Assembly (NCBI GenBank): GCA_902769585.1
Contig: CACXPT010000036.1
Span: 1 to 59,401, forward strand
DNA: 59,401 bases
Direction: 5' to 3'
From: an uncultured bacterium
GTDB lineage: Bacteria > Verrucomicrobiota > Kiritimatiellia > RFP12 > UBA1067
The notes beneath the pieces are model-generated. The model was not told the DNA's origin. It saw only the letters and a program-made list of their open reading frames with translations, and did not search any database. The translations under genes were made by a program, and so were the position numbers. Each line of letters begins with the position of its first letter. The stretch's first letter is position 1. Below, one piece after another: positions 1-59,401 of the stretch.

Positions 1-548
1 CGGATGGTCGAACATCTCCGCCGTGTCCTTGATGACGTCGCGGCACACCTGGTAGTAGGGCTTCGTGGTCAGCATCCGCGAATACTCGCCCAGCCACGCA
101 TCGTGCGCGGCGGAGAAGTTGAGCTTCGGGATCGGCTCGAGGCCCAGCGTCTTCAGCCGACGCACCTCGCCGCGGATCCAGTCCGGCGAACGCGACCCCG
201 GCAGCGCCAGCTCGGGATGGCTGGGATAGACGGGGAACTCGCCGAGGTCGATGATGACCATGTTCATCTTCTTGGCGACCATGTCGTCCACCAGCAGGTT
301 CCACGCCTTGTCGCTGAACTTCACCCTGTCGTTGCAGAGCCGGCCGTGGGCGAGGGGGCCCTTGATGTCCGGCGGCAGGGACTCGCCCCACATGTTGAGC
401 CCCCAGTGCAGCAGCACCGAGCGGAGCCCCACATGTTGAGCCCCCAGTGCAGCAGCACCGAGCGGATCTCGTCGGGGGTCTTCGCAAACGCCGGAGCCGC
501 CGCAAACGCCGCCGCACCGGCCAGAAACGCTCTTCTTGTCAGTTTCAT
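1..548 (-). pseudogene. Tat-signal secreted protein, frameshifted, 3' end beyond left edge
   Basis: The gene starts at 548 (ATG preceded by GAGGAAAG) and opens with a twin-arginine signal, MKLTRRAFLAGAAAFAAAPAFA. About 40 residues in, a perfect 41-bp direct duplication (385-466) shifts the frame and leads to a stop after 75 codons. If one copy is removed the frame stays open to the window edge and reads as a secreted protein (..LLHWGLNMWGESLPPDIKG..) with pieces suggestive of a TIM-barrel hydrolase (NMVIIDLGEFPVYPSHPEL). I do not recognise the family with certainty; a carbohydrate-active role is inferred from the neighbours. The duplication is either a real inactivating mutation or an assembly error. 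Confidence 0.6.
385..466. repeat. Perfect 41-bp tandem duplication
   Basis: Bases 385-425 are repeated exactly as 426-466 (unit beginning GCCCCACATGTTGAGCC). The unit length is not a multiple of three, so it breaks the Tat-protein reading frame on the minus strand. Confidence 0.95.
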
Positions 549-562
549 AGAGACTTTCCTCG

Positions 563-808
563 TTACCGCACGATGATGTAGGTGCCAGACGGGACGGTCG
601 TGAGGACGATGTTGTCGACCAGCACCCGGCCGCGGTCATAGAGGTCCCATGGCTCGAGGCCCGCGACGCCGCATGCGGTGATGCAGAAGGACGAGATGCC
701 GCTCGTCGCGCCGACGCTGCTCCGCCGCGCCAGCCCGTCGAGTTGCGCCCGCAACAGCAGCGCCAGGCCCAGCGTCCGCGCGCATTTCACGTGCTTCACA
801 TGCTCCAT
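563..808 (-). pseudogene. Short ORF, probable C-terminal remnant of a secreted protein
   Basis: This 81-codon ORF ends in a hydrophobic beta-like tail (..GRVLVDNIVLTTVPSGTYIIVR). That resembles the last strands of the large repeat-rich surface proteins common in this kind of genome rather than a complete protein. AGGAAC lies upstream of its ATG. It lies just downstream of the Rpn gene on the same strand. The first 20 residues do not look like a signal peptide. It may be a decayed fragment or a chance ORF. Confidence 0.3.
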
Positions 809-868
809 GTCATTTCGTTCCTGTTTCCTCTCCGTAGATCGGTAAACTATCTACCATGAACACTTTCC

Positions 869-1747
869 TCAGGCCATCGACGCCTGAAGTTTCTTGACCT
901 GCGCGAGCGACAGACCGGAATACCTTGCAATGTCCTTCAACGCAAGGACGCCGTCCTTCAGCATCCGCTTCGCCGTCGCGAACATGGTCTCGCGCTTGCC
1001 GCGAGCTTCGCCAAGCGCCTCGCGACGCTCCGCTATTCTTTCTACTGCTTCGCACATAGTGAGCCTCCCTTCTTCTGAATTCTTGAATTGACTAACTTGC
1101 CTCTTTAGAATGTCGAAATGCATCTCCGCTGCGTTACGACACAGGAAATCATGCATCAACTTGCCAATATCGGATTCACTGCGCGTTGCACCGTTCACGT
1201 AAATGATGTGTGTGCCGTCGTAAAGCCGTTTACCACTACGTTCTTCCATTCGCAGATACGAGTATGCATCCTGCCCTTCCCCCATCACGTCGTTCTCGGT
1301 GATGAAGATGACGTAGGTATCGCGCAGCTTGTCAACATCCTCGCCCGACTTGAGCGCATTCGCGTCCATCAGCGCGGAATTGTACCTCGCCCGCCTCGGC
1401 TCCGCGCCGTCGTTCGCGCGCTGAATCTCGATGTCGTATTCCCTGCCTTCGGAATCCCTTGCGAACACGTCAAAACGCACGCCGCGCCCCTGAAGGTTCT
1501 TTATCGGGTATTCGGTCTGAGACTTGACCACCTTCAGGTCCTTCTTGCCGAGGATGATCCGCAGTATCAACTCGATGCACTCCGGCGCATTCTCAAGGCA
1601 CTTCGACATGAAGTCGTCGTCCATGAGCCGGAAACGCGCGATCTCCGCGAGATACTCCGGCCTCATGACGGATGCGGAACGCCCCGCCGCCTTGTGGGCG
1701 ATGGCCTTGCCCGCTTTCCGCCTTCTGCTCTGCATACTCGTCGTCAT
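869..1747 (-). CDS. Rpn family recombination-promoting nuclease / PD-(D/E)XK putative transposase
   Basis: This 292-aa protein belongs to the PD-(D/E)XK nuclease-family transposase group (PF12784-type, Rpn/YhgA-like), DNA endonucleases linked to RecA-independent recombination. The N-terminal DDDFMSKCLENAPECIELIL, the nuclease core GVRFDVFARDSEGREYDIEIQR (D...ExQ variant of D...ExK) and YVIFITENDVMG are typical. The C-terminal helix (VLALKDIARYSGLSLAQVKKL) resembles a small HTH. The start at 1747 is chosen over the upstream ATG at 1855 because GGAG lies about 10 bp upstream of it and the extra N-terminus looks untranslated. A TGGTATCAT promoter lies about 60 bp upstream. The name transposase does not imply mobility here. 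Confidence 0.85.
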   Translation of the reverse strand: MTTSMQSRRRKAGKAIAHKAAGRSASVMRPEYLAEIARFRLMDDDFMSKCLENAPECIELILRIILGKKDLKVVKSQTEYPIKNLQGRGVRFDVFARDSEGREYDIEIQRANDGAEPRRARYNSALMDANALKSGEDVDKLRDTYVIFITENDVMGEGQDAYSYLRMEERSGKRLYDGTHIIYVNGATRSESDIGKLMHDFLCRNAAEMHFDILKRQVSQFKNSEEGRLTMCEAVERIAERREALGEARGKRETMFATAKRMLKDGVLALKDIARYSGLSLAQVKKLQASMA

Positions 1748-1805
1748 GTCGCTTCGCTCCGCTTTCGTTCGAAGGGGACAATGCCTCCTTCCAGAAAACC
1801 CGCTT

Positions 1806-1814
1806 ATGATACCA
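1806..1814 (-). promoter_or_regulatory. Extended -10 promoter of the Rpn gene
   Basis: Reads TGGTATCAT on the minus strand, giving a leader of roughly 50 nt with an RBS before the start at 1747. It matches the extended -10 pattern seen before many other genes in the window. Confidence 0.5.
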
Positions 1815-1856
1815 CATCCCACCGCCGGTTTCAAGACGCGTGCGCGGCGTGTCATA

Positions 1857-1909
1857 CCATATTTCCGTCTTTATCTCAACCGTGAACACAGATAAAGACG
1901 AAAATATGG
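1857..1909. repeat. Long inverted repeat, 20-bp arms with one mismatch
   Basis: Arms at 1857-1876 and 1890-1909 (core CGTCTTTATCT / AGATAAAGACG) surround a 13-nt loop. It lies downstream of the HzsA-related gene and upstream of the Rpn gene. No run of U follows on either strand, so a classical terminator is not obvious. It could be a rho-independent terminator variant, a processing site or a small mobile hairpin. Confidence 0.7.
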
Positions 1910-1928
1910 CGACAAATCCTCCCTGCAA

Positions 1929-1967
1929 CGTCCATGGGGTCACGACATCCATGGGCCCCCATGGACG
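1929..1967. repeat. Second inverted repeat, 11-bp arms
   Basis: CGTCCATGGGG (1929-1939) and CCCCATGGACG (1957-1967) are exact inverted repeats with an internal CCATGGG copy, forming a strong GC hairpin directly after the HzsA-related stop codon. It may end that transcript. Confidence 0.6.
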
Positions 1968-1985
1968 GACCGAACGCAACATGAA

Positions 1986-4684
1986 TTACTCATCGTACAC
2001 TTTCCGTCCGGCGCGGATTGCCTCATAGACGCGACGCTCCTCGGCTTGGCGGCGCTCGCTGCGCGCGTCGCGCTCTTGATCCTTCGCACACGGAACGAAA
2101 CCTTCCTCCACGTCGCCGCGCGGCGTCGCCTTCAACCGCTCCGCACCCCTCTTTATTATCGCCAACGCCTCCTGGAATTTTTCACCTTTCACCTTTCCCC
2201 CTTCACCTTTCACCCCGTCAAGGATTCGGCTCAGCTCCGGCCTGTCAAAGTTCAGCTGCTCGCGTTGGCGTTTTCCATGGGAGTTCTCGACCTTCACCCC
2301 GCACTGCTTCTCGAGCTGCGCCTGCTCGGCGAAGGAGAGCGGCATGCGTCCGCCGGGATTGTCGGGATACGCGCACTCGTAGCGGGGGTAGTAGACCGCG
2401 TTGATGTCCATCCACGTGATCACGCGGTCGCGTTCCTCGTCCGACAGCTTCGCGCGGCCGTGTCCGTAGAGCGTGCGCGTGAGCTTCGACGCGTGCGAGC
2501 CCCACGAATAGGCCGGCTGGATCTCCGCCGGGCCGCCGCCGATGCATTTGATCGCGCCGGTCGCCCAGAGATCCACGTAGCTCGTGCAGAAGAACGCGCC
2601 GCGGTCGCCGCTCAAATTCAGCTTCTTCCCCGCCTTCTTGCCGTAGTCGTGGCATGAGACGCAATGCTTCGTGAGGACGGGCTGCACCTCCTTCTGGAAG
2701 CTGAAGAGGCGCGCCGGGCCGTACCAGCCGTTCATCTTCGACGGCGCGCGCCGCATGGCGAGCGGACGTTCCGCCACCGGCGCGGCCTCGCCCACGCGCT
2801 TCTCGTGGCAGCCGACGCACCCATACGTCTCGCCCGGCTGCACGAACGCGCCGCTGCGCATCGACTGCACCATCTTCCCCTTCTCGTCGAGCGCCTGGAA
2901 ATAGACGAACGTGTTGCCCGGCACCTCAAAGTACGCGCTGCCGTCCGCCTCGACGGGCACCGTGCCGAGGATGCGCTTGTTCTCGAACGAGTGCCAGTTC
3001 ATCGCGGCCGCCTCCTCGCCGTGCCCGAACCAGCCGCGCGGCCCCGTCCAGTTCCGCTTCGGCGGCGACTCGACGACGCGCAGCGCCTTCATCGTCCCCG
3101 GCTTGACGCCCTGCATGTGCGTGCCGATGTAGACGTTCTGCAGGTAGAACCTTCCGGGCGCGTTCGGCGCGTCGAAGTTCCGCTGCTGGCTCTGCACAAC
3201 GGGCTTCTTCGTGGGACGCAGGATGACGGGCGACCAGATGCCGGGCGCGTCCGTGTAGATCTCCGTCTCGTTGCCGTCGAGGTCCAGGTAGACGAGCGAC
3301 ATCTCGCCGTTCGCGCGGCCGGTCTGGCGCACGGCGAGAAAATGTGATTCGTCGATCGGAAACGGGTCGGCATATTTGCAGACGAGCGATTTCGAGGAAT
3401 CGAAGTCCTCCTTTCCCCCCGCGTGGATGCGTTCGCGGTAGGATGCTGGCCACGTGCGCAGCACGGGCTCCTGTCCGTCCACGCCGAGCGAACGGTCGAT
3501 CAGCCCCAGCGCGCCCCACGGACGGTCGTGGCAGCTCCCGAGGATGGCGATCGCCTTCGAGGAGTCGCCGCCCACGGCACGCGCGTTGATCACGCCGCCG
3601 GGGCTCGTCGTGTTGTTGCCCCACCAGACAGCGTGGCGCGTGCCGTCGGGGTTGCACGTCCAGAGTCCCTGCGCGTCGCCGAAGTCGCGGTCCACGTACT
3701 CCCAGCGGTCGTAGAGGACGCGTCCGTCGGGCAGGATGGAGGAGTGTCCTTCGAAGAGGGTTGAGACGCCGATCTGGTGGATGTTCGCGCCGTCCGCCTC
3801 CATGCGGTAGAGGTTGCACATGATGTGACGGTTGCACATGCAGTACTTCGGATCGCGCGTGGACGAGAACACGATGTCGCCGTCAGGCAGGAAGACGGGG
3901 TCGATGTCGCTCACGCCTTTCGCGCGCGTGAGCTGGCGGAGGCCCGTGCCGTCCGCGTTCACGACATAGATATGGTAGTCGTCGGTGCGCCCGTCGCGCA
4001 TGGAGAACACGATGCGCCTTCCGTCCCAGTCCACCTCCGGGTCGCGGATGGTGCGTCCCTCCTTCTCCGGCACGATCACGCGCGTCGCGCCCGTCGCGGG
4101 GTTCCACGCCTTGAGCGCGCCCTGCGTGTCGTAGCTCCGCTCGTTGATCTCGCCGCACTGGAAGAGCGTCGCCGTGTTGTGGTGGTCGGCCCTGAACGCG
4201 GCGTGCGTCACGTACACGACCTCCGGCACGGATGCGAGCGCCGCCTTCGCGGCGGCCTTCGCCACAAGCACGCCCTCGCATGTCACGTCGTCCACGGTCA
4301 CGTGTCCCCAACTGCCGGTCGCGCCGTCGACCACGCGGAAGTAGACGTCCTTCCCGACAGCCTGCGGCACGTTCCACGTGACGACGCGCATCCGCTCGCC
4401 GTTCTCGCCGACAGCCGAGACGATCGCCTTGCCCGTCGCGCGGTCCACCAGCTCGAATTGTCCTTGTTTTCGAGCGTCGAAAGGAACCACGTGCCGCCCT
4501 TCGTGTACGGCTTGCCCGTGTTGTGCTCCTTCGCGAGATCCGTCACAGGCCGCGCGAACGCGCCCTGCGTCACCTTCCATCCCTGCAGATCGCCCGTCTC
4601 GAAGTCATAGACGATCCGCTCCGCCATGGCGGGGAGAGTCATCGCGAGCGCCGCGCAACCGGCAAACTTCAGTTTTTGTTTCAT
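1986..4684 (-). pseudogene. HzsA-related secreted protein with two CxxCH motifs, frameshifted
   Basis: The gene opens at 4684 with a signal peptide (MKQKLKFAGCAALAMTLPAMA) and AAGGAG upstream. An N-terminal beta-sandwich (YDFETGDLQGWKVTQGAF..) is followed by a TolB-like propeller with PD40-type repeats (IVFSMRDGRTDDYHIYVVNA, DIVFSSTRDP). The C-terminal part carries two haem-c motifs, CVGCHEK (near 2804-2821) and CVSCHDY (near 2647-2664). This architecture matches proteins related to the hydrazine synthase alpha subunit. A one-base deletion between about 4455 and 4470 separates the first 48 or so codons from the remaining ~840; restoring one base joins LENKD to FELVDRATG. Hydrazine synthesis is not implied: no other hydrazine genes are present. 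It could act as an extracytoplasmic electron carrier or oxidase. Confidence 0.75.
2179..2216. repeat. Heptanucleotide tandem repeat inside HzsA-related gene
   Basis: Imperfect repeats of TGAAAGG/TGAAGGG (minus strand) encode a Gly-Lys-rich linker (VKGEGGKVKGEKF) near the C-terminus without breaking the frame. The same heptamer recurs in the LacZ-type gene at 14921-14999. Confidence 0.75.
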
Positions 4685-4744
4685 AAGAAAATTCCCTTAT
4701 CTCCTTGAAGTCTAGATCAACCACGTAACCCCGCCTACGGCGTC

Positions 4745-5743
4745 TCACTGCGCGTCTGGCGCAACACCGAAGTCCCGCGTCTTCCAGCCGGGATAGATGC
4801 AGTCTCGCCAGACGATCCGCCCGGGGCCTTCCTCCAGCTTCATGTGCGGCGCACACTTGACGAAACTGCCCCCGAGAATCAGCGCGCTCGCCTTTTCCGT
4901 CGATGTCTTGACCGCCGTCAACCCGTCCAGTCCGCTCATCTTCATGTTGTTGTAGTACGAACAGCCGAACAGGCGCATGTCCTTTCCGCCGATCAAGTAG
5001 CCGATCTTCGCCGTGTCGGCGTAGCAGTCGCGCAGGATGTGCCCGCCGCCGTCAATGCGGAACGCGATGGTCCGCTCCAGCGTCTCCGCCGGGACCGCCT
5101 CCGGCATGTACGCGTGCAGGCTGGCGTTCCACACGTGACAACGCGTGAGCCGGTTCGCGCCCCAGTCGACGTGTATGCCGGTCGTGTAGTCGATGGCAAC
5201 GACATCCGTGAAATGGTTGTCGCTCGCGTCCACGCGCAGCGCGGTGTTGCCGTCCAGCCCGGGCATCCGCGTCCGAAACGTGAGGCCCGTCCCGAAAACC
5301 TCGTTGCCCTTGCGCAGGAGCATCCCGTATTCGCGTCCGTTGTAGAACGCCACGTCCCGCAGCGTGAAGTGCCAGCAGTTCGTCAGCAGCAGGCACGACG
5401 CCCGTCCCGCGCCGTCCAGCACCCCGCCCGTGATGAACCTGTTGTCGCGCCGCCACAGGTCTTCGAGCTCGCGTTTCCATTTCCCGTCCCACACGACGAG
5501 AAACTCCATGTCGGCCGCCGCGCGAAGCACTGCACGCGGATGCAGCGCCAGCGAGACCCAGTTAGTGACGACCAGCGGACACTCCAGCTCATACACGCCG
5601 GGCGGGATGTCAGCGACGCCCGTCCCGCCTGGCGCGGCAGCGGCATCAACAAGGGCCTGAAGGCGCGCGGCGCCGTCGGAATCCGCCGCCGCACCGACCA
5701 TCGCCGCAAGAGCGATGGCCAGAACCGCACACTTACTTTTCAT
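4745..5743 (-). CDS. Secreted right-handed beta-helix protein (pectate-lyase-like)
   Basis: This 332-aa protein has a signal peptide (MKSKCAVLAIALAAMVGAAA). Its opening (ARLQALVDAAAAPGGTGVADIPPGVYEL) is the usual entry coil of pectin-lyase-fold proteins. Successive short strands follow with turn residues (NHFTDVVAIDYTTGIHVDW, HILRDCYADTAKIGYLIGG). The fold is found in polysaccharide lyases and GH28 or GH110-like hydrolases; the catalytic class cannot be fixed from the sequence alone. AGAAGGAGACGAG lies immediately before the ATG. It is followed on the same strand by the HzsA-related gene after about 60 bp, so the two may be co-transcribed. Likely substrate: a plant or host glycan. Confidence 0.75.
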   Translation of the reverse strand: MKSKCAVLAIALAAMVGAAADSDGAARLQALVDAAAAPGGTGVADIPPGVYELECPLVVTNWVSLALHPRAVLRAAADMEFLVVWDGKWKRELEDLWRRDNRFITGGVLDGAGRASCLLLTNCWHFTLRDVAFYNGREYGMLLRKGNEVFGTGLTFRTRMPGLDGNTALRVDASDNHFTDVVAIDYTTGIHVDWGANRLTRCHVWNASLHAYMPEAVPAETLERTIAFRIDGGGHILRDCYADTAKIGYLIGGKDMRLFGCSYYNNMKMSGLDGLTAVKTSTEKASALILGGSFVKCAPHMKLEEGPGRIVWRDCIYPGWKTRDFGVAPDAQ

Positions 5744-5833
5744 CTCGTCTCCTTCTGACGGAAGAATTGAAAGGCTGGATCACAAAGGGCAGGCCATGAC
5801 GGAAGCCGTTGCCCGTATTCGGATTTGTCTTGG

Positions 5834-6280
5834 TCAACATGGCAAGAATTGGAGAAGTGCGGTGCAGCCGGCGATGATGTCGGCGTAGGTTTCGTCGAAG
5901 TTGCCGGTGTACCAAGGGTCGGCCACGTCGCGGTTGACGCCCGCGAAATCAAGGAGCCGGCGCACCTTCGGGAGGTCGGCGGGATAGACGAGCCGACGCA
6001 GGTCGGCCATGTTGTAGGCGTCCATGCCGATGATTAGATCGTATTCCGCCGCCTTCGCGGCGTCGAGAAGCCACGCACGGCGCGGCGAATACGGAATGCC
6101 GTGCCGTTCCAGCTCGCGCCGCGTACCACGGTGGATGTCGCTGCCGATCTCGTCCGTGTGGAGCGCGGCGGACTCAACCTCCACGTCATCCCGCCCCGCC
6201 TTGCGCAGCAGGTCCTTCATCACGAACTCTGCCATCGGACTGCGGCAGATGTTCCCGTGGCACACAAAGAGAAGCTTCAT
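5834..6280 (-). CDS. Low-molecular-weight protein tyrosine phosphatase
   Basis: This 148-aa protein starts with the family P-loop LLFVCHGNICRSPMAE (C-x5-R, catalytic Cys and Arg) and has the general-acid Asp in VADPWYTG near the C-terminus. The length is normal for the family. The start at 6280 is preferred because GAGGTGAA precedes it and the P-loop must sit at the N-terminus. The ATG overlaps the stop of a 42-codon chimeric ORF (ATGA), suggesting translational coupling. The family dephosphorylates phosphotyrosine in regulation of capsule or stress proteins; no partner kinase is visible nearby. Arsenate reductases share the fold, but the DPW motif favours a phosphatase. Confidence 0.9.
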   Translation of the reverse strand: MKLLFVCHGNICRSPMAEFVMKDLLRKAGRDDVEVESAALHTDEIGSDIHRGTRRELERHGIPYSPRRAWLLDAAKAAEYDLIIGMDAYNMADLRRLVYPADLPKVRRLLDFAGVNRDVADPWYTGNFDETYADIIAGCTALLQFLPC

Positions 6281-6405
6281 TTCACCTCTACTATAATGCT
6301 GCGGACGGAGTTGACGCCTACGCCGAAGCGGCGCGCGCCGGCCTGCTTCAGCGTCCCCAGGCCGAACACGACCCTGACGGGATTCCTGTATGTGAAACCG
6401 TTCAT
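6277..6405 (-). pseudogene. 42-codon chimeric remnant (Fe-alcohol dehydrogenase start fused to another tail)
   Basis: The ORF begins MNGFTYRNPVRVVFGLGT, which matches the N-terminus of butanol-type iron-containing alcohol dehydrogenases. It then continues QAGARRFGVGVNSVRSIIVE, which does not belong to that family and instead resembles the closing strand and helix of a TIM-barrel aldolase such as DeoC. A good RBS (GAGGACAAAGACA) precedes it and its stop overlaps the phosphatase start. It looks like the scar of a deletion that fused two genes; it may persist because it carries the downstream ribosome binding site. Confidence 0.45.
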
Positions 6406-6416
6406 TGTCTTTGTCC

Positions 6417-7862
6417 TCAAATCCCAAGCAAATCGGCAGCGGAGACTATGGCGTCGAAGTAGCCGTTTCCGCGCACGACGGGGGCAAGCTCGCCTTCATA
6501 TACCAACGCCGTCCGAATGGACATCCCTTGCGGATGGCGAAGACGTGCGACCTTCTTCGCCACTTCATCTTCGATCGACTCCCCGATATGGTGCTTCCGC
6601 TTGACTTCCACGACGTATGCCGACTTGCGCGTCTGGACAAGCAAGTCGATCTGCAGCCCCTTCCCATCGCCTTTTCCTTGCCCTTTCGCTGCGCGCTTTT
6701 CATAAGGTACGGCGGAAAGGACTGGGATACCCTCAAGGTGAAGCGGCTTCACCAGCTCCCTGAAGTTGTTGACGACAAGATTCTCGAACTGCAGTCCGAG
6801 GATCGAATCCCACCCCGGCAACGATTCAAGCGTGTCAAACAGGTAGGTGCCTGAAAGAATCTCCGTCTCATGCGGCAACACGTACTTCAGGTAGAATCGG
6901 GTGTAGTTGTCCGAAAGGCGGTATTTCACTGTCCGCGCCTTCTTGCCCGTCTCCGGATTGTATCCCTCGTCCTTGGTGACAAACCCCGCATCGACAAGGA
7001 TTTCAAGCGTTTCCGAAAGGGATCCGCCACGCTCCACATCCAATGCCTCGGCGACCTCGATGCACGTGCGCGGTCCGTCGATCAACGTACGCAGAATCTT
7101 CTGTTTCAGCACGGATTCCTCGCCGAACACCTGACTGAATATCGCCTTGAAGTCGCCGAACAGGACACCGTCCCGCTCGAAGCACATCCGCTTGATGTTC
7201 TCGTTGGCGCTCAACCCTGGATTCACTTCCTCGAGATAGCGGGGAATGCCGCCCGTCACGGACAGAACGTCGATGATCTCGGACGGAGACAGCCTCTCCG
7301 CCACATCGCCCCAAAACGCCTTGCACTGCGAAAGAGGCAGTTCACGGACGACAAGATCGCGCGAGAAGCGTCCGGCAAAGCCCGTATTCTCAAGGATGTT
7401 CTTCTTGATCCACGTCGAGACCGATCCGCAAATGACGACAACCAAGCGATCATGGTGCTTCAGCATCATATCCCACGCACTCTTGAGCCTTGCCGGGAAA
7501 TCGGGATCGTAACGCCCCATCCATGACACCTCGTCAAGCAAAACGACCGTCCAGTCGTCCCACGCAATCGCCTTGTCAAGGCGCATGAACGCCTCGAACC
7601 ACGATGAGACCTTTGTCCCGTCAACGCCTGTCTGGGCAGCCAATTTCTCGATGAAGTTGTCCAGTTGAACCTGATTCGTCATCCCCTCGCGCGGCAAGAG
7701 CCCGTCAATCTCCACCAATCGACAACGATTGCGCCTCGCAAACTCTTCTATCAGCGTTGACTTGCCAATACGCCGACGCCCACGACAGGCAACCAATGAC
7801 GGAGTGCGCTTGTCCAACAACAAGCGCAACGATTCCAGTTCTTTCTCACGCCCAACGAACAT
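6417..7862 (-). CDS. AAA+ ATPase with C-terminal DUF234-type domain
   Basis: This 481-aa protein belongs to the archaeal-type ATPase group (PF01637) with a C-terminal DUF234-like nuclease-fold domain. Residues 1-5 (MFVGREKELE) are the family opening. The Walker A is GRRRIGKST (28-36) and the Walker B with sensor is VVLLDEVSWMG (about 107-117). A winged-helix region (LIDGPRTCIEVAEALDVERGGSLSETLEIL) precedes the C-terminal module, where DLLVQTRKSAYVVEVKRK gives the D...ExK core of a PD-(D/E)XK nuclease fold. The function of the family is unproven, possibly DNA-linked defence or toxin-like activity. An inverted repeat overlaps its promoter, suggesting repression. Confidence 0.85.
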   Translation of the reverse strand: MFVGREKELESLRLLLDKRTPSLVACRGRRRIGKSTLIEEFARRNRCRLVEIDGLLPREGMTNQVQLDNFIEKLAAQTGVDGTKVSSWFEAFMRLDKAIAWDDWTVVLLDEVSWMGRYDPDFPARLKSAWDMMLKHHDRLVVVICGSVSTWIKKNILENTGFAGRFSRDLVVRELPLSQCKAFWGDVAERLSPSEIIDVLSVTGGIPRYLEEVNPGLSANENIKRMCFERDGVLFGDFKAIFSQVFGEESVLKQKILRTLIDGPRTCIEVAEALDVERGGSLSETLEILVDAGFVTKDEGYNPETGKKARTVKYRLSDNYTRFYLKYVLPHETEILSGTYLFDTLESLPGWDSILGLQFENLVVNNFRELVKPLHLEGIPVLSAVPYEKRAAKGQGKGDGKGLQIDLLVQTRKSAYVVEVKRKHHIGESIEDEVAKKVARLRHPQGMSIRTALVYEGELAPVVRGNGYFDAIVSAADLLGI

Positions 7863-7876
7863 TTCACGCCTCTTCT

Positions 7877-7911
7877 AAAAAGATGAAACAAGTGTATTTT
7901 ATCATCTTTTT
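7877..7911. promoter_or_regulatory. Promoter with operator-like inverted repeat upstream of the DUF234 ATPase
   Basis: On the minus strand TGATAAAAT (7896-7904) is a good extended -10. Exact 10-bp arms AAAAAGATGA (7877-7886) and TCATCTTTTT (7902-7911) flank and partly overlap it, as a repressor site would. The leader to the ATG at 7862 is about 27 nt and includes AGAGGCG. Confidence 0.45.
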
Positions 7912-7928
7912 ACTCACTACACAACGCC

Positions 7929-7967
7929 GTCGGCACAAAATCTTAAAAACACGATTTTTGTGCCGAC
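7929..7967. repeat. Inverted repeat, 14-bp arms
   Basis: GTCGGCACAAAATC (7929-7942) and its complement with one extra T (7953-7967) form a hairpin with a 10-nt loop. It directly follows a truncated signal-peptide ORF. No T-tract follows, so it may be the end of a small mobile element or a deletion scar. Confidence 0.6.
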
Positions 7968-8035
7968 ACAATTCCCGGGGCCGACCACGCGCCTGCGCAG
8001 AGCGCAAGCGCCGCCGCCATCAATGCCTTATTCAT
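7943..8035 (-). pseudogene. Truncated gene: signal peptide only (30 codons)
   Basis: AAAGGAGCAAAG precedes ATG, and the ORF encodes a standard Sec signal peptide (MNKALMAAALALCAGAWSA) followed by only eleven residues before TAA inside the inverted repeat. It sits 24 bp after the GH39-like gene on the same strand. The body of a secreted protein was apparently lost. Confidence 0.55.
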
Positions 8036-8059
8036 CTTTGCTCCTTTCGGTTATGTAGA

Positions 8060-9026
8060 TCATTCGAAATCAAGCAGGAACACGGCTGAATTGCCCTGCT
8101 GGTGGAAGGTGACGGCGGCGCCGTCCTTTCCACCCGCAGGGGAAATAGTGCCATTCGTCCAGCACCAGCTCGGCCTTCGTGAAGCCGTACCCGTCCACCA
8201 GTTCCCGCATCTGGCGCGGCAGCTCGCGGACCAGGAGGTTGTAGTCGTCCGAGTACTTGTGGAAGCTGAAGAAGTCGAGCGGCGCACCGGCCTTGGCGAC
8301 GGCGGCGAGGAACGGCGCGTAGATGCGCTGGTTGCTCGTGAACCCCGCGCCGCCCACCTTGATGCCCGGATGCTTCTCCTTGAGGTACTTGGACGTGGTC
8401 ACATAGAGGTCGAAGAACTGCTCGTCGGTGCCGGTCCAGCACGCCGGACGCAAGTCCGGCTCGTTCCAGATCTCCCAATACTCGATGTTCCAGTGGAAGC
8501 CGTCGGCCCAGCCGTTGTTGTAGTGGTCGATGATGCGCGAGCAGATGCGCGCCCACTTGGCGATGTCCTCCGGCGGGTGCACGAAGTACTTGACCAATCC
8601 ATGCTCGATGCTCTCGCCGAGGCGGAAGAGGATCTTCGAGCCGTCCTTGACCGCCCGCCCCAGATACTCGTCCGTCTGCTTGAACCAGTAGTTGTCGGGG
8701 TTGTTCTCGTCCGCGCGGAAGTTGGCGAAGATCATGTGGACGTCCACGGTCTTCACGCCGTCGTCCATGAGGATGGCGTCGTGGGTGCGGACGATCGGCA
8801 GGCGCAGGTTCTCCATCGGCTTGATGAACACCTTCCATCCGCCGCTCTGCAGCCGCGCGATGGGCGTGTAGCCGTTGCCGCCGTTGAGGCGCAGGTTCAT
8901 GCGCCCGGCGGACGCGCACGTATCGACGGTCACGGTCCGCGCCGCCGGCGCTTTCGCGTCGGCAGACTGCGCACAGGCGGCAACGGCCATCGCGGCTGCC
9001 GCCATTACAGACATGAAGTTCTTCAT
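8060..9026 (-). pseudogene. GH39-like secreted glycosidase, frameshifted and shortened
   Basis: A signal peptide (MKNFMSVMAAAAMAVAACAQ) is followed by a TIM-barrel with the acid/base motif WEIWNEPDL and the nucleophile region LVLDEWHY, as in GH39 beta-xylosidase relatives. Directly after the nucleophile region (about 8130-8145) the frame shifts from CGWKGRR to GGKDGAAVTFHQQGNSAVF, which reads as the final strands of the C-terminal beta-sandwich. The remaining barrel and most of the sandwich are missing, so an internal deletion with frameshift is likely. The total length of about 320 codons is well short of the usual ~500. Its promoter has TATAAT only 7 bp before the ATG. Confidence 0.65.
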
Positions 9027-9033
9027 GCCGCAG

Positions 9034-9039
9034 ATTATA
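9034..9039 (-). promoter_or_regulatory. -10 element, probable leaderless start for GH39-like gene
   Basis: TATAAT (minus strand, in GCTGTATAAT) ends 7 bp before the ATG at 9026, with no Shine-Dalgarno sequence between. Confidence 0.55.
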
Positions 9040-9078
9040 CAGCATCACGCCGCGCCGCGCAATGCCGCCACGGCCCAA

Positions 9079-11115
9079 TCACTTCGCCTGCGTGAAGCGC
9101 ACCACGTACCCGCCGTCGGACGGGATCTTCACGGCGAGCTTCTCGCCCGCGGCCACCGTGCGGCGCTGGTGCACGTAGTCCGTCGCGTCACGGCCGCTGT
9201 TCGGTCCGTCCGCGAAGATCTCCGCGTCCCAGCGGCCTGCGCCGAGGAAGGACGTGTCAAACGCGGCGTCGTAGCCGTCCGCGCCCGCGATGGCCGCAAG
9301 GTACCACACTCCGTCTTTCCGACGGGCGAGCGCCGCGAACTTGTCCGGCTCGCCCGCAAGGCCCACGGTCTCGTCCCACGTGACGGGCGTCTGCGCCATG
9401 AACGTGAAGCACTCCTTGTTCTTTAGGTACTGCGTGGGGCTGTCGCACAGCATCTGGAGCGGCGCCTCGTAGAGAGCCATGAGCGCCATCTGGTGCGCAC
9501 GCGTGCCGGGCGTGGAGGGCTGCCACGGCGTAGGCGTCCAGCGCTTGCGCGGCACGTTGAGCATCGCGCCGGGCGTGTAGTCCATCGGGCCGGCCACCAT
9601 GCGCGTGAAGACGATCGTGCAGTCCTTGTCGGGGAAGTAGGTGCAGGCCTTGCCGCCCTTGCAACACTCGAGCCCATGCACGCCCTCGAAATTAAGCGTG
9701 TTGGGATAGGTGCGCTGGAAACCCGAAGGCTTGTACATGCCATGGTAGTCCACCACGAGATGGTACTTCGCGCAGAGCGCGGCCATGTTGGCGAGGAAGT
9801 TCACAACAACCTGGTCGTCGCGGTCCATGAAGTCGATCTTGAAGCCCGCCGCGCCCATCTTCGCGTAGTGGGAGACGACCTGCTCCTCGCGGCCGAGGAA
9901 CTGCGCCCACGCCGCCCAGAGGATGATGCCCACGCCGCGCTCCTTGCCGTATTTGATGAGGTGCGGCACGTCCACCTCGGGGTTGACCTCCATGATCTTC
10001 AGCTTCTGGCTCCACCCCTCGTCGAAGATCACGTACTCCACGCCGTACTTCGCGGCGAAGTCGATGTAGTACTCGTACGTCTTCGTGTTGCAGCCGGCCT
10101 TGAAGTCCACCGGGCGCATCCCGCCGTATTCGCCGCTCACGTTCCAGCAGTTCCACCAGTCCCACGCCACCTTGCCGGGCTTGACCCACGAGGCGTCGCC
10201 GATCTTCGAGGGCGAGGCGAGGGCGTAGACGATGTCCGCCGCCGGCAGCTGCGCAAAACCGTCCGCCAGCACGAACACGCGCCACGGGAACGTGCGCGTG
10301 CCAGCCGTGCGCGCGATGAAGTCGGCGCGCCCGACCACACGCTGGTAGCGCGACGGTTCCTCGCTGTAGCCCGCGCCCCACGTCCAGTACCGCGTCTTCG
10401 TGGGATAATGCGCGAACACGGCGTCGAGCGAGGCGGGGTCGCCGCCGCGCGTGAAGTTGCAGCCGGGATAGTCAACGATGTCGCTCTCTGTGATCGTCAT
10501 CGCCACGCCGTCTGGATACGACGCAGTGATCGGCATGTACCAGATCTTCTTCTTGTCGGGAGTGGGCGCGTCGTTCACGGACACGAGCCCGTACACGCCC
10601 TCCCAGCTGTCCTGCAACGGATCGTTCTCCGGCGCCTGACGGTTCGCGGCCGCCCACACCTTCTGGTCGGGCGACGGAAACGCGAGGCGCGCCGTCTCGC
10701 CCTTCACCGTGATCTCGCCGCCGAACTTCGTGGCGAAGCGGTACGCCACGCCATCGTTGCGCGCGTGAAGCTCCACCGACCAGTCGCCGAACGACACGCA
10801 CGTGCCTGCGCCGTCGTCCTTGATGCATGCGCGCTTGTAGATCGGCGTCTGGATCACGGCGTCGTGCTGCGCATCGCGCACGCCGGACGCCGTGCAGCCT
10901 GCACCGCCAAGCACGCCACGGCCCGCCACGTCGAGCGAGATTTTGCGCACTTCCGCGCGAGGCTGTCCGCGCCGCAGCACAGTCACGCGGAGCGCCGGCT
11001 CCGTGTCGAGCCGGATTTCGTTCAGTCCATCCGGCGACTTCGCCGAGTAGGTTGCGGCGGAGAGTCCGCCGACGATGCCGGCCGCAGCCGACAGGAATGT
11101 GAGCATTCGCTTCAT
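9079..11115 (-). CDS. GH97 family alpha-glycosidase, secreted
   Basis: This 678-aa protein has a signal peptide (MKRMLTFLSAAAGIVGGLSAATY). The N-terminal beta-super-sandwich opens YSAKSPDGLNEIRLDTEP, the GH97 signature start. The central barrel contains VEYVIFDEGWSQKL, KMGAAGFKIDFMDRDDQ and LVVDYHGMYKPSGFQRTYPN, and the C-terminal beta domain is complete. GH97 enzymes cleave alpha-glucosides or alpha-galactosides; the Asp in FKIDFMDRDD sits where retaining (galactosidase-type) members keep their nucleophile, so that clade is favoured. AAGGAAAATCACTC precedes the start. It lies 13 bp behind the Gfo/Idh/MocA gene and probably shares its transcript. Confidence 0.9.
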   Translation of the reverse strand: MKRMLTFLSAAAGIVGGLSAATYSAKSPDGLNEIRLDTEPALRVTVLRRGQPRAEVRKISLDVAGRGVLGGAGCTASGVRDAQHDAVIQTPIYKRACIKDDGAGTCVSFGDWSVELHARNDGVAYRFATKFGGEITVKGETARLAFPSPDQKVWAAANRQAPENDPLQDSWEGVYGLVSVNDAPTPDKKKIWYMPITASYPDGVAMTITESDIVDYPGCNFTRGGDPASLDAVFAHYPTKTRYWTWGAGYSEEPSRYQRVVGRADFIARTAGTRTFPWRVFVLADGFAQLPAADIVYALASPSKIGDASWVKPGKVAWDWWNCWNVSGEYGGMRPVDFKAGCNTKTYEYYIDFAAKYGVEYVIFDEGWSQKLKIMEVNPEVDVPHLIKYGKERGVGIILWAAWAQFLGREEQVVSHYAKMGAAGFKIDFMDRDDQVVVNFLANMAALCAKYHLVVDYHGMYKPSGFQRTYPNTLNFEGVHGLECCKGGKACTYFPDKDCTIVFTRMVAGPMDYTPGAMLNVPRKRWTPTPWQPSTPGTRAHQMALMALYEAPLQMLCDSPTQYLKNKECFTFMAQTPVTWDETVGLAGEPDKFAALARRKDGVWYLAAIAGADGYDAAFDTSFLGAGRWDAEIFADGPNSGRDATDYVHQRRTVAAGEKLAVKIPSDGGYVVRFTQAK

Positions 11116-11128
11116 GAGTGATTTTCCT

Positions 11129-12589
11129 TTATGCCTTGAGTTCGTTCAAATACTGCTTCACGCCGAAGCCCGCGCGCTCCTCGCGGAACAGCATCGCATT
11201 AGCCTTCGCGTCGTCCACGAAACGCTCCGCCTTCGCGTCCCACACGAGCTTGCGCCCGAGCTTCATCGCCATGTAGCCGAGGACGCACGTGGTGGACGTG
11301 CGCTGCGCCTCCTCGAGCGGCATGGCGAGCGGTCCGCGCGTACGCATCTCCTCGATCCACTCGCGGTTGTGCTCCAGAGGGCGGATGAGCGGATGCGCCA
11401 CGGGATCCTCGACGAGGCCCTTGCGGCTCGCCGCGATCGGCATGCCCGCCACCTTGTCGGCGGAGACGCCCACGGGGTCGCTGCTCGTCTGCTTCTTCTT
11501 CCAGGAGAACCCGCAAAAGATCCAGTCGCCCTTCTCGCCGATGAACCTCACTCCGCACGGGTACTTGCGCGTGGAGCCGAGCTTGACGACCGCGCCCGAG
11601 GCGTACGTCCACGTGATGTCGCACTCGCCATGCACGTCCCACAGCTTGCGTCCCTTCGGGTACTCGCACGTACCCTCCACCGACACGGGACCGCCCAGCT
11701 CCTCGCAGAGGCCACGCTGCGCGGAGTCGAGGTGGTGCGCGCCCCAGTTGGCGATCATGCCCATGTCGTACGCCTGGATCGTCATCCAGCCGCCGCGCGC
11801 GAAGATCACCTTGCCGGCGTCTTTCCCCACGCCGCGCTGGTGGCTACGGAGACGCGAATACGGAGCCTCTGGCGCGCAACCCTGCCACATGTTCCAGTCG
11901 AAGTCGTCAGGCACGGGCTCCTCGGTGGGCAGGTCATACTCCTTCGGGTCGTCGGGCAGGCCCACCTCCACGCGCACCACCTTGCCGAGCCGGCCCTCGC
12001 GCACGCACTCGACGGCGTGGATGAAGTTCTCCTCCGTGCGCTCCTGCGTGCCGGTGCGGAGGATGCGCCCGTACTTCTTCGCGGCATCCACGATCGCGCG
12101 GCCCTCGCCGATGGTCATCGCCATCGGCTTCTGGAGGAATACGTCCTTCCCGGCGCGGCACGCCTCGATGGCCATCTGCGCGTGCCAGTGGTCTGGCACG
12201 GCGATCAGCACGCCGTCGATGGCGGGGTCGGCAAGAAGGCGACGATAGTCCTGGTAGCAGCGCGCGTCGGCAACGAGGTCGCGCCCCTGCATCTTCTCGC
12301 CCGCGAGCTGGCGCTTCAGGTGCTGGATGCGCACGAGGTCGACGTCAGAGAGCGCGATGAACTCGCACAGCTCCTTGCCGCCGTTTTTCAGGCACGACGG
12401 CACGTTGTAGGCGTTGGCGATGCGTCCGCATCCGATCACGCCGAGCGCCAGCTTCTTCGACGGCGCCTCTGCGCCAAGCACGCGCGCAGGCACGAAGACA
12501 GGAGCGGCACCCGCCGCCACTATTCCCGCAAGCCCGGTTGCCGAACCACGGCAGAACTCTCGCCGCGTAACATTCTTTATCGTGTCCAT
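11129..12589 (-). CDS. Tat-exported Gfo/Idh/MocA family oxidoreductase
   Basis: This 486-aa protein has a Tat signal (TRREFCRGSATGLAGIVAAGA). The Rossmann motif is LGVIGCGRIANAYN, the loop is IDGVLIAVPDHWHAQMAIEA, and the family motif is GKDVFLQKPMAMTIGEG (catalytic Lys in QKP). The C-terminal half (WGAHHLDSAQRGLCEELGG) is the GFO_IDH_MocA_C-type domain. Members oxidise or reduce sugars with bound NAD(P), some acting in the periplasm on glycan ends. GAGGACAAGAAC precedes the ATG. The position between LacZ-type and GH97 genes suggests a shared sugar-processing operon. Confidence 0.9.
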   Translation of the reverse strand: MDTIKNVTRREFCRGSATGLAGIVAAGAAPVFVPARVLGAEAPSKKLALGVIGCGRIANAYNVPSCLKNGGKELCEFIALSDVDLVRIQHLKRQLAGEKMQGRDLVADARCYQDYRRLLADPAIDGVLIAVPDHWHAQMAIEACRAGKDVFLQKPMAMTIGEGRAIVDAAKKYGRILRTGTQERTEENFIHAVECVREGRLGKVVRVEVGLPDDPKEYDLPTEEPVPDDFDWNMWQGCAPEAPYSRLRSHQRGVGKDAGKVIFARGGWMTIQAYDMGMIANWGAHHLDSAQRGLCEELGGPVSVEGTCEYPKGRKLWDVHGECDITWTYASGAVVKLGSTRKYPCGVRFIGEKGDWIFCGFSWKKKQTSSDPVGVSADKVAGMPIAASRKGLVEDPVAHPLIRPLEHNREWIEEMRTRGPLAMPLEEAQRTSTTCVLGYMAMKLGRKLVWDAKAERFVDDAKANAMLFREERAGFGVKQYLNELKA

Positions 12590-12628
12590 GTTCTTGTCCT
12601 CGCTTTTCTGGTTTGATGGGTGTTGGCC

Positions 12629-15600
12629 TCACTGCAATCCCGCAGTCTTGCGGCAAGGCTCGAGCGTCACCGTCCAGCGCTCGGGCCGGATCGGGAAGAT
12701 GTACTGCGCCTCCGGCTTGGGTCCGCACGAGGCGCCGCCGAGCCCGACCTGGCGCAGGTCGAGGTTGAGGCACGTCTCCGCGCGCGGCGGCTTCTCGTTC
12801 CAGATGCGCTCCTGCCTGTCGCGGTGACGCGCGAACTCAAGGTCCTCGCAGCCGTAGTGGAGCGCCTGCACAAAGAGAGGCTCGCTCCCCTTCGCGCGCA
12901 CGCCGTCGCCCGCCTCGTCCGCGAACGCCGCCCAGCGCACGTCGCACTTGTAGCCGTTGTCCTGCGGGCGGCAGTACGCCACGTACTGCCCCGTCACGGT
13001 GGACTGCCACCGTCCGACGAACGCCCCAGAGCAGCGGTCCACGTAGTTCTCGTGCGGACCGCGCCCGTACCACTCCATCCGCTCCAGGCGCGGGTCTAGC
13101 ATCAGCGAAAGCCCGAGCCGCGGCAGCGCAGACGGCATCTTGCCGAACGGAGTCACGTCGTTGCGAATCTCCAGCGAACCGTCGGGGGCGAAGACGTACT
13201 CGGCTACGTGCCTGAAGCCGGCAGACTTCGCGCCGTTCACCTCCACCGTGGCGCGGACCGCAGTCCGCCCGTCGACGGTCGCGGGCTTCAGCTCGCGCAC
13301 GTGGTAGCGCAGCTGCGTGAGGCCCGAATCGTAGAACGCCTTGCGCATCCACTTGTCGTTGTCGGTGAACGCCCTCATGCATGTGAGGCGCGGTCCGCGC
13401 ACTATGCCGTCGGCGCTGTCTGCCAGCACCGTCTTGCCGTTCATCGAGAGGAAGGAGAGCGTGCCCGTCGCCCGGCTGAAGCGCGCAGTCGTCGGCCCCG
13501 CGGTCACGACAAAGCCGTCACCTGAAGGCTTGACCGCAACGCGCTCCTGCGCGTCCGCCGCTCCCCCAACGGGAGGGACGCGCTCCTGCGCGTCCGCCGC
13601 GGCCGCGCAGGAGCGCGGCCCTCCCGTACCCAGCGCCAGCTGGTCGTGCGCGACAAGATGTCCCTTCTTCGCCCAGAGCGCGTCCGCCTTGAGGTGGAAC
13701 GAGACGTTGAGGAAGTATTCGGCGCCTGACTTCGGCGACACAGCAGGCAGCGGAATCCCTACCGTCTGCCGCGTGAGCGGCGGCACGGACGGCAGGTCGA
13801 GCGCGCCGTGCGCCACCGCCACGCCGTCCTCCAGCAGCTCCCAGCGCGACTCGAACGCGCCGGACGGAGTGAACGAGAAGCGGTTCCACAGCACGGCGGA
13901 CAAGGGTTTTCTGTCACGGACGCGCAGGAGCGCGTCCCTCCCGGCCTCGCCCTCCGGCCTCGACACCACGAGGTTGCGGTGGACGTGCTTCACCTCGGCG
14001 AGCTTAGGCGTCTCGTTCCGCTCGGCGTCGATGACGCCGTTCACGCAGAAGTTGCCGTCGTTCTCCTCGTCATGGTCGCCGCCGTATGCGAGATAGCGCA
14101 TGCGCTTCCCGTCTGGCCCAACGCGGTCGGTCTCCTTCCAGACGGCCTGGTCGACCCAGTCCCAGATGCAGCCGCCCGTGAGCGACGGCGAGGCGTAGAA
14201 CTCGTCCCAGTATTCCTTGAACGTGCCGAGCGCGTTGCCCATGCTGTGCGCGTACTCGAAGAAGAAGCTGCACTTCGAGCGCAGGCCGCGCCCGTGCACG
14301 GCCGCTATCGTCGGATAGCCGGGGCCGTCCACGGAATAGCGCTCGCAGTCCTGGCGGTAGACGATCGGACGCGTGTCGTCGAGCTTGAGGCATTCCTCGT
14401 TGATGATGTCGAAGGTCGGGCCCTGCCCGGCCTCGTTGCCCCAGCTCCACGTGAACACGCACGGCAGGTTCCGCCAGTTGATCACCATGTCGCGGCACCG
14501 GTCCACGTGCGCCTGCGTCCAGCTCGGCGGCGAGGCGAGCGACTTCACGCCGTAGCGCATTCCGTGGCTCTCCACGTTCGCCTCCAGCTGCACGTAGAGG
14601 CCGTAGCGCGCGCAGAGATGGTAGAAGTACGGGTCGTTCGGATAGTGGCTGGTGCGGACCGTGTCGATGTTGTTCTGCTTCATCAGCGTCACGTCGCGCA
14701 GCATCTCCTCGCGCGAGACGGAACGTCCGTTCACCGGCGAGGCGTCGTGCCGGTTCACGCCCTTGAACTTCACCTGCTTCCCGTTCACGTGGATCGAGCC
14801 GTCGGACATGATCTCCGTCTTCATGAACCCCACCTTGCAGGAGCGGATATCGTCGCCCGCCTGAAGGACGAGCGTGTAGAGGTACGGATCCTCGGCCGAC
14901 CAGAGACGAGGAGTTGGGATGTGAAAGGTGAAGGGTGAAAGGTGAAGGGTGGATTGTGAAGGGTGAAAGGTGAAGGGTGAAAGGTGAAGGGTGGATTGTC
15001 CAATGAGATTCGTCACAACCTTGAAGTCCGCGTCGTATAGCGTGGCCGTAACGGGAGGGACGCGCTCCTGCGCGTCCGCGCCAAGGTTACGCAGCTCCAC
15101 CGAAATGTCCACGTCCACCGACGAGAAGTCGGCGGCGAACTTCGGCTTCCAGAAGAAGTCGCGTATCTCCACGGGCGGCGGCGAGAAGAGCATCACGTGG
15201 CGGTAGATGCCCGAGTAGCGGAAGAAGTCCTGGTCCTCCAGGAACGCGCCGTCGCTCCAACGGTAGACCTCCACCGCGAGCAGGTTATCGCCGGGCTTGA
15301 GATACTTCGTGACGTTGAACTCGTGCGCGGTGCAGCTGTCCTCGGAGAAGCCCACCTTCCTGCCGTTCACCCACACGTAGTACGCGGAATAGACGCCCTC
15401 GAAACGCAGGAACACGGGCCGCCCCTTCCACGAGTCCGGCACAGTGAACGTGGTGCGGTAGGACGAGACGGGGTTGTAGTCCTTGTCCACGTCAGGCGGC
15501 GTGTCGGGGTGCGGATAGACGATGTTGCGGTAGATCGGGACGCCGAACCCCTGCAGCTCGACGCAGCTCGGCACCTTGATCGTGTACCACGCGGAGTCGT

Positions 15601-16294
15601 CGAAGTCTGGGCGGAAGAAGTCGAGCGGACGCTGCCCCGGCGCGCCGCACCAGTTGTACTTCCACTGGCCGTCAAGCGACTTCACGTACGGCGTCTCGGG
15701 AAGGTCGTGCGTGAGCGCTGCCTTCACGGACGCGAGCGGGAAAGAGTATGCGCGCGCCGGCTCCACGTTCACGTAGTTGACGAACTCGTTCGCCCATTCT
15801 GGTGCCTTGTCCCTCTCGCGCTTCGCCTTCACGGCGGCGAGCGTCGCCTCGCGCACGTCCGCCCATTGCGGACCGTGGTCGATGCGCAGGTCCTTCCACT
15901 CGAAGCGCCCTGCCGAGTCCGGGACCGGCTTCAGGAATTTGTCGATGAAGTGCCGCAGCGCGGCCTGCGTGCCGGCCACGTCGGAACCGTGGATACCGAT
16001 GATGCCGTTGCGCAGGCCGATCGTCCACGCGCCCTTCGCCGCCCACGGCTCGGTGGCGACGAAGAAGTCGCCCGCGAACGCCGGCGCGTAGCCCAGCACT
16101 TCCACCTGCACGCCAGTCACGCGCTTCACCTCTGCGGCGAGCTCGCGCATCATCGCCCTTGTGGCGGGCGTCTCGTCCGGGCCGTTGTGGATGCGGAACG
16201 GCCGCGGGTCGTTACGCTCGATCGTGAAAACCTCTGCCGCCGCGCCCGTCGCCAGGAACAGTGCGGCTGCAACCAGAATGCCGGAATGTTTCAT
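12629..16294 (-). CDS. LacZ-type GH2 beta-galactosidase, secreted, with inserted repeats
   Basis: This 1221-aa protein has a signal peptide (MKHSGILVAAALFLATGAAA) and an extra N-terminal GH20-N-like domain (AWTIGLRNGIIGIHGSDVAG). The GH2 jelly roll follows (SLDGQWKYNW), then the immunoglobulin-like domain, the barrel with acid/base WSWGNEAGQGP and nucleophile FFFEYAHSMGN, and a small-chain domain (WYGRGPHENYVDRCSGAFVG). The coding sequence carries five REP-like units (13539-13625, 13918-13942, 15053-15077) and a heptamer array (14921-14999), all in frame between domains or in loops, e.g. DAQERVPPV. The start at 16294 follows TATAAT by 6 bp and lacks an RBS. It is upstream of a Gfo/Idh/MocA gene by 39 bp. 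Confidence 0.9.
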   Translation of the reverse strand: MKHSGILVAAALFLATGAAAEVFTIERNDPRPFRIHNGPDETPATRAMMRELAAEVKRVTGVQVEVLGYAPAFAGDFFVATEPWAAKGAWTIGLRNGIIGIHGSDVAGTQAALRHFIDKFLKPVPDSAGRFEWKDLRIDHGPQWADVREATLAAVKAKRERDKAPEWANEFVNYVNVEPARAYSFPLASVKAALTHDLPETPYVKSLDGQWKYNWCGAPGQRPLDFFRPDFDDSAWYTIKVPSCVELQGFGVPIYRNIVYPHPDTPPDVDKDYNPVSSYRTTFTVPDSWKGRPVFLRFEGVYSAYYVWVNGRKVGFSEDSCTAHEFNVTKYLKPGDNLLAVEVYRWSDGAFLEDQDFFRYSGIYRHVMLFSPPPVEIRDFFWKPKFAADFSSVDVDISVELRNLGADAQERVPPVTATLYDADFKVVTNLIGQSTLHLSPFTFHPSQSTLHLSPFTFHIPTPRLWSAEDPYLYTLVLQAGDDIRSCKVGFMKTEIMSDGSIHVNGKQVKFKGVNRHDASPVNGRSVSREEMLRDVTLMKQNNIDTVRTSHYPNDPYFYHLCARYGLYVQLEANVESHGMRYGVKSLASPPSWTQAHVDRCRDMVINWRNLPCVFTWSWGNEAGQGPTFDIINEECLKLDDTRPIVYRQDCERYSVDGPGYPTIAAVHGRGLRSKCSFFFEYAHSMGNALGTFKEYWDEFYASPSLTGGCIWDWVDQAVWKETDRVGPDGKRMRYLAYGGDHDEENDGNFCVNGVIDAERNETPKLAEVKHVHRNLVVSRPEGEAGRDALLRVRDRKPLSAVLWNRFSFTPSGAFESRWELLEDGVAVAHGALDLPSVPPLTRQTVGIPLPAVSPKSGAEYFLNVSFHLKADALWAKKGHLVAHDQLALGTGGPRSCAAAADAQERVPPVGGAADAQERVAVKPSGDGFVVTAGPTTARFSRATGTLSFLSMNGKTVLADSADGIVRGPRLTCMRAFTDNDKWMRKAFYDSGLTQLRYHVRELKPATVDGRTAVRATVEVNGAKSAGFRHVAEYVFAPDGSLEIRNDVTPFGKMPSALPRLGLSLMLDPRLERMEWYGRGPHENYVDRCSGAFVGRWQSTVTGQYVAYCRPQDNGYKCDVRWAAFADEAGDGVRAKGSEPLFVQALHYGCEDLEFARHRDRQERIWNEKPPRAETCLNLDLRQVGLGGASCGPKPEAQYIFPIRPERWTVTLEPCRKTAGLQ
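13539..13556. repeat. REP-like palindrome, partial unit
   Basis: Hairpin ACGCGC-TCCT-GCGCGT plus CC, without the GGGAGGG arm. It lies in frame in the LacZ-type gene and encodes DAQERV. Confidence 0.7.
13571..13625. repeat. REPIN-like doublet, 55 bp
   Basis: Two 25-bp units in inverted orientation separated by GCCGC: GGGAGGG + hairpin GGACGCGC-TCCT-GCGCGTCC, then hairpin GGCCGCGC-AGGA-GCGCGGCC + CCCTCCC. The GG/CC ends are shared with the arms. It is in frame inside the LacZ-type gene. Confidence 0.85.
13918..13942. repeat. REP-like palindrome, single unit
   Basis: Hairpin GGACGCGC-AGGA-GCGCGTCC followed by CTCCC. It is read in frame as GRDALLRVR in the LacZ-type protein, in the orientation opposite to the copy at 15053. 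Confidence 0.8.
14921..14999. repeat. Heptanucleotide repeat array in LacZ-type gene
   Basis: Eleven or so copies of TGAAAGG/TGAAGGG, with TGGATTG punctuating twice. On the coding strand this gives two runs of STLHLSPFTFH between the immunoglobulin-like strands, in frame. Confidence 0.9.
15053..15077. repeat. REP-like palindrome, single unit
   Basis: GGGAGGG arm plus hairpin GGACGCGC-TCCT-GCGCGTCC; encodes DAQERVPPV in frame in the LacZ-type protein. Confidence 0.85.
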
Positions 16295-16300
16295 GCCGCC

Positions 16301-16309
16301 ATTATACCA
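16301..16309 (-). promoter_or_regulatory. Extended -10 of LacZ-type gene, leaderless spacing
   Basis: TGGTATAAT on the minus strand; the hexamer at 16301-16306 ends 6 bp before the ATG at 16294. No RBS and no clear -35. Confidence 0.65.
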
Positions 16310-16332
16310 CACTCCGCTCTCGGCGTCGTGCG

Positions 16333-17865
16333 TCAGAAAAGCGGATCCTGGGAGAGAACCGGAGCGTCGGGGACGATGTCCTCCGGCACCGGCTCGAGGA
16401 CTTCCTCCGCCGTGGCCATGTCGGCCTCGGCAGTCTCCGCGTCGGTCGCGCCGACGTCGCGCTGGTTTTGCGGACGGTCCCCGAACCTAGTCGCCTCCTT
16501 GTAGAAGTTGAGGTCGACCTCGCCGGTCTCGCCGTTGCGGTGCTTCGCCACGTCAACGATCGCCAACAGCTCGTTCTCGTGCCAGCGTGCGGTCTTGGAG
16601 CGGCACGGGCGGCGCAGCAGAAACACGACGTCGGCGTCCTGCTCGATGGCTCCGGAGTCGCGCAGGTCGGAAAGCTTCGGTATCTCGTCCTTGTCGTTGC
16701 GCTGCTCGTTGCCGCGCGAGAGCTGGGAGAGGACGATCACAGGCACCTTGAGTTCCTTCGCCATGGCCTTTATCTGGCCGGAGATGCGGCTCGTCTCGAG
16801 CTGGCGTCCCTGCTTTGCGTACTCGCGGCAGTTGGCGAGCTGGAGGTAGTCGATCACTATCAGCTCGATGCCGTGCATGCGCTTCATCCGGCGCGCGCGT
16901 GCGCGCATGTCCGCCACGTCGATCGCGCTCGTGTCGTCGATGTAGATGGGCGCGGTGCGCAGCGCGTTCGCCGCCGTCATGAGGCGCTTGCTCGCCTCGA
17001 TGCGCTCGTCCTTGTGCATCATGCCGCGCTGCAGGCGCCACGTGTTGACCGCCGCGCGCCCGGCGAGCATGCGGTTCGCGAGCGCTTCCGTGCTCATCTC
17101 GAGCGAGAAGATCAGCACAGGATGCTGCTTGCCGCCGTCGCACTTCGTGGGCATGCCGTTGATGTCCTGGCCCATGGCGACGCACTCGGCGATGTTCATC
17201 GCGAGCGAGGTCTTGCCCACGGAGGGACGCGCGGCCACCACGATCATGTCGCCCGGCTTCAGGCCGAGCAGCTTCTCGTCGAGGTGCTTGAAGCCGGTGG
17301 AGAGGCCGTCGAACTGCCCCGCGCCGCCGTCGAAGAGGCGGTCCATGCGCTTGAGCGTGTTCTCGACGGCGGTCTTCCAGTCCAGCCTCGCGGTTGCCGC
17401 TCCGCCGATGCCGAGGAACATCTCCTCCACCTCGCCGAGGAGGATGTCGGCGTTCGCGCTCTGCGCGTCGTCGAAGCACTTTTCCTCCGTCTTGCGCGCG
17501 CGCTCGATCATCGTGCGCAGAAGGTGCTTCTGGCGCACGATGTCGATGTAGTACTCGGCGTGGGCGCTGGTGGGCGTGTTGTCCACCAGCGCCTGGATGG
17601 CGGCGATGCCGCCCACCTTGTCGAGCCTGCCTGTCGCGCGGAGCCTGTCCGCCAGCGTCACCGCGTCGATGGGGGCGGAGTCGCCGCTCATCTCGCGGAA
17701 CGTCTCGTAGAGGAGCCGGTTGCGCGGCTCGTAGAAGGAGTCGGGGGTAAGGCCGCGCGCCTGGCACAGGTCCAGGACGCGCGCGTCCTCGCCGAACTGG
17801 GTGTCCAGCAGGATTGAGCCTATGATCCCGCGCTCAGCTTCAGCGCTGTGCGGAGGGGTCTTCAT
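16333..17865 (-). CDS. dnaB: Replicative DNA helicase DnaB
   Basis: This 510-aa protein unwinds the replication fork as a hexamer. The N-terminal domain begins PPHSAEAERGIIGSILLD, followed by the linker and RecA-like domain. The Walker A is AARPSVGKTS (211-220), with VLIFSLEMSTEALANRMLA and IELIVIDYLQLANC (Walker B), then KVPVIVLSQLSRGNE and SDLRDSGAIEQDADVV. The C-terminal acidic tail after FYKEATRFGD is family-typical. The start at 17865 is chosen because the domain begins there; the extra upstream codons overlap the preceding gene. It lies 13 bp after the frameshifted Gfo/Idh/MocA gene. No replication origin is seen nearby. Confidence 0.95.
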   Translation of the reverse strand: MKTPPHSAEAERGIIGSILLDTQFGEDARVLDLCQARGLTPDSFYEPRNRLLYETFREMSGDSAPIDAVTLADRLRATGRLDKVGGIAAIQALVDNTPTSAHAEYYIDIVRQKHLLRTMIERARKTEEKCFDDAQSANADILLGEVEEMFLGIGGAATARLDWKTAVENTLKRMDRLFDGGAGQFDGLSTGFKHLDEKLLGLKPGDMIVVAARPSVGKTSLAMNIAECVAMGQDINGMPTKCDGGKQHPVLIFSLEMSTEALANRMLAGRAAVNTWRLQRGMMHKDERIEASKRLMTAANALRTAPIYIDDTSAIDVADMRARARRMKRMHGIELIVIDYLQLANCREYAKQGRQLETSRISGQIKAMAKELKVPVIVLSQLSRGNEQRNDKDEIPKLSDLRDSGAIEQDADVVFLLRRPCRSKTARWHENELLAIVDVAKHRNGETGEVDLNFYKEATRFGDRPQNQRDVGATDAETAEADMATAEEVLEPVPEDIVPDAPVLSQDPLF

Positions 17866-17878
17866 CGCCCAATCTCGG

Positions 17879-19370
17879 CTAGAACTCGAATCCCTTGCGG
17901 ATGTACGGCTTGATGAAGGCATTCGCCGCAGACACGTCGAAGGACTGCTTGCAGGAGCACCAGTTCAGCTTCTTGCCAGGCATGCGCTGCGCCACGCAGC
18001 CGACGAGGATGCCCTCCATCTGCGGGATGCAGTACTCGATGTCCGAGAAGCAGTGCGAGTGGGTCTGCTCGTAGTACGGGCCCTGGCCGCGGATCGCGTC
18101 GAGGAACTCGATGTAGTGGCCGAGCGCGAAGCCCTTCATCTCGACGGTGGACTTGCCTGCTGCTGCCGCGGAGCCGGCGCGGAACGGGATCGAGCGCGGC
18201 ACGGCCTTGGCGGCCTCGTGCTCGAAGACGTCCGCGAACGCCTTGTCGTCGTTGAGCGCGATCGCGCACTTCCCGCCGTAGTCGTCCTGCATCAGCACCG
18301 CGCCCTTCGAGCCGATGATGTAGCAGCCGGTGTCGGGAACCTTGCCCTCGTGCGCCGACGCCCACTTGGGCATGATCGCCGCGTCGGGCTTCACGTTGCC
18401 GTCGTACCAGTAGAGCGTGACGGCGGGAAGCTTCACGCCCTGGCGCACCTTGGAGTCGCGCGCCTTGTAGGTGAGCTTCACGACGGACTTGAGGGGATAG
18501 GCCACGTCGTTCTCGGACTCGATCATCGTGCACTCCGCGTCGGAGACGCCGCCGAGCTCGAGGCCGCGGAACGCGAGGTTCATCGTGTGGCAGGCCATGT
18601 CGCCGAACGCGCCGCAGCCGAAGTCGAAGAAGCCGCGCCACGTGAAGGTGTGGTACACGTTCTTGCCGAGCCGTGGCGAGCCACGCGTCCCAGTTTAGGC
18701 CGGTGCGGAGCGGGTCGCCCTTCGGATGGCCCTTCACCCACTTGGCCACGTTCACGCCCTGCGGCCACACGGGACGGTTCGTCCAGACGTGGACCTCCTT
18801 CACTTCGCCGAGGATGCCGCTCTGGATAACCTCAGTGCAACGGCGCATCGAGTCGAGGGACGACCCCTGGTTGCCCATCTGGACGACCACGCCGTTATCC
18901 TTGGCGGTCTTGTTGAAGTAGTCGAGTTCCCAGAGCGTACGCACGAGCGGCTTCTGCACGTACACGCTGATACCCTGCTTCATCGCGCCGATGGCGACGG
19001 GCGCGTGGACATGGTCCGGCGTCGAAACGGTCATCGCGTTCACGCCCAAGAAGGCGCAGGAGTCGAGGAGCTTGCGGTAGTCCGTGAAGAACGGCACCGT
19101 GTACATGTCGAGGTCGATGCCTTCCTTGATGAGCTGCATCTGCGCGCGATCACGCGCCGTGTAGTCGGCGTCGCAGAACGCGACAATGTCTACGAGTCCG
19201 CTCTTGAGCATCGGCGTCCAGTCGCTGTAGCCCTTGCCCATCACGCCGACGACGGCGAGGCGTATCTTGCCGCTGCGGCCACACCACGTGTTGCAGCAGC
19301 CGCCGGCCGTCAGGGCCGCAATGCTCGCCGCGCTCTTGAGGAATCCTCTTCTTCTCATGTCGAGTCTCAT
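17879..19370 (-). pseudogene. Tat-signal Gfo/Idh/MocA oxidoreductase, single-base frameshift
   Basis: The gene starts at 19370 with AAGGAA upstream. The signal MRRRGFLKSAASIAALTAGGC is Tat-type and could be a lipobox. The Rossmann domain (LAVVGVMGKGYSDW) and GISVYVQKPLVRTLWELD carry the QKP lysine. Near 18665-18680 the frame shifts after NWDAWLATAR; removing one G restores KNVYHTFTWRGFFDFGCGAFGDMA, the standard family sequence. The C-terminal half (18658-17879) is otherwise intact, with a cysteine-bearing end (LNWCSCKQSFDV). A single inserted base in a GC-rich run could be a sequencing error, so the gene may be functional. Confidence 0.8.
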
Positions 19371-19496
19371 TTTCTGTGTTCCTTGTTGTTTGTCTGTAAA
19401 CCGAGATAGCCGGACCTATCGGCGCCAGCCGACCTCCATTATGCCATATCCAGCCGCCGCGCGCAAGCCCGCCGGGGAATACGCTCGCGCGCCCCA

Positions 19497-19526
19497 TTGA
19501 CAAAGCAGGGGCATTTCTGGTACTAT
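19497..19526 (+). promoter_or_regulatory. AbiE operon promoter, leaderless spacing
   Basis: TTGACA (19497-19502), an 18-bp spacer, then TACTAT (19521-19526) in the context TGGTACTAT. The ATG at 19533 follows the -10 after 6 bp with no RBS. This is the clearest -35/-10 pair in the window. Confidence 0.65.
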
Positions 19527-19532
19527 ATTGAC

Positions 19533-20066
19533 ATGAAACTTTTTGATTTGGCATATAGTATCGCCACAGAGAACCACGGAATCCTCACGGCGGCCGAGGC
19601 CAGGGCAAACGGAATCGCCTCAAAAGATCTCGCGCGATGGGTTCGGATTGGACGATTCGTCAAGTATGGGAATGGCGTCTACAAGGCTACGCAATACCCG
19701 TATTCTGAAGACGACCCGTACGCCGTAGCCGTGGCACAATGCGGCAAAGGCGCATATCTTTGCGGAGAATCGGTAATCGGGCTGTTGCGCCTGATGCCTG
19801 TCAGTATTGATCGCATCCACGTCCGCACGCCGCACCGTCTACGGCGGAGGCTCCCAGATGGCTACGAAACAAGCATCGGGAAACGTGGGTACGTTCCCAT
19901 CAACATTGACGGAATCATGTGCCAGAAACCCGGCGATGCCATAAGGGAATGCATCCACAGCCACATGGGCGAACGACTCCTTCAGGCTGCGCAGACGGCG
20001 TACACGGCAGGACACATAGGCAAGAACGAATTCGAGAAGCTCAAGGAGGCAATCGGCCATGCCTGA
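19533..20066 (+). CDS. abiEi: AbiEi family antitoxin of a type IV toxin-antitoxin system
   Basis: This 177-aa protein has the N-terminal winged helix of AbiEi antitoxins (GILTAAEARANGIASKDLARWVRIGRFVKYGNGVYKA). A C-terminal domain follows with DRIHVRTPHRLRRRLPDGYE and PGDAIRECIHSHMG, where DNA binding and antitoxin function reside in characterised members. In that family the antitoxin represses its own promoter. The start at 19533 is chosen because it follows the -10 element and begins the winged helix. The last 8 bases overlap the toxin start (ATGCCTGA), so translation is coupled. It is the first gene of the AT-richer island. Confidence 0.85.
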   Translation: MKLFDLAYSIATENHGILTAAEARANGIASKDLARWVRIGRFVKYGNGVYKATQYPYSEDDPYAVAVAQCGKGAYLCGESVIGLLRLMPVSIDRIHVRTPHRLRRRLPDGYETSIGKRGYVPINIDGIMCQKPGDAIRECIHSHMGERLLQAAQTAYTAGHIGKNEFEKLKEAIGHA

Positions 20067-20910
20067 AGAAAATGCAATCAAGCCACCTCGCAACGAACAC
20101 GAGCTCGAATTACGGTTGGTGCGGCTTCTGAATAGCGACAACCAGAAGATGCTCGTGATGCGGACAATGATGGCGAACGCAATAACCGGGCAATTCCTTC
20201 CCAGAGGAGCCATACTCAAAGGAGGTGGGGCTCTCCGATTCCGCTATGGGAGCATATGCACGCGAAACACGGTTGATTTCGATACGACTCGTCGAGGCGA
20301 TCTGGACACCTTCTTGGAAGCTCTCCGATCTTCATTGGAAATTGGATGGAACGGCTTTACAGGGCAGATCGTCATTCTGCCCCAAGCTTCGCCCAAAGGC
20401 GTTCCGTTCGAGTATGTGATGCAACCCGTGGACGTCAAACTACGCTACAAGGGACAGCCATGGTGTACTGTCAACATCGAGATATCGCATGACGAGGCGG
20501 GATCGTCCGATGTGTGCGACATTGTTCCCCCGACTGAAGAGGTGCGCGAAATGTTCCACCGGCTCGGACTCCCGGAGCCAGCCCCTGTCGCCTTGATGAC
20601 GCTTGAACATCAAATGGCCCAGAAGATCCATGCCGTCAGCAATCCATCCGGCAGCAACCAGCGCGCGCACGACTTGATAGACCTTCAGGTTATCATGAAA
20701 GAGGGCAACGTCGACCTGTCCAGGGTAAGGGAGATATGCAAAAGGCTGTTTGTGCACAGGCGAATGCATCCGTGGCCGACTCCAGTAAGAATACGGGACG
20801 AATGGGAAAACATCTACAACGCCCAGAAGCGGGACCTGAACGTCCTGGGTAACGTCAAAGATGCCGTCATCTGGGCAAATGAACTGATTGCCTCAATCGA
20901 CAAGGAGTAA
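20059..20910 (+). CDS. abiEii: AbiEii family nucleotidyltransferase toxin
   Basis: This 283-aa protein is the toxin partner of AbiEi (PF08843). The nucleotidyltransferase core is LKGGGALRFRYG (53-64) with the DxD-type acid pair in NTVDFDT (70-76). EHQMAQKIHAVSNPSGSNQRAHDLIDLQVI supplies the conserved Lys and Asp of the second half. Characterised members pyrophosphorylate or nucleotidylate tRNA or bind GTP, halting growth when a phage infects. The length matches the family. It is coupled to the antitoxin by an 8-base overlap. Confidence 0.88.
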   Translation: MPEENAIKPPRNEHELELRLVRLLNSDNQKMLVMRTMMANAITGQFLPRGAILKGGGALRFRYGSICTRNTVDFDTTRRGDLDTFLEALRSSLEIGWNGFTGQIVILPQASPKGVPFEYVMQPVDVKLRYKGQPWCTVNIEISHDEAGSSDVCDIVPPTEEVREMFHRLGLPEPAPVALMTLEHQMAQKIHAVSNPSGSNQRAHDLIDLQVIMKEGNVDLSRVREICKRLFVHRRMHPWPTPVRIRDEWENIYNAQKRDLNVLGNVKDAVIWANELIASIDKE

Positions 20911-21007
20911 CAACCGCTCGCATTTGCTTTCGCCACTGGGAGTTTTACCCTACCAATAGAATCTAGGCGTCCAGGGCTGGCCGTCGCCTTGCTTCGACGC
21001 GCCGCAC

Positions 21008-21033
21008 GGTAGGGTCGCGTGTCCCGCGCGACC
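21008..21033. repeat. Degenerate REP-like palindrome, intergenic
   Basis: GGTAGGG followed by GGTCGCG-TGTCCC-GCGCGACC-like sequence (sharing GG). It resembles the T/A-stem variant of the intragenic units but with an altered arm and loop. Confidence 0.5.
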
Positions 21034-21127
21034 GCATGGTGGGCTACTTCTTCTTTGTCAGCAAGTCTATCATGTCGTCCGCGAGCTTGCATACTTGGGC
21101 GGAGGCGCAAAATGCGGTGGTAAAAGG

Positions 21128-21199
21128 TCACAGTACCTTGTCCACGATGCCCCACGCCTTCGCCTCGTCGGCGGTCATGATCTCTTCGTTATTTCGCAT
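21128..21199 (-). pseudogene. C-terminal fragment of ClpP
   Basis: Twenty-three codons, MRNNEEIMTADEAKAWGIVDKVL, match the last turn of the ClpP protease (MTAxEAKxxGxxDKV) and end with TGA. The catalytic Ser/His/Asp part is absent; the upstream sequence in this frame is unrelated. It is a leftover from a deletion or insertion event. Confidence 0.65.
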
Positions 21200-21272
21200 T
21201 GTTTTTTTTCTCCTTGTCGTGACGCTTTTCGTTGATGCGCACGATAATGACAAGTGTTCACGAGCGACATTC

Positions 21273-21479
21273 TTACATGGAAAAGAATATTTCTCGGATT
21301 TTCTCGCGCTTCTTCCTCTCATGCGCTTCTCGCCCCGAGTCCCAAGAGCCGACACATTCGGCTCGGATGGCGCAGCATCCGCCGCAACGCTCGCGCACGG
21401 TCAGCGTATCCATGACGGCCATCAGCTGATCGTGCATGAGGCACCCCATATCCAGTTGCTGCGCTTCTTTCGTCGTCAT
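21273..21479 (-). CDS. Small Cys-rich hypothetical protein
   Basis: This 68-aa ORF is preceded by GTGGAGAAGAA. The middle contains RCGGCCAIRAEC, a CxxCC-x4-C cluster that could bind zinc or a metal centre, and the C-terminus is strongly charged (EAHERKKREKIREIF). No family is recognised. It is the last intact ORF of the minus-strand small-ORF row. Confidence 0.5.
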   Translation of the reverse strand: MTTKEAQQLDMGCLMHDQLMAVMDTLTVRERCGGCCAIRAECVGSWDSGREAHERKKREKIREIFFSM

Positions 21480-21546
21480 TTCTTCTCCACCATCTCGTGC
21501 GCCTGCATGTAACCGAAGTCCACGGGCTACTTTTCGGGCACGCCCT

Positions 21547-21759
21547 TCACGTAGGGCTTCGATCGCGTAACGTGAAGAATTCGTCCTTTGTCATGCTTTG
21601 TCTGCGCGTACGACGCTTCTCGCGTCGCTTTTCGTCTACTTCGGCATGCATGCATTCCATCAGATGGATCATCTGTACGGCATCGCCATACGCTAAGCCA
21701 TGAACCTTCATGGCCAGCCTGATTTTCATTTCGTTGAACAGCCGTTCGTCCACTTTCAT
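21547..21759 (-). CDS. Small basic hypothetical protein
   Basis: This 70-aa ORF has AAAGGATTACCAG before the ATG. It is helical and charged, with the C-terminal half rich in Arg/Lys (VDEKRREKRRTRRQSMTKDEFF), suggesting nucleic-acid or partner binding. Its ATG overlaps the stop of the preceding ORF (ATGA), so it is translationally coupled. Function unknown. Confidence 0.5.
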   Translation of the reverse strand: MKVDERLFNEMKIRLAMKVHGLAYGDAVQMIHLMECMHAEVDEKRREKRRTRRQSMTKDEFFTLRDRSPT

Positions 21760-22169
21760 CTGGTAATCCTTTGATGTGAAGCGATAAAAGCCCGAGATGT
21801 GGCGTTCAATGACAGTAGAATGCCGACAAACTCAGGTTTCTGGAAGTATTGCGGCATGACAGTCCAGTTGCCATGTACGAGATCGACGAATACGGTCCGC
21901 CATGTGTTCTCGTTCTTCGAAAGGATGGTCACGTAATAACCATGTTCCCATTCTATGAAACATATGCAATGTCGCGTGTCTTCAATCTCGATAGAAGCAC
22001 GATCTTCATCCAAGTGAGTATAATAGTTTGTGTCCAGCCGACCTGCGTACTTTGAAAGTACATCCTGTACGCTGGCATCCGAAATGCCGGCAACCGGTTT
22101 TATACGGTCAAGCACTTGTGCAAAGTCATTGCGACCGAATCCCTGATTTTCATCAACTTGTGCATTCAT
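21756..22169 (-). CDS. Hypothetical protein
   Basis: This 137-aa ORF is read from MNAQVDENQGFGRNDF. The alternative upstream ATG at 22301 would add a Cys-rich stretch that looks non-coding. The middle (IEIEDTRHCICFIEWEHGYYVTILSKNENTWRTVFVD) suggests a small alpha/beta immunity-like or anti-phage accessory fold, but no family is recognised. GAGG lies about 11 bp upstream. It is coupled by ATGA to the 70-aa ORF. Confidence 0.5.
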   Translation of the reverse strand: MNAQVDENQGFGRNDFAQVLDRIKPVAGISDASVQDVLSKYAGRLDTNYYTHLDEDRASIEIEDTRHCICFIEWEHGYYVTILSKNENTWRTVFVDLVHGNWTVMPQYFQKPEFVGILLSLNATSRAFIASHQRITR

Positions 22170-22188
22170 AATTTCCAGGCCTCGTTGG

Positions 22189-22518
22189 TCATGCGCACCG
22201 GACAGCCCCGAACACGGCCTCAACAAGGTCGTAAAAGCCACTCCCTTGAAAACTGCTTGGCAACAACAATCCCTCCTCTTCATCCCGAAGAGTCGCGTCA
22301 ATCAGTTCCAGGAACCGTCCATCACGGTCCACCAGAACCTCGATCTCGGCGCTCCACCCGTCTTCCATCTCAGCATCCAACGTCACAACGCCGCGATCTC
22401 CATCCTTGCAAGCGTCTTTCACTTCTGCTTCAGACACCCACTCCATCTTACGGCCTTTCATCTTTTCGTTGAAAGCCTTCAGTTCCAGTTCTTTATCGTT
22501 TTGCATCTTGTTTTCCAT
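22189..22518 (-). CDS. Acidic hypothetical protein
   Basis: This 109-aa ORF is preceded by AAAGGAGAAAAACG, one of the best RBSs in the island. It starts MENKMQNDKELELKAFNEKM and carries an acidic beta-rich core (GVVTLDAEMEDGWSAEIEVLVDRDGRFLELI). The ORF is acidic throughout; immunity or anti-toxin proteins are often acidic, but no homologue is recognised. Confidence 0.55.
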   Translation of the reverse strand: MENKMQNDKELELKAFNEKMKGRKMEWVSEAEVKDACKDGDRGVVTLDAEMEDGWSAEIEVLVDRDGRFLELIDATLRDEEEGLLLPSSFQGSGFYDLVEAVFGAVRCA

Positions 22519-22553
22519 CGTTTTTCTCCTTTGGGTTGTAACGTAGAGTAGTT

Positions 22554-22877
22554 TCATGCATAAGCCACTTCCATGTGGCAGTGATTGAAGGTGGGGGCAT
22601 CTTCGGCGCGTTTGAAAGGGATATAAAATTCACGATCGTCTCCATCGGCTCGAAGGCATTGTGTGCGGAGAAAATCATACGCCCAGCCCGGACAATGGAA
22701 ATCCTCCAGGAACTTACGGCGGTTGTAACGGCCTCGGCTGGCAATGAACGCCTCTTCCATCTGCTGATGGTTTGGCAGATTACAGAATGCAACCGCCAGA
22801 TTACCCACCGTCATGGGTTTATACAGCATTTTCCGCGCAATCGCGCACAGTAGCCAATGTTCTCCGGATAGTTTCAT
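22554..22877 (-). CDS. Hypothetical protein
   Basis: This 107-aa ORF has AAAGGAACAAAG before the ATG. The sequence (LCAIARKMLYKPMTVGNLAVAFCNLPNHQQM) looks helical, followed by a His/Cys/Asp-containing C-terminus (FHCPGWAYDFLRTQC, FNHCHMEVAYA). No family is recognised. It is 35 bp upstream of the acidic 109-aa ORF on the same strand. Confidence 0.55.
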   Translation of the reverse strand: MKLSGEHWLLCAIARKMLYKPMTVGNLAVAFCNLPNHQQMEEAFIASRGRYNRRKFLEDFHCPGWAYDFLRTQCLRADGDDREFYIPFKRAEDAPTFNHCHMEVAYA

Positions 22878-23267
22878 CTTTGTTCCTTTCTTTAGTTTTG
22901 AGTGACGATCTGTGGACAGGCTGTTTTAAGCAACGCTTCCAAAGACCTTGTATCAAGAATACAGCGCAAAACACTCATTTGCGACGCATTCTTCCGATTT
23001 ATCGGAGTTAAAGCCCTTATAAGGGGTTGAATGGCGAACATTGTCTCATAATCACAGTCAAATGTCCAGCCGTTTTCAAAAAATTGTTCAAAAATAATTG
23101 ACACAGCTGGTCGCAAATCACAAATGTCAATTTGTGTTTGTGGCAATGGTCGCAATGGTGAACCATTTCGACCCGTGAACAATCACAAATCCGCAGCCAA
23201 GCGTAAATGTTATTTTTGACAATCGGGGAGGGATTAAGAATAGAAATCCTTGACGAGACAGATTACT
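22878..23267. other. AT-rich intergenic stretch, possible weak ORF
   Basis: A 96-codon minus-strand ORF (22892-23182) begins with TTG right after a stop codon and has no RBS. Its composition follows the local base bias, so it is not called as a gene. Nothing else is recognised. Confidence 0.4.
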
Positions 23268-23585
23268 TTATTCTAGATCCAAATCCATGATCATATCGAA
23301 CACGGCGCACAACTTGCGGATCGCCTTGCCGTAACGTCGGTCGGCGCATGCCTTCTTCCGATTCTCGAATTCCCGCAACACGCCGACATCAGATGGTTTC
23401 TCGGCAACGCCATTGAACATGTCGTCAAACGGGCTGCGGCGAGCGACAACAAACTGCTCACCCGCACAAGCCGTCATGAACACGAACCAATCCTGTTTCC
23501 CGGCTCGTACCTCCATCTCGCACCCGACCGCATCAACCCCAGCGTTGACCGAAAACTTCCTGTACCGTACTCTCAGAATTTCCAT
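23268..23585 (-). CDS. Hypothetical protein downstream of the NERD-UvrD gene
   Basis: This 105-aa ORF starts at MEILRVRYRKFSVNAG with GGAAAGGAACAGCA upstream. It has a beta-rich first half (CEMEVRAGKQDWFVFMTACAGEQFVV) and a helical C-terminus (ENRKKACADRRYGKAIRKLCAVFDMIM). It follows the NERD-UvrD gene by 111 bp on the same strand, so it may belong to the defence transcript. Function unknown. Confidence 0.55.
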   Translation of the reverse strand: MEILRVRYRKFSVNAGVDAVGCEMEVRAGKQDWFVFMTACAGEQFVVARRSPFDDMFNGVAEKPSDVGVLREFENRKKACADRRYGKAIRKLCAVFDMIMDLDLE

Positions 23586-23696
23586 TGCTGTTCCTTTCCG
23601 TTGTTGACGACGACATAAGCACCCTACCTCCAGCAATCAAACTTACGTCTTCGTGCTGTCCACCAGTTCATTTCCTCTAATGCCAACGCCACGAAC

Positions 23697-25451
23697 TCAT
23701 CCTACAGTCCTAGCCAAATCGATAATGTACAATTCGTACTTTGCACGACTTTCACCAACATAGCGAAGCCTGTCGTTTTCGTCTTGACTGGGAAGATTCC
23801 CAGCTAACACAAGAACAACACAATTAGCCTCTAGTCCCTTGAAGGACTGGATTGTTTCGGCGAGAACACACTTGTCATCTTTCCACTTCCCCAACATTTT
23901 CTTTCCTTCCTTCCATGGAAGAGACTCCCCGTTCTTCTGACATTGATATCGCTTGAATTGAATCGTACTTCCCGCATAACTCAATGATTCATTTATGAGT
24001 TCATTTAACAAATCATTCCTATCAGACAAGACCACAATGTCACGTGGACGACGCGGGCGACCTTCTGACAATTGACCGGACAGCAATCCAACAACAACTT
24101 TCTTTATACTTTCATTCGTATCCAACTCCTGGACTGGCTTAGTCTGGAACTCCCGGCAAGGGCGAATCATTGGCGTTGTATCTTCTCCAGTAAGACTCCG
24201 GAAATGCTCAAGTATCTTATCGGTATTCCGATAGTTTCTCTTGAGATCGCATTCAACCGGTCGCACATCAAATACATTGCAGTTTAACGACCATTCCGTC
24301 GCAAATAACGTTTGATTCTCGTCGGAGAATATGGCAACATGGCGATCGCGTTTCACCACAGAAAGTAGCACAAAGATTTCATCATTGGAGAGATCCTGCG
24401 CCTCATCAACAAGCAGGACATCAAACTTTTGCATTTTATGTAATCTCATGTCATCTGCTAACGAACCCATTTGAGCCAGGGTCCTACCTCTGTCAAGTCT
24501 CCCATCCTGACCAGACACGCAATAGTTCTTCCCAGCCAAAGGTTCTCCTATGCTATGGAAATGTGTAATCACAACCCCGAGCTGCTTATGGCCCGGGCAT
24601 TCGTTTCGGCATTGCTCGGCGAGAGCCTTGTTAAAACAGACATAAAGTACACGTTTCCCCTGTTTCGCAAACTCAACTGCAGAAGTGATTGCAATAATGG
24701 TCTTGCCTGTACCAGCCGCACCACGAATATGAACATAGCGGTTTTGTTCAATCTTCCAAGATATGTCTCGTTGCTCATTGTCCAGCCCCTCACGCGACCA
24801 TTTTTCCATTCTCAAGAAATCATCTGAACGCGCGATAGGTGGCGAGTTCAATGTAAAGTGCCTTAGTATCGCGTCCTTCCAGCTAATAAAATGACAGAAC
24901 CTCCAAGAAAAACCATCCAGAAGCTCATCTATCTTCTTCAGGATTGGCAATGCAGTTTCAGTCCCGTCAACCCCAATGAGATCACTTGCTTGCAGATAAG
25001 GGTGCCCTCCCGGAATCCCCACCTGGAAATCAGATTCCGTAAAAACCACAAGTGACGAGAACGCACCCCAGTCTGAATCACAGGAAATATTATCCCGCAC
25101 ATACTCATTAAAGATAAAAATGCCCCGCGTTACCTCATCAAAAACATCTCTAGCGCCAGGCTCCAATCGCACGCCTCCATTGATCAAACTATAGCCATTC
25201 CCCTTGGCATCTACATTGCAAACTCCTTTCCCAGGCACGAAGACAAGAAAGTCAAACTGCGCCGTTTCCTTTTGCTTATTGTACTTCTCGACAGTGACAC
25301 TTGTGTCATACAACACCGTCCAGTCCTCCGGGAGCACATCACGAAACAGTTTATACAGATGCCTTTCCGCTCGCCATCCATCTTTTGTTTCAGGAATTTT
25401 CGCGTCAATTTCAGCGTCCGTTTCATCATTACGAATTATGCTCGTTGCCAT
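23697..25451 (-). CDS. NERD nuclease domain fused to UvrD-like superfamily 1 helicase
   Basis: This 584-aa protein joins an N-terminal NERD (PD-(D/E)XK) domain to an SF1 ATPase. NERD: E29 in GWRAERHLYKLF, D67 in AQFDFLVFV and D81-A-K83 in CNVDAKG give the E...D...DxK catalytic set. Helicase: Walker A GAAGTGKT (244-251), FDVLLVDEAQDLS (Walker B), QTLFATEW, and the C-terminal ETIQSFKGLEANCVVLV and YVGESRAKYELYII motifs. Such proteins cut or degrade invading DNA in several defence contexts. It is 21 bp behind the DUF1998 helicase with AAGGAATCGACCT before its ATG, so it is the third gene of one operon. It is not a known obligatory part of Druantia. Confidence 0.85.
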   Translation of the reverse strand: MATSIIRNDETDAEIDAKIPETKDGWRAERHLYKLFRDVLPEDWTVLYDTSVTVEKYNKQKETAQFDFLVFVPGKGVCNVDAKGNGYSLINGGVRLEPGARDVFDEVTRGIFIFNEYVRDNISCDSDWGAFSSLVVFTESDFQVGIPGGHPYLQASDLIGVDGTETALPILKKIDELLDGFSWRFCHFISWKDAILRHFTLNSPPIARSDDFLRMEKWSREGLDNEQRDISWKIEQNRYVHIRGAAGTGKTIIAITSAVEFAKQGKRVLYVCFNKALAEQCRNECPGHKQLGVVITHFHSIGEPLAGKNYCVSGQDGRLDRGRTLAQMGSLADDMRLHKMQKFDVLLVDEAQDLSNDEIFVLLSVVKRDRHVAIFSDENQTLFATEWSLNCNVFDVRPVECDLKRNYRNTDKILEHFRSLTGEDTTPMIRPCREFQTKPVQELDTNESIKKVVVGLLSGQLSEGRPRRPRDIVVLSDRNDLLNELINESLSYAGSTIQFKRYQCQKNGESLPWKEGKKMLGKWKDDKCVLAETIQSFKGLEANCVVLVLAGNLPSQDENDRLRYVGESRAKYELYIIDLARTVG

Positions 25452-25472
25452 AGGTCGATTCCTTTTCTGGGT

Positions 25473-28400
25473 TCACTCTTGTTCGGTAGATTCAATGTCT
25501 GGTATTTTTCCGGCGTCCACGTCTGGATTATAGCGGAACACCGTACCATCTCGTAATCGGCAACGCTCCCCAGCCGCTAGATCATGGCCATCGTAAGGTT
25601 CCCACACGACTTCAGCCGCCACCTCAACAGCAACGGCGGCACGATTCGCCGCCTCAAGCATAACCTGCACAACGGCGGCCGGTGGATTTCTTTCTCCGTC
25701 AAGAAGCAGACGAAGAACGACTAACGCATCAAAGAGATCAAGCTTGTCATGCTCATACTGATTGTCGTAGGTCCGAAGACAATGATAACATGATGCCGCT
25801 GGCCTAGTAGCATTATTACCCCGATAATCAGCTGGAGGAACTGGGGGCAAAGCCTTATAGGCTTCATCGTGATGCCCCCCGCACGGACAGCGCTCTAGGT
25901 TATCAATTGCAGCCTCCACTATAGCCCGAATCCTGGTTCTTCCCTCAACATCGTCAGCCCCCCGTAACAGAAGATCAATCACGCAACCGCTTCCACCTCC
26001 ATTGTCAGCGTCAAAGAATACAAACCAGAAACTGGTTCTACCATCTCCAGGGGAATATGCCTGTACCAGCCCCCCAACATCGCGTTCGTTAATGCGCATC
26101 ACAATTGACATTGATTTTCGAAGCGCATACATTGCCGATGTAAACGCGTTTGCAATCCTATTTGGCGTCCACCCGGCAAATAACGGATCTTGATTCCAAA
26201 AGCCGGGAACCCACAAGACGACATTCGTGGGTACTTCACAGAGGTAGTACCAATTATGTCCTATTACCTGCGAGTTGACATAGTGGACAGCACGCTCGGT
26301 TGGTTCTGCGACAAGAAGGCTCATCCCCTCTACAACATGTTGAGAACGTCCACTCACTTGACCCGACCAAGAAACGACACGTTTTCCGCGTGAATCATGC
26401 CTAAGAGGTGGATTAATTGATCCTTTTCTTGCAATAAACAACTCGGGTGTTACAAACGTTTGATTCCGTGTTTCTCCCTGACAACAGGGACAATTTTCCT
26501 CTCCATGATAAAACACCTTGTGGCAACTGTCACAGAATTTCAAGATCGTTCCTTGCGCATTTGCCACAAGATTCGCATCGCCGTTATTGAATCGATAGAC
26601 CTTCGCACCCCTAGATTCGTAACGCCGCTTGTTGGCATAGACACTTTGTCCTGGCGCATATTCATACATGCCCAGATGGATTGGCCGCGACAATTCAATC
26701 CCATACGCGTCTCCATCATCATTCTGGGTAACAAGCTTAATTGTGTCGACTGGAAAACCGTATCTTGGCAATACACAGGCATCGCTCAAAGCATCAATTG
26801 TCGGGCCCCACAGTAATTTAGACTGTGACAACGACAACGGCTTGTTTTCTGGCCAGCCATGATTCATGATCTCGTCATCAATCATACCATCATCTCCGTC
26901 CGCAAGCAGTCGGAACTTCCACTCCAGTCGATCCTTTAACGAACGCCATTTGGGGCGTCTGTTGTCAAGCAGTCGGCCATCACCATCCATCTCTGGGATA
27001 TTACATCCCCCAAGCCCACGAAAATACGCAAGCCCCGGCTCGCCTGCCTTGCCAAAGAACCCCTCCATGCCTTCCAATTGGAATACCACATCATCGACAG
27101 GAGAATACCCTTCATTGTGGGGCAGATTCGCAAGAAAATCTCCCTGATAACCGTAAATGCCACTCACAAAATCACCTACAGCATCCCTATTGCTTTCTTG
27201 CCAATCGGACAACCAGCTGCAACATGTACATGGAAGCGTTCTCGCTTGGAACGTTTCTGCGTTTTGATTTTGTACCTTACGCGAAATCCTTCCCATCAAG
27301 AAATAAGATATCTTCTTCCAGTTTCTGGCAGCGGCCTTCTCATCTTGGTTATTTGACGTCCACTTGTTGTCTTTGATCCACTCAAGAAACTTGTGCAATG
27401 CTTCCGCACGGAAATGCCGCGCGGCGAATTGAGGACGGTCAAGATACAGCCGTGGAGGATCTATCTCGCCAAAGAACAATTTAGCCGGATCTTCGTAACG
27501 ATCCCGGTCATAAGAAGACTGACTTCCGCAAAGCGTGAGGATCCATGGGGCCGCCCCAGGACGTCGACCAGCCCGCCCCGCGCGCTGCTTGTAGTTCGCC
27601 GTACTAGGTGGCATATTTCCTAGAAATACATTGTTAAGGCTCCCGACATCGACCCCCATCTCAAAAGTCGTTGAGCAGGACAGAATGTTGATTTTGCCCT
27701 CGGAAAATGCCCGTTGGTATACAGCGCCTATCTTGGAATCAATCTGTGCAGTATGTTCCTGAATGACAAGCGGCAGAATCTTGTCTTCTTCAGCAATGTT
27801 TTCCTGGAAATTCTCACCTGGCTCAACAATCAGATCAGCACACAATCTACTGAACACAAAGACATATGTATTACCATTGGCCTGTAGAAGTCGTTCGAAT
27901 ATCGTCCACACCCCGCCAAGTAGATTTAACACTTGCGGGTGCGTGACATTGTTCAACCCTAGCGAGGTAAGACGTCGACTGACAATGCGCAAGACCGCAT
28001 GGTTTTCCCTCCATGCCTGCGGGGCGATCGTAGCTCTCGTAAAGTTGTCTTTGGGCTCCCACCTGTAGAAGGCATTCTTAAGATCATCGTTTTCAAACTG
28101 AATCTTTTTCGAACACACAAGATGCGAATAGATTTCTTGCAGTATAGCCTTCATATCGACTTCGGGGATCACCCCGAATGGCTCACCGAACAAGAAGTCA
28201 AAATCGTTGTCATGTCTCGTAAGGTCCTTAATCATCTTAGACTTGATTGTGAGTTTCTGTTGCGGTAAGAGTCCGACACGTCGGTTACCCGCCGCCAAAG
28301 CTTTAAGTACACGAAGTTTTGAGACTGTCGCTTCATCAACCATCTCTCCATTGTCCCGCTCAAGGCTAAGTAAGCGTTCGTAGTGATCGGTGGCAACCAA

Positions 28401-31313
28401 TCTGGCAAACTCATTTTCCATATTGGGCGTACAAACAAGATCCTGAACTACGGCATCACGTTGCCCCATGAACTGCCGCATAATCGGATTCCCGATAAGT
28501 TGTTCTCGAACAAAACGAACCCCTTTCGCTGCGAATGCCTGTATCGCGATTTCCATTGCAGCCGCTTCATCAATGGTTCCATTGAATGCTGCACGAAGTC
28601 GTTGGACAAGTTCATCGCAGTATTCCGTCTGAATTGCCCGGTCAAAGGAAAACGCAAGAGAAGCAGCGCCGCTGCGGCTGTCTGCAAAAGCAAGAATCTT
28701 CCGCCCACCCGCAGGGGCATTTCCTTGAATGCCTGCATCTGGGTCAGGATTCGTCTCGCGGGCAAAAGCCTCCAGCGTTGCTATCTTAAACTGGATCCCA
28801 GTAGCCTCGTACGGCGTAATGATACCATAATTGGCAGTAGCAACTGCATTGCCACCACAGGCGTTACACGGCGAAAGGAACTCATCCCCTCTTTCATTGT
28901 CATGTCCAATCAACCAATATAGCTCTGTCCCGTCGTGCTGGGGATTCGCATTACGAGTGACATTGCCAGTACGCAAATCTATAAAAATCCCATGCGAACG
29001 ATCTTCCGTATTGTCGTCCATATCGCTCGGCGCATTTAAGGTAAAAGCGTGGAGATGCTTGCATTCCCCGACCGGGAAACGGGACAGAGACATGTCTATG
29101 ACGCCATTTCCGCCTCCGTCATGTCTATCCCTCCCATACCCAAGCAGATAAGGTTGTCCGCACCGCCGACAGACACCGAGACCGAATATCTTCTCCCCGG
29201 TCGCCGCATACTCGTCCTCCGAATGTACGAAAACAGGCTGCACCGGATTACCATTACGGAAATAAACCCCAATATGGGAAATGTCCCTGACAACCTGGTG
29301 GAACCGAACGTCTATAAGCGGCCGTCTCTTACCTCGCGGGTAAGCGAAAGCCCCGACTTCCATTATCCGCCCCATGGTTGCCAGATCCATTCCGGCGTCA
29401 GCCGCCACTCGTGAAACCGAATTGGGTCGCTCTGCCGCACTGAAAAACCGCGACACATCGCCTCTGGCCACAATGGCATTGTAAATCCATTCACGGTACT
29501 TTTCACCGTTGGAACCAGGAAAGTGACCTTGCCATCTCTGGAAGATCCCGCTCTCTTGTTCCGCAAGATCTCGTTCTTCCTGCCTGTAACCGTTTATCTT
29601 ATCGGGGATTTGATCCAAAATACGCGGTGTCAAATGCACCTTTACATTCTGGATGCTTCCTTGCGCCAAGTCCTCGGCATCCTCCACGCGAACTTCCGGC
29701 TGCAATAGCATCTCGAGAGCACGATAGAGGTAAAGAACTGTCTCCAAGTGGATTGTCTGAGGATGCGTAACATTGTCATTCGCAAGGTTCTTCCAGACTT
29801 CAAGCAGTGAAAGTCTATTTCCCAAACGATTGTTGTCATTTGGCTTCTCACTTCTACGCCCATCCATTTCATCGTGAAGAACACCACGATATGGTTCACT
29901 GTCTCGAGAAAAGGTCAGCATCAACTTGCTCAGCCAGCGAATCTCTTCGGAAACATTGACTTCGTCGCCTTCAACTGGAACTCCACCATGTATCACTTCG
30001 GGATGCCTCTGGAAAAGGCCGGAGTCCAATTCATCAATTTGAGACAGCACGACCGATCCGTTGAACTCCTGAACTTGTGTTAGCAGCTTAATTCGTTTCT
30101 CGGCAAGTTTATGGTTTGCCTTTTTAGCTTCAAACGCTACCGTATCAGCACAAAGCTCTTCAACAGCATTATTAAAAATGTAGGCATCATTGCCATTGTT
30201 ATTTTCTGGCACGACGAAATGCTCTTCATCTCCGCCGTAAACATCAAAAGAATCAGTTTCTGCCGGGAAAAGGCTAGCCGCAAATTCCCTTGTGTTCCTT
30301 TCTCGGGTCTCGGCATCGGCTGAAGTAGAAAGTGTAGCCGATGTCGCCAAGAAACGGACATCATGCTCGTTGTTTGGATCAATCCTGTGGCGTAAACGGC
30401 GGATAAGCCACGCTATTTCTGTGCCGGCGGCACCAGAATACGAATGGGCCTCGTCCAACACGATAAAATCCCATGGCTTATTAAAAAGCGTTTGATTCGG
30501 TAATAACAAGAGCCGTTCTAACATTGCGAAGTTGGTGACAAGAATATCTGCTCCGCCACTACTCCACCGCGCTCTGTCCCTGTATTCGTTTTCAAGATAA
30601 TCCTCATCCACATGGACATCGCCATCAACAGTCATGTATCCTGCCTCTGCTCCGGCACGCCAAATCTCAGAAAAACTTTCTGCATCACGAAGCGCACTCA
30701 TCTTCTCATTTGTCTCGCTCGTGTATCTTCCAAACGTGACAGGAAGATCCTTAAGCAACTTGCGGAGGCGACGAATCTGGTCGTTCACCAGTGCGTTCAT
30801 AGGATAAAGAATCAATGCGCGGACATGTTCATCATATCTCACGCCTTGCAGTTCAGCCTCCTTGCGTTGCTTGTATATTGCATTCACGATAGGAAGTAGG
30901 AAACATTCGGTCTTGCCGCTGCCAGTGCCAGTACAAACCACAAGGTTTCTGCCACGGTTGACGCTACGTAATGACCCGAGCTGGTGCGTGTAGAGTTTTA
31001 CCTGCTCTGGTCGCGCATCATTCGTGTCAAGAAGATATTTTGCAAACGCACGAGCAACTTCTAGCTCCAAATCTCCTCCAGGCCTAGCAAGATCAGCAAG
31101 AGTCTCTGCCGCCTCCTGATAAACCGTAGCGAGCTCAAGGTATGGTTCTTTTATGAAATCTAGCCCATTATCAGCATAGTCGCCACACCCTTCTTGGAAT
31201 TGGTCGAATGCATGAGCTATTGGTTTCTGCATCGCCTTCTTGACAGGGAGCGCCAAGTCAAGATAGCGCAGAATGTTCTTCTTGATGTTAGCTGTAGATG
31301 TCTCAATTTTCAT
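25473..31313 (-). CDS. Giant DEAD/DEAH helicase with DUF1998 C-terminus (DruE-like)
   Basis: This 1946-aa SF2 helicase has an N-terminal extension of about 100 residues, then the Q-motif-like YTHQLGSLR and Walker A TGTGSGKT (128-135). The Walker B is VLDEAH (285-290), motif III is ATSAT (323-327), and motif VI is QRAGRAGRR. A long mid-region carries Cys clusters (CRRCGQPYLLGYG, CNACGG, CDSCHKVFYHG..CPCC). The C-terminus is a DUF1998 zinc module (CPCGGHH and SCYHCLRTYDNQYEHDKLD). Length and order match DruE, the hallmark of Druantia anti-phage systems; YprA/MrfA and DISARM DrmA/DrmB are related but shorter or split. Start at MKIETS (31313) has AGAAAGG upstream; the gap to the preceding stop is 29 bp. 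Confidence 0.85.
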   Translation of the reverse strand: MKIETSTANIKKNILRYLDLALPVKKAMQKPIAHAFDQFQEGCGDYADNGLDFIKEPYLELATVYQEAAETLADLARPGGDLELEVARAFAKYLLDTNDARPEQVKLYTHQLGSLRSVNRGRNLVVCTGTGSGKTECFLLPIVNAIYKQRKEAELQGVRYDEHVRALILYPMNALVNDQIRRLRKLLKDLPVTFGRYTSETNEKMSALRDAESFSEIWRAGAEAGYMTVDGDVHVDEDYLENEYRDRARWSSGGADILVTNFAMLERLLLLPNQTLFNKPWDFIVLDEAHSYSGAAGTEIAWLIRRLRHRIDPNNEHDVRFLATSATLSTSADAETRERNTREFAASLFPAETDSFDVYGGDEEHFVVPENNNGNDAYIFNNAVEELCADTVAFEAKKANHKLAEKRIKLLTQVQEFNGSVVLSQIDELDSGLFQRHPEVIHGGVPVEGDEVNVSEEIRWLSKLMLTFSRDSEPYRGVLHDEMDGRRSEKPNDNNRLGNRLSLLEVWKNLANDNVTHPQTIHLETVLYLYRALEMLLQPEVRVEDAEDLAQGSIQNVKVHLTPRILDQIPDKINGYRQEERDLAEQESGIFQRWQGHFPGSNGEKYREWIYNAIVARGDVSRFFSAAERPNSVSRVAADAGMDLATMGRIMEVGAFAYPRGKRRPLIDVRFHQVVRDISHIGVYFRNGNPVQPVFVHSEDEYAATGEKIFGLGVCRRCGQPYLLGYGRDRHDGGGNGVIDMSLSRFPVGECKHLHAFTLNAPSDMDDNTEDRSHGIFIDLRTGNVTRNANPQHDGTELYWLIGHDNERGDEFLSPCNACGGNAVATANYGIITPYEATGIQFKIATLEAFARETNPDPDAGIQGNAPAGGRKILAFADSRSGAASLAFSFDRAIQTEYCDELVQRLRAAFNGTIDEAAAMEIAIQAFAAKGVRFVREQLIGNPIMRQFMGQRDAVVQDLVCTPNMENEFARLVATDHYERLLSLERDNGEMVDEATVSKLRVLKALAAGNRRVGLLPQQKLTIKSKMIKDLTRHDNDFDFLFGEPFGVIPEVDMKAILQEIYSHLVCSKKIQFENDDLKNAFYRWEPKDNFTRATIAPQAWRENHAVLRIVSRRLTSLGLNNVTHPQVLNLLGGVWTIFERLLQANGNTYVFVFSRLCADLIVEPGENFQENIAEEDKILPLVIQEHTAQIDSKIGAVYQRAFSEGKINILSCSTTFEMGVDVGSLNNVFLGNMPPSTANYKQRAGRAGRRPGAAPWILTLCGSQSSYDRDRYEDPAKLFFGEIDPPRLYLDRPQFAARHFRAEALHKFLEWIKDNKWTSNNQDEKAAARNWKKISYFLMGRISRKVQNQNAETFQARTLPCTCCSWLSDWQESNRDAVGDFVSGIYGYQGDFLANLPHNEGYSPVDDVVFQLEGMEGFFGKAGEPGLAYFRGLGGCNIPEMDGDGRLLDNRRPKWRSLKDRLEWKFRLLADGDDGMIDDEIMNHGWPENKPLSLSQSKLLWGPTIDALSDACVLPRYGFPVDTIKLVTQNDDGDAYGIELSRPIHLGMYEYAPGQSVYANKRRYESRGAKVYRFNNGDANLVANAQGTILKFCDSCHKVFYHGEENCPCCQGETRNQTFVTPELFIARKGSINPPLRHDSRGKRVVSWSGQVSGRSQHVVEGMSLLVAEPTERAVHYVNSQVIGHNWYYLCEVPTNVVLWVPGFWNQDPLFAGWTPNRIANAFTSAMYALRKSMSIVMRINERDVGGLVQAYSPGDGRTSFWFVFFDADNGGGSGCVIDLLLRGADDVEGRTRIRAIVEAAIDNLERCPCGGHHDEAYKALPPVPPADYRGNNATRPAASCYHCLRTYDNQYEHDKLDLFDALVVLRLLLDGERNPPAAVVQVMLEAANRAAVAVEVAAEVVWEPYDGHDLAAGERCRLRDGTVFRYNPDVDAGKIPDIESTEQE

Positions 31314-31342
31314 TTGAGTTTTACCTTTCTGAACAACGCTTG

Positions 31343-34300
31343 TTACTGCTGAATACCAGTTAATACGGAAGCGATTGAATGACATTTACCTTGATAACTG
31401 TTGAAAAGTTCCCACTTTTCATTGTCGGCACGAACAACGCGAAGAACATCAACAAGAATTCGTGGTGTAACATTATCATGCCCACAAATAAGTAACGTTG
31501 CCGCCGCAACACAGAAAATCCATTCTCTATCGGTTGGTTCTCGGTAGTTAGGTCGACCCGCCACTCGTCGGCGGGTTTCCATGATGCCAAGAATCTTTTT
31601 GAACATTGACAACAAATCAGTCTTTTCCGTATTAATCGAACTTAAGATTTCAGAAGGGGCCGCGTTCTGGTTTCCTATATTCGGAGCATTCTGGATTTCA
31701 AATTCATTTTCCCGAACATTGTTGTCCAGACAAGCACGATGGACAATCTGTTCCGCGCTTAAAGGTATAGGTGATGGTTCTATCAGGTGATTCTGTTCAC
31801 GTGCTTCGTGAACATCTGCCTTTTGAATCATCGCCTGAAGACAGCTCTGAAGATTTCTATCGGGAATTTGTCTGCCCCAACACCGATTGGACAACTTACG
31901 CCAATTATTACAATGTCTCTCGATTATGTTTCTAAATTCTGTTACAACACGCATCGTTCTTCTAATATTTATCTGTTGCCAGAAAGGGAGACTTCTAATC
32001 ATATCATCTCGAACATCCCTCGCTTCAATATTATCTCGTAGAAAACCCCTCCATTTGCGGGAATCTTGGTCTATATCCTCAAACCGAGTCCCGTCCAAGG
32101 GGACATAGCTTACGAATAAACATTTCATCATTTCATAAACCTCTTGCGTAACGCCTTCTAGAATAGGATCAAAACCGCTTTGTAACCATTCATTGAACAA
32201 ATCATTCCACACCCTATAATCTATACATTTCCCAGCTATCAGCGTTTCGACTGATCTTCGCCAGCCATTCCTCACCTGCTCGGATGTCTGCGTCTGCATT
32301 GTCCTGAAGAAGTGCATTTCCCGAACAGGATGATTTTCAGGGATATTTGCGAGCAAAATTTTCAGCACTCTAACGGCAGACAGTTCTGCATCACCATACA
32401 CACAATACTCTACGCCTCTTCTCAAGCGCAGCCTTTCACCGAACCTGTCTGTGATCGTATTCGTACAGATGATGGAGTTATGACCATCCGTCGCTTCAAA
32501 GAGGGCCAGTAACGCATCATGCTCTTCCGCATCCTGGCAAAAGGAATTCCACTCATCTTGAATGTCCGTAAACCTATTGTCTGGACAAATTCTAGCAATG
32601 ACTTTACCCTGAAGAAGCAAATCTGCAGACTTGTCGGAAAAGGCCACCGCAACGTATTTCGATTGATCATTCGCTGGGACATAGACTCCAAGCCGTCCAT
32701 TCACATCAGCACAAAGCCGTGCCGATCTTGGTTCAAAACGATATTGGAAAATCTTTATTTCGCTCCCTGGAAAGCGATACGGTCTCGCTTGTGCTTCTGG
32801 ATCATATCGGAAATCTGAGACATCAATCAGACTCTCAACTCGCCGACGAAAATACGACGAAGTTAAGGGCCACTCCCGCAGGTCGCACTTAATATCCGGC
32901 GGCAGACACAGAGATTTGCTCCGGATTTCCTCAGACGAAAACTCCTCAACACACGAATGTTCATCAAGAAGAGCCGGAACGGGTGTCATGTCCATGAATG
33001 AGTTATGGCCGGCCTCGAACCACCATTTGAAACCATTGTCAGGGACACCAATCTCAAAGGCCGTACCCGTCGGATCCTGAATCTTTACACGTCTAAAACC
33101 CTCAATCCTATCCGCTATCGGAGAGATGCCGCCGTTGCACACATTTTCAATAATCCATCCTGCGCGTTGCATGCTTCCGACACAAAGACACTGAGCTATG
33201 TTATCAGGAATAATGATTCCTTTGGCTCGACCTATTATCCAACCGCGACCTGTTCCTGCAGATTCCTCGCATCGCAATGTGAACGGTGTTATTGCGTTCA
33301 CATTCGCTAATGTCTGTATTGCTTGTAGTGACACCGCAACATCTTGACAAGTTTCCGACCATTGTTCAACGCCTTTCGCAAAAAGCGTCCACTTATATTC
33401 ATTGCTTTCCCGGGGAAGTTCAACTTTGAGGTTCATTGTGTCTGAAAGGGACAGGCAGTACGAATCTCTTCCCATCGATGTAACAAAGACCCCATTGCCA
33501 CCTGTATTGACCGTGACATGTGCCGAATTACCCCTGACCTTGATCCTTCGAATTTCGCGATCACCGTCGCATATTGCAATTTCAACATCTGCATCGTTTG
33601 GACGATTCGTTATGCGATATATCCGAAATGGAATTTTGGCCGGCTCCTCATTATCGTTGGAAATGAAGAAGTTCCCGGACTTGTATAACCTCCATTCTAC
33701 CTGATTAGATTCGCTCGTCAACTGTAACCTGGAAATAGCATCACCATCTCTTCCGCAGACGAGAAAATCCGACTGCCCGCTTCCTAGTTCAGGTTGCTCA
33801 TCCCAGTCATATCGCTTCCACCAATTGCACCTTACGTCCTTCCTGTTTGAACGATATCGGACAAAAACTCCGAGGGATTCGTTGGCAGAATGGAAAAGAC
33901 ACGACTCGTCTTCATCTACCACCGGCGGGTCTCTGTCATTGGGCTTTAAGGTGTCCCATTTCGTTTTGCCGTATTTAATTGAGATATTTCGATTCCATGG
34001 AATCGGTTCAGCCCAAGAAGATGATGTTGGGATTCTTTTCCGATCAACACGGCCTTGATCAGATATTTCAAAACTTCTCCATCCACCTTCTTCATCAGGG
34101 AAATCATCAAACCCAGCAACATATTGTGCCACTTTCCCACTCTCATCAAATTGCAGATACCAGTCTACATATGCAGTTTGCGACAGGTTCAAATGCAAGT
34201 CACAAGCATCTATCCACATTCTCCAAACGCGTAGTTCTTCAGAAGGAACCTTATTCTGCCACCTCTCAACATTGTTAGCGCGTGCGCCTTCAGAAAGCAA

Positions 34301-34771
34301 CTCAACGAGGCGAAAGAAATCTCCATCTTTAACATCACACCTTGTTTCAATGTCATTGTCGCCTTCTTTTAAGAAATGAACCATATCACGAAGGCGATTC
34401 CAAACATTTGATGCACCTTCTCCTCCTTTTAGAATCCAGCATTTCGATTTAATGCTCGTTACTCTATCACCTGTATTGATTGATTCATGATAAACCATAT
34501 TCCATGCATAGTCCAGTCTACGGCGTAAATCACTATATGGCCGTCCGAGCGGGCTGCTCAACTCCTGAAACTCGTCCCCACGACTTTCATTAAAGAAATC
34601 ATAAAGAAATACCGAAAGTTGCAAATGATACCAACAATTTTCCCTCGGCGGCGGCAAGTCGCGAACTTGCGCTCTTTCTTCATCACTCAAAAGACAACCC
34701 GACAAGAACAATGATCTCGTTCCTGTCTCTAACCCCATGCGAAATGCATTCTCTTTTTCATAGTTGATCAT
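31343..34771 (-). CDS. Large unknown protein encoded before the DruE-like helicase (DruH candidate)
   Basis: This 1142-aa protein starts MINYEKENAFRMGLETGTRSLFLSG with AGGAAAAAGGC upstream. I recognise no Walker, nuclease or zinc motif. The N-terminal ~220 residues are helical (LQLSVFLYDFFNESRGDEF). The middle is beta-rich with many Trp residues (SNEYKWTLFAKGVEQW, FKWWFEAGHNSFMDM). The C-terminus is helical with TLLICGHDNVTPRILVDVLRVVR. In Druantia type III a large uncharacterised protein, DruH, precedes DruE; size, order and spacing fit, but similarity cannot be tested here. It probably serves as sensor or scaffold for the helicase. Confidence 0.6.
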   Translation of the reverse strand: MINYEKENAFRMGLETGTRSLFLSGCLLSDEERAQVRDLPPPRENCWYHLQLSVFLYDFFNESRGDEFQELSSPLGRPYSDLRRRLDYAWNMVYHESINTGDRVTSIKSKCWILKGGEGASNVWNRLRDMVHFLKEGDNDIETRCDVKDGDFFRLVELLSEGARANNVERWQNKVPSEELRVWRMWIDACDLHLNLSQTAYVDWYLQFDESGKVAQYVAGFDDFPDEEGGWRSFEISDQGRVDRKRIPTSSSWAEPIPWNRNISIKYGKTKWDTLKPNDRDPPVVDEDESCLFHSANESLGVFVRYRSNRKDVRCNWWKRYDWDEQPELGSGQSDFLVCGRDGDAISRLQLTSESNQVEWRLYKSGNFFISNDNEEPAKIPFRIYRITNRPNDADVEIAICDGDREIRRIKVRGNSAHVTVNTGGNGVFVTSMGRDSYCLSLSDTMNLKVELPRESNEYKWTLFAKGVEQWSETCQDVAVSLQAIQTLANVNAITPFTLRCEESAGTGRGWIIGRAKGIIIPDNIAQCLCVGSMQRAGWIIENVCNGGISPIADRIEGFRRVKIQDPTGTAFEIGVPDNGFKWWFEAGHNSFMDMTPVPALLDEHSCVEEFSSEEIRSKSLCLPPDIKCDLREWPLTSSYFRRRVESLIDVSDFRYDPEAQARPYRFPGSEIKIFQYRFEPRSARLCADVNGRLGVYVPANDQSKYVAVAFSDKSADLLLQGKVIARICPDNRFTDIQDEWNSFCQDAEEHDALLALFEATDGHNSIICTNTITDRFGERLRLRRGVEYCVYGDAELSAVRVLKILLANIPENHPVREMHFFRTMQTQTSEQVRNGWRRSVETLIAGKCIDYRVWNDLFNEWLQSGFDPILEGVTQEVYEMMKCLFVSYVPLDGTRFEDIDQDSRKWRGFLRDNIEARDVRDDMIRSLPFWQQINIRRTMRVVTEFRNIIERHCNNWRKLSNRCWGRQIPDRNLQSCLQAMIQKADVHEAREQNHLIEPSPIPLSAEQIVHRACLDNNVRENEFEIQNAPNIGNQNAAPSEILSSINTEKTDLLSMFKKILGIMETRRRVAGRPNYREPTDREWIFCVAAATLLICGHDNVTPRILVDVLRVVRADNEKWELFNSYQGKCHSIASVLTGIQQ

Positions 34772-35037
34772 GCCTTTTTCCTCATTTCAGAACGAACGAT
34801 CCACTTCTCCTGACTTGTCAAGTAATAGACCCCTTTGTGCTTATAAAGAGGTCTGCGGGCAAATCCTCATACATTAACATCGCCTTGATAAAATTTACAA
34901 CGCCAAGTACGATGTGTCATATTGAATTCTTAAACTCTCCAGACTTCTAACATTCCGATTGAACTTTATCATGCCGTACTCCTTCCATGGTCTGGTTATC
35001 GCCGCCGCTTGCTCCACTGGGAACGGTGGCGTATGTG
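34772..35037. promoter_or_regulatory. Upstream region of the defence operon
   Basis: AT-rich, no gene. It holds a hairpin with 10-bp arms AGACCCCTTT (34827-34836) and AAAGAGGTCT (34845-34854, one G-T pair), about 55 bp before the first ATG of the three-gene unit, plus TTGACA near 34815 on the minus strand. No convincing -10 is paired with it. The hairpin could be an operator or attenuator. Confidence 0.35.
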
Positions 35038-36765
35038 TCACATTGGGGGCAGATCCTTACAGACGACGAGGTTCTTCTTGTAGAAGGCCATGCCGAACTT
35101 GAGGATGTCGCGCTGTTCGCCGTGCGCGGCGAAGTCGGCGAGCATCTCGGTGGTGTATTCGCGCGTGTCGATCTGCCGGCGCGCCTCGCGGGCGAGCGCG
35201 TCGAGGTCTTCCGTCTCCTCCTCCGCCGCCTTGAGCTCGATCACCACGCCGGGCATTCCGTCGATGAGCGGACGCATGGAGATGTCGTAACGTCCCTCGC
35301 CCGACTCGCGGTTCGACTTCACGACGAACCGGTTGCGGAAGCACGCGATGAACCCGAGGACTAGCCCGTGGTAGAACCCCTCCGCCGCCGTGTCGAAGAA
35401 GCTCACCGACTCCTTGAGATAGACCGCAAGGTACTTTCCAAAGAGGAACGGATCGCGCTCGCGGAGGGCGCGCTCGACGGCGACGATGCCGCCGCTCTTG
35501 TCGAATGACCGGACCTTCTGGACGATCTCGCTGTAGAACACCTGCTTCAGCTCGTAGTTTGGGATCATGACGTCGCACTCGCCGTCCTTCACCTCTCCAA
35601 CCGCCTTCAGATAGCCTGCGGACACCAGCAGCGCGTACAGCGTGTTCTCGTTGTCGCGAATCTGCTTGTAGGGTCCGAGCTCCTTCGTCATTGGAACCGC
35701 AACCGGCTTCCCCACCATCAGCTTATGGAGCGTCACCTCCATGTCGAACGGCAGTTCCTGCACGATTTCGGTAATGAGGTCGTTGGAGCTCGTGTCGAGC
35801 CAGTAGGCGTCGGGACGGCAATTGCACTTGAAATATCTCAGCACGCTCCAAGGATTGTAGATCTCCGTTCCGCCAAAATCGTAGCCGTCGTACCACGCCT
35901 TGATCTCCGGCAGCTTCTCCTCCGCCCCGTAGTACCGTGCCATTTCCGCGACCTCTTCCTCGGTGAAGCCGAAATACTGCGAGTACTGCTCATCAAAAAC
36001 TGTCCATACATCAGGATTGTTGAGCCCCGAGAGGATTCCCTCCTTCGCAACGCGCAGGACGCCCGTCATGATTCCGATATGGCAGTGCTTGTTGTCTTTC
36101 AGCGCGCCCGAAAGGAAGACGCGCATGAAGTTGCACATCTCGTCGTAGTAGCCGTTCGTCGAGGCGGTAGTGATCGGCTGGTCGTATTCGTCGATCAAGA
36201 GGCCCGGCAGCTTCTTCGTGGAGGCATGGACTGCCTCGGAGAGGAGCCCGAGCGACTCGGAGAGTTCGTCCTTCGTCCCCTCGCGATTCATCACTTTGCG
36301 CAGCGAGCGCTTCTTTGCCTCGTCGCCCCACCCGTTCTCGACGCAGTCGGCGAATCGCGCGACCTCGCCGCCAATCACCTCAGCAAGTCGCGTGAACGCC
36401 TCCTCCGCGGTCGTCTGCTTGATGTCCTTGAATGAAAGGAATATGACAGGATGCTTCCCCTGCTCGTTTTGGTACTTCTCTCCTGCTGCCCAAATCTTCT
36501 TGTCGTGGAAAAGCGACGCCTCGCCCTCGTAGAACGCGCGGATCATCTCCAGCATCGTCGTCTTACCGAAGCGCCGCGGGCGCGTGAACAGGATCACGCG
36601 CGACTTGGAGTCGATGAGGTCTTTCAGTATGAGCGTCTTGTCCACGCAATATGAATCGCGCGAGAACGTCGCCCAGTCGCTCGTCCCCACGGGCGGCGGC
36701 AAAAGCCCGCTCTTGCGCACTGCCGTGCACACCTGTTTCATGTCTTTATTTGTTGCGTTTGCCAT
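35038..36765 (-). CDS. AAA-ATPase-like protein with C-terminal PD-(D/E)XK domain (DUF1703 type)
   Basis: This 575-aa protein pairs an N-terminal AAA-ATPase_like domain (PF09820) with a PDDEXK_9 domain. It has the family opening WATFSRDSYCVDKTLILKDL, Walker A FTRPRRFGKTTM (60-71), KLPGLLIDEYDQPI (Walker B), and the C-terminal nuclease core RYDISMRPLIDGMPGVVIELKAAE. The start at 36765 has AAGG close upstream and begins the conserved domain. The family is highly multicopy in gut bacteria and its function is unproven; a toxin-antitoxin or defence role is suspected. The codon use is GC-rich like the chromosome, unlike the neighbouring helicase genes, so it may be older or separate from the system. 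Confidence 0.85.
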   Translation of the reverse strand: MANATNKDMKQVCTAVRKSGLLPPPVGTSDWATFSRDSYCVDKTLILKDLIDSKSRVILFTRPRRFGKTTMLEMIRAFYEGEASLFHDKKIWAAGEKYQNEQGKHPVIFLSFKDIKQTTAEEAFTRLAEVIGGEVARFADCVENGWGDEAKKRSLRKVMNREGTKDELSESLGLLSEAVHASTKKLPGLLIDEYDQPITTASTNGYYDEMCNFMRVFLSGALKDNKHCHIGIMTGVLRVAKEGILSGLNNPDVWTVFDEQYSQYFGFTEEEVAEMARYYGAEEKLPEIKAWYDGYDFGGTEIYNPWSVLRYFKCNCRPDAYWLDTSSNDLITEIVQELPFDMEVTLHKLMVGKPVAVPMTKELGPYKQIRDNENTLYALLVSAGYLKAVGEVKDGECDVMIPNYELKQVFYSEIVQKVRSFDKSGGIVAVERALRERDPFLFGKYLAVYLKESVSFFDTAAEGFYHGLVLGFIACFRNRFVVKSNRESGEGRYDISMRPLIDGMPGVVIELKAAEEETEDLDALAREARRQIDTREYTTEMLADFAAHGEQRDILKFGMAFYKKNLVVCKDLPPM

Positions 36766-36870
36766 TCTCAGCCTTGTCCCATGTTCCAAGCGAGACCTAG
36801 TGTATCAAATTTCATCATCATCATCAAGACTCCCCTTGCGTTTTTGTATCATGGGAGCATCCGTTGTCCT

Positions 36871-37155
36871 TTACACGTGAAAGAGATCGTCCAAGCGCAC
36901 CTGCGAATGAACGAGATATGAATATTCGTTGCGTTTGACGCCTGCAACCGTGATCATGGTCAGATGCAATGACTTGTCCGTTTGTGTCTCTTCCTTAAAC
37001 GCGGCTTCGCCTAATGCATCAATTTCATTTGTTCGACCGATCATCGATGCCTCATCGGATTGTAATCGATCAATATGTGGCCACTTATCCGACTTAATGT
37101 CCACATAGAAGTTATAATCGGTCATTATCTTCTGCAAATGACACTTAATGACCAC
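36871..37155 (-). pseudogene. C-terminal remnant of an archaeal-type AAA ATPase
   Basis: This 94-codon ORF ends SLHLTMITVAGVKRNEYSYLVHSQVRLDDLF, which matches the extreme C-terminus of archaeal-type ATPases (..TMITTxGxxxNxYxxxVQSxVxLDDLF). The ATPase domain is missing; upstream lies an 8-bp repeat tract. It is the truncated tail of a gene once continuing toward 37.2 kb. Confidence 0.6.
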
Positions 37156-37422
37156 TCATAACCTATCTCTCTTGCCTGTAACTTGTTTGAAAGTTTGAAA
37201 GTTTGAAGGTTTGAAGGTTTTAAAGTTTTTCTAAAGTTATCCTCATGTGCATTCCTGTGCGAAGCGCGGGCGGCGTACTACACGATTCATGCTTTCTCGA
37301 CGGCGTTCCGCCCTATGCGGAATGAGGCACCAACTTCGTTGGGAGAATGAGATGCACTGCGGTAGCGACTGTAGGAACGTTTCTACTTGCAAGTACGCAA
37401 CCGAACTGATAGACTATGCGAC
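37156..37422. other. Intergenic region with octamer repeats at the island edge
   Basis: Four to five copies of GTTTGAAA/GTTTGAAG lie at about 37185-37224, followed by GC-richer sequence with a small TTCCGC/GCGGAA hairpin (near 37300-37322). No ORF is supported. It separates the ATPase remnant from the core gene at 37423. Confidence 0.55.
37410..37415 (+). promoter_or_regulatory. -10 element before the outer-membrane barrel gene
   Basis: TAGACT in the context TGATAGACT ends 7 bp before the ATG at 37423; no RBS is seen between. Confidence 0.4.
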
Positions 37423-38829
37423 ATGAAAAACCTGCTTTCCCTTTGCGTCCTTTCCGCCGCCCTGGCAGCCGGCGCGCAGACCAACGCCGTCCCAGAAATG
37501 ACGACGGCCGAATCGTCGGGCCTCGAGGCCGACGCCGGCGCGGATCTCCGCGTCCGCCAGGAGATCATGCACAACGTCGTCGGCAATCCCGGCGCCCCGG
37601 GCGCCATGATGCCCCGCGCGTACAAGAAAAACGTCAACCACATCCGCTTCCGCCCGCGCGTCTGGGGGCGCCTCGACTACGAGAACTTCACGCTCTACGG
37701 ACGCCTTGTCGACGAGTTCCGCGAGCACATCGTCAAGAACGGCGTGAGCCGCAAGTACCGCGCATACAACTTCCCAGACGAGGTCGCGCTCGACAGCCTC
37801 TACCTCGAGGGCCGCGAGCTGTTCGATGGCTTCTTCGACTTCCGCATCGGCCGCCAGGACCTCTTCGAGCGCGGACACTCCGTCTTCGGCCTCGACCGCA
37901 CGCTCTTCGACGGCGCGCCGTACGTCGGCTCCCGCTCCGCGTACGCCGACATGCTCAAGCTGACCTTCCACACCTCCGACACGTCGAAGCTCGACGCCTT
38001 CGCGCTCTACGACAACGGCCGCAACATGTACCGCTACGGTTCGCGCCACTCCCGCGGCCGGCCGATGAACGCCATCCATCCCGCCGACTCGCCCGAGATG
38101 GACGAGTGGGGCGGCGGACTCGTCTGGCACGACTCCCTGTTCGACAAGCGCCTCCCCTACAAGCTCTACATGATCCACAAGCACAACGAGGACTTCGGCG
38201 TGCTCCTCCAGCCGGAACTGACCGAGAACATCTCGTTCGAGTTCGAGGGCGCGCACCAGTTCGGCACGGCCGACAGCGGCAGGAAGCAGGCTGGCGGCAC
38301 GATGGGCTACGCCGCCGTCGACTTCCACAAGGACCGCTCGTCCAGCGGGATCAAGCCCTACTCGCGCCTCAGCGCCTACTACCTTTCCGGCGACAAGCAC
38401 CGCACCGACGCCGACGACAACGACACAGCCTGGGATCCGCTCTGGGGACGCTGGCCGCAGGACTCCGAGCTGTTCCAGTACGGCACGCTCTACGGTCTCG
38501 GCTACTGGAGCAACCTGCTCTACACGAAGCTGGAGCTCGGCCTCAACATCGGCCCGCACCACCGCGTGCAGGCGTACTCGGGACCGATCTTCGCCGCCGT
38601 GCAGGACCACCTCGGCCACGCCGACGGCTCCGGCGACAGCATGTTCAAGGGAGTGCTCTCCGTGCTGCGCTACGACTTCCCGATCATCCTCGCCCCGAAG
38701 AACGCGCACGGCGCCGACCGCTTCGAGATCTACGGCCACGTAATGGCGGAACTCTTCAACCCTGGCGACTACTACGACACGTCCCGCCCGGCCTACTTCT
38801 TCCGCTGGGAAATCGTCGTCGCGTTCTAA
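37423..38829 (+). CDS. Outer-membrane beta-barrel, alginate-export-like
   Basis: This 468-aa protein has a signal peptide (MKNLLSLCVLSAALAAGAQT) and alternating amphipathic strands with aromatic ends (NHIRFRPRVWGRLDYENFTLYGRLVDEF, SRLSAYYLSGDKH). It ends in an aromatic residue (..AYFFRWEIVVAF), the classical barrel insertion signal. FFDFRIGRQDLFERGHSVFGLDRTLFDG is the segment shared with alginate-export/AlgE-like barrels (PF13372). It probably forms a channel for sugars or anionic oligosaccharides across the outer membrane. The TTG upstream (37387) would lengthen it, but the signal peptide sets the start. Confidence 0.75.
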   Translation: MKNLLSLCVLSAALAAGAQTNAVPEMTTAESSGLEADAGADLRVRQEIMHNVVGNPGAPGAMMPRAYKKNVNHIRFRPRVWGRLDYENFTLYGRLVDEFREHIVKNGVSRKYRAYNFPDEVALDSLYLEGRELFDGFFDFRIGRQDLFERGHSVFGLDRTLFDGAPYVGSRSAYADMLKLTFHTSDTSKLDAFALYDNGRNMYRYGSRHSRGRPMNAIHPADSPEMDEWGGGLVWHDSLFDKRLPYKLYMIHKHNEDFGVLLQPELTENISFEFEGAHQFGTADSGRKQAGGTMGYAAVDFHKDRSSSGIKPYSRLSAYYLSGDKHRTDADDNDTAWDPLWGRWPQDSELFQYGTLYGLGYWSNLLYTKLELGLNIGPHHRVQAYSGPIFAAVQDHLGHADGSGDSMFKGVLSVLRYDFPIILAPKNAHGADRFEIYGHVMAELFNPGDYYDTSRPAYFFRWEIVVAF

Positions 38830-38842
38830 GGCCGACCGCCGG

Positions 38843-39340
38843 TCAGCCTTTTGGCATCTCAAGCGCCATCGCCCTTTCCGGGCAGGTGAAGGGATCGGTG
38901 TGCTTAGTGCAGTTGATGCAGCCCGTGTAGAGCTTGTGCATGATGCGCGTCTTCGGTATCTCGCGGAAGCCGAGCGTCGCGAAGAACTCCGGCGTGAGCG
39001 TGAGCACCGTCACGTCGGCCGGCTCCAGCACGCGGACGCGCGCAAGCGCGCCCTTCACAAGCATGCTGCCGATCCCCTTGCGGCGGCACGTCTCGCGCAC
39101 GGCCACGCTCTGCAGCTCCACGGTCGCCTTCAGCGGATCGCCGATCTCGGGCCACACCTGGTAGGCGACGCAGCCCGCAAGCGCGCCGTCAGGCCCCTCG
39201 GCCACGAGGAAGCGGTCGATGTTCTCCACCACGTTGCCCAGCGAGCGGGGCACGAGCTCGATGGTATGCTCGCGTATGAGAGCGTAGATGCCCTCCGCGT
39301 CCGCCAGCCTCGCCGTCCTCACATGGAATTCGTCGCTCAT
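38843..39340 (-). CDS. GNAT acetyltransferase, short ArgA-like
   Basis: This 165-aa GNAT enzyme shows LQSVAVRETCRRKGIGSMLVKGAL (motif A, Q/R-x-x-G-x-G/A for acetyl-CoA) and VLTLTPEFFATLGFREIPK. The tail CINCTKHTDPFTCPERAMAL, with three cysteines, resembles the C-terminal signature of short N-acetylglutamate synthases used for arginine synthesis. It overlaps nothing and ends 4 bp before the phosphoglycerate mutase stop, so the two are likely one transcript. Specific substrate is inferred; another amino-acid acetylase is possible. Confidence 0.7.
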   Translation of the reverse strand: MSDEFHVRTARLADAEGIYALIREHTIELVPRSLGNVVENIDRFLVAEGPDGALAGCVAYQVWPEIGDPLKATVELQSVAVRETCRRKGIGSMLVKGALARVRVLEPADVTVLTLTPEFFATLGFREIPKTRIMHKLYTGCINCTKHTDPFTCPERAMALEMPKG

Positions 39341-39343
39341 CTC

Positions 39344-40546
39344 TCACCCCAGAAGAAGGTCCATGAGCTCGCCGCCCTTCAGGTGGCCTAGCGCGCCCGT
39401 CGGCGCGGCGATCTCGTCGTATGTCTGCACCGCGTCCGGCGCCTCGCCGGGCTGGTACACCGCCACAGGGACAGGCGTGCGCGTGTGCTTGCCGAGGCGC
39501 AGGGGCACGGGATGGTCCGGCAGCACGCAGTAGCTCACCTTGTCGCCCAGCGCGGCGCGCACGCGGCCGATGAGCCGCCCGTCGAAGTCCTCCAGCGTCT
39601 TGAGCTTCAGCTTCAGGTTCTGCTCGTGGCTCACCTCGTCCGTCGACTCGATGTGCACGTACACGAAGTCGTATCCGTCCCTGATCGCCTTGATGGCGGC
39701 GTCGGCCTTGCCCTCGTAGTTCGTGTCGATGTACCCGGTAGCGCCAGGCACCTTGATGACGTCTAGCCCCATCGTGCGGCCAAGTCCGTTGATCACGTCC
39801 ACCGCCGCCACGATCGCGCCCCTGATGCCGTACCTGGCGGACACGGAGTGGATCGCGCCGGCCTTGCCGCCGCTCCACGGCCACACGCCGTTCGCGTTGC
39901 GCCCCTTCAGGACCTCGGCGGCCTTCGCGATGATGTCGCGCAGCACGGCGGCCGTGTACTCGCCCGCGGGCGACTTCGCCCGCGGCAGATGCTCGGCAAC
40001 CGGGTTGCCGCTGTTGTCGTCGGGCTTGTCGTAGGCCACCTCGCGGCCGCTGAACGCCGCCCCGTGCAGCAGCACGAGGTTGCGGTAGCTCACGCCCGCG
40101 TAGAAGCGGATGTATTCGCCGGGGTTGCCAGTCCAGGAATCGGCTATCTTCGCGTTCAGGAGCTCAATCGCCTCATGCTGCTCGGCAGAGCCAACGTGCC
40201 CGCCCGAGAAGTCCTTCAAGGTGCCGTCCGGCGCGACCGTCACGAGGTTCATGCGGAACACGACGTCGTCCGGCCCCATCTCGATGCCCTGGCTCGCCGC
40301 CTCGAGGGGACCACGGCCGCAAAGCTCGGTCGCGAGATCTCCGCCGAGGACGCTCATGTTCGCGACGTCGCTTGACGTCGGGAACCCGTCGGGAAGCGTG
40401 AGCATCTGGCCGCAGCGCCCGTGCGCGGCGATCCAGTCCATGTTGGGCGTGTTGGCCGCCTGCAGGGGCGTGCGTCCGCCAAGCTCGGCGACCGGCTCGT
40501 CTGCCATGCCGTCGCCAAGGAAGAGTACTGTCTGTGCGTGTTTCAT
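39344..40546 (-). CDS. apgM: Cofactor-independent phosphoglycerate mutase, archaeal type
   Basis: This 400-aa alkaline-phosphatase superfamily enzyme interconverts 3- and 2-phosphoglycerate using two metal ions. The N-terminus LFLGDGMADEPVAELGGRTPLQAANTPNMD holds a metal Asp; SSDVANMSVLG holds the catalytic Ser. DYDFVYVHIESTDEVSHEQN and LPDHPVPLRLGKHTR bring the remaining metal ligands. The start is the ATG at 40546 with AGGACATTGCAC; the upstream extension runs into the AGCS gene. Some homologues act as homoserine kinase or phosphonopyruvate decarboxylase-like enzymes, but the motifs fit a mutase. Confidence 0.85.
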   Translation of the reverse strand: MKHAQTVLFLGDGMADEPVAELGGRTPLQAANTPNMDWIAAHGRCGQMLTLPDGFPTSSDVANMSVLGGDLATELCGRGPLEAASQGIEMGPDDVVFRMNLVTVAPDGTLKDFSGGHVGSAEQHEAIELLNAKIADSWTGNPGEYIRFYAGVSYRNLVLLHGAAFSGREVAYDKPDDNSGNPVAEHLPRAKSPAGEYTAAVLRDIIAKAAEVLKGRNANGVWPWSGGKAGAIHSVSARYGIRGAIVAAVDVINGLGRTMGLDVIKVPGATGYIDTNYEGKADAAIKAIRDGYDFVYVHIESTDEVSHEQNLKLKLKTLEDFDGRLIGRVRAALGDKVSYCVLPDHPVPLRLGKHTRTPVPVAVYQPGEAPDAVQTYDEIAAPTGALGHLKGGELMDLLLG

Positions 40547-40559
40547 GTGCAATGTCCTG

Positions 40560-42188
40560 TCATGCCCGCGCGGCGCCGCCATGCCGCATGCGCCTGAGGA
40601 AGTCGGAGGTCGTGCGGGCGACGACCGGCGAGAGGAGGACGAGGGCGACCAGATTGGGGAACGCCATCAGCCCGTTGAACACGTCCGCGATGCCCCACAC
40701 CACGGACACGGTGAGGTACGGCCCCACGAACACGACCGCCACGTAGAGGATGCGGTACGTCTTCACGGCCCACTGCCGCCTGGTTCCCACGAGGTACTCG
40801 AGGCACTTCTCGGAATAGTAGTCCCAGCCGAGTATCGTGGTGAACGCGAAGAACGCGAGCGCCGTCATGAGGAAGAAGGACGCGATGCCGCCGGAGTGCG
40901 GACCGAGGAACGCGAGGCCGCGGGTGAACGCCTCGATCGTGATGTCCACGCCCTTGAGGCCGAGCGACGGCTCCCATGCGCCCGTCACGACGATCGCGAG
41001 GCCCGTCATCGTGCAGATGACGATCGTGTCGATGAACGTGCCGGTCATGCACACGAGGCCCTGGCGCGCCGGCTCGTTGGTCTTGGCCGCCGCCGCCGCG
41101 ATCGGGGCGGAGCCGAGGCCCGCCTCGTTCGAGAAGATGCCGCGCGCGATGCCCTTCTGCATCGCGACGAACACGGTCCCCACCACGCCGCCTGTGAACG
41201 CCTGCGGATTGAAGGCCGCACGCACGATCAGCTCGACCGCAAACGTCACCTTCGAGAGGTTGCCGAGAAGCAGGAACACTATGATCACCACGTAGAACAC
41301 CGCCATGAACGGCACGATAACCGTGGACACCCTCGCGATGCGCTTGAGGCCGCCGATCACCACAAGGCCCACGCACAGCGTCACCACGAGGCCGGCGATC
41401 ACCACCGGCAAGGAGTACGTGGTGCCGAAGAGCTGGATGCCGGTCGAAAGGTCGGCCGGATTGAACTTCGGGTCGAAGAAGCGCTGCACGGCTGACGTGA
41501 TGCCGTGAATCTGCGTGACGGTGCCGATGCCCATGATGCCGGCTAGCGCCCCGAAGAACGCGAACGCCACCGCGAGCGGCTTCCACCTGCGCCCTAGTCC
41601 CTTCTCGATGTAGTAGAACGGACCGCCCAGCACGCGCCCGTCGGGCGATACCTCGCGATACTTCACCGCCAGCAGACCCTCGGCGTACTTCGTGGCCATG
41701 CCGAAGAAGGCGGCCACCTCCATCCAGAAGAGCGCGCCCGGACCGCCAGTGCCGATCGCCGTGGCCACGCCAACGATGTTGCCCGTGCCGATCGTGGCGG
41801 AGAGGGCGGTGCAGAGCGCGCCGAACGAGCTCACCTCGCCAGACACGCCGTCGCCCTCCTCCTGATGGAACATGTAATGGAAGGCGCGCTTCAGGTTGAA
41901 GATGTGGTTGAGGCGCAGGCACAGCGTGAGGATCAGGCCCGTCACCAGGATCGCGCCGATGAGCGGCACGCCCCACACCCAGCCGTCGACGGCGTCGACG
42001 AGGTTCGTGAACTTGGTCAGCCAGCCGCTCGTGGCCTCCACGGACGCCGCCACTGCTGTGGACTGCGCGGCCTCCGGCTCGGACGCGACCGTCTGCAGTG
42101 CCGTCGGAACACCCTGCGCAACGGCAGAAAGAATACCGCCGCAGAAAGTTGCGGCGGCTATCCACATTCGACCCAGTTGCGCTTTCAT
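40560..42188 (-). CDS. AGCS family sodium:alanine (glycine) symporter with N-terminal extension
   Basis: This 542-aa inner-membrane transporter imports alanine or glycine with Na+. SATIGTGNIVGVATAIGTGGPGA is the family Na+-site signature, and GIFSNEAGLGSAPIAAAAAK is the other hallmark. About ten hydrophobic helices follow, through FFAFTTILGWDYYSE. The first ~60 residues (MKAQLGRMWIAAATFCGG..) are a signal-like helix plus an Ala/Ser/Glu-rich spacer not present in ordinary AGCS proteins. TATCAT ends 6 bp before the ATG at 42188. It is 13 bp upstream of the phosphoglycerate mutase gene. Confidence 0.92.
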   Translation of the reverse strand: MKAQLGRMWIAAATFCGGILSAVAQGVPTALQTVASEPEAAQSTAVAASVEATSGWLTKFTNLVDAVDGWVWGVPLIGAILVTGLILTLCLRLNHIFNLKRAFHYMFHQEEGDGVSGEVSSFGALCTALSATIGTGNIVGVATAIGTGGPGALFWMEVAAFFGMATKYAEGLLAVKYREVSPDGRVLGGPFYYIEKGLGRRWKPLAVAFAFFGALAGIMGIGTVTQIHGITSAVQRFFDPKFNPADLSTGIQLFGTTYSLPVVIAGLVVTLCVGLVVIGGLKRIARVSTVIVPFMAVFYVVIIVFLLLGNLSKVTFAVELIVRAAFNPQAFTGGVVGTVFVAMQKGIARGIFSNEAGLGSAPIAAAAAKTNEPARQGLVCMTGTFIDTIVICTMTGLAIVVTGAWEPSLGLKGVDITIEAFTRGLAFLGPHSGGIASFFLMTALAFFAFTTILGWDYYSEKCLEYLVGTRRQWAVKTYRILYVAVVFVGPYLTVSVVWGIADVFNGLMAFPNLVALVLLSPVVARTTSDFLRRMRHGGAARA

Positions 42189-42194
42189 GCGGAA

Positions 42195-42203
42195 ATGATA
42201 CCA
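42195..42203 (-). promoter_or_regulatory. Extended -10 of AGCS gene, leaderless spacing
   Basis: TGGTATCAT on the minus strand; the hexamer 42195-42200 ends 6 bp before the start. Confidence 0.55.
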
Positions 42204-42249
42204 TGTACCGCGCCCGCGGTCAAGCCAGACCGCGAAGGCTTAGCCACAC

Positions 42250-43410
42250 CTAGCGCAGCGACGCGACAGGTATGACCGCCAGCTCCGCGCTGTTGCGGAA
42301 ATTGCCGCCGCCGTTGCTGTTGGAGTAGCCAACGTAGAGCTTGCCCTCGTGCTCGACGGCGTACGGATACGCCAGCGCCGCCCGAGGATGGGACGCGCCC
42401 GGCCCCTCCGGGAACACGGCATGCCTGATGAGGTACACGCGCGAATAGGCCCACTCGCCTGGACGGCTCACCGCTATCGTCAGCGGGAAGCGGCGCGTGC
42501 CGCCGTCCGCAGTCGTCTGGGAGATCACGTACCGCTGGCCAGTCGAGAGCATTCCCGTGAACGGCTTTGACGTGGCGAGCGGAAGGTTGGTTGGCCTGAG
42601 CGGCGTCCAGCTTCGCCCTCCGTCGCCGCTCGTGGCCACGTAGGCTACTGATGGATCGGCCTTCCACCCAGGCCGCATGGTGAGGGTGACGCACGGTCCC
42701 CACGTGTCCACGGTCGCCTCACCCCAGATGTTCGCCACATCTCCTTCGTCGACGACCGACACGTCCCACCTCGCGAAGTCGTCACCGTGGCTGATCGCCG
42801 CCGCCGGACGCGCCCCGCCAGGCAGGTTCCAGCCGCTCGACACCCTCAGCCCGCCCATGATCCAGTTGCCGTCCGGCAACCTCTGCGGCGCCTGCATCGG
42901 CCAGAAGCCGCTCCCCGCCACAGCCCCGCGCGCGACCCACTTCCCGTTCGCCTCGTCCAGCACGAACACGCGCGTATGCACGAACGTACACTTGTTGGAG
43001 AACGTTCCAGAGAAGCACCACAGCTCGCCGCCGTGCGAGGCGAACGCGCCGTGGCTTATGCCGCAACCGTCGCCGCCTGCGGCCACCACCTGCACCGGAC
43101 TCCACGTCTTGCCGCCGTCGCCGCTGGACCGGACATGCATTTCCTCCGTTGGCGTGTTCTCCTTGCCGCGGTTCGTGCCGTAGGACGCGTAGAGCCGCCC
43201 CTTGTGCCAGCAGAGCGCCACTCCGTGCAGCCAGTTGTAGCCGTCCTTCTCCGGCTCGTTCCTCTTGATGACGTGGAACTCCATCCCGGCCGGACGCTCC
43301 AGCTCCGCTGCACGCGGCACCGCGCCGCCGCACCAGAGCGGCACCGGCGCCTCTGCCCCGTGCAGCCCGGCGGCAAGCAGCAGCCCTACGATGAAGACTA
43401 GCCGCCTCAT
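42250..43410 (-). CDS. Secreted sialidase-like six-bladed propeller (BNR/Asp-box)
   Basis: This 386-aa protein has a signal peptide (MRRLVFIVGLLLAAGLHGAEA). Two Asp-boxes, SSGDGGKTWSPV and TSGDGGRSWTPL, and propeller strands such as HKGRLYASYGTNRGKENTP identify the sialidase superfamily. The exact catalytic Arg triad of GH33 cannot be assigned with confidence, so it may be an exo-alpha-sialidase or a related glycan-binding or lyase enzyme. Its start overlaps the stop of the tagaturonate reductase gene (ATGA), so the two are coupled. Confidence 0.75.
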   Translation of the reverse strand: MRRLVFIVGLLLAAGLHGAEAPVPLWCGGAVPRAAELERPAGMEFHVIKRNEPEKDGYNWLHGVALCWHKGRLYASYGTNRGKENTPTEEMHVRSSGDGGKTWSPVQVVAAGGDGCGISHGAFASHGGELWCFSGTFSNKCTFVHTRVFVLDEANGKWVARGAVAGSGFWPMQAPQRLPDGNWIMGGLRVSSGWNLPGGARPAAAISHGDDFARWDVSVVDEGDVANIWGEATVDTWGPCVTLTMRPGWKADPSVAYVATSGDGGRSWTPLRPTNLPLATSKPFTGMLSTGQRYVISQTTADGGTRRFPLTIAVSRPGEWAYSRVYLIRHAVFPEGPGASHPRAALAYPYAVEHEGKLYVGYSNSNGGGNFRNSAELAVIPVASLR

Positions 43411-44708
43411 GCGCCCAGCGCCGCCTTCACGAAATCGGCAAAGCCAGGAATCGTCGTGAGATCCATGCCCCAGAAGTCTGACTTGCGCAGGATGTCGTCC
43501 ACGGACGGGTTCGCCTTGAAGAACGCCATCACATCGGGGCTGTCGTTCACGGCGTCCGTGCGGTAGAACTTGATCAGAGACGCCATCGAACCCGTGAGAC
43601 CTGGCGGCAGCTTCCCGAACATCTTCAGGTAGTCGAGGATCGTGGGCAGCACGCGCACCTTCCACTTCGAGACGCTGTTTAGGCAGATCGAGAGCAGACG
43701 GTGGTTCGCGAACGGGTTGGCGAAGCGCTCGAGCACCGACTCCGCGTATGCGCGCTTGTCGGCGTCCGGCAGGTCGATCGTCGGCAGGATCTCGTCGAAG
43801 AGAATCTGGCGGAAGAAGGCGTTGAACTTCGGGTCGGCCACCAGCTCGGCCACGAACGTGAAGCCCGCAAGATGCCCTTCCAGCACGGTCGCCGTGTGCG
43901 CGCCGTTGAGGAAGCGCACCTTGCGCGTGCGGTAGGGCGTCTGGTCCTTCGTGTAGACCACGTTGAGCCCCGCCTTCTGGAACGGAATCTCCTTCTCGAG
44001 GTCGTAGTCGGTCTGGATCACCCAGAAGTGGAACGGTTCGCCGCACACGAGCACGTCGTCCTGCTCGCCGAGCTGCTGCGCGTAGCGCGCGGCAGATTCG
44101 GCGTCGGGACGCCCCGCGACGATGCGGTCAACGAGCGTGGAGCAGAACACGCAGTCCCTCTCCACCCATGCTGCGGCGGCGCTTTCGCCCCAGTCGGCGA
44201 GGTAGTGGAGCACGTGCTCGCGCAGCATCGCGCCGTTCTTGTCAATCAGCTCGCACGGGATGAAGATGAGGCCCGGCAGGCCCGCCTTTGCGCGCGCCAT
44301 GCACAGCTTAGCCACCTTCGAGGGGAAGGTGTTCGCGTCCGCACGGTACTCGATGCCCGCCTCGGTGGTATTGGACACCACGAACCGCAAATCTGGATTG
44401 CGCGCGACCTCTTCCACGGCCGACCATTCCGAGAGGGCGTTCAGCACGCCCTTCACGCACGAGATCTCGCGGAACAGCTCCACGGGCTTGCCGCCCTCCA
44501 CGCCGCGCAGCACGGTGTGGTAGCGTCCGCCGCGCGCGTTGAGGATCTTCGACGGCGGACTCAGCTCGTCGCCGATCGGCTGGACGATCTGGACGGCGGC
44601 ACCGAAGTCCGCCTTCTCGTTCATGATGTCCACCATCCAGTCCACGAAGCAGCGCAGGAAGTTCCCTTCGCCGAACTGCAGTACCTTGACCTTCTTTTCC
44701 GTAGTCAT
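43407..44708 (-). CDS. uxaB: Tagaturonate reductase (mannitol dehydrogenase family)
   Basis: This 433-aa NAD-dependent enzyme reduces tagaturonate to altronate in galacturonate breakdown. VLQFGEGNFLRCFVDWMVDIMN is the family N-terminus and nucleotide-binding start. RKVRFLNGAHTATVLEGHLAGFTFVAELV carries the catalytic Lys/Asn/His-type motif of long-chain mannitol dehydrogenases, and the C-terminal all-alpha domain is complete. The start at 44708 overlaps the ispF stop (ATGA) and has AAAGGAAAATCAGA. A fructuronate or mannitonate reductase is the alternative. Confidence 0.8.
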   Translation of the reverse strand: MTTEKKVKVLQFGEGNFLRCFVDWMVDIMNEKADFGAAVQIVQPIGDELSPPSKILNARGGRYHTVLRGVEGGKPVELFREISCVKGVLNALSEWSAVEEVARNPDLRFVVSNTTEAGIEYRADANTFPSKVAKLCMARAKAGLPGLIFIPCELIDKNGAMLREHVLHYLADWGESAAAAWVERDCVFCSTLVDRIVAGRPDAESAARYAQQLGEQDDVLVCGEPFHFWVIQTDYDLEKEIPFQKAGLNVVYTKDQTPYRTRKVRFLNGAHTATVLEGHLAGFTFVAELVADPKFNAFFRQILFDEILPTIDLPDADKRAYAESVLERFANPFANHRLLSICLNSVSKWKVRVLPTILDYLKMFGKLPPGLTGSMASLIKFYRTDAVNDSPDVMAFFKANPSVDDILRKSDFWGMDLTTIPGFADFVKAALGA

Positions 44709-45205
44709 TCTGATTTTCCTTTCAAGAGGCACACGGCATGGACCTCGATGCCGGCACCTGCGCCGACGTCGTCCATGCCCTCGTTGGTCTTTCCCTTCAC
44801 GGACACGCGCCCGGTCCGTCCGGCGTCCCCCGGCCACAGCAGCTCTGCCAGCCGAGCGCGCATCGCCTCCACGTGCGGACCGATCCTCGGCCGCTCGCAT
44901 ATCACCGTCACGTCGATGTTCCCCACCGTCCATCCCGCGGCCCCCACCTCGGCAACGACCGCGGAGAGCAGCTTCGCGGAATCGGCTCCGCGCCAACGCT
45001 CGTCGGTGTCGGGGAAATGCGACCCGATGTCGCCGAACGCCGCCGCGCCGAGGAGCGCGTCGATGACGGCATGAAGCACAACGTCGGCGTCGGAATGTCC
45101 GCGCAGGCCCGTCTCGCCGGGGATGTCCACCCCGCCCAACACGAGCCGCCGCCCCGCCTCGAAGCGGTGCGAATCGTAGCCGAATCCTATGCGCATGTCG
45201 CCCAT
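44705..45205 (-). CDS. ispF: 2-C-methyl-D-erythritol 2,4-cyclodiphosphate synthase
   Basis: This 166-aa trimeric enzyme of the MEP isoprenoid pathway shows FGYDSHRFEAGRRLVLGGV and GHSDADVVLHAVIDALLGAA (zinc ligands), DIGSHFPDTDERWRGADS and the closing KGKTNEGMDDVGAGAGIEV. The length is normal. The start at 45205 follows a TGGTATAAT element by 8 bp; MRIGFG at 45196 would also serve. It is the first gene of the ispF-uxaB-sialidase transcript, an unusual mix of core and catabolic genes. Confidence 0.93.
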   Translation of the reverse strand: MGDMRIGFGYDSHRFEAGRRLVLGGVDIPGETGLRGHSDADVVLHAVIDALLGAAAFGDIGSHFPDTDERWRGADSAKLLSAVVAEVGAAGWTVGNIDVTVICERPRIGPHVEAMRARLAELLWPGDAGRTGRVSVKGKTNEGMDDVGAGAGIEVHAVCLLKGKSE

Positions 45206-45213
45206 CGCCCGCC

Positions 45214-45222
45214 ATTATACCA
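45214..45222 (-). promoter_or_regulatory. Extended -10 of ispF operon
   Basis: TGGTATAAT; the hexamer (45214-45219) ends 8 bp before the ATG at 45205, without an RBS. Confidence 0.6.
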
Positions 45223-45260
45223 AACACCTCCCTGTCGCGGCACCCCCTTTTGATTTGTGA

Positions 45261-45266
45261 TATACT
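45261..45266 (+). promoter_or_regulatory. -10 element of the MBL hydrolase gene
   Basis: TATACT within TGATATACT ends 7 bp before the ATG at 45274. It lies about 40 bp from the divergent ispF promoter. Confidence 0.55.
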
Positions 45267-45273
45267 AGTCCCC

Positions 45274-46263
45274 ATGAAAACCAACATCACACGCAAGAAC
45301 TTCCTTCTTTCCTCCACCTTGGCGGCCGCAGCCGGCTGCATGACCGACAAGACTGCTGCACCTGAGGCCGCCACGCAGGCGATCTCCAACGAACCCGGCA
45401 TCCGCGTGCGGTTCCTCGGCACGGGCGCCGCCGGCTGGAAACCGGAAATGGCGAAGAAGAACCCGCACTTCCGCCGCCAGTCCAGCGTACTGCTCGAGAA
45501 CAAGGTGCTCATCGACTTCACGATGTGCTCGTTCGACAAGCTGCCGAAGGACTGCCATCCCGAGGTGCTCTTCCAGACGCACTCCCACGGCGACCACTAC
45601 AACCCCAAGGCCGCAGTCAAGAGCGGCGTCAAGCGCATGTACGTGCAGGAGACATGGGCGGACGCCGCGCGCGAAGAAGTGGCCCTGGCAGCCACAGAGC
45701 TCGCGCTCCCCGCTCCAGAGGTCATCGGACTCCCCTTCGGCAAGCCGGTCGTCGAGTGCGGCATGCGCTTCACGGGCGTGCCGGCGAACCACAGCACGTC
45801 CCGCGTCACCAACGGCGTGCTGGAGCGCACCTCGCTCTACCTCGTCGAGAAAGGTTCCTCGCGCCTCCTCTACGCCACCGACACCGGCGGCATCCTGGGC
45901 GACGCCGCGCGGATGATCGGCATCGACCCGCACGTCAGCGACAAGTCCTTCGGCCGGTATGCGAAATCGGGCTCCTTCGTCCATGCGCCCCAGGCGCTCA
46001 CCGCCTTCATCATGGAGGCGACCAACACGGATCTCGACGAGGACTTCCGCATCTTCGTCCACTCCAGCGTCCAGACCGTCTCGCGCATCGTCAACATGCT
46101 GATCAAGAACAAGCGCCTCGCGCTGCCGGAGGGTCAGCATGTGTACCTCACCCACCTTGGCCTCGGCGACAAGTACCGCGGATGGCCGTCGGAGAAGATC
46201 AACGCCGAGCTTCCCGCCCCTCTAAACGCCGCCTACGACGGTCTCGAGCTGGTGCTGGGCTAA
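45274..46263 (+). CDS. MBL-fold metallo-hydrolase, exported
   Basis: This 329-aa protein has an export signal that may be a Tat or lipoprotein type (TRKNFLLSSTLAAAAGC). The metallo-beta-lactamase motif is TQSHGDHY-like (FQTHSHGDHYNP, HxHxDH), with GVPANHSTSR and LLYATDTGGILGD supplying further metal ligands. The family resembles PhnP-type phosphodiesterases. The frame closes directly against the mnmA stop (zero-base gap, convergent). The substrate is unknown; a phosphodiester or lactone outside the cytoplasm is plausible. Confidence 0.85.
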   Translation: MKTNITRKNFLLSSTLAAAAGCMTDKTAAPEAATQAISNEPGIRVRFLGTGAAGWKPEMAKKNPHFRRQSSVLLENKVLIDFTMCSFDKLPKDCHPEVLFQTHSHGDHYNPKAAVKSGVKRMYVQETWADAAREEVALAATELALPAPEVIGLPFGKPVVECGMRFTGVPANHSTSRVTNGVLERTSLYLVEKGSSRLLYATDTGGILGDAARMIGIDPHVSDKSFGRYAKSGSFVHAPQALTAFIMEATNTDLDEDFRIFVHSSVQTVSRIVNMLIKNKRLALPEGQHVYLTHLGLGDKYRGWPSEKINAELPAPLNAAYDGLELVLG

Positions 46264-47349
46264 TCACACTATGACGCCGCCGCAGAGGACGGCGTCGCCG
46301 TCGGACTCGTAGAACACGGCGGACTGGCCAGGCGTCACGCCCGTAAGGCCGGAGAGCATGCGGCAGATGACCTCGCCAGAAGGCTCCATCTCGAACGTCG
46401 CAGGGCCGCGCGGTTCGCCAGTGGAGCGGATCTTCACGCGGCAGGGGATGGGTTGCGGTCGCGCAGGAGCGCGACCCTCCCGTGGTGCAAAAATCCCCCA
46501 CTGCATGTCTGTCACACGGAATTCGGTGCGGGTGAGCTCATCCTTCGTCCCTACTACGACCTCGTTGCGGCAGGCGTCGAGGCGGACCACGTACAGAGGT
46601 TCGCGCGCCGCGATCCCCAATCCCTTCCGCTGGCCGATCGTGTAGTTCCAGAAACCGTTGTGCCGTTTGAGCACGCGCCCGTCGGTAGAGACGATGTTCC
46701 CTTCGCGCGGGGGCGCGCCGAGAAGCTCGTTCCGGTCGCCAGAGTAGAAGTCCTGGGAATCAGGCTTGTCTGCCACCGCGAGGCCCGCCTCGGCGGCGAT
46801 CTGCCGCACCTCTTCCTTCGTCAGCTCGCCGAGCGGAAATAGCTGGCGCGCGAGCTGGCTCTGCGAAAGGCGGTAGAGGAAGTAGCTCTGGTCCTTGCGC
46901 GCATCCTTGGCGCGCAGGAGCGCGAAGCGTCCGTCACGTTCCTCGACGCGCGCGTAGTGGCCGGTGGCGAACTTGTCGAACGCCAGGCCCTGCGCCGCCG
47001 CAAGGTCAGGCAGGAGGCCGAACTTCATCTTCGCGTTGCAGAACACGCAGGGGTTGGGCGTCTTGCCGTCGAGATATGTGCTGCGGAAGTAGGCCAGAAT
47101 CTCTTTCTCGTAGGCGCTCGCGCAGTCGAACACACGGTAGGGGATCCCGATACGCTCGGCGAACGCGGCGGCGGCGGCGATGTCCTCCACCTCGCCAGGA
47201 CCGAAGCAAGCGTCGTGCGCGCCGCCAGCGTAGCGCCCTTCCTGCCAGAGCCTCATCGTGATGCCTACCACCTCGTGCCCGGCGCGCTTGAGGAGCAGCG
47301 CGGCCACGCTCGAATCGACGCCGCCGGAAAGTCCAACCGCCACCTTCAT
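46264..47349 (-). CDS. mnmA: tRNA-specific 2-thiouridylase MnmA, variant lacking the usual second Cys
   Basis: This 361-aa enzyme adds sulfur to U34 of tRNA Lys, Glu and Gln. The PP-loop is LSGGVDSS (7-14), and C101-V-F-C104 in NPCVFCNAKMKFG is the first catalytic cysteine region. The usual second catalytic cysteine (ICFI in E. coli) reads SQDFYSGD here, with Phe201 at that position; a variant class is known that replaces this loop. The C-terminal beta domain contains a REP-like insertion (REGRAPARP, 46457-46481). Start ATG overlaps the hydE stop (ATGA). Confidence 0.92.
   Translation of the reverse strand: MKVAVGLSGGVDSSVAALLLKRAGHEVVGITMRLWQEGRYAGGAHDACFGPGEVEDIAAAAAFAERIGIPYRVFDCASAYEKEILAYFRSTYLDGKTPNPCVFCNAKMKFGLLPDLAAAQGLAFDKFATGHYARVEERDGRFALLRAKDARKDQSYFLYRLSQSQLARQLFPLGELTKEEVRQIAAEAGLAVADKPDSQDFYSGDRNELLGAPPREGNIVSTDGRVLKRHNGFWNYTIGQRKGLGIAAREPLYVVRLDACRNEVVVGTKDELTRTEFRVTDMQWGIFAPREGRAPARPQPIPCRVKIRSTGEPRGPATFEMEPSGEVICRMLSGLTGVTPGQSAVFYESDGDAVLCGGVIV
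46457..46481. repeat. REP-like palindrome, T/A stem variant
   Basis: Hairpin GGTCGCGC-AGGA-GCGCGACC followed by CTCCC, in frame within mnmA. Its stem differs from the A/T copies by a paired change. Confidence 0.8.
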
Positions 47350-48641
47350 TCGGCACCACCTTCCGGGAGGGACGCGCTCCCGCGCATCCGTGGTTCAGGG
47401 AGGGACGCGCTCCCGCGCGTCCGCTTGCTGAAATGCAGGCTATCGCCGCGATGGCCGTAGTCCACCGTCTCGCCGATCGCCGCCAGCCGCCGCTCGAGGC
47501 AGCCCTTGCAGAGACCAGCGTTCTCGTCGAGGCACGGCTTGCCGGCGTAGAGCTGGTAACTGCGGCGGTACTTCGTGTCCGTGATGTTCGGCATGATGAC
47601 GTTCGCGCCGGCGTGGATGCCACGCTCGCGGCCGTCGGGCGCGAGCGCCTGAAGCGCCGTTGCGGCGGCGATGTTCACGTCGTGCAGGTGCAACCGCGTG
47701 ACGGCGATCATCTTGAGGCCCAGGGTGAGTGCTTGGTGCTTGGTGCTTGGTGCTGTGGTGCTTGGTGCGTTGCTCTCGCTCAAATCCTCGTGCTTCAGCT
47801 CCGCACTAGGCACTAAGCACTTAGCACTAAGCACCTTCTCCTGCTCTGCACTAGGTACTAAGCACCAAGCACTAGGCACTAAGCACTTAGCACTAAGCAC
47901 TCCCAACGGCGTGTCCGGGTGCGGGATGTACGGGCCCATGCCGATCATGTCAACGTCCATCTCTGCGAAGAACTCGATATCGCGTGCCAGGTCGTCGTAC
48001 GTCTGCCCAGGCAGGCCGCACATCACGCCCGTCCCCACCTGGTAGCCGCAGCGGCGGAGCGCGCGCAGGCACTCGACCCGACGTTCCCAGCTATGTCCGG
48101 CAGGATGCAGCGTGGCGTAGAGCTTCGGGTTCGAGGTCTCGATGCGCAGCAGATAGCGCGCCGCGCCCGCTTCCTTCCACCTGCGGTAAGTCTCCTCAGT
48201 CTGCTCACCGAGCGAGAGCGTCACGCCCAGGTCGAGCGGCGCGATGCGTCGCAGTACATCCTCGATGAAGCGCGTGTGCGCCTCGCTCTCGATCTCCCCG
48301 GACTGTATGACTAGCGAGGCGTAGTCCTGCTTCGCGTCCAACTCCGCCAGACGCACGATCTCGTCCGCCGAGAGCTGGTAGCGCTGCAGGTTCTCGTTCG
48401 ACTTGCGGATGCCGCAGTAGTAGCAGTCCTTCGCGCAGACATTCCCCGCCTCGACTATTCCGCGCATCGCCACGCGCTTCCCGCAGTACTTCACCTTCAG
48501 CGCGTATGCGGCGTCGAAGAGCGACTGGATGCCGGCTTCGTCATCCATCGCAAGAAGCGCGGCCAGCTCGGGCCGCGCCAAGGCGCGCGGACGTTCGGCC
48601 GCCCGCGCCAGCAGATCGTCAAGTCCGTCCACGTCACTCAT
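47346..48641 (-). CDS. hydE: [FeFe]-hydrogenase H-cluster radical SAM maturase HydE
   Basis: This 431-aa radical SAM enzyme helps build the H-cluster. The [4Fe-4S] motif is C69-AKD-C73-YY-C76 in GNVCAKDCYYCGIRKSNEN. GVTLSLGEQTEETYRRWKEAGA, YLLRIETSNPKLY and IGMGPYIPHPDTPLG match the family. After TPLG about 55 residues of heptamer-encoded sequence (VLSAKCLVPSAWCLVPSA..) interrupt the usual join to LGLKMIAVTRL. The C-terminus has two REP-coded stretches (RGSASLPE). The start at 48641 overlaps the previous stop. It implies an [FeFe]-hydrogenase elsewhere. Confidence 0.9.
   Translation of the reverse strand: MSDVDGLDDLLARAAERPRALARPELAALLAMDDEAGIQSLFDAAYALKVKYCGKRVAMRGIVEAGNVCAKDCYYCGIRKSNENLQRYQLSADEIVRLAELDAKQDYASLVIQSGEIESEAHTRFIEDVLRRIAPLDLGVTLSLGEQTEETYRRWKEAGAARYLLRIETSNPKLYATLHPAGHSWERRVECLRALRRCGYQVGTGVMCGLPGQTYDDLARDIEFFAEMDVDMIGMGPYIPHPDTPLGVLSAKCLVPSAWCLVPSAEQEKVLSAKCLVPSAELKHEDLSESNAPSTTAPSTKHQALTLGLKMIAVTRLHLHDVNIAAATALQALAPDGRERGIHAGANVIMPNITDTKYRRSYQLYAGKPCLDENAGLCKGCLERRLAAIGETVDYGHRGDSLHFSKRTRGSASLPEPRMRGSASLPEGGAE
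47365..47389. repeat. REP-like palindrome, single unit
   Basis: GGGAGGG with hairpin GGACGCGC-TCCC-GCGCATCC (one stem change to a weaker pair), in frame in the hydE C-terminal tail (RGSASLPE). Confidence 0.8.
47398..47422. repeat. REP-like palindrome, single unit
   Basis: GGGAGGG with hairpin GGACGCGC-TCCC-GCGCGTCC. It lies 8 bp from the previous unit in the same orientation, giving two tandem RGSASLPE-type repeats in HydE. Confidence 0.8.
47728..47902. repeat. Heptanucleotide repeat block with inverted halves in hydE
   Basis: The left part repeats GTGCTTG on the plus strand; the right part repeats GCACTAA/GCACTTA, its inverse. The whole block can fold back on itself. It encodes the in-frame insert VLSAKCLVPSA.. 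with a second related copy. Confidence 0.88.
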
Positions 48642-50484
48642 TGTCCGCGCCCAGCAGCGATGCCGCCGTGAACGCATTGAACGCCGAGCCGAAGTTTTTC
48701 AGCTCGTTGGCCGTGATGCGCAGAAGGCCGCGCGCTGAACCTTTCGGATCTATCCAGCATGCATACGCCAAGGCGCTGTTCTTCTCCGCCGGCGTCATCG
48801 CTTCCATTATCGCCTTGTACTGCTTGGCCTCGCTCTTCTTAGCCGTCTTGGCCATGATCGGGAGGATCGCCTCGCGCACGAGCGAATAGACTTCCAGGTA
48901 GAATACTGCGGCCGGCCGCTTCCCAATCGTTTCAGGCAAGGCGGCCGTCATGCGCGCCTCGCCGCTACCCGACGCATTCGGCAAAGGATTGAGACCGCTT
49001 GATGCGCAACGCGTGCGTATCATGTTGCCCGTGCGAACCGTCTTGCACATCGTATTGCCTGCGCCAAGTATCTTCTTTATTGTATTCTTGGCTTTAGCCA
49101 TCTCCTTCTCCTCCTTGTCGCCAGGCTTCACTCCGGCCTCTGCGCAGCAAAGGTCGATGAGGGCATGCCAGTCAAACACGATGCCGCCCCCCTTCTTCGT
49201 CAGCAGGCCCTTGCCTGGCCATTGCTTCTCGACTGCGGCGACGAGACCATCCAAGAAACGGTCCACCACCTTGCGCTCCGCTTCTGCCTGCACCGCCCAT
49301 TCCACCTGCTCGACGTAGGGATGGACGGCCTCGTCGAATGCCAGCCATCCGCCAGACCAGTCCGTCGCGGCAGGGAAAGGCACGTCCTTTATCAGCTGCA
49401 TCGCAAGTCCCTCGACATCTTTAAGGAAACCCGCATACTTTGCGTAGTCGTCGTCCTTGACGAGTTCAGCAACAAACGTCGGCAAAAGCTCGCACAAGGC
49501 TTTCTTGTCATTCTGGAACGTCGCCTCGTCCATCGTCTGGCAGAGGATGCGGTCTCCGCCGAAAAGGAACACCGGAGCGGTAGCTGGCACATTGTCCAGC
49601 ACACCTGCTGGCAGAACAAAATCTGAGGCGAATGGAGCCTTCTTGCCAGGCCTAGGCGCAAGGCGAGCCTCCATTGAGAGGCCATTTCCGTCAAGATCGA
49701 GCGTAACGGAACAAGAGGCGACAGACCGCAATATCTCCTGCGCCTTGTCCTGGCGAGACGACTGAAACCCAGTCACCTTGTTCGCCAGACTGACGTCGTT
49801 CGTTCCCACCTTCGCAAGAACCTTCTGCTGCTCGCCCGCCAGCGACTCCGCCAGCGTCGCGATCGCATCCATGCCGCGCTGCACGACCTCAAGGCGAACG
49901 AGCGGCGAATTCGTCTCTCCCTCGCGCTGGGCATGCAGCACACTGAAGTCCTCCAACGCGCGAGCCGCGATCGAAGGAGACGATGCAAAAGCGCAGTAGC
50001 GGTTGTCGGCCGTGTATTTGACGTACGTGTCGTTGGGATCCGTCTTCCCCGGCAAGAGATGGACCGTGCCGTCCGCCTCCCGCGTCGCGCCGGGGTGGTT
50101 CATCGTCATTGTCGCCGGACCGTCTACGCCAGGATACACCAGCACCACCTCGAACAAGTCTTCAACGGAAACCTGGTCCAGGTTCGTGGACGCAACCTCC
50201 CATGCAGGCGACTGTATGTAGGCGAGCCACGTGATCGGCCCGTCGGCACGGAATCGGCCGTACTTCTCCACCAGCTGCTGCTGTCCTCCGGTGAGAAGCA
50301 GCGTAGGGACGATAGGGTTGCTGATCATCGTGCCGAGCGCCGTCACCTTCTTCGTCACGTCTCCGAAGGGCGCTATCTGCGCCGAAGCCACCAGCACTGG
50401 CTTCGACTTCGTATCTTCCACGATTCCGGCCACTAGCGCCAGCGAAGCCGCCGCAGTCAGGAAGGTCACAATTGTCTTCTTCAT
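48634..50484 (-). CDS. Secreted hypothetical protein
   Basis: This 616-aa protein has a signal peptide (MKKTIVTFLTAAASLALVAG) and is likely periplasmic or surface. It contains repeated alpha/beta stretches (KGLLTKKGGGIVFDWHALID, APVFLFGGDRILCQ) and a helical C-terminus. I recognise no catalytic motif. The chosen ATG has AAGGAGACAACAG close upstream; a TGGTATAAT promoter 28 bp upstream lies inside the final codons of the exonuclease gene. Its 3' end overlaps the hydE start by 8 bases. Confidence 0.7.
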   Translation of the reverse strand: MKKTIVTFLTAAASLALVAGIVEDTKSKPVLVASAQIAPFGDVTKKVTALGTMISNPIVPTLLLTGGQQQLVEKYGRFRADGPITWLAYIQSPAWEVASTNLDQVSVEDLFEVVLVYPGVDGPATMTMNHPGATREADGTVHLLPGKTDPNDTYVKYTADNRYCAFASSPSIAARALEDFSVLHAQREGETNSPLVRLEVVQRGMDAIATLAESLAGEQQKVLAKVGTNDVSLANKVTGFQSSRQDKAQEILRSVASCSVTLDLDGNGLSMEARLAPRPGKKAPFASDFVLPAGVLDNVPATAPVFLFGGDRILCQTMDEATFQNDKKALCELLPTFVAELVKDDDYAKYAGFLKDVEGLAMQLIKDVPFPAATDWSGGWLAFDEAVHPYVEQVEWAVQAEAERKVVDRFLDGLVAAVEKQWPGKGLLTKKGGGIVFDWHALIDLCCAEAGVKPGDKEEKEMAKAKNTIKKILGAGNTMCKTVRTGNMIRTRCASSGLNPLPNASGSGEARMTAALPETIGKRPAAVFYLEVYSLVREAILPIMAKTAKKSEAKQYKAIMEAMTPAEKNSALAYACWIDPKGSARGLLRITANELKNFGSAFNAFTAASLLGADNE

Positions 50485-50507
50485 TTTCTGTTGTCTCCTT
50501 TGCATTG

Positions 50508-51335
50508 CTACATTATACCATAGTCCGCCGAACTCAACGCTTTCCACGCGTCCAGATAGTGCGTCAGATAGGCGCCGCCGGGCTCGGCGGACTTCGCAGA
50601 CAGCAGTCCGCGCACGCGCTGCTGCTCCTGCGCATACTGGGTCGCGTCGAACGTTCCCTTGAAATGCTCTAGGCGCAGCCACAGCAGATAGGTGGTCAGA
50701 GCGTCGAATGCGTTGTACTCCACGATCTCGCGCCGCTTGCCGCCGTAGAAGAGTCCGGCCACATCGTCGCCTGTCGTATCGAGCTTGCCGGGGATGCCGC
50801 AGAGGTTCGCGATCTCGTTGAGCGAGCAGCCCGTCCCCTTCTTGAAGCCGCCCACCACGTCGATCAGGTCAATGGCATCCATGTCCCACGGCTTGCCGCA
50901 CACCTGCTTCGCGAACTCGGGAAGCGAAAGCCCGTTCACGATCGCCCGCTGCGCGAGAATGTGGATGTCGGACTGGCGCGAGTTGAAGCCAACCAGTGTA
51001 GGATGCGCCTTGCAGAACTTGCCGAGGAAGCGAGCGAGGATGTCCGCCTCAGTCACCGACACGTCCTCCGGCCGCTCCGGCAGCGTCCAAAGGTGAAGCT
51101 TGACGCCGTCCGCAGCCTCCACGCGCACGACGGCGGCGATGGAGACGATGCGGCATAGCACGGTCTTGAGGAACGGCTGAGGGTTTTCCTCCGTTGCGCC
51201 GCCCTGCTCCCACATTACGCGCAGCACCTCGTCGTCAGGCACGTCCGTGCCCAAGTGGTAGAGGCGGCGCCCGGCCGTAAGGTCCGGCGCCCATTCGCAA
51301 TCGAACGCCCAAGTCTGCTTGCTTGCCTGTTGCAT
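50508..51335 (-). CDS. 3'-5' exonuclease, DEDD type (predicted PolB-like)
   Basis: This 275-aa protein matches the predicted 3'-5' exonuclease family related to the PolB exonuclease domain (PF10108-type). Motif I is TWAFDCEWAPD (DxE), motif II is PTLVGFNSRQSDIHILAQRA, and motif III is YNAFDALTTYLLWLR with a Tyr upstream (EIVEYNAFDA), giving the DEDDy set. It probably trims 3' ends of DNA or RNA. The final codons GGTATAATG include the -10 element of the next gene. The ATG at 51335 follows TATACT by 6 bp, without RBS. Confidence 0.8.
   Translation of the reverse strand: MQQASKQTWAFDCEWAPDLTAGRRLYHLGTDVPDDEVLRVMWEQGGATEENPQPFLKTVLCRIVSIAAVVRVEAADGVKLHLWTLPERPEDVSVTEADILARFLGKFCKAHPTLVGFNSRQSDIHILAQRAIVNGLSLPEFAKQVCGKPWDMDAIDLIDVVGGFKKGTGCSLNEIANLCGIPGKLDTTGDDVAGLFYGGKRREIVEYNAFDALTTYLLWLRLEHFKGTFDATQYAQEQQRVRGLLSAKSAEPGGAYLTHYLDAWKALSSADYGIM
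50512..50520 (-). promoter_or_regulatory. Extended -10 inside the exonuclease 3' end
   Basis: TGGTATAAT on the minus strand; the hexamer 50512-50517 overlaps the last codons of the exonuclease. The leader to 50484 is about 20 nt with a strong RBS. Confidence 0.6.
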
Positions 51336-51341
51336 GGGACA

Positions 51342-51350
51342 AGTATACCA
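51342..51350 (-). promoter_or_regulatory. Extended -10 of the exonuclease gene, leaderless spacing
   Basis: TGGTATACT; hexamer 51342-51347 ends 6 bp before the ATG. It lies just downstream of the rsmE stop codon. Confidence 0.55.
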
Positions 51351-51353
51351 CAA

Positions 51354-52103
51354 TCACGCCTGGCGGGGCGGGTGCATCGACTGTATCGCCGCAGCCAATA
51401 CGGAAAGTCCGAAGATGGCCGCCGTCTCGGCCCTGAGGATCGTCGGGCCGAACGAGACCGGAGTCGCCACCTCGAGAAGCGCCCGCAGCTCGTCAGGCGT
51501 GAAGTCGCCCTCCGGCCCCACGAACACGCCGAGTCCTGACGGACATTCGCCCCCACACGTTGCCGCCGCCACCTCGCTCCACATCGGCGACGGCGGCGGA
51601 TCGGCGATCGCTCCAGCGAACACCTGGCCGCATCCCTTCGCCAGTTCCAGCGCGGCGCGGAAGTCCACCGCCTCGAGCACCTCCGGCAGCCACACGGCGT
51701 CGCTCTGCCGCGCAGCGTCGGCGGCGATCCGCCGCCAGCGTTCGGCCTTCGCGGCGCGCTCGTCCGCGTCCAGACGCACGATGCACCGCTCGGAGATGAC
51801 CGGCACTATCCGCGCCGTGCCCAGCTCCACCGCCTTCTCGATCGTCCAGTCCCAGCGACTCCCCTTCGTCACGCACGCGAAAAGCGTCATCTTCACAGCT
51901 GGCTGCGGAAAGGCGGCGATTCCGCCGTCCGCGCGCAGCGTGCCGCCATCCCACCTGTATCGCCGCGTGCGGCCATTCCCGTCGAAAAGCTCCATCGTCT
52001 CGCCCGGCTTCGGACGCACCACCTTCAGGTGCCGCGCCGCGTCCGGCGGCGGCGTCACCGTGTCCTGGGCCATGAGCCCCTCTGGAACAAGCAATCTGTG
52101 CAT
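51354..52103 (-). CDS. rsmE: 16S rRNA m3U1498 methyltransferase RsmE
   Basis: This 249-aa SPOUT methyltransferase methylates U1498 of 16S rRNA. HRLLVPEG and RHLKVVRPKPGETMELFDGNG form the N-terminal PUA-like domain. IEKAVELGTARIVPVISERC, VFVGPEGDFTPDEL and FGPTILRAETAAIFGLSVL build the trefoil-knot SAM site. The start at 52103 follows TATAAT by 6 bp, with no RBS. It is divergent from the AEC carrier gene. Confidence 0.92.
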   Translation of the reverse strand: MHRLLVPEGLMAQDTVTPPPDAARHLKVVRPKPGETMELFDGNGRTRRYRWDGGTLRADGGIAAFPQPAVKMTLFACVTKGSRWDWTIEKAVELGTARIVPVISERCIVRLDADERAAKAERWRRIAADAARQSDAVWLPEVLEAVDFRAALELAKGCGQVFAGAIADPPPSPMWSEVAAATCGGECPSGLGVFVGPEGDFTPDELRALLEVATPVSFGPTILRAETAAIFGLSVLAAAIQSMHPPRQA

Positions 52104-52109
52104 GGCGAG

Positions 52110-52135
52110 ATTATACCACAACCATTTGGTATAAT
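52110..52135. promoter_or_regulatory. Back-to-back divergent extended -10 elements (rsmE / AEC carrier)
   Basis: ATTATACCA (52110-52118) is the minus-strand TGGTATAAT for rsmE; TGGTATAAT (52127-52135) serves the AEC gene. Together they form an inverted repeat with an 8-bp centre, so one polymerase would cover both. Confidence 0.65.
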
Positions 52136-52145
52136 GTGCCCCGCC

Positions 52146-53078
52146 ATGCTGGAAAGTCTAGTAGTCGTCGCCCAACAGGTGGGCATACTCTTTGCGCTGA
52201 TGGCAGTCGGTTTCGCCTGCCACCGGACGCGCTTGCTGTCGGAGACTGTCGTGCGCGGCATGGTCGACCTCCTCATGCTGGTGGTGACGCCGTGCCTGAT
52301 CGTCCACGCCTTCGAGCGTCCCTTCGAGCCACGCCTCCTCGCCGGTCTTGGGTGGGCGCTCGGCGCCGCGCTAGGCACGCATGCGCTAGGCATCCTCGCA
52401 TCGTTCTGCGTCCGCGACAGGGACAAGCGCCGCGAGAGCGTGCTGCGCTTCTCGGTCATCTTCTCGAACGCTGGCTTCATGGGTATCCCGCTCGAGCACG
52501 CCCTCCTCGGCGACGACGGCGTGTTCTACGGCGCTGTCTACGTGGCCGTGTTCAACCTCGTCTGCTGGAGCTACGGACTCGTGGTGATGGCGGGCAGCAT
52601 GAAGGACGTGCGCGTGCGCACCCTCTTCGTCAACCCGGGCAGCGTCGGCATAGCCTGCGGACTCCCCTTCTTCCTCTTCTCATGCCATCTGCCGCCGGTC
52701 CTGGACGAGCCGCTGCGCATGATGGCCGACATGAACACGCCCCTGGCGATGACCGTGATCGGCTGGTACCTGGGCGCAGCCTCGTTCCGTCCGGCCCTCA
52801 CCTGCGGCGGCGCGTACCTCGCGGGGCTGCTGCGCCTCTGCGCGATCCCGTGCGCCGTCCTTGGCATCCTCTGGCTCTGCCGCCCGCCAGAGCCCGCGAT
52901 GGCCGTGGCGACCGTCGTGGCGGCCTCCGCGCCCGTGGCCGCGCTCACCACGATGTTCGCAGCCCGCTACGAGCGCGACGTCGCCGTCTCGGTGGGACTC
53001 GTCTCCCTCACGACCCTCCTTTCCATCCTCACCATGCCTCCCCTCGTCGGCTGCGCCCTCTGGCTCTTCGGCCGCTGA
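52146..53078 (+). CDS. AEC family auxin-efflux-type transporter
   Basis: This 310-aa inner-membrane carrier has about ten hydrophobic segments (VVVAQQVGILFALMAVGFAC, LLMLVVTPCLIVHAF, MAVATVVAASAPVAALTTMF). SVIFSNAGFMGIPLEHALLG is the family N-G-x-x-G-x-P signature. AEC carriers export or import malate, malonate or related organic acids; the substrate is not predictable here. The ATG at 52146 is 10 bp after the -10 hexamer and has no RBS. Confidence 0.9.
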   Translation: MLESLVVVAQQVGILFALMAVGFACHRTRLLSETVVRGMVDLLMLVVTPCLIVHAFERPFEPRLLAGLGWALGAALGTHALGILASFCVRDRDKRRESVLRFSVIFSNAGFMGIPLEHALLGDDGVFYGAVYVAVFNLVCWSYGLVVMAGSMKDVRVRTLFVNPGSVGIACGLPFFLFSCHLPPVLDEPLRMMADMNTPLAMTVIGWYLGAASFRPALTCGGAYLAGLLRLCAIPCAVLGILWLCRPPEPAMAVATVVAASAPVAALTTMFAARYERDVAVSVGLVSLTTLLSILTMPPLVGCALWLFGR

Positions 53079-53103
53079 GCGGATTGCGGCGGACGGGGCG
53101 TTG

Positions 53104-53112
53104 TGGTAAACT
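53104..53112 (+). promoter_or_regulatory. Extended -10 before the double esterase gene
   Basis: GGTAAACT preceded by TGT (TGTGGTAAACT; hexamer 53107-53112). The leader is about 55 nt with AAGGAGATACGA before the ATG at 53174. Confidence 0.45.
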
Positions 53113-53173
53113 TTGGGACGTCATCCGGCGACATGCGCGGACGACGCAACAAATCCAGACCAAGGAGATACGA

Positions 53174-54922
53174 ATGAAGATAGCAGTCACTTGCGCCATG
53201 GCGACGGCGCTTACGGCGTGCATGGCCGCGTTCGCCCTGCCGATGGGCGAGAAGATTCCACTGTGGCCGGACGGCAAGATGCCGGACGCGCAGGACCACC
53301 AGATCGCGGCGACCACCGAAGAGGCAAAGGCGCCCGGCTTCGACCGCGCCGCCAACCGCATGCCGCACGTGCAGTGGTTCGACGCCGTCGAGGGCGCGCC
53401 CAAGACAGACACCTGCATGATCATCATCTCCGGCGGCGGCTACCAGTGCTGCTGCGACGGACCCGCCTTCGCCCCGCTCGTGCAGAAGATGCTCGAAGCC
53501 GGCATCCACTGCGTCAACCTCACCTACCGCACGCCGCGTCCCAAGGGCATACCGATCTACCAGACGGCGTGGGAGGACGGCCAGCGCGCCGTCCGCCTCG
53601 TGCGTTCGATGGCGGCCGCGCGCGGCTTCAGCCCGGAGAAGATCGGCGTGATGGGATGCTCGGCCGGCTCGCACCTCTCGGTGATGCTCGCCACCTCCGC
53701 GCTCACGCCCGCCTATGCGCCGATCGACGACCTCGACAAGGTTCCCTGCCACATCAACTGGGCCATCCCCTTCTGCCCCGCCTACGCGCTCACCGACGGA
53801 CTCGAGGGCAAGAACACCACCGGCGGCAACGGTCCCGACGTGAAGCTCAACCCGTCGTTCCGCTTCGACGCGAAGACCTGTCCGATGTGCCTCTTCCATG
53901 GCGGCGTTGATCCCTACTCCCCCATCGGCTCCACGCAGATCTACCGCCAGCTCCGGCGCATGAAGATCCCCGCCGAGCTGCACCTCGACGCCGACCGCCC
54001 GCACGGTCCCGTGAAGGCGCCCGCCTACGAGCGCGCGCTCGAGTTCATGCGCCAGATCGGCGTTCTCGGCAAGCTCGGCCGCCCCGTCGCGCAGGACCAC
54101 CGCTTCATGCCCGGCGCCACGATCCGCACCGAGAAGGAGATGCTGTGGCCCGAAGGCAAGACGCCAGACCCTTCCGAGAACCAGCAGTACGCGCCATACC
54201 TAGTGTGGTTCATCCCGGAGAAGATCACGACCAAGGCCATCCAGGTGATCGTGCCAGGCGGCGGCTACAACTTCTGCAACTTCAACGGCGAGGGAACGCC
54301 CGTCGCCCACTACCTCAACGCGAAGGGCATGACCGTGGTGGTGGTGATGTACCGCTGCCCGCGCCCGCTCGGCAAGCCAAAGCACCTGAGCGGCTGGCAG
54401 GACGCGCAGCGCGCCATCCGCATGGTCCGCGCAGAGGCGCCGACGCGCGGACTCGACCCGAACCGCATCGGCATCATGGGCTTCTCGGCCGGCGGCCACC
54501 TCACGCTCATGACGTCCACGAACGCGAAGACGCCCGCCTACGCGCCCATCGACGAGATCGACCGCCAGCCCTGCACGCTCCAGTGGGCCTGCCCCATCTA
54601 CCCCGCCTACGCGCTCACCGACGGCGTGGATTCCCCGAACGCCCAGGGCGGCAACGAGGACGACTCCGTGCCGGTGCCGGAGTTTTCGTTCGACGACGCC
54701 ACGCCGCCGATGTGCTTCGTGCACGGCGACGCGGACGGCTGGGCGGCGATGAACTCCGTGAAGATCTGGGAACTTCTTCGCCGCAAGGGCATCCAGAGCG
54801 ACCTCCACACCCTCGCCACGCGCGGACACTGCTTCCAGTTCTCCGCCTCCCCCGGCACGGGCAGCTTCACGTGGATGGACCGCGTGTGGGAATTCCTCAC
54901 CCGCAAGGGCCTCAACAAGTAA
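53174..54922 (+). CDS. Secreted tandem alpha/beta-hydrolase, acetylxylan-esterase-like
   Basis: This 582-aa protein contains two homologous hydrolase domains in one chain. The signal is MKIAVTCAMATALTACMAAFA. Domain 1 has the oxyanion GGGYQCCCDGP and nucleophile elbow MGCSAGSHLS; domain 2 has GGGYNFCNFNGEGTP and MGFSAGGHLT. Each closes with FHGGVDPY or VHGDADGW (Asp) and a histidine (PHGP, RGHCF). The two domains share the pattern of TPAYAPIDD/EIDxxPC. They are probably carbohydrate or xylan deacetylases. AAGGAGATACGA precedes the start. Confidence 0.85.
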   Translation: MKIAVTCAMATALTACMAAFALPMGEKIPLWPDGKMPDAQDHQIAATTEEAKAPGFDRAANRMPHVQWFDAVEGAPKTDTCMIIISGGGYQCCCDGPAFAPLVQKMLEAGIHCVNLTYRTPRPKGIPIYQTAWEDGQRAVRLVRSMAAARGFSPEKIGVMGCSAGSHLSVMLATSALTPAYAPIDDLDKVPCHINWAIPFCPAYALTDGLEGKNTTGGNGPDVKLNPSFRFDAKTCPMCLFHGGVDPYSPIGSTQIYRQLRRMKIPAELHLDADRPHGPVKAPAYERALEFMRQIGVLGKLGRPVAQDHRFMPGATIRTEKEMLWPEGKTPDPSENQQYAPYLVWFIPEKITTKAIQVIVPGGGYNFCNFNGEGTPVAHYLNAKGMTVVVVMYRCPRPLGKPKHLSGWQDAQRAIRMVRAEAPTRGLDPNRIGIMGFSAGGHLTLMTSTNAKTPAYAPIDEIDRQPCTLQWACPIYPAYALTDGVDSPNAQGGNEDDSVPVPEFSFDDATPPMCFVHGDADGWAAMNSVKIWELLRRKGIQSDLHTLATRGHCFQFSASPGTGSFTWMDRVWEFLTRKGLNK

Positions 54923-54940
54923 GGAGCAAGGTAGCCAGAC

Positions 54941-55843
54941 ATGAAACGCATATTCCTCTTTCTCGTCGCGAACTTCGCCATCATGCTTGTGATGATGGTG
55001 GTGTTCCACGTCGTGTGCGCCTTTCTCGGCGTCGATCCAAACGCTGCGTTCGCGCAAAGCGGCGAGCTGAACCTCGAGGCGCTGGCCGTGTTCTCGCTGA
55101 TCTTCGGCATGACGGGCAGCATCATCTCGCTGCTGCTCTCGAAGACTATCGCGAAGTGGTCGGTCGGCGCAAAGACGATCGACGGCACGGAAGGCGAGGC
55201 TGAGCGCTGGTTGGTCGAGACCGTACGCAACCTCGCGGAGCGCGCTAACGTCAAGATGCCCGAGGTGGCGATCTACGAGGGGCAGGCAAACGCCTTCGCC
55301 ACGGGTGCGTTCCGCAACCACGCGCTGGTGGCGGTCTCCACAGACATCATGGCCCAGATGACGAAGGAGGAGCTGCGCGCGGTGCTGGGCCACGAGATGA
55401 GCCACGTGGCCAACGGCGACATGGTGACGATGACGCTGCTCCAGGGCGTGCTGAACGCCTGCGTGATCTTCCTCTCTCGCGTGGTGGCGTTCCTTGCGGC
55501 GAACGCGGCGTCGGACGGCAAGGGCCGTCGGCGCGGCTCGAGCGGCATATACACCATCGTCTACTTCGTGATGCAGATCGTGCTGGGCATCGCAGCATCG
55601 CTCGTCGTGTACTGGTTCTCGCGCCGCCGCGAGTACGCGGCTGACGCGGGCAGCGCCAACCTTCTCGGCACGCCGTCGTCGATGATCGCGGCCCTGCGCC
55701 GGCTCGGCAACCTCGAGCCGGGCGTCCTGCCCGACTCGCTCAAGGCGATGGGAATCGCCGGCAAACACGCGTCCATCTTCGCCACCCACCCTTCCATGGA
55801 AGACCGCATCGAAGCCCTAGAGCGTCTCCAGCGCGGAATCTAG
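54941..55843 (+). CDS. htpX: Protease HtpX homologue
   Basis: This 300-aa zinc metalloprotease removes misfolded membrane proteins. Two N-terminal helices (MKRIFLFLVANFAIMLVMMVV, ALAVFSLIFGMTGSIISLLL) precede VLGHEMSHVANGDM (HExxH zinc motif), a second membrane pair, and SRRREYAADAGSANL with the third ligand Glu. IFATHPSMEDRIEALERL is the family end. It has AAGGAG at a long spacing and follows the esterase gene by 18 bp, so it may be on the same transcript. A terminator follows the stop. Confidence 0.95.
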   Translation: MKRIFLFLVANFAIMLVMMVVFHVVCAFLGVDPNAAFAQSGELNLEALAVFSLIFGMTGSIISLLLSKTIAKWSVGAKTIDGTEGEAERWLVETVRNLAERANVKMPEVAIYEGQANAFATGAFRNHALVAVSTDIMAQMTKEELRAVLGHEMSHVANGDMVTMTLLQGVLNACVIFLSRVVAFLAANAASDGKGRRRGSSGIYTIVYFVMQIVLGIAASLVVYWFSRRREYAADAGSANLLGTPSSMIAALRRLGNLEPGVLPDSLKAMGIAGKHASIFATHPSMEDRIEALERLQRGI

Positions 55844-55851
55844 CCAAGCAG

Positions 55852-55879
55852 AAAACCCCAGCGCTCGCTGGGGTTTTTT
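55852..55879. terminator. Rho-independent terminator after htpX
   Basis: AAAACCCCAGC / GCTGGGGTTTT forms an 11-bp stem with a GCTC loop and is followed by TT. It can act in both directions, ending both htpX and the convergent tRNA transcript. Confidence 0.88.
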
Positions 55880-55881
55880 GT

Positions 55882-55956
55882 TGGTGGCGAGAGGGGGACT
55901 CGAACCCTCAACCAGCAGATTATGATTCTGATGCTCTACCATTGAGCTATCTCGCC
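55882..55956 (-). tRNA. tRNA-Met (anticodon CAT)
   Basis: On the minus strand the acceptor arm is GGCGAGA / TCTCGCC and the D arm is GCTC..GAGC. The anticodon loop ATCATAA gives CAT between CAGA and TCTG; the T loop is TTCGAGT and A-CCA is encoded. G1-C72 marks an elongator, or a tRNA-Ile with lysidine if modified. The T stem contains an A-C mismatch. TGGTAAACT lies 13 bp upstream. Confidence 0.92.
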
Positions 55957-55969
55957 GGAAACGGGAAGT

Positions 55970-55978
55970 AGTTTACCA
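55970..55978 (-). promoter_or_regulatory. Extended -10 of the tRNA gene
   Basis: TGGTAAACT on the minus strand (hexamer 55970-55975), 13 bp before the mature 5' end. Confidence 0.5.
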
Positions 55979-56030
55979 GAATGCCGCCGCCGCGTCAATC
56001 TCGAATTGCCGCCGTGCGGAATTGCGCCGA

Positions 56031-56705
56031 TCACCTCTCGTCGGCGCGGGGAAGGAACACGGTGGCTACCTTCAGCTGGCGGGCCATCGCCTTCGCGAGC
56101 GCCTTCACCCCGAACGTCTCAGTCTGGTAGTGACCGGCGCAGACCATCTGCATGCCGACGTTCTCCGCCGCGATCGTCTCGCCCCAGTCCGCTTCGCCAG
56201 TGATGAAGAGGTCGCATCCCAGCTCCTTCGCGTCCGTCGCGTGGCAGCCTGCGCCTCCAGAGCACACGCCCACCTTCTTCCCGTTCGGCAGCGTTCCCAC
56301 CACCCCGATCGTCTCGCCGTGATATACGAACGCGGGCTTCAGGTTCTTCAGGCCAAGGAAGCGGGCAAGCTCGTAGTTGTTGCCGTAGGCGTGGTTCGCG
56401 TCGAGCGGCAGGTGCACTGCGTACAGCGCCACGTTCGCGTCCATCGCCGCCTTTACCACGTTGTACGTGGCGCCGACAAGGCGCTGGATGCCGCCGCCCC
56501 AGGAGATGCCGTGATGGACCACGAGCAGTTGCGCCCCTGCCGCCGCCGCCGCCCTCACTGTGCGCACGCTCGCGTCCACTCCAAACGCGACCTTCGTCAC
56601 GTCGTCGCCCTCGCGCGCGATCTGAACCCCGTTGTTGGACACGTCGCTGAACGACTTCACGTCCAGCACGCGGTCAAGCCAGTCGACTATGCGTTCAAGT
56701 TTCAT
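56031..56705 (-). CDS. Nif3-like dinuclear metal centre protein
   Basis: This 224-aa protein belongs to the Nif3/YbgI (GTP cyclohydrolase I type 2) family. VSNNGVQIAREGDDVTKVAFGVDASV opens it; LLVVHHGISWGGGIQ and LYAVHLPLDANHAYGNN carry metal ligands (HHG, HLPLD). CSGGAGCHATDAKELGCDLFITGEADW and VCAGHYQTETFGVKAL carry the rest (GE, GHYxTE). The start is the MKLERIV ATG with GGAGGTC and TATAGT 7 bp upstream. The family forms hexameric toroids; its function is unsettled. Confidence 0.88.
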   Translation of the reverse strand: MKLERIVDWLDRVLDVKSFSDVSNNGVQIAREGDDVTKVAFGVDASVRTVRAAAAAGAQLLVVHHGISWGGGIQRLVGATYNVVKAAMDANVALYAVHLPLDANHAYGNNYELARFLGLKNLKPAFVYHGETIGVVGTLPNGKKVGVCSGGAGCHATDAKELGCDLFITGEADWGETIAAENVGMQMVCAGHYQTETFGVKALAKAMARQLKVATVFLPRADER

Positions 56706-56712
56706 GACCTCC

Positions 56713-56718
56713 ACTATA
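56713..56718 (-). promoter_or_regulatory. -10 element of the Nif3-like gene
   Basis: TATAGT (in GCTGTATAGT) ends 7 bp before the ATG, with GGAGG in the gap. Confidence 0.45.
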
Positions 56719-56786
56719 CAGCATCCGCCCGCCGTCCGCAAGCACGAAAGTTATGCGGTTTGATGGTGGCGGCGCGGCGGGATGTA

Positions 56787-56795
56787 TGATATCAT
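56787..56795 (+). promoter_or_regulatory. Extended -10 of the dynamin-like GTPase gene
   Basis: TGATATCAT (hexamer 56790-56795) precedes a 27-nt leader with AAAGGAC before the ATG at 56823. Confidence 0.45.
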
Positions 56796-56822
56796 TTCCG
56801 TCGACGAAAGGACATTTGGCAA

Positions 56823-58169
56823 ATGGAACGCTTCGAAAAGCAGCTCAGCAAGGCATACAAGCGCTTCGCGCCGCTCGCGCAAAGCTACTACTACACCTTC
56901 TCCCGCCCTTCGGTGACGGTTGGCGGCACGCCGACGGTCATCTTCCTGGGGAACCACTCCTCCGGCAAGTCGTCGCTCGTGAACTGGATTCTCGGCGCAC
57001 CAACTGTGCAAGACACCGGAGTCGCCCCCACCGACGACGGTTTCACTGTGATCGTCTACGGCGAGAGCGAGGAAGACATCGTAGGCCCGGCCGCCATGGC
57101 CAGGCTCCCGGAGGAGTTCCGCGCCCTGGAGCCGCTTGGCCCGTCGTTCCTACAGCACCTGAAGGTGAAGGTGCGCAACCGCGAGACGCTCAAGCGCGTC
57201 AACATCGTGGACAGCCCTGGCATGATCGACTCCGCCGTCACGGAGTCGCAGCGCGACTACGACTTCGGCGAGGCCGTCAGGCGCCTCGCGCAACTCTGCG
57301 ACATGGTGTTCTTCCTCTTCGACCCGGAGAAGCCAGGCACCACCGGCGAGACGGTGAACGTATTCTCCAATTGCCTACGCGGTGTGGAGTTCAAGCTCCG
57401 CGTCCTGCTGAACAAGTGCGACGCCTTCACGAGCCTCTACGACTTCGCGCGTGCGTACGGCACCTTGTGCTGGAACCTTTCGCGCGTGCTCCGCACGAAG
57501 GACCTGCCCAAGATATTCACCACCTATTCCGGCGAGGAGCGCGGCACGGCGCAGGGCGGCATGGACCTGACGGACTTCAACCGCCACAGGAAGGAATTCC
57601 TGGACACCTTCTCCAACCCGGCCGACCGCAGGGCAGACAACGTCTTCGCCGCCGCCTACGCAGACTTCGCCGGCCTCTCCATGCGCATGCGCGTCGTCAA
57701 CAACGCCGCACGCAAGATACGAAAGCTCACGCTGCGCCATCTGCTTCTCGGCAGCACAACGGCCGTGCTGGCAGGCGGCCTGACTGCGCTCGTGACGGCA
57801 TACGCCATGGACGCAAACTTGTTCGTGTTCTCGGCGAGAGGTCTCTTGGCATGGGTAGCGGGCGGTACCGTCGCCGCGCTCGCATGCCTGGCTTTTTCGG
57901 TATGGAGCCGCATTTCCGTACGTAAGCTCCGTGCCGCCCTCGCCCAGAAGGAGGACGACATCTTCACAGAGGAGCACCGCAGCCAGACCGCCATAGGCAC
58001 GTTCGACGACCTGCGCCAGCGATGGGGCGGCATACGTGCCGAGACGGCGGACATAATCGACCACGCCCCCCTCTCCCTGCCGATCTTCGCCGAACGCAAG
58101 CGCGCCGCCCTCGACCGGTTCACCTCCGGCCTGCTTGACGCGCTAACCAAGTCCAACCGCCAAGCCTAG
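56823..58169 (+). CDS. Dynamin/EHD-like membrane GTPase
   Basis: This 448-aa protein has an N-terminal GTPase domain with G1 FLGNHSSGKSSL, G3 VNIVDSPGMID and G4 VLLNKCD, resembling EHD/dynamin proteins more than small Ras-like ones. After about residue 310 two hydrophobic segments (LLLGSTTAVLAGGLTALVTA, GLLAWVAGGTVAALACLAF) form a paddle-like membrane anchor, followed by a helical tail. Such proteins remodel membranes. The stop shares CTAG with the stop of the convergent GH2 gene. Confidence 0.8.
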   Translation: MERFEKQLSKAYKRFAPLAQSYYYTFSRPSVTVGGTPTVIFLGNHSSGKSSLVNWILGAPTVQDTGVAPTDDGFTVIVYGESEEDIVGPAAMARLPEEFRALEPLGPSFLQHLKVKVRNRETLKRVNIVDSPGMIDSAVTESQRDYDFGEAVRRLAQLCDMVFFLFDPEKPGTTGETVNVFSNCLRGVEFKLRVLLNKCDAFTSLYDFARAYGTLCWNLSRVLRTKDLPKIFTTYSGEERGTAQGGMDLTDFNRHRKEFLDTFSNPADRRADNVFAAAYADFAGLSMRMRVVNNAARKIRKLTLRHLLLGSTTAVLAGGLTALVTAYAMDANLFVFSARGLLAWVAGGTVAALACLAFSVWSRISVRKLRAALAQKEDDIFTEEHRSQTAIGTFDDLRQRWGGIRAETADIIDHAPLSLPIFAERKRAALDRFTSGLLDALTKSNRQA

Positions 58170-59401
58170 CGGCCACTGCCGCGGAAGTAGCGCCTGACCG
58201 TCTCCCACGCCTTCTTCGGATGGCGCTGGGCGTCAACCACGCCCGCGATGCTGATGCCAAAGAGCTTGCCGTTGTGCTTGTTGCTGTTGCGGTGGTAGGA
58301 GCGCGCGTCCGAGAACTGCCAGATGGCGAAACCGACGATGTCCTTGTTGTCCCAGATCGTCTGCAACACGTCGGTCAGGTACTCGTCCTGAAATTCCTCC
58401 GACCCAACGCACGCCATCGGATCGTGGTAGCCGTAGAACGCTCCCACGCCGCATTCCGAGACGATGATCGGCTTGTCAGGATACTGGGCGCGGAAGTGCC
58501 GCGCGATGACGTTGAAGCCGGCCGACCCGTCGCTCTTCGGGTCAAGGTTGCGCACCTTCTCGGCCAGCTCGTCTGGCAGACCTGGCTGGTTGGGGATCGT
58601 CCCAGGATACGTGTTGAACGCCACCACGTCCGTGTTCGAGTGGCAGATGTCCCGGTACCAACCGTTGCATGCGAACGTGACGAGCCGTCCCGCGTCCTCA
58701 GCCTTGATCGCCGCGATCAGCTGGTCGATCAGCTCCTTGCAGCCCTTCCTGTTGCTGGCGCACTCGTTGAGGAACCCCGCGAGGATGACGGACGGATGGT
58801 TGAAGCTCGCGCGCACCATCTCACGCGTCTGGTGGACCTGCGCAGCCAAGAACTCGGGATCCGCCAGCTCGTCCACCTTGTCAAGGTGCATCGTGTAGCT
58901 CTTCCCATTCCCCCATCCGAGCGACTCTTCCCACACCATGATTCCCGCCTCGTCGCAGAGGTCGAGGAAACGCTGCGCCTGCTGGTAGTGCGCGCCGCGG
59001 ATGAAGTTCGCGCCGACGTCCTTGATGAGCTGAAGGTCGCGCAGCATCTGGGAATCAGGCGTGGCCGCACCGAACTCGATGTGCGTCTCGTGCCGGTTGA
59101 AGCCCTTGAGGAAGATCGGCTTGCCGTTGAGCAAGATCTGGCGGTTACGTGCCTCGACTGTGCGGATGCCGAAGCGAGCCGAAACGGGAGGGACGCGCTC
59201 CTGCGCGTCCGTTGCGGTCGCGCGGGAGCGCGACCCTCCCAGCGCGACCGTGTGGAGGTTGGGGGAGTCGGGGGACCAGAGCTTGAAGTCGGGGACCTTG
59301 ACCGTCGCGCGGAAGTTGCGGAACGTCGCCTTGACCTCGTTCTTGCCGTCGAAGACGAGCGTCGCGTCGAAATCGCGATCCTTGAAGTTCACGGCCTCGA
59401 T
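58166..59401 (-). CDS. GH2 family beta-glycosidase (glucuronidase-like), 5' end beyond right edge
   Basis: This is the C-terminal ~411 residues of a GH2 enzyme. LWSPDSPNLHTVAL ends the Ig-like domain; LLNGKPIFLKGFNRHETH begins the barrel. NHPSVILAGFLNECASN supplies the acid/base Glu and PIIVSECGVGAFYG the nucleophile Glu; GFAIWQFSDARSYHRN resembles beta-glucuronidases. A REPIN-like doublet (59186-59240) inserts GSRSRATATDAQERVPPV in frame between Ig-like strands. The upstream part is missing from the window. Confidence 0.88.
   Translation of the reverse strand: MEAVNFKDRDFDATLVFDGKNEVKATFRNFRATVKVPDFKLWSPDSPNLHTVALGGSRSRATATDAQERVPPVSARFGIRTVEARNRQILLNGKPIFLKGFNRHETHIEFGAATPDSQMLRDLQLIKDVGANFIRGAHYQQAQRFLDLCDEAGIMVWEESLGWGNGKSYTMHLDKVDELADPEFLAAQVHQTREMVRASFNHPSVILAGFLNECASNRKGCKELIDQLIAAIKAEDAGRLVTFACNGWYRDICHSNTDVVAFNTYPGTIPNQPGLPDELAEKVRNLDPKSDGSAGFNVIARHFRAQYPDKPIIVSECGVGAFYGYHDPMACVGSEEFQDEYLTDVLQTIWDNKDIVGFAIWQFSDARSYHRNSNKHNGKLFGISIAGVVDAQRHPKKAWETVRRYFRGSGR
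59186..59240. repeat. REPIN-like doublet, 55 bp, with T/A stem variant
   Basis: Same architecture as 13571-13625: GGGAGGG + GGACGCGC-TCCT-GCGCGTCC, spacer GTTGC, then GGTCGCGC-GGGA-GCGCGACC + CCCTCCC (GG/CC ends shared). It is in frame in the GH2 gene. Confidence 0.85.

Follow-up and report, generated by a model that had tools for sequence, protein, structure and literature searches.

A DruE-family helicase with an adjacent NERD-UvrD gene: a candidate three-gene variant of Druantia III in an uncultured Kiritimatiellia bacterium

The window analysed here is a stretch of 59,401 nucleotides from an uncultured bacterium (assembly GCA_902769585.1, contig CACXPT010000036.1), and it carries three co-directional genes, all on the minus strand, which we refer to in their order as genes 1, 2 and 3. 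Gene 1 (31343–34771) is an open reading frame for an uncharacterised protein of 1142 aa that occupies the position of DruH in Druantia loci and is a candidate sensor. Gene 2 (25473–31313) codes for a DruE-family (YprA-like) SF2 DEAH helicase of 1946 aa with an MZB/DUF1998 module, assigned with PADLOC and Pfam, and gene 3 (23697–25451) for a 584-aa SF1 nuclease-helicase of the NERD (PD-(D/E)XK)-UvrD-like type, assigned with PADLOC, Pfam and aligned motifs. The gap between genes 1 and 2 is 29 bp and that between genes 2 and 3 is 21 bp. The sequence-only reading had described three same-direction genes with these lengths and spacings, and the open reading frames agree with it when gene 2 is started at 31313. 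The first in-frame ATG of gene 2 lies further upstream at 31385 and would give a protein of 1970 aa (31385–25473); however, a Shine-Dalgarno-like AGAAAGG site precedes the ATG at 31313, and because the nearest relative (L011) has this site in front of its homologous start as well, we prefer the gene model that yields 1946 aa and a gap of 29 bp.

The GC content falls to 46–49% across the three genes, compared with about 65% in both flanks, and the trio therefore lies in an acquired-looking island that extends approximately from 19500 to 37200 (GC 0.45–0.58 within, 0.65 outside). Two overlapping plus-strand reading frames at the edge of this island (19500–20907) match AbiEi, below threshold, and AbiEii, and together form a type IV toxin-antitoxin pair. 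A gene with AAA-ATPase_like and PDDEXK_9 domains (PF09820, PF08011) lies immediately upstream of the trio, at 35038–36789 on the minus strand.

Judged by its profile matches, gene 2 is a genuine DruE-family (YprA-like) helicase. The PADLOC models DruE1 (9.1e-114), DruE3 (2.5e-111), DruE2 (1.8e-91) and DruE4 (2.9e-81) matched it strongly and covered both ends of the protein, with the DpdJ, BrxH and DrmA models far behind. Pfam recognised the DEAD and Helicase_C domains along with MZB, the DUF1998 module, which scored above the Pfam cut-off, so that the original description of a DruE-like protein with DUF1998 is upheld. The protein ends about 94 residues past the DUF1998 cysteine motif (25473–25757 on the minus strand, bounds approximate), compared with 401–411 residues in the E. 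coli protein, and therefore there is no room in the window DruE for the two PLD domains of the latter. No Pfam domain was found past MZB, and a reading of the tail as a degenerate Vsr nuclease was not supported, the match to the end of ArmC reaching only E 0.16. In a DruE tree the window protein falls outside the proteobacterial DruE3 clade; it is also rare in its phylum, being present in two of 388 genomes at E <= 1e-60.

Gene 3 apparently encodes an intact NERD-UvrD nuclease-helicase. Its PADLOC matches were to RTasNERD-Hel (6.1e-29) and to the NERD+UvrD model C3a187 (9.6e-24), and Pfam detected UvrD-type helicase domains together with a weak NERD match (0.0019) that is below the cut-off. 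It can be seen from an alignment with 31 relatives that the NERD positions D67 and D/E81-x-K83, the Walker A/B motifs and the SFKGLE motif are retained; the window protein has Q at position 65 and D at position 81, where most of the 32 sequences have E. The earlier NERD-UvrD assignment is thus borne out by the PADLOC matches, the UvrD-type domains and the aligned NERD residues. A sequence comparison with solved structures gave no match. The window protein is only 20–23% identical to most other NERD-UvrD proteins, its placement in the gene 3 tree is not settled, and it could therefore be an independent recruit.

Gene 1, described beforehand as uncharacterised, indeed had no match of meaningful score among the families of Pfam, PADLOC or NCBIfam; an NCBIfam match to DsrK (17 bits against a cut-off of 400) was judged to be noise. 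The only full-length homologue that we found is 45–46% identical and lies at the same position in another genome of the window's family (G588). No match other than the genome's own was seen in 288 genomes of its class, tblastn against plasmids and phages gave none, and scans of viral contigs with DruE and gene 1 returned one DruE relative and nothing else. In G588 genes 1 and 2 lie at one contig end and a gene 3 that is 65% identical starts at another, and we infer that this is the same trio split by assembly. Comparison of the two genomes indicates that gene 1 is the fastest evolving of the three, at 45% identity against 66% and 64% for the others.

The first protein had also been proposed to be DruH-like, and here the evidence is divided. 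It did not match the PADLOC DruH models, which strongly recognised the E. coli and Marinobacter DruH proteins run as controls; with DruH3, the controls L102 and L103 reached E = 0. An hhalign comparison of gene 1 against a set of eight DruH proteins gave E 0.07 and was not collinear, and thus provided no link to DruH. An AlphaFold model built from two sequences had a helical N-terminus, a beta-rich middle and a helical C-terminus, a layout that, at the low confidence of this model, resembles the one described for DruH (PMC13192584); since its pLDDT of 34 was too poor for fold comparison, it was left out of the fold search. The likeness of gene 1 to DruH, which itself diverges faster than DruE (PMC13192584), is therefore limited to where the gene lies, how large its product is, how the secondary structure is laid out and how fast the sequence evolves, and these are resemblances rather than proof.

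The sequence-only reading had proposed a neighbourhood survey, which we carried out by searching 85,000 species genomes once with the C-terminal half of DruE. The search gave the 80 best DruE loci; they were picked by similarity to the window and hence form a non-random sample. A NERD-UvrD gene was found directly downstream of DruE on the same strand in 29 of these 80 loci, most gaps measuring -8 to +21 bp, and because the pairing recurs in this way, the idea that NERD-UvrD stands beside DruE only here fails. Every NERD-UvrD locus whose contig reaches upstream also has a gene for a protein of ~900–1225 aa just before DruE. The hosts of these three-gene loci are many Bacillota as well as Verrucomicrobiota of the Akkermansiaceae and related groups, and a gene order shared by so many genomes is far beyond chance. 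About forty further loci among the 80 have the two-gene form only. Pairwise identities of the DruE and NERD-UvrD proteins correlate across loci (Mantel r 0.86, a value reached in none of 2000 permutations), showing that genes 2 and 3 co-diversify.

The proteins encoded upstream of DruE belong to more than one family. Homology links two large ones from Bacillota, and no connection was detected among the several others, the window's gene 1 included. When 35 of these partner proteins were compared with the DruH models, none matched; one of them matched PglW and three have RNA polymerase alpha-CTD-like regions, and parts of the sensor gene may be exchanged frequently. In HHalign comparisons of the partner families with DruH, the Bacillota family came best, at an E of about 0.02 with collinear N-terminal halves, which is not significant. 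An AlphaFold model of one Bacillota partner (L085, pLDDT 76) was matched by Foldseek at low TM-score to strings of Ig/FN3-like beta-sandwich domains; no DruH entry was matched in libraries released up to April 2026, from which 9tud may be absent. This predicted fold agrees with the Ig-like domains reported for DruH, without being proof of kinship.

The presence of gene 3 was found to go together with the length of DruE beyond the DUF1998 motif. This tail measures 94–177 aa in DruEs that have NERD-UvrD next to them and either 16–44 or 345–411 aa in those that do not; the ends of 345–411 residues share homology with the PLD region of canonical DruE3, and the DruEs that carry them are without gene 3. 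In the tree set, with the PLD forms left out, gene 3 is present with 30 of 30 tailed and none of 37 untailed DruEs (Fisher 1e-19, kinship not corrected). Kinship was addressed with a DruE tree from which the tail columns had been removed beforehand, and in which ten phylogenetically independent contrasts were all concordant (p = 0.00195). One locus scored as having gene 3 in the count of 30 is L042 (12250–15653), where DruE is tailed and the NERD-UvrD gene is cut after 61 codons, with a recombinase-like reading frame on the opposite strand; further downstream in L042 is another helicase-like gene with a GIY-YIG-looking N-terminus. The fragmentary locus L058, which is outside the tree, has a tail of 177 residues and the start of gene 3. 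In a held-out check of 392 genomes from one Bacillota order, all eight new loci fitted the rule, three having both features and five neither. About half of the related DruEs persist with no tail and no gene 3. No homology was detectable between the Verrucomicrobiota tails and those of Bacillota, which weakens the case for a single docking mechanism; adapters that arose by convergence, or rapid divergence, may underlie the rule.

Among the closest known systems is Druantia III-A, the DruH-DruE pair of E. coli (PDB 9tud, 9tu7). The DruE of E. coli loads onto DNA with a 3' tail and cuts long DNA, its PLD domains being C-terminal, and DruH is a proposed sensor that is also a dimerisation-dependent nuclease (PMC13192584). 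Both loci have a large protein of uncharacterised type followed by DruE on one strand, with similar sizes, a helicase and DUF1998 core, and an upstream protein (DruH there, gene 1 here) that diverges faster than DruE. They differ in that the E. coli DruE ends in two PLD domains and requires no further gene, whereas in the window DruE is without PLD domains, gene 1 matches no DruH model and a NERD-UvrD gene is added. Thus the window has the DruE helicase of Druantia and the composition of Druantia III, plus an extra gene; it has no DruH recognisable by sequence beside DruE, and its DruE is without the paired PLD domains of III-A. The proposed match to Druantia III in size and order stands, although the DruH sequence definition does not apply. 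Because gene 1 matches no DruH model, the locus would escape a Druantia III call by PADLOC, and as gene 3 is in no Druantia definition either, annotation pipelines miss systems of this kind. We infer that the trio works like a Druantia III system while falling outside the sequence definition of type III, and a new Druantia subtype, as had been suggested, is the best reading only with that qualification.

Another close counterpart is the III-B, or III-like, branch of Bell et al. (2025, PMC12458937), which shares the two-gene core and has a DruE that is most often without any fused nuclease domain. The third gene and its link to the DruE tail are absent from the paper's text, which names NERD for TALON only. 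The window trio is a putative member of the III-B branch, the tree used here having been built without their reference GIH50614.1. In the literature searched on Druantia with NERD or UvrD, and on DUF1998 with NERD, we found no account of the third gene, which may be listed in the supplementary tables of Bell et al. If many III-like DruEs lack a nuclease domain, as that paper reports, the route by which DNA is destroyed is open, and a nuclease encoded by the adjacent gene may provide the answer for the large group described here.

Several other systems combine similar parts. TALON, as described by Bell et al., pairs a YprA-like helicase with a gene for a NERD-type nuclease but differs in its TPR-CSD and TBP genes and in the inactive RNase H end of its helicase. 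Membership was rejected as no TPR-CSD or TBP domain occurs among the scanned neighbours; at the end of the window helicase, Pfam gave no domain past MZB, where the tail is only 94 aa long. ARMADA type II (ArmA-ArmB-ArmC-ArmD) likewise has a YprA-family helicase followed directly by a UvrD/GajB-like SF1 gene (L106), an arrangement also given by Bell et al., and was rejected because its defining genes are absent among the scanned neighbours. DISARM, which consists of DrmA, a separate DrmB and a methylase, was rejected since DUF1998 is fused in one chain here and the trio has no methylase. A class-2 DISARM locus from the window's family (L009:2427–14681, G186:C64), with DrmMII, DrmB, DrmA and an MzaE-like gene, does have a NERD-UvrD gene that overlaps the start of DrmA. 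Finally, gene 3 belongs to the same NERD plus UvrD-like helicase family as the DRT-associated NERD-helicase (PADLOC RTasNERD-Hel) and Gabija GajB, although neither a reverse transcriptase nor GajA accompanies it in the trio.

We consider it probable that the trio is a three-gene antiphage system, a III-B-like variant of Druantia III in which the nuclease is supplied in trans and is probably recruited through the DruE tail. In such a system the fast-evolving, DruH-like gene 1 would sense infection or act as an activator, and DruE would load on single-stranded or 3'-tailed phage DNA and unwind it or translocate along it. The NERD-UvrD protein, possibly docked on the short C-terminal tail of DruE, would supply the PLD-less helicase with cutting activity in trans and with a second, SF1 motor, and together the three proteins would probably destroy the invading phage DNA. 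The UvrD/GajB-like gene of ARMADA II, the NERD nuclease of TALON and the NERD-UvrD gene overlapping DrmA in L009 are parallels for a nuclease acting in trans.

The same genes could instead form a two-gene Druantia III-B system of gene 1 and DruE, with NERD-UvrD an independent defence gene brought next to it by clustering within the island. That many related loci have the two-gene form, and that NERD-helicases are known from other contexts such as the DRT-associated family in PADLOC and the DISARM locus above, would fit such an arrangement; nevertheless it is improbable, since the 29 loci hardly vary in gene order, orientation and spacing, while gene 3 is perfectly coupled to the DruE tail over ten independent contrasts and DruE and NERD-UvrD co-diversify, which chance clustering does not predict. 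Somewhat harder to set aside, though still unlikely, is a separate YprA-family system that is not Druantia, with a gene 1 unrelated to DruH and a type of its own parallel to ARMADA and TALON. The failure of gene 1 in all DruH models and profile comparisons, the position of the window DruE outside the proteobacterial DruE3 clade, and the use by TALON and ARMADA II (PMC12458937) of NERD and UvrD-family genes with YprA helicases all point that way, but the DruE profiles match strongly and over both ends, the trio resembles Druantia III in gene order, size and layout, and the scanned neighbours of the trio include no TBP, cold-shock, BrxHII or PglX genes. Since YprA helicases include repair branches (PMC12458937), we also considered a DNA-repair or housekeeping operon of the YprA/MrfA-like kind with no part in immunity. 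This is very improbable given the scarcity of gene 2 in its phylum, the low-GC island, the matches to defence-branch profiles and the fast evolution of gene 1.

Compared with a Druantia III variant, a broader proposal is more tentative: NERD-UvrD could be an exchangeable effector of YprA-family defence helicases generally, DruE and DrmA included, with loss of a fused nuclease followed by gain of an adapter tail and an adjacent NERD-UvrD gene, repeatedly and perhaps independently; gene 1 would then be a sensor with no kinship to DruH, and the trio would count as a system type of its own. More narrowly, the tail-linked pairing of DruE with NERD-UvrD suggests an exchangeable effector within a known defence family.

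A PLD-ended form was also seen on a Microchaete plasmid (L100:7057–14351), which codes for a cyanobacterial DruE-like helicase. Three genes precede it, none annotated as DruH and two annotated as chromosome segregation ATPase-like.
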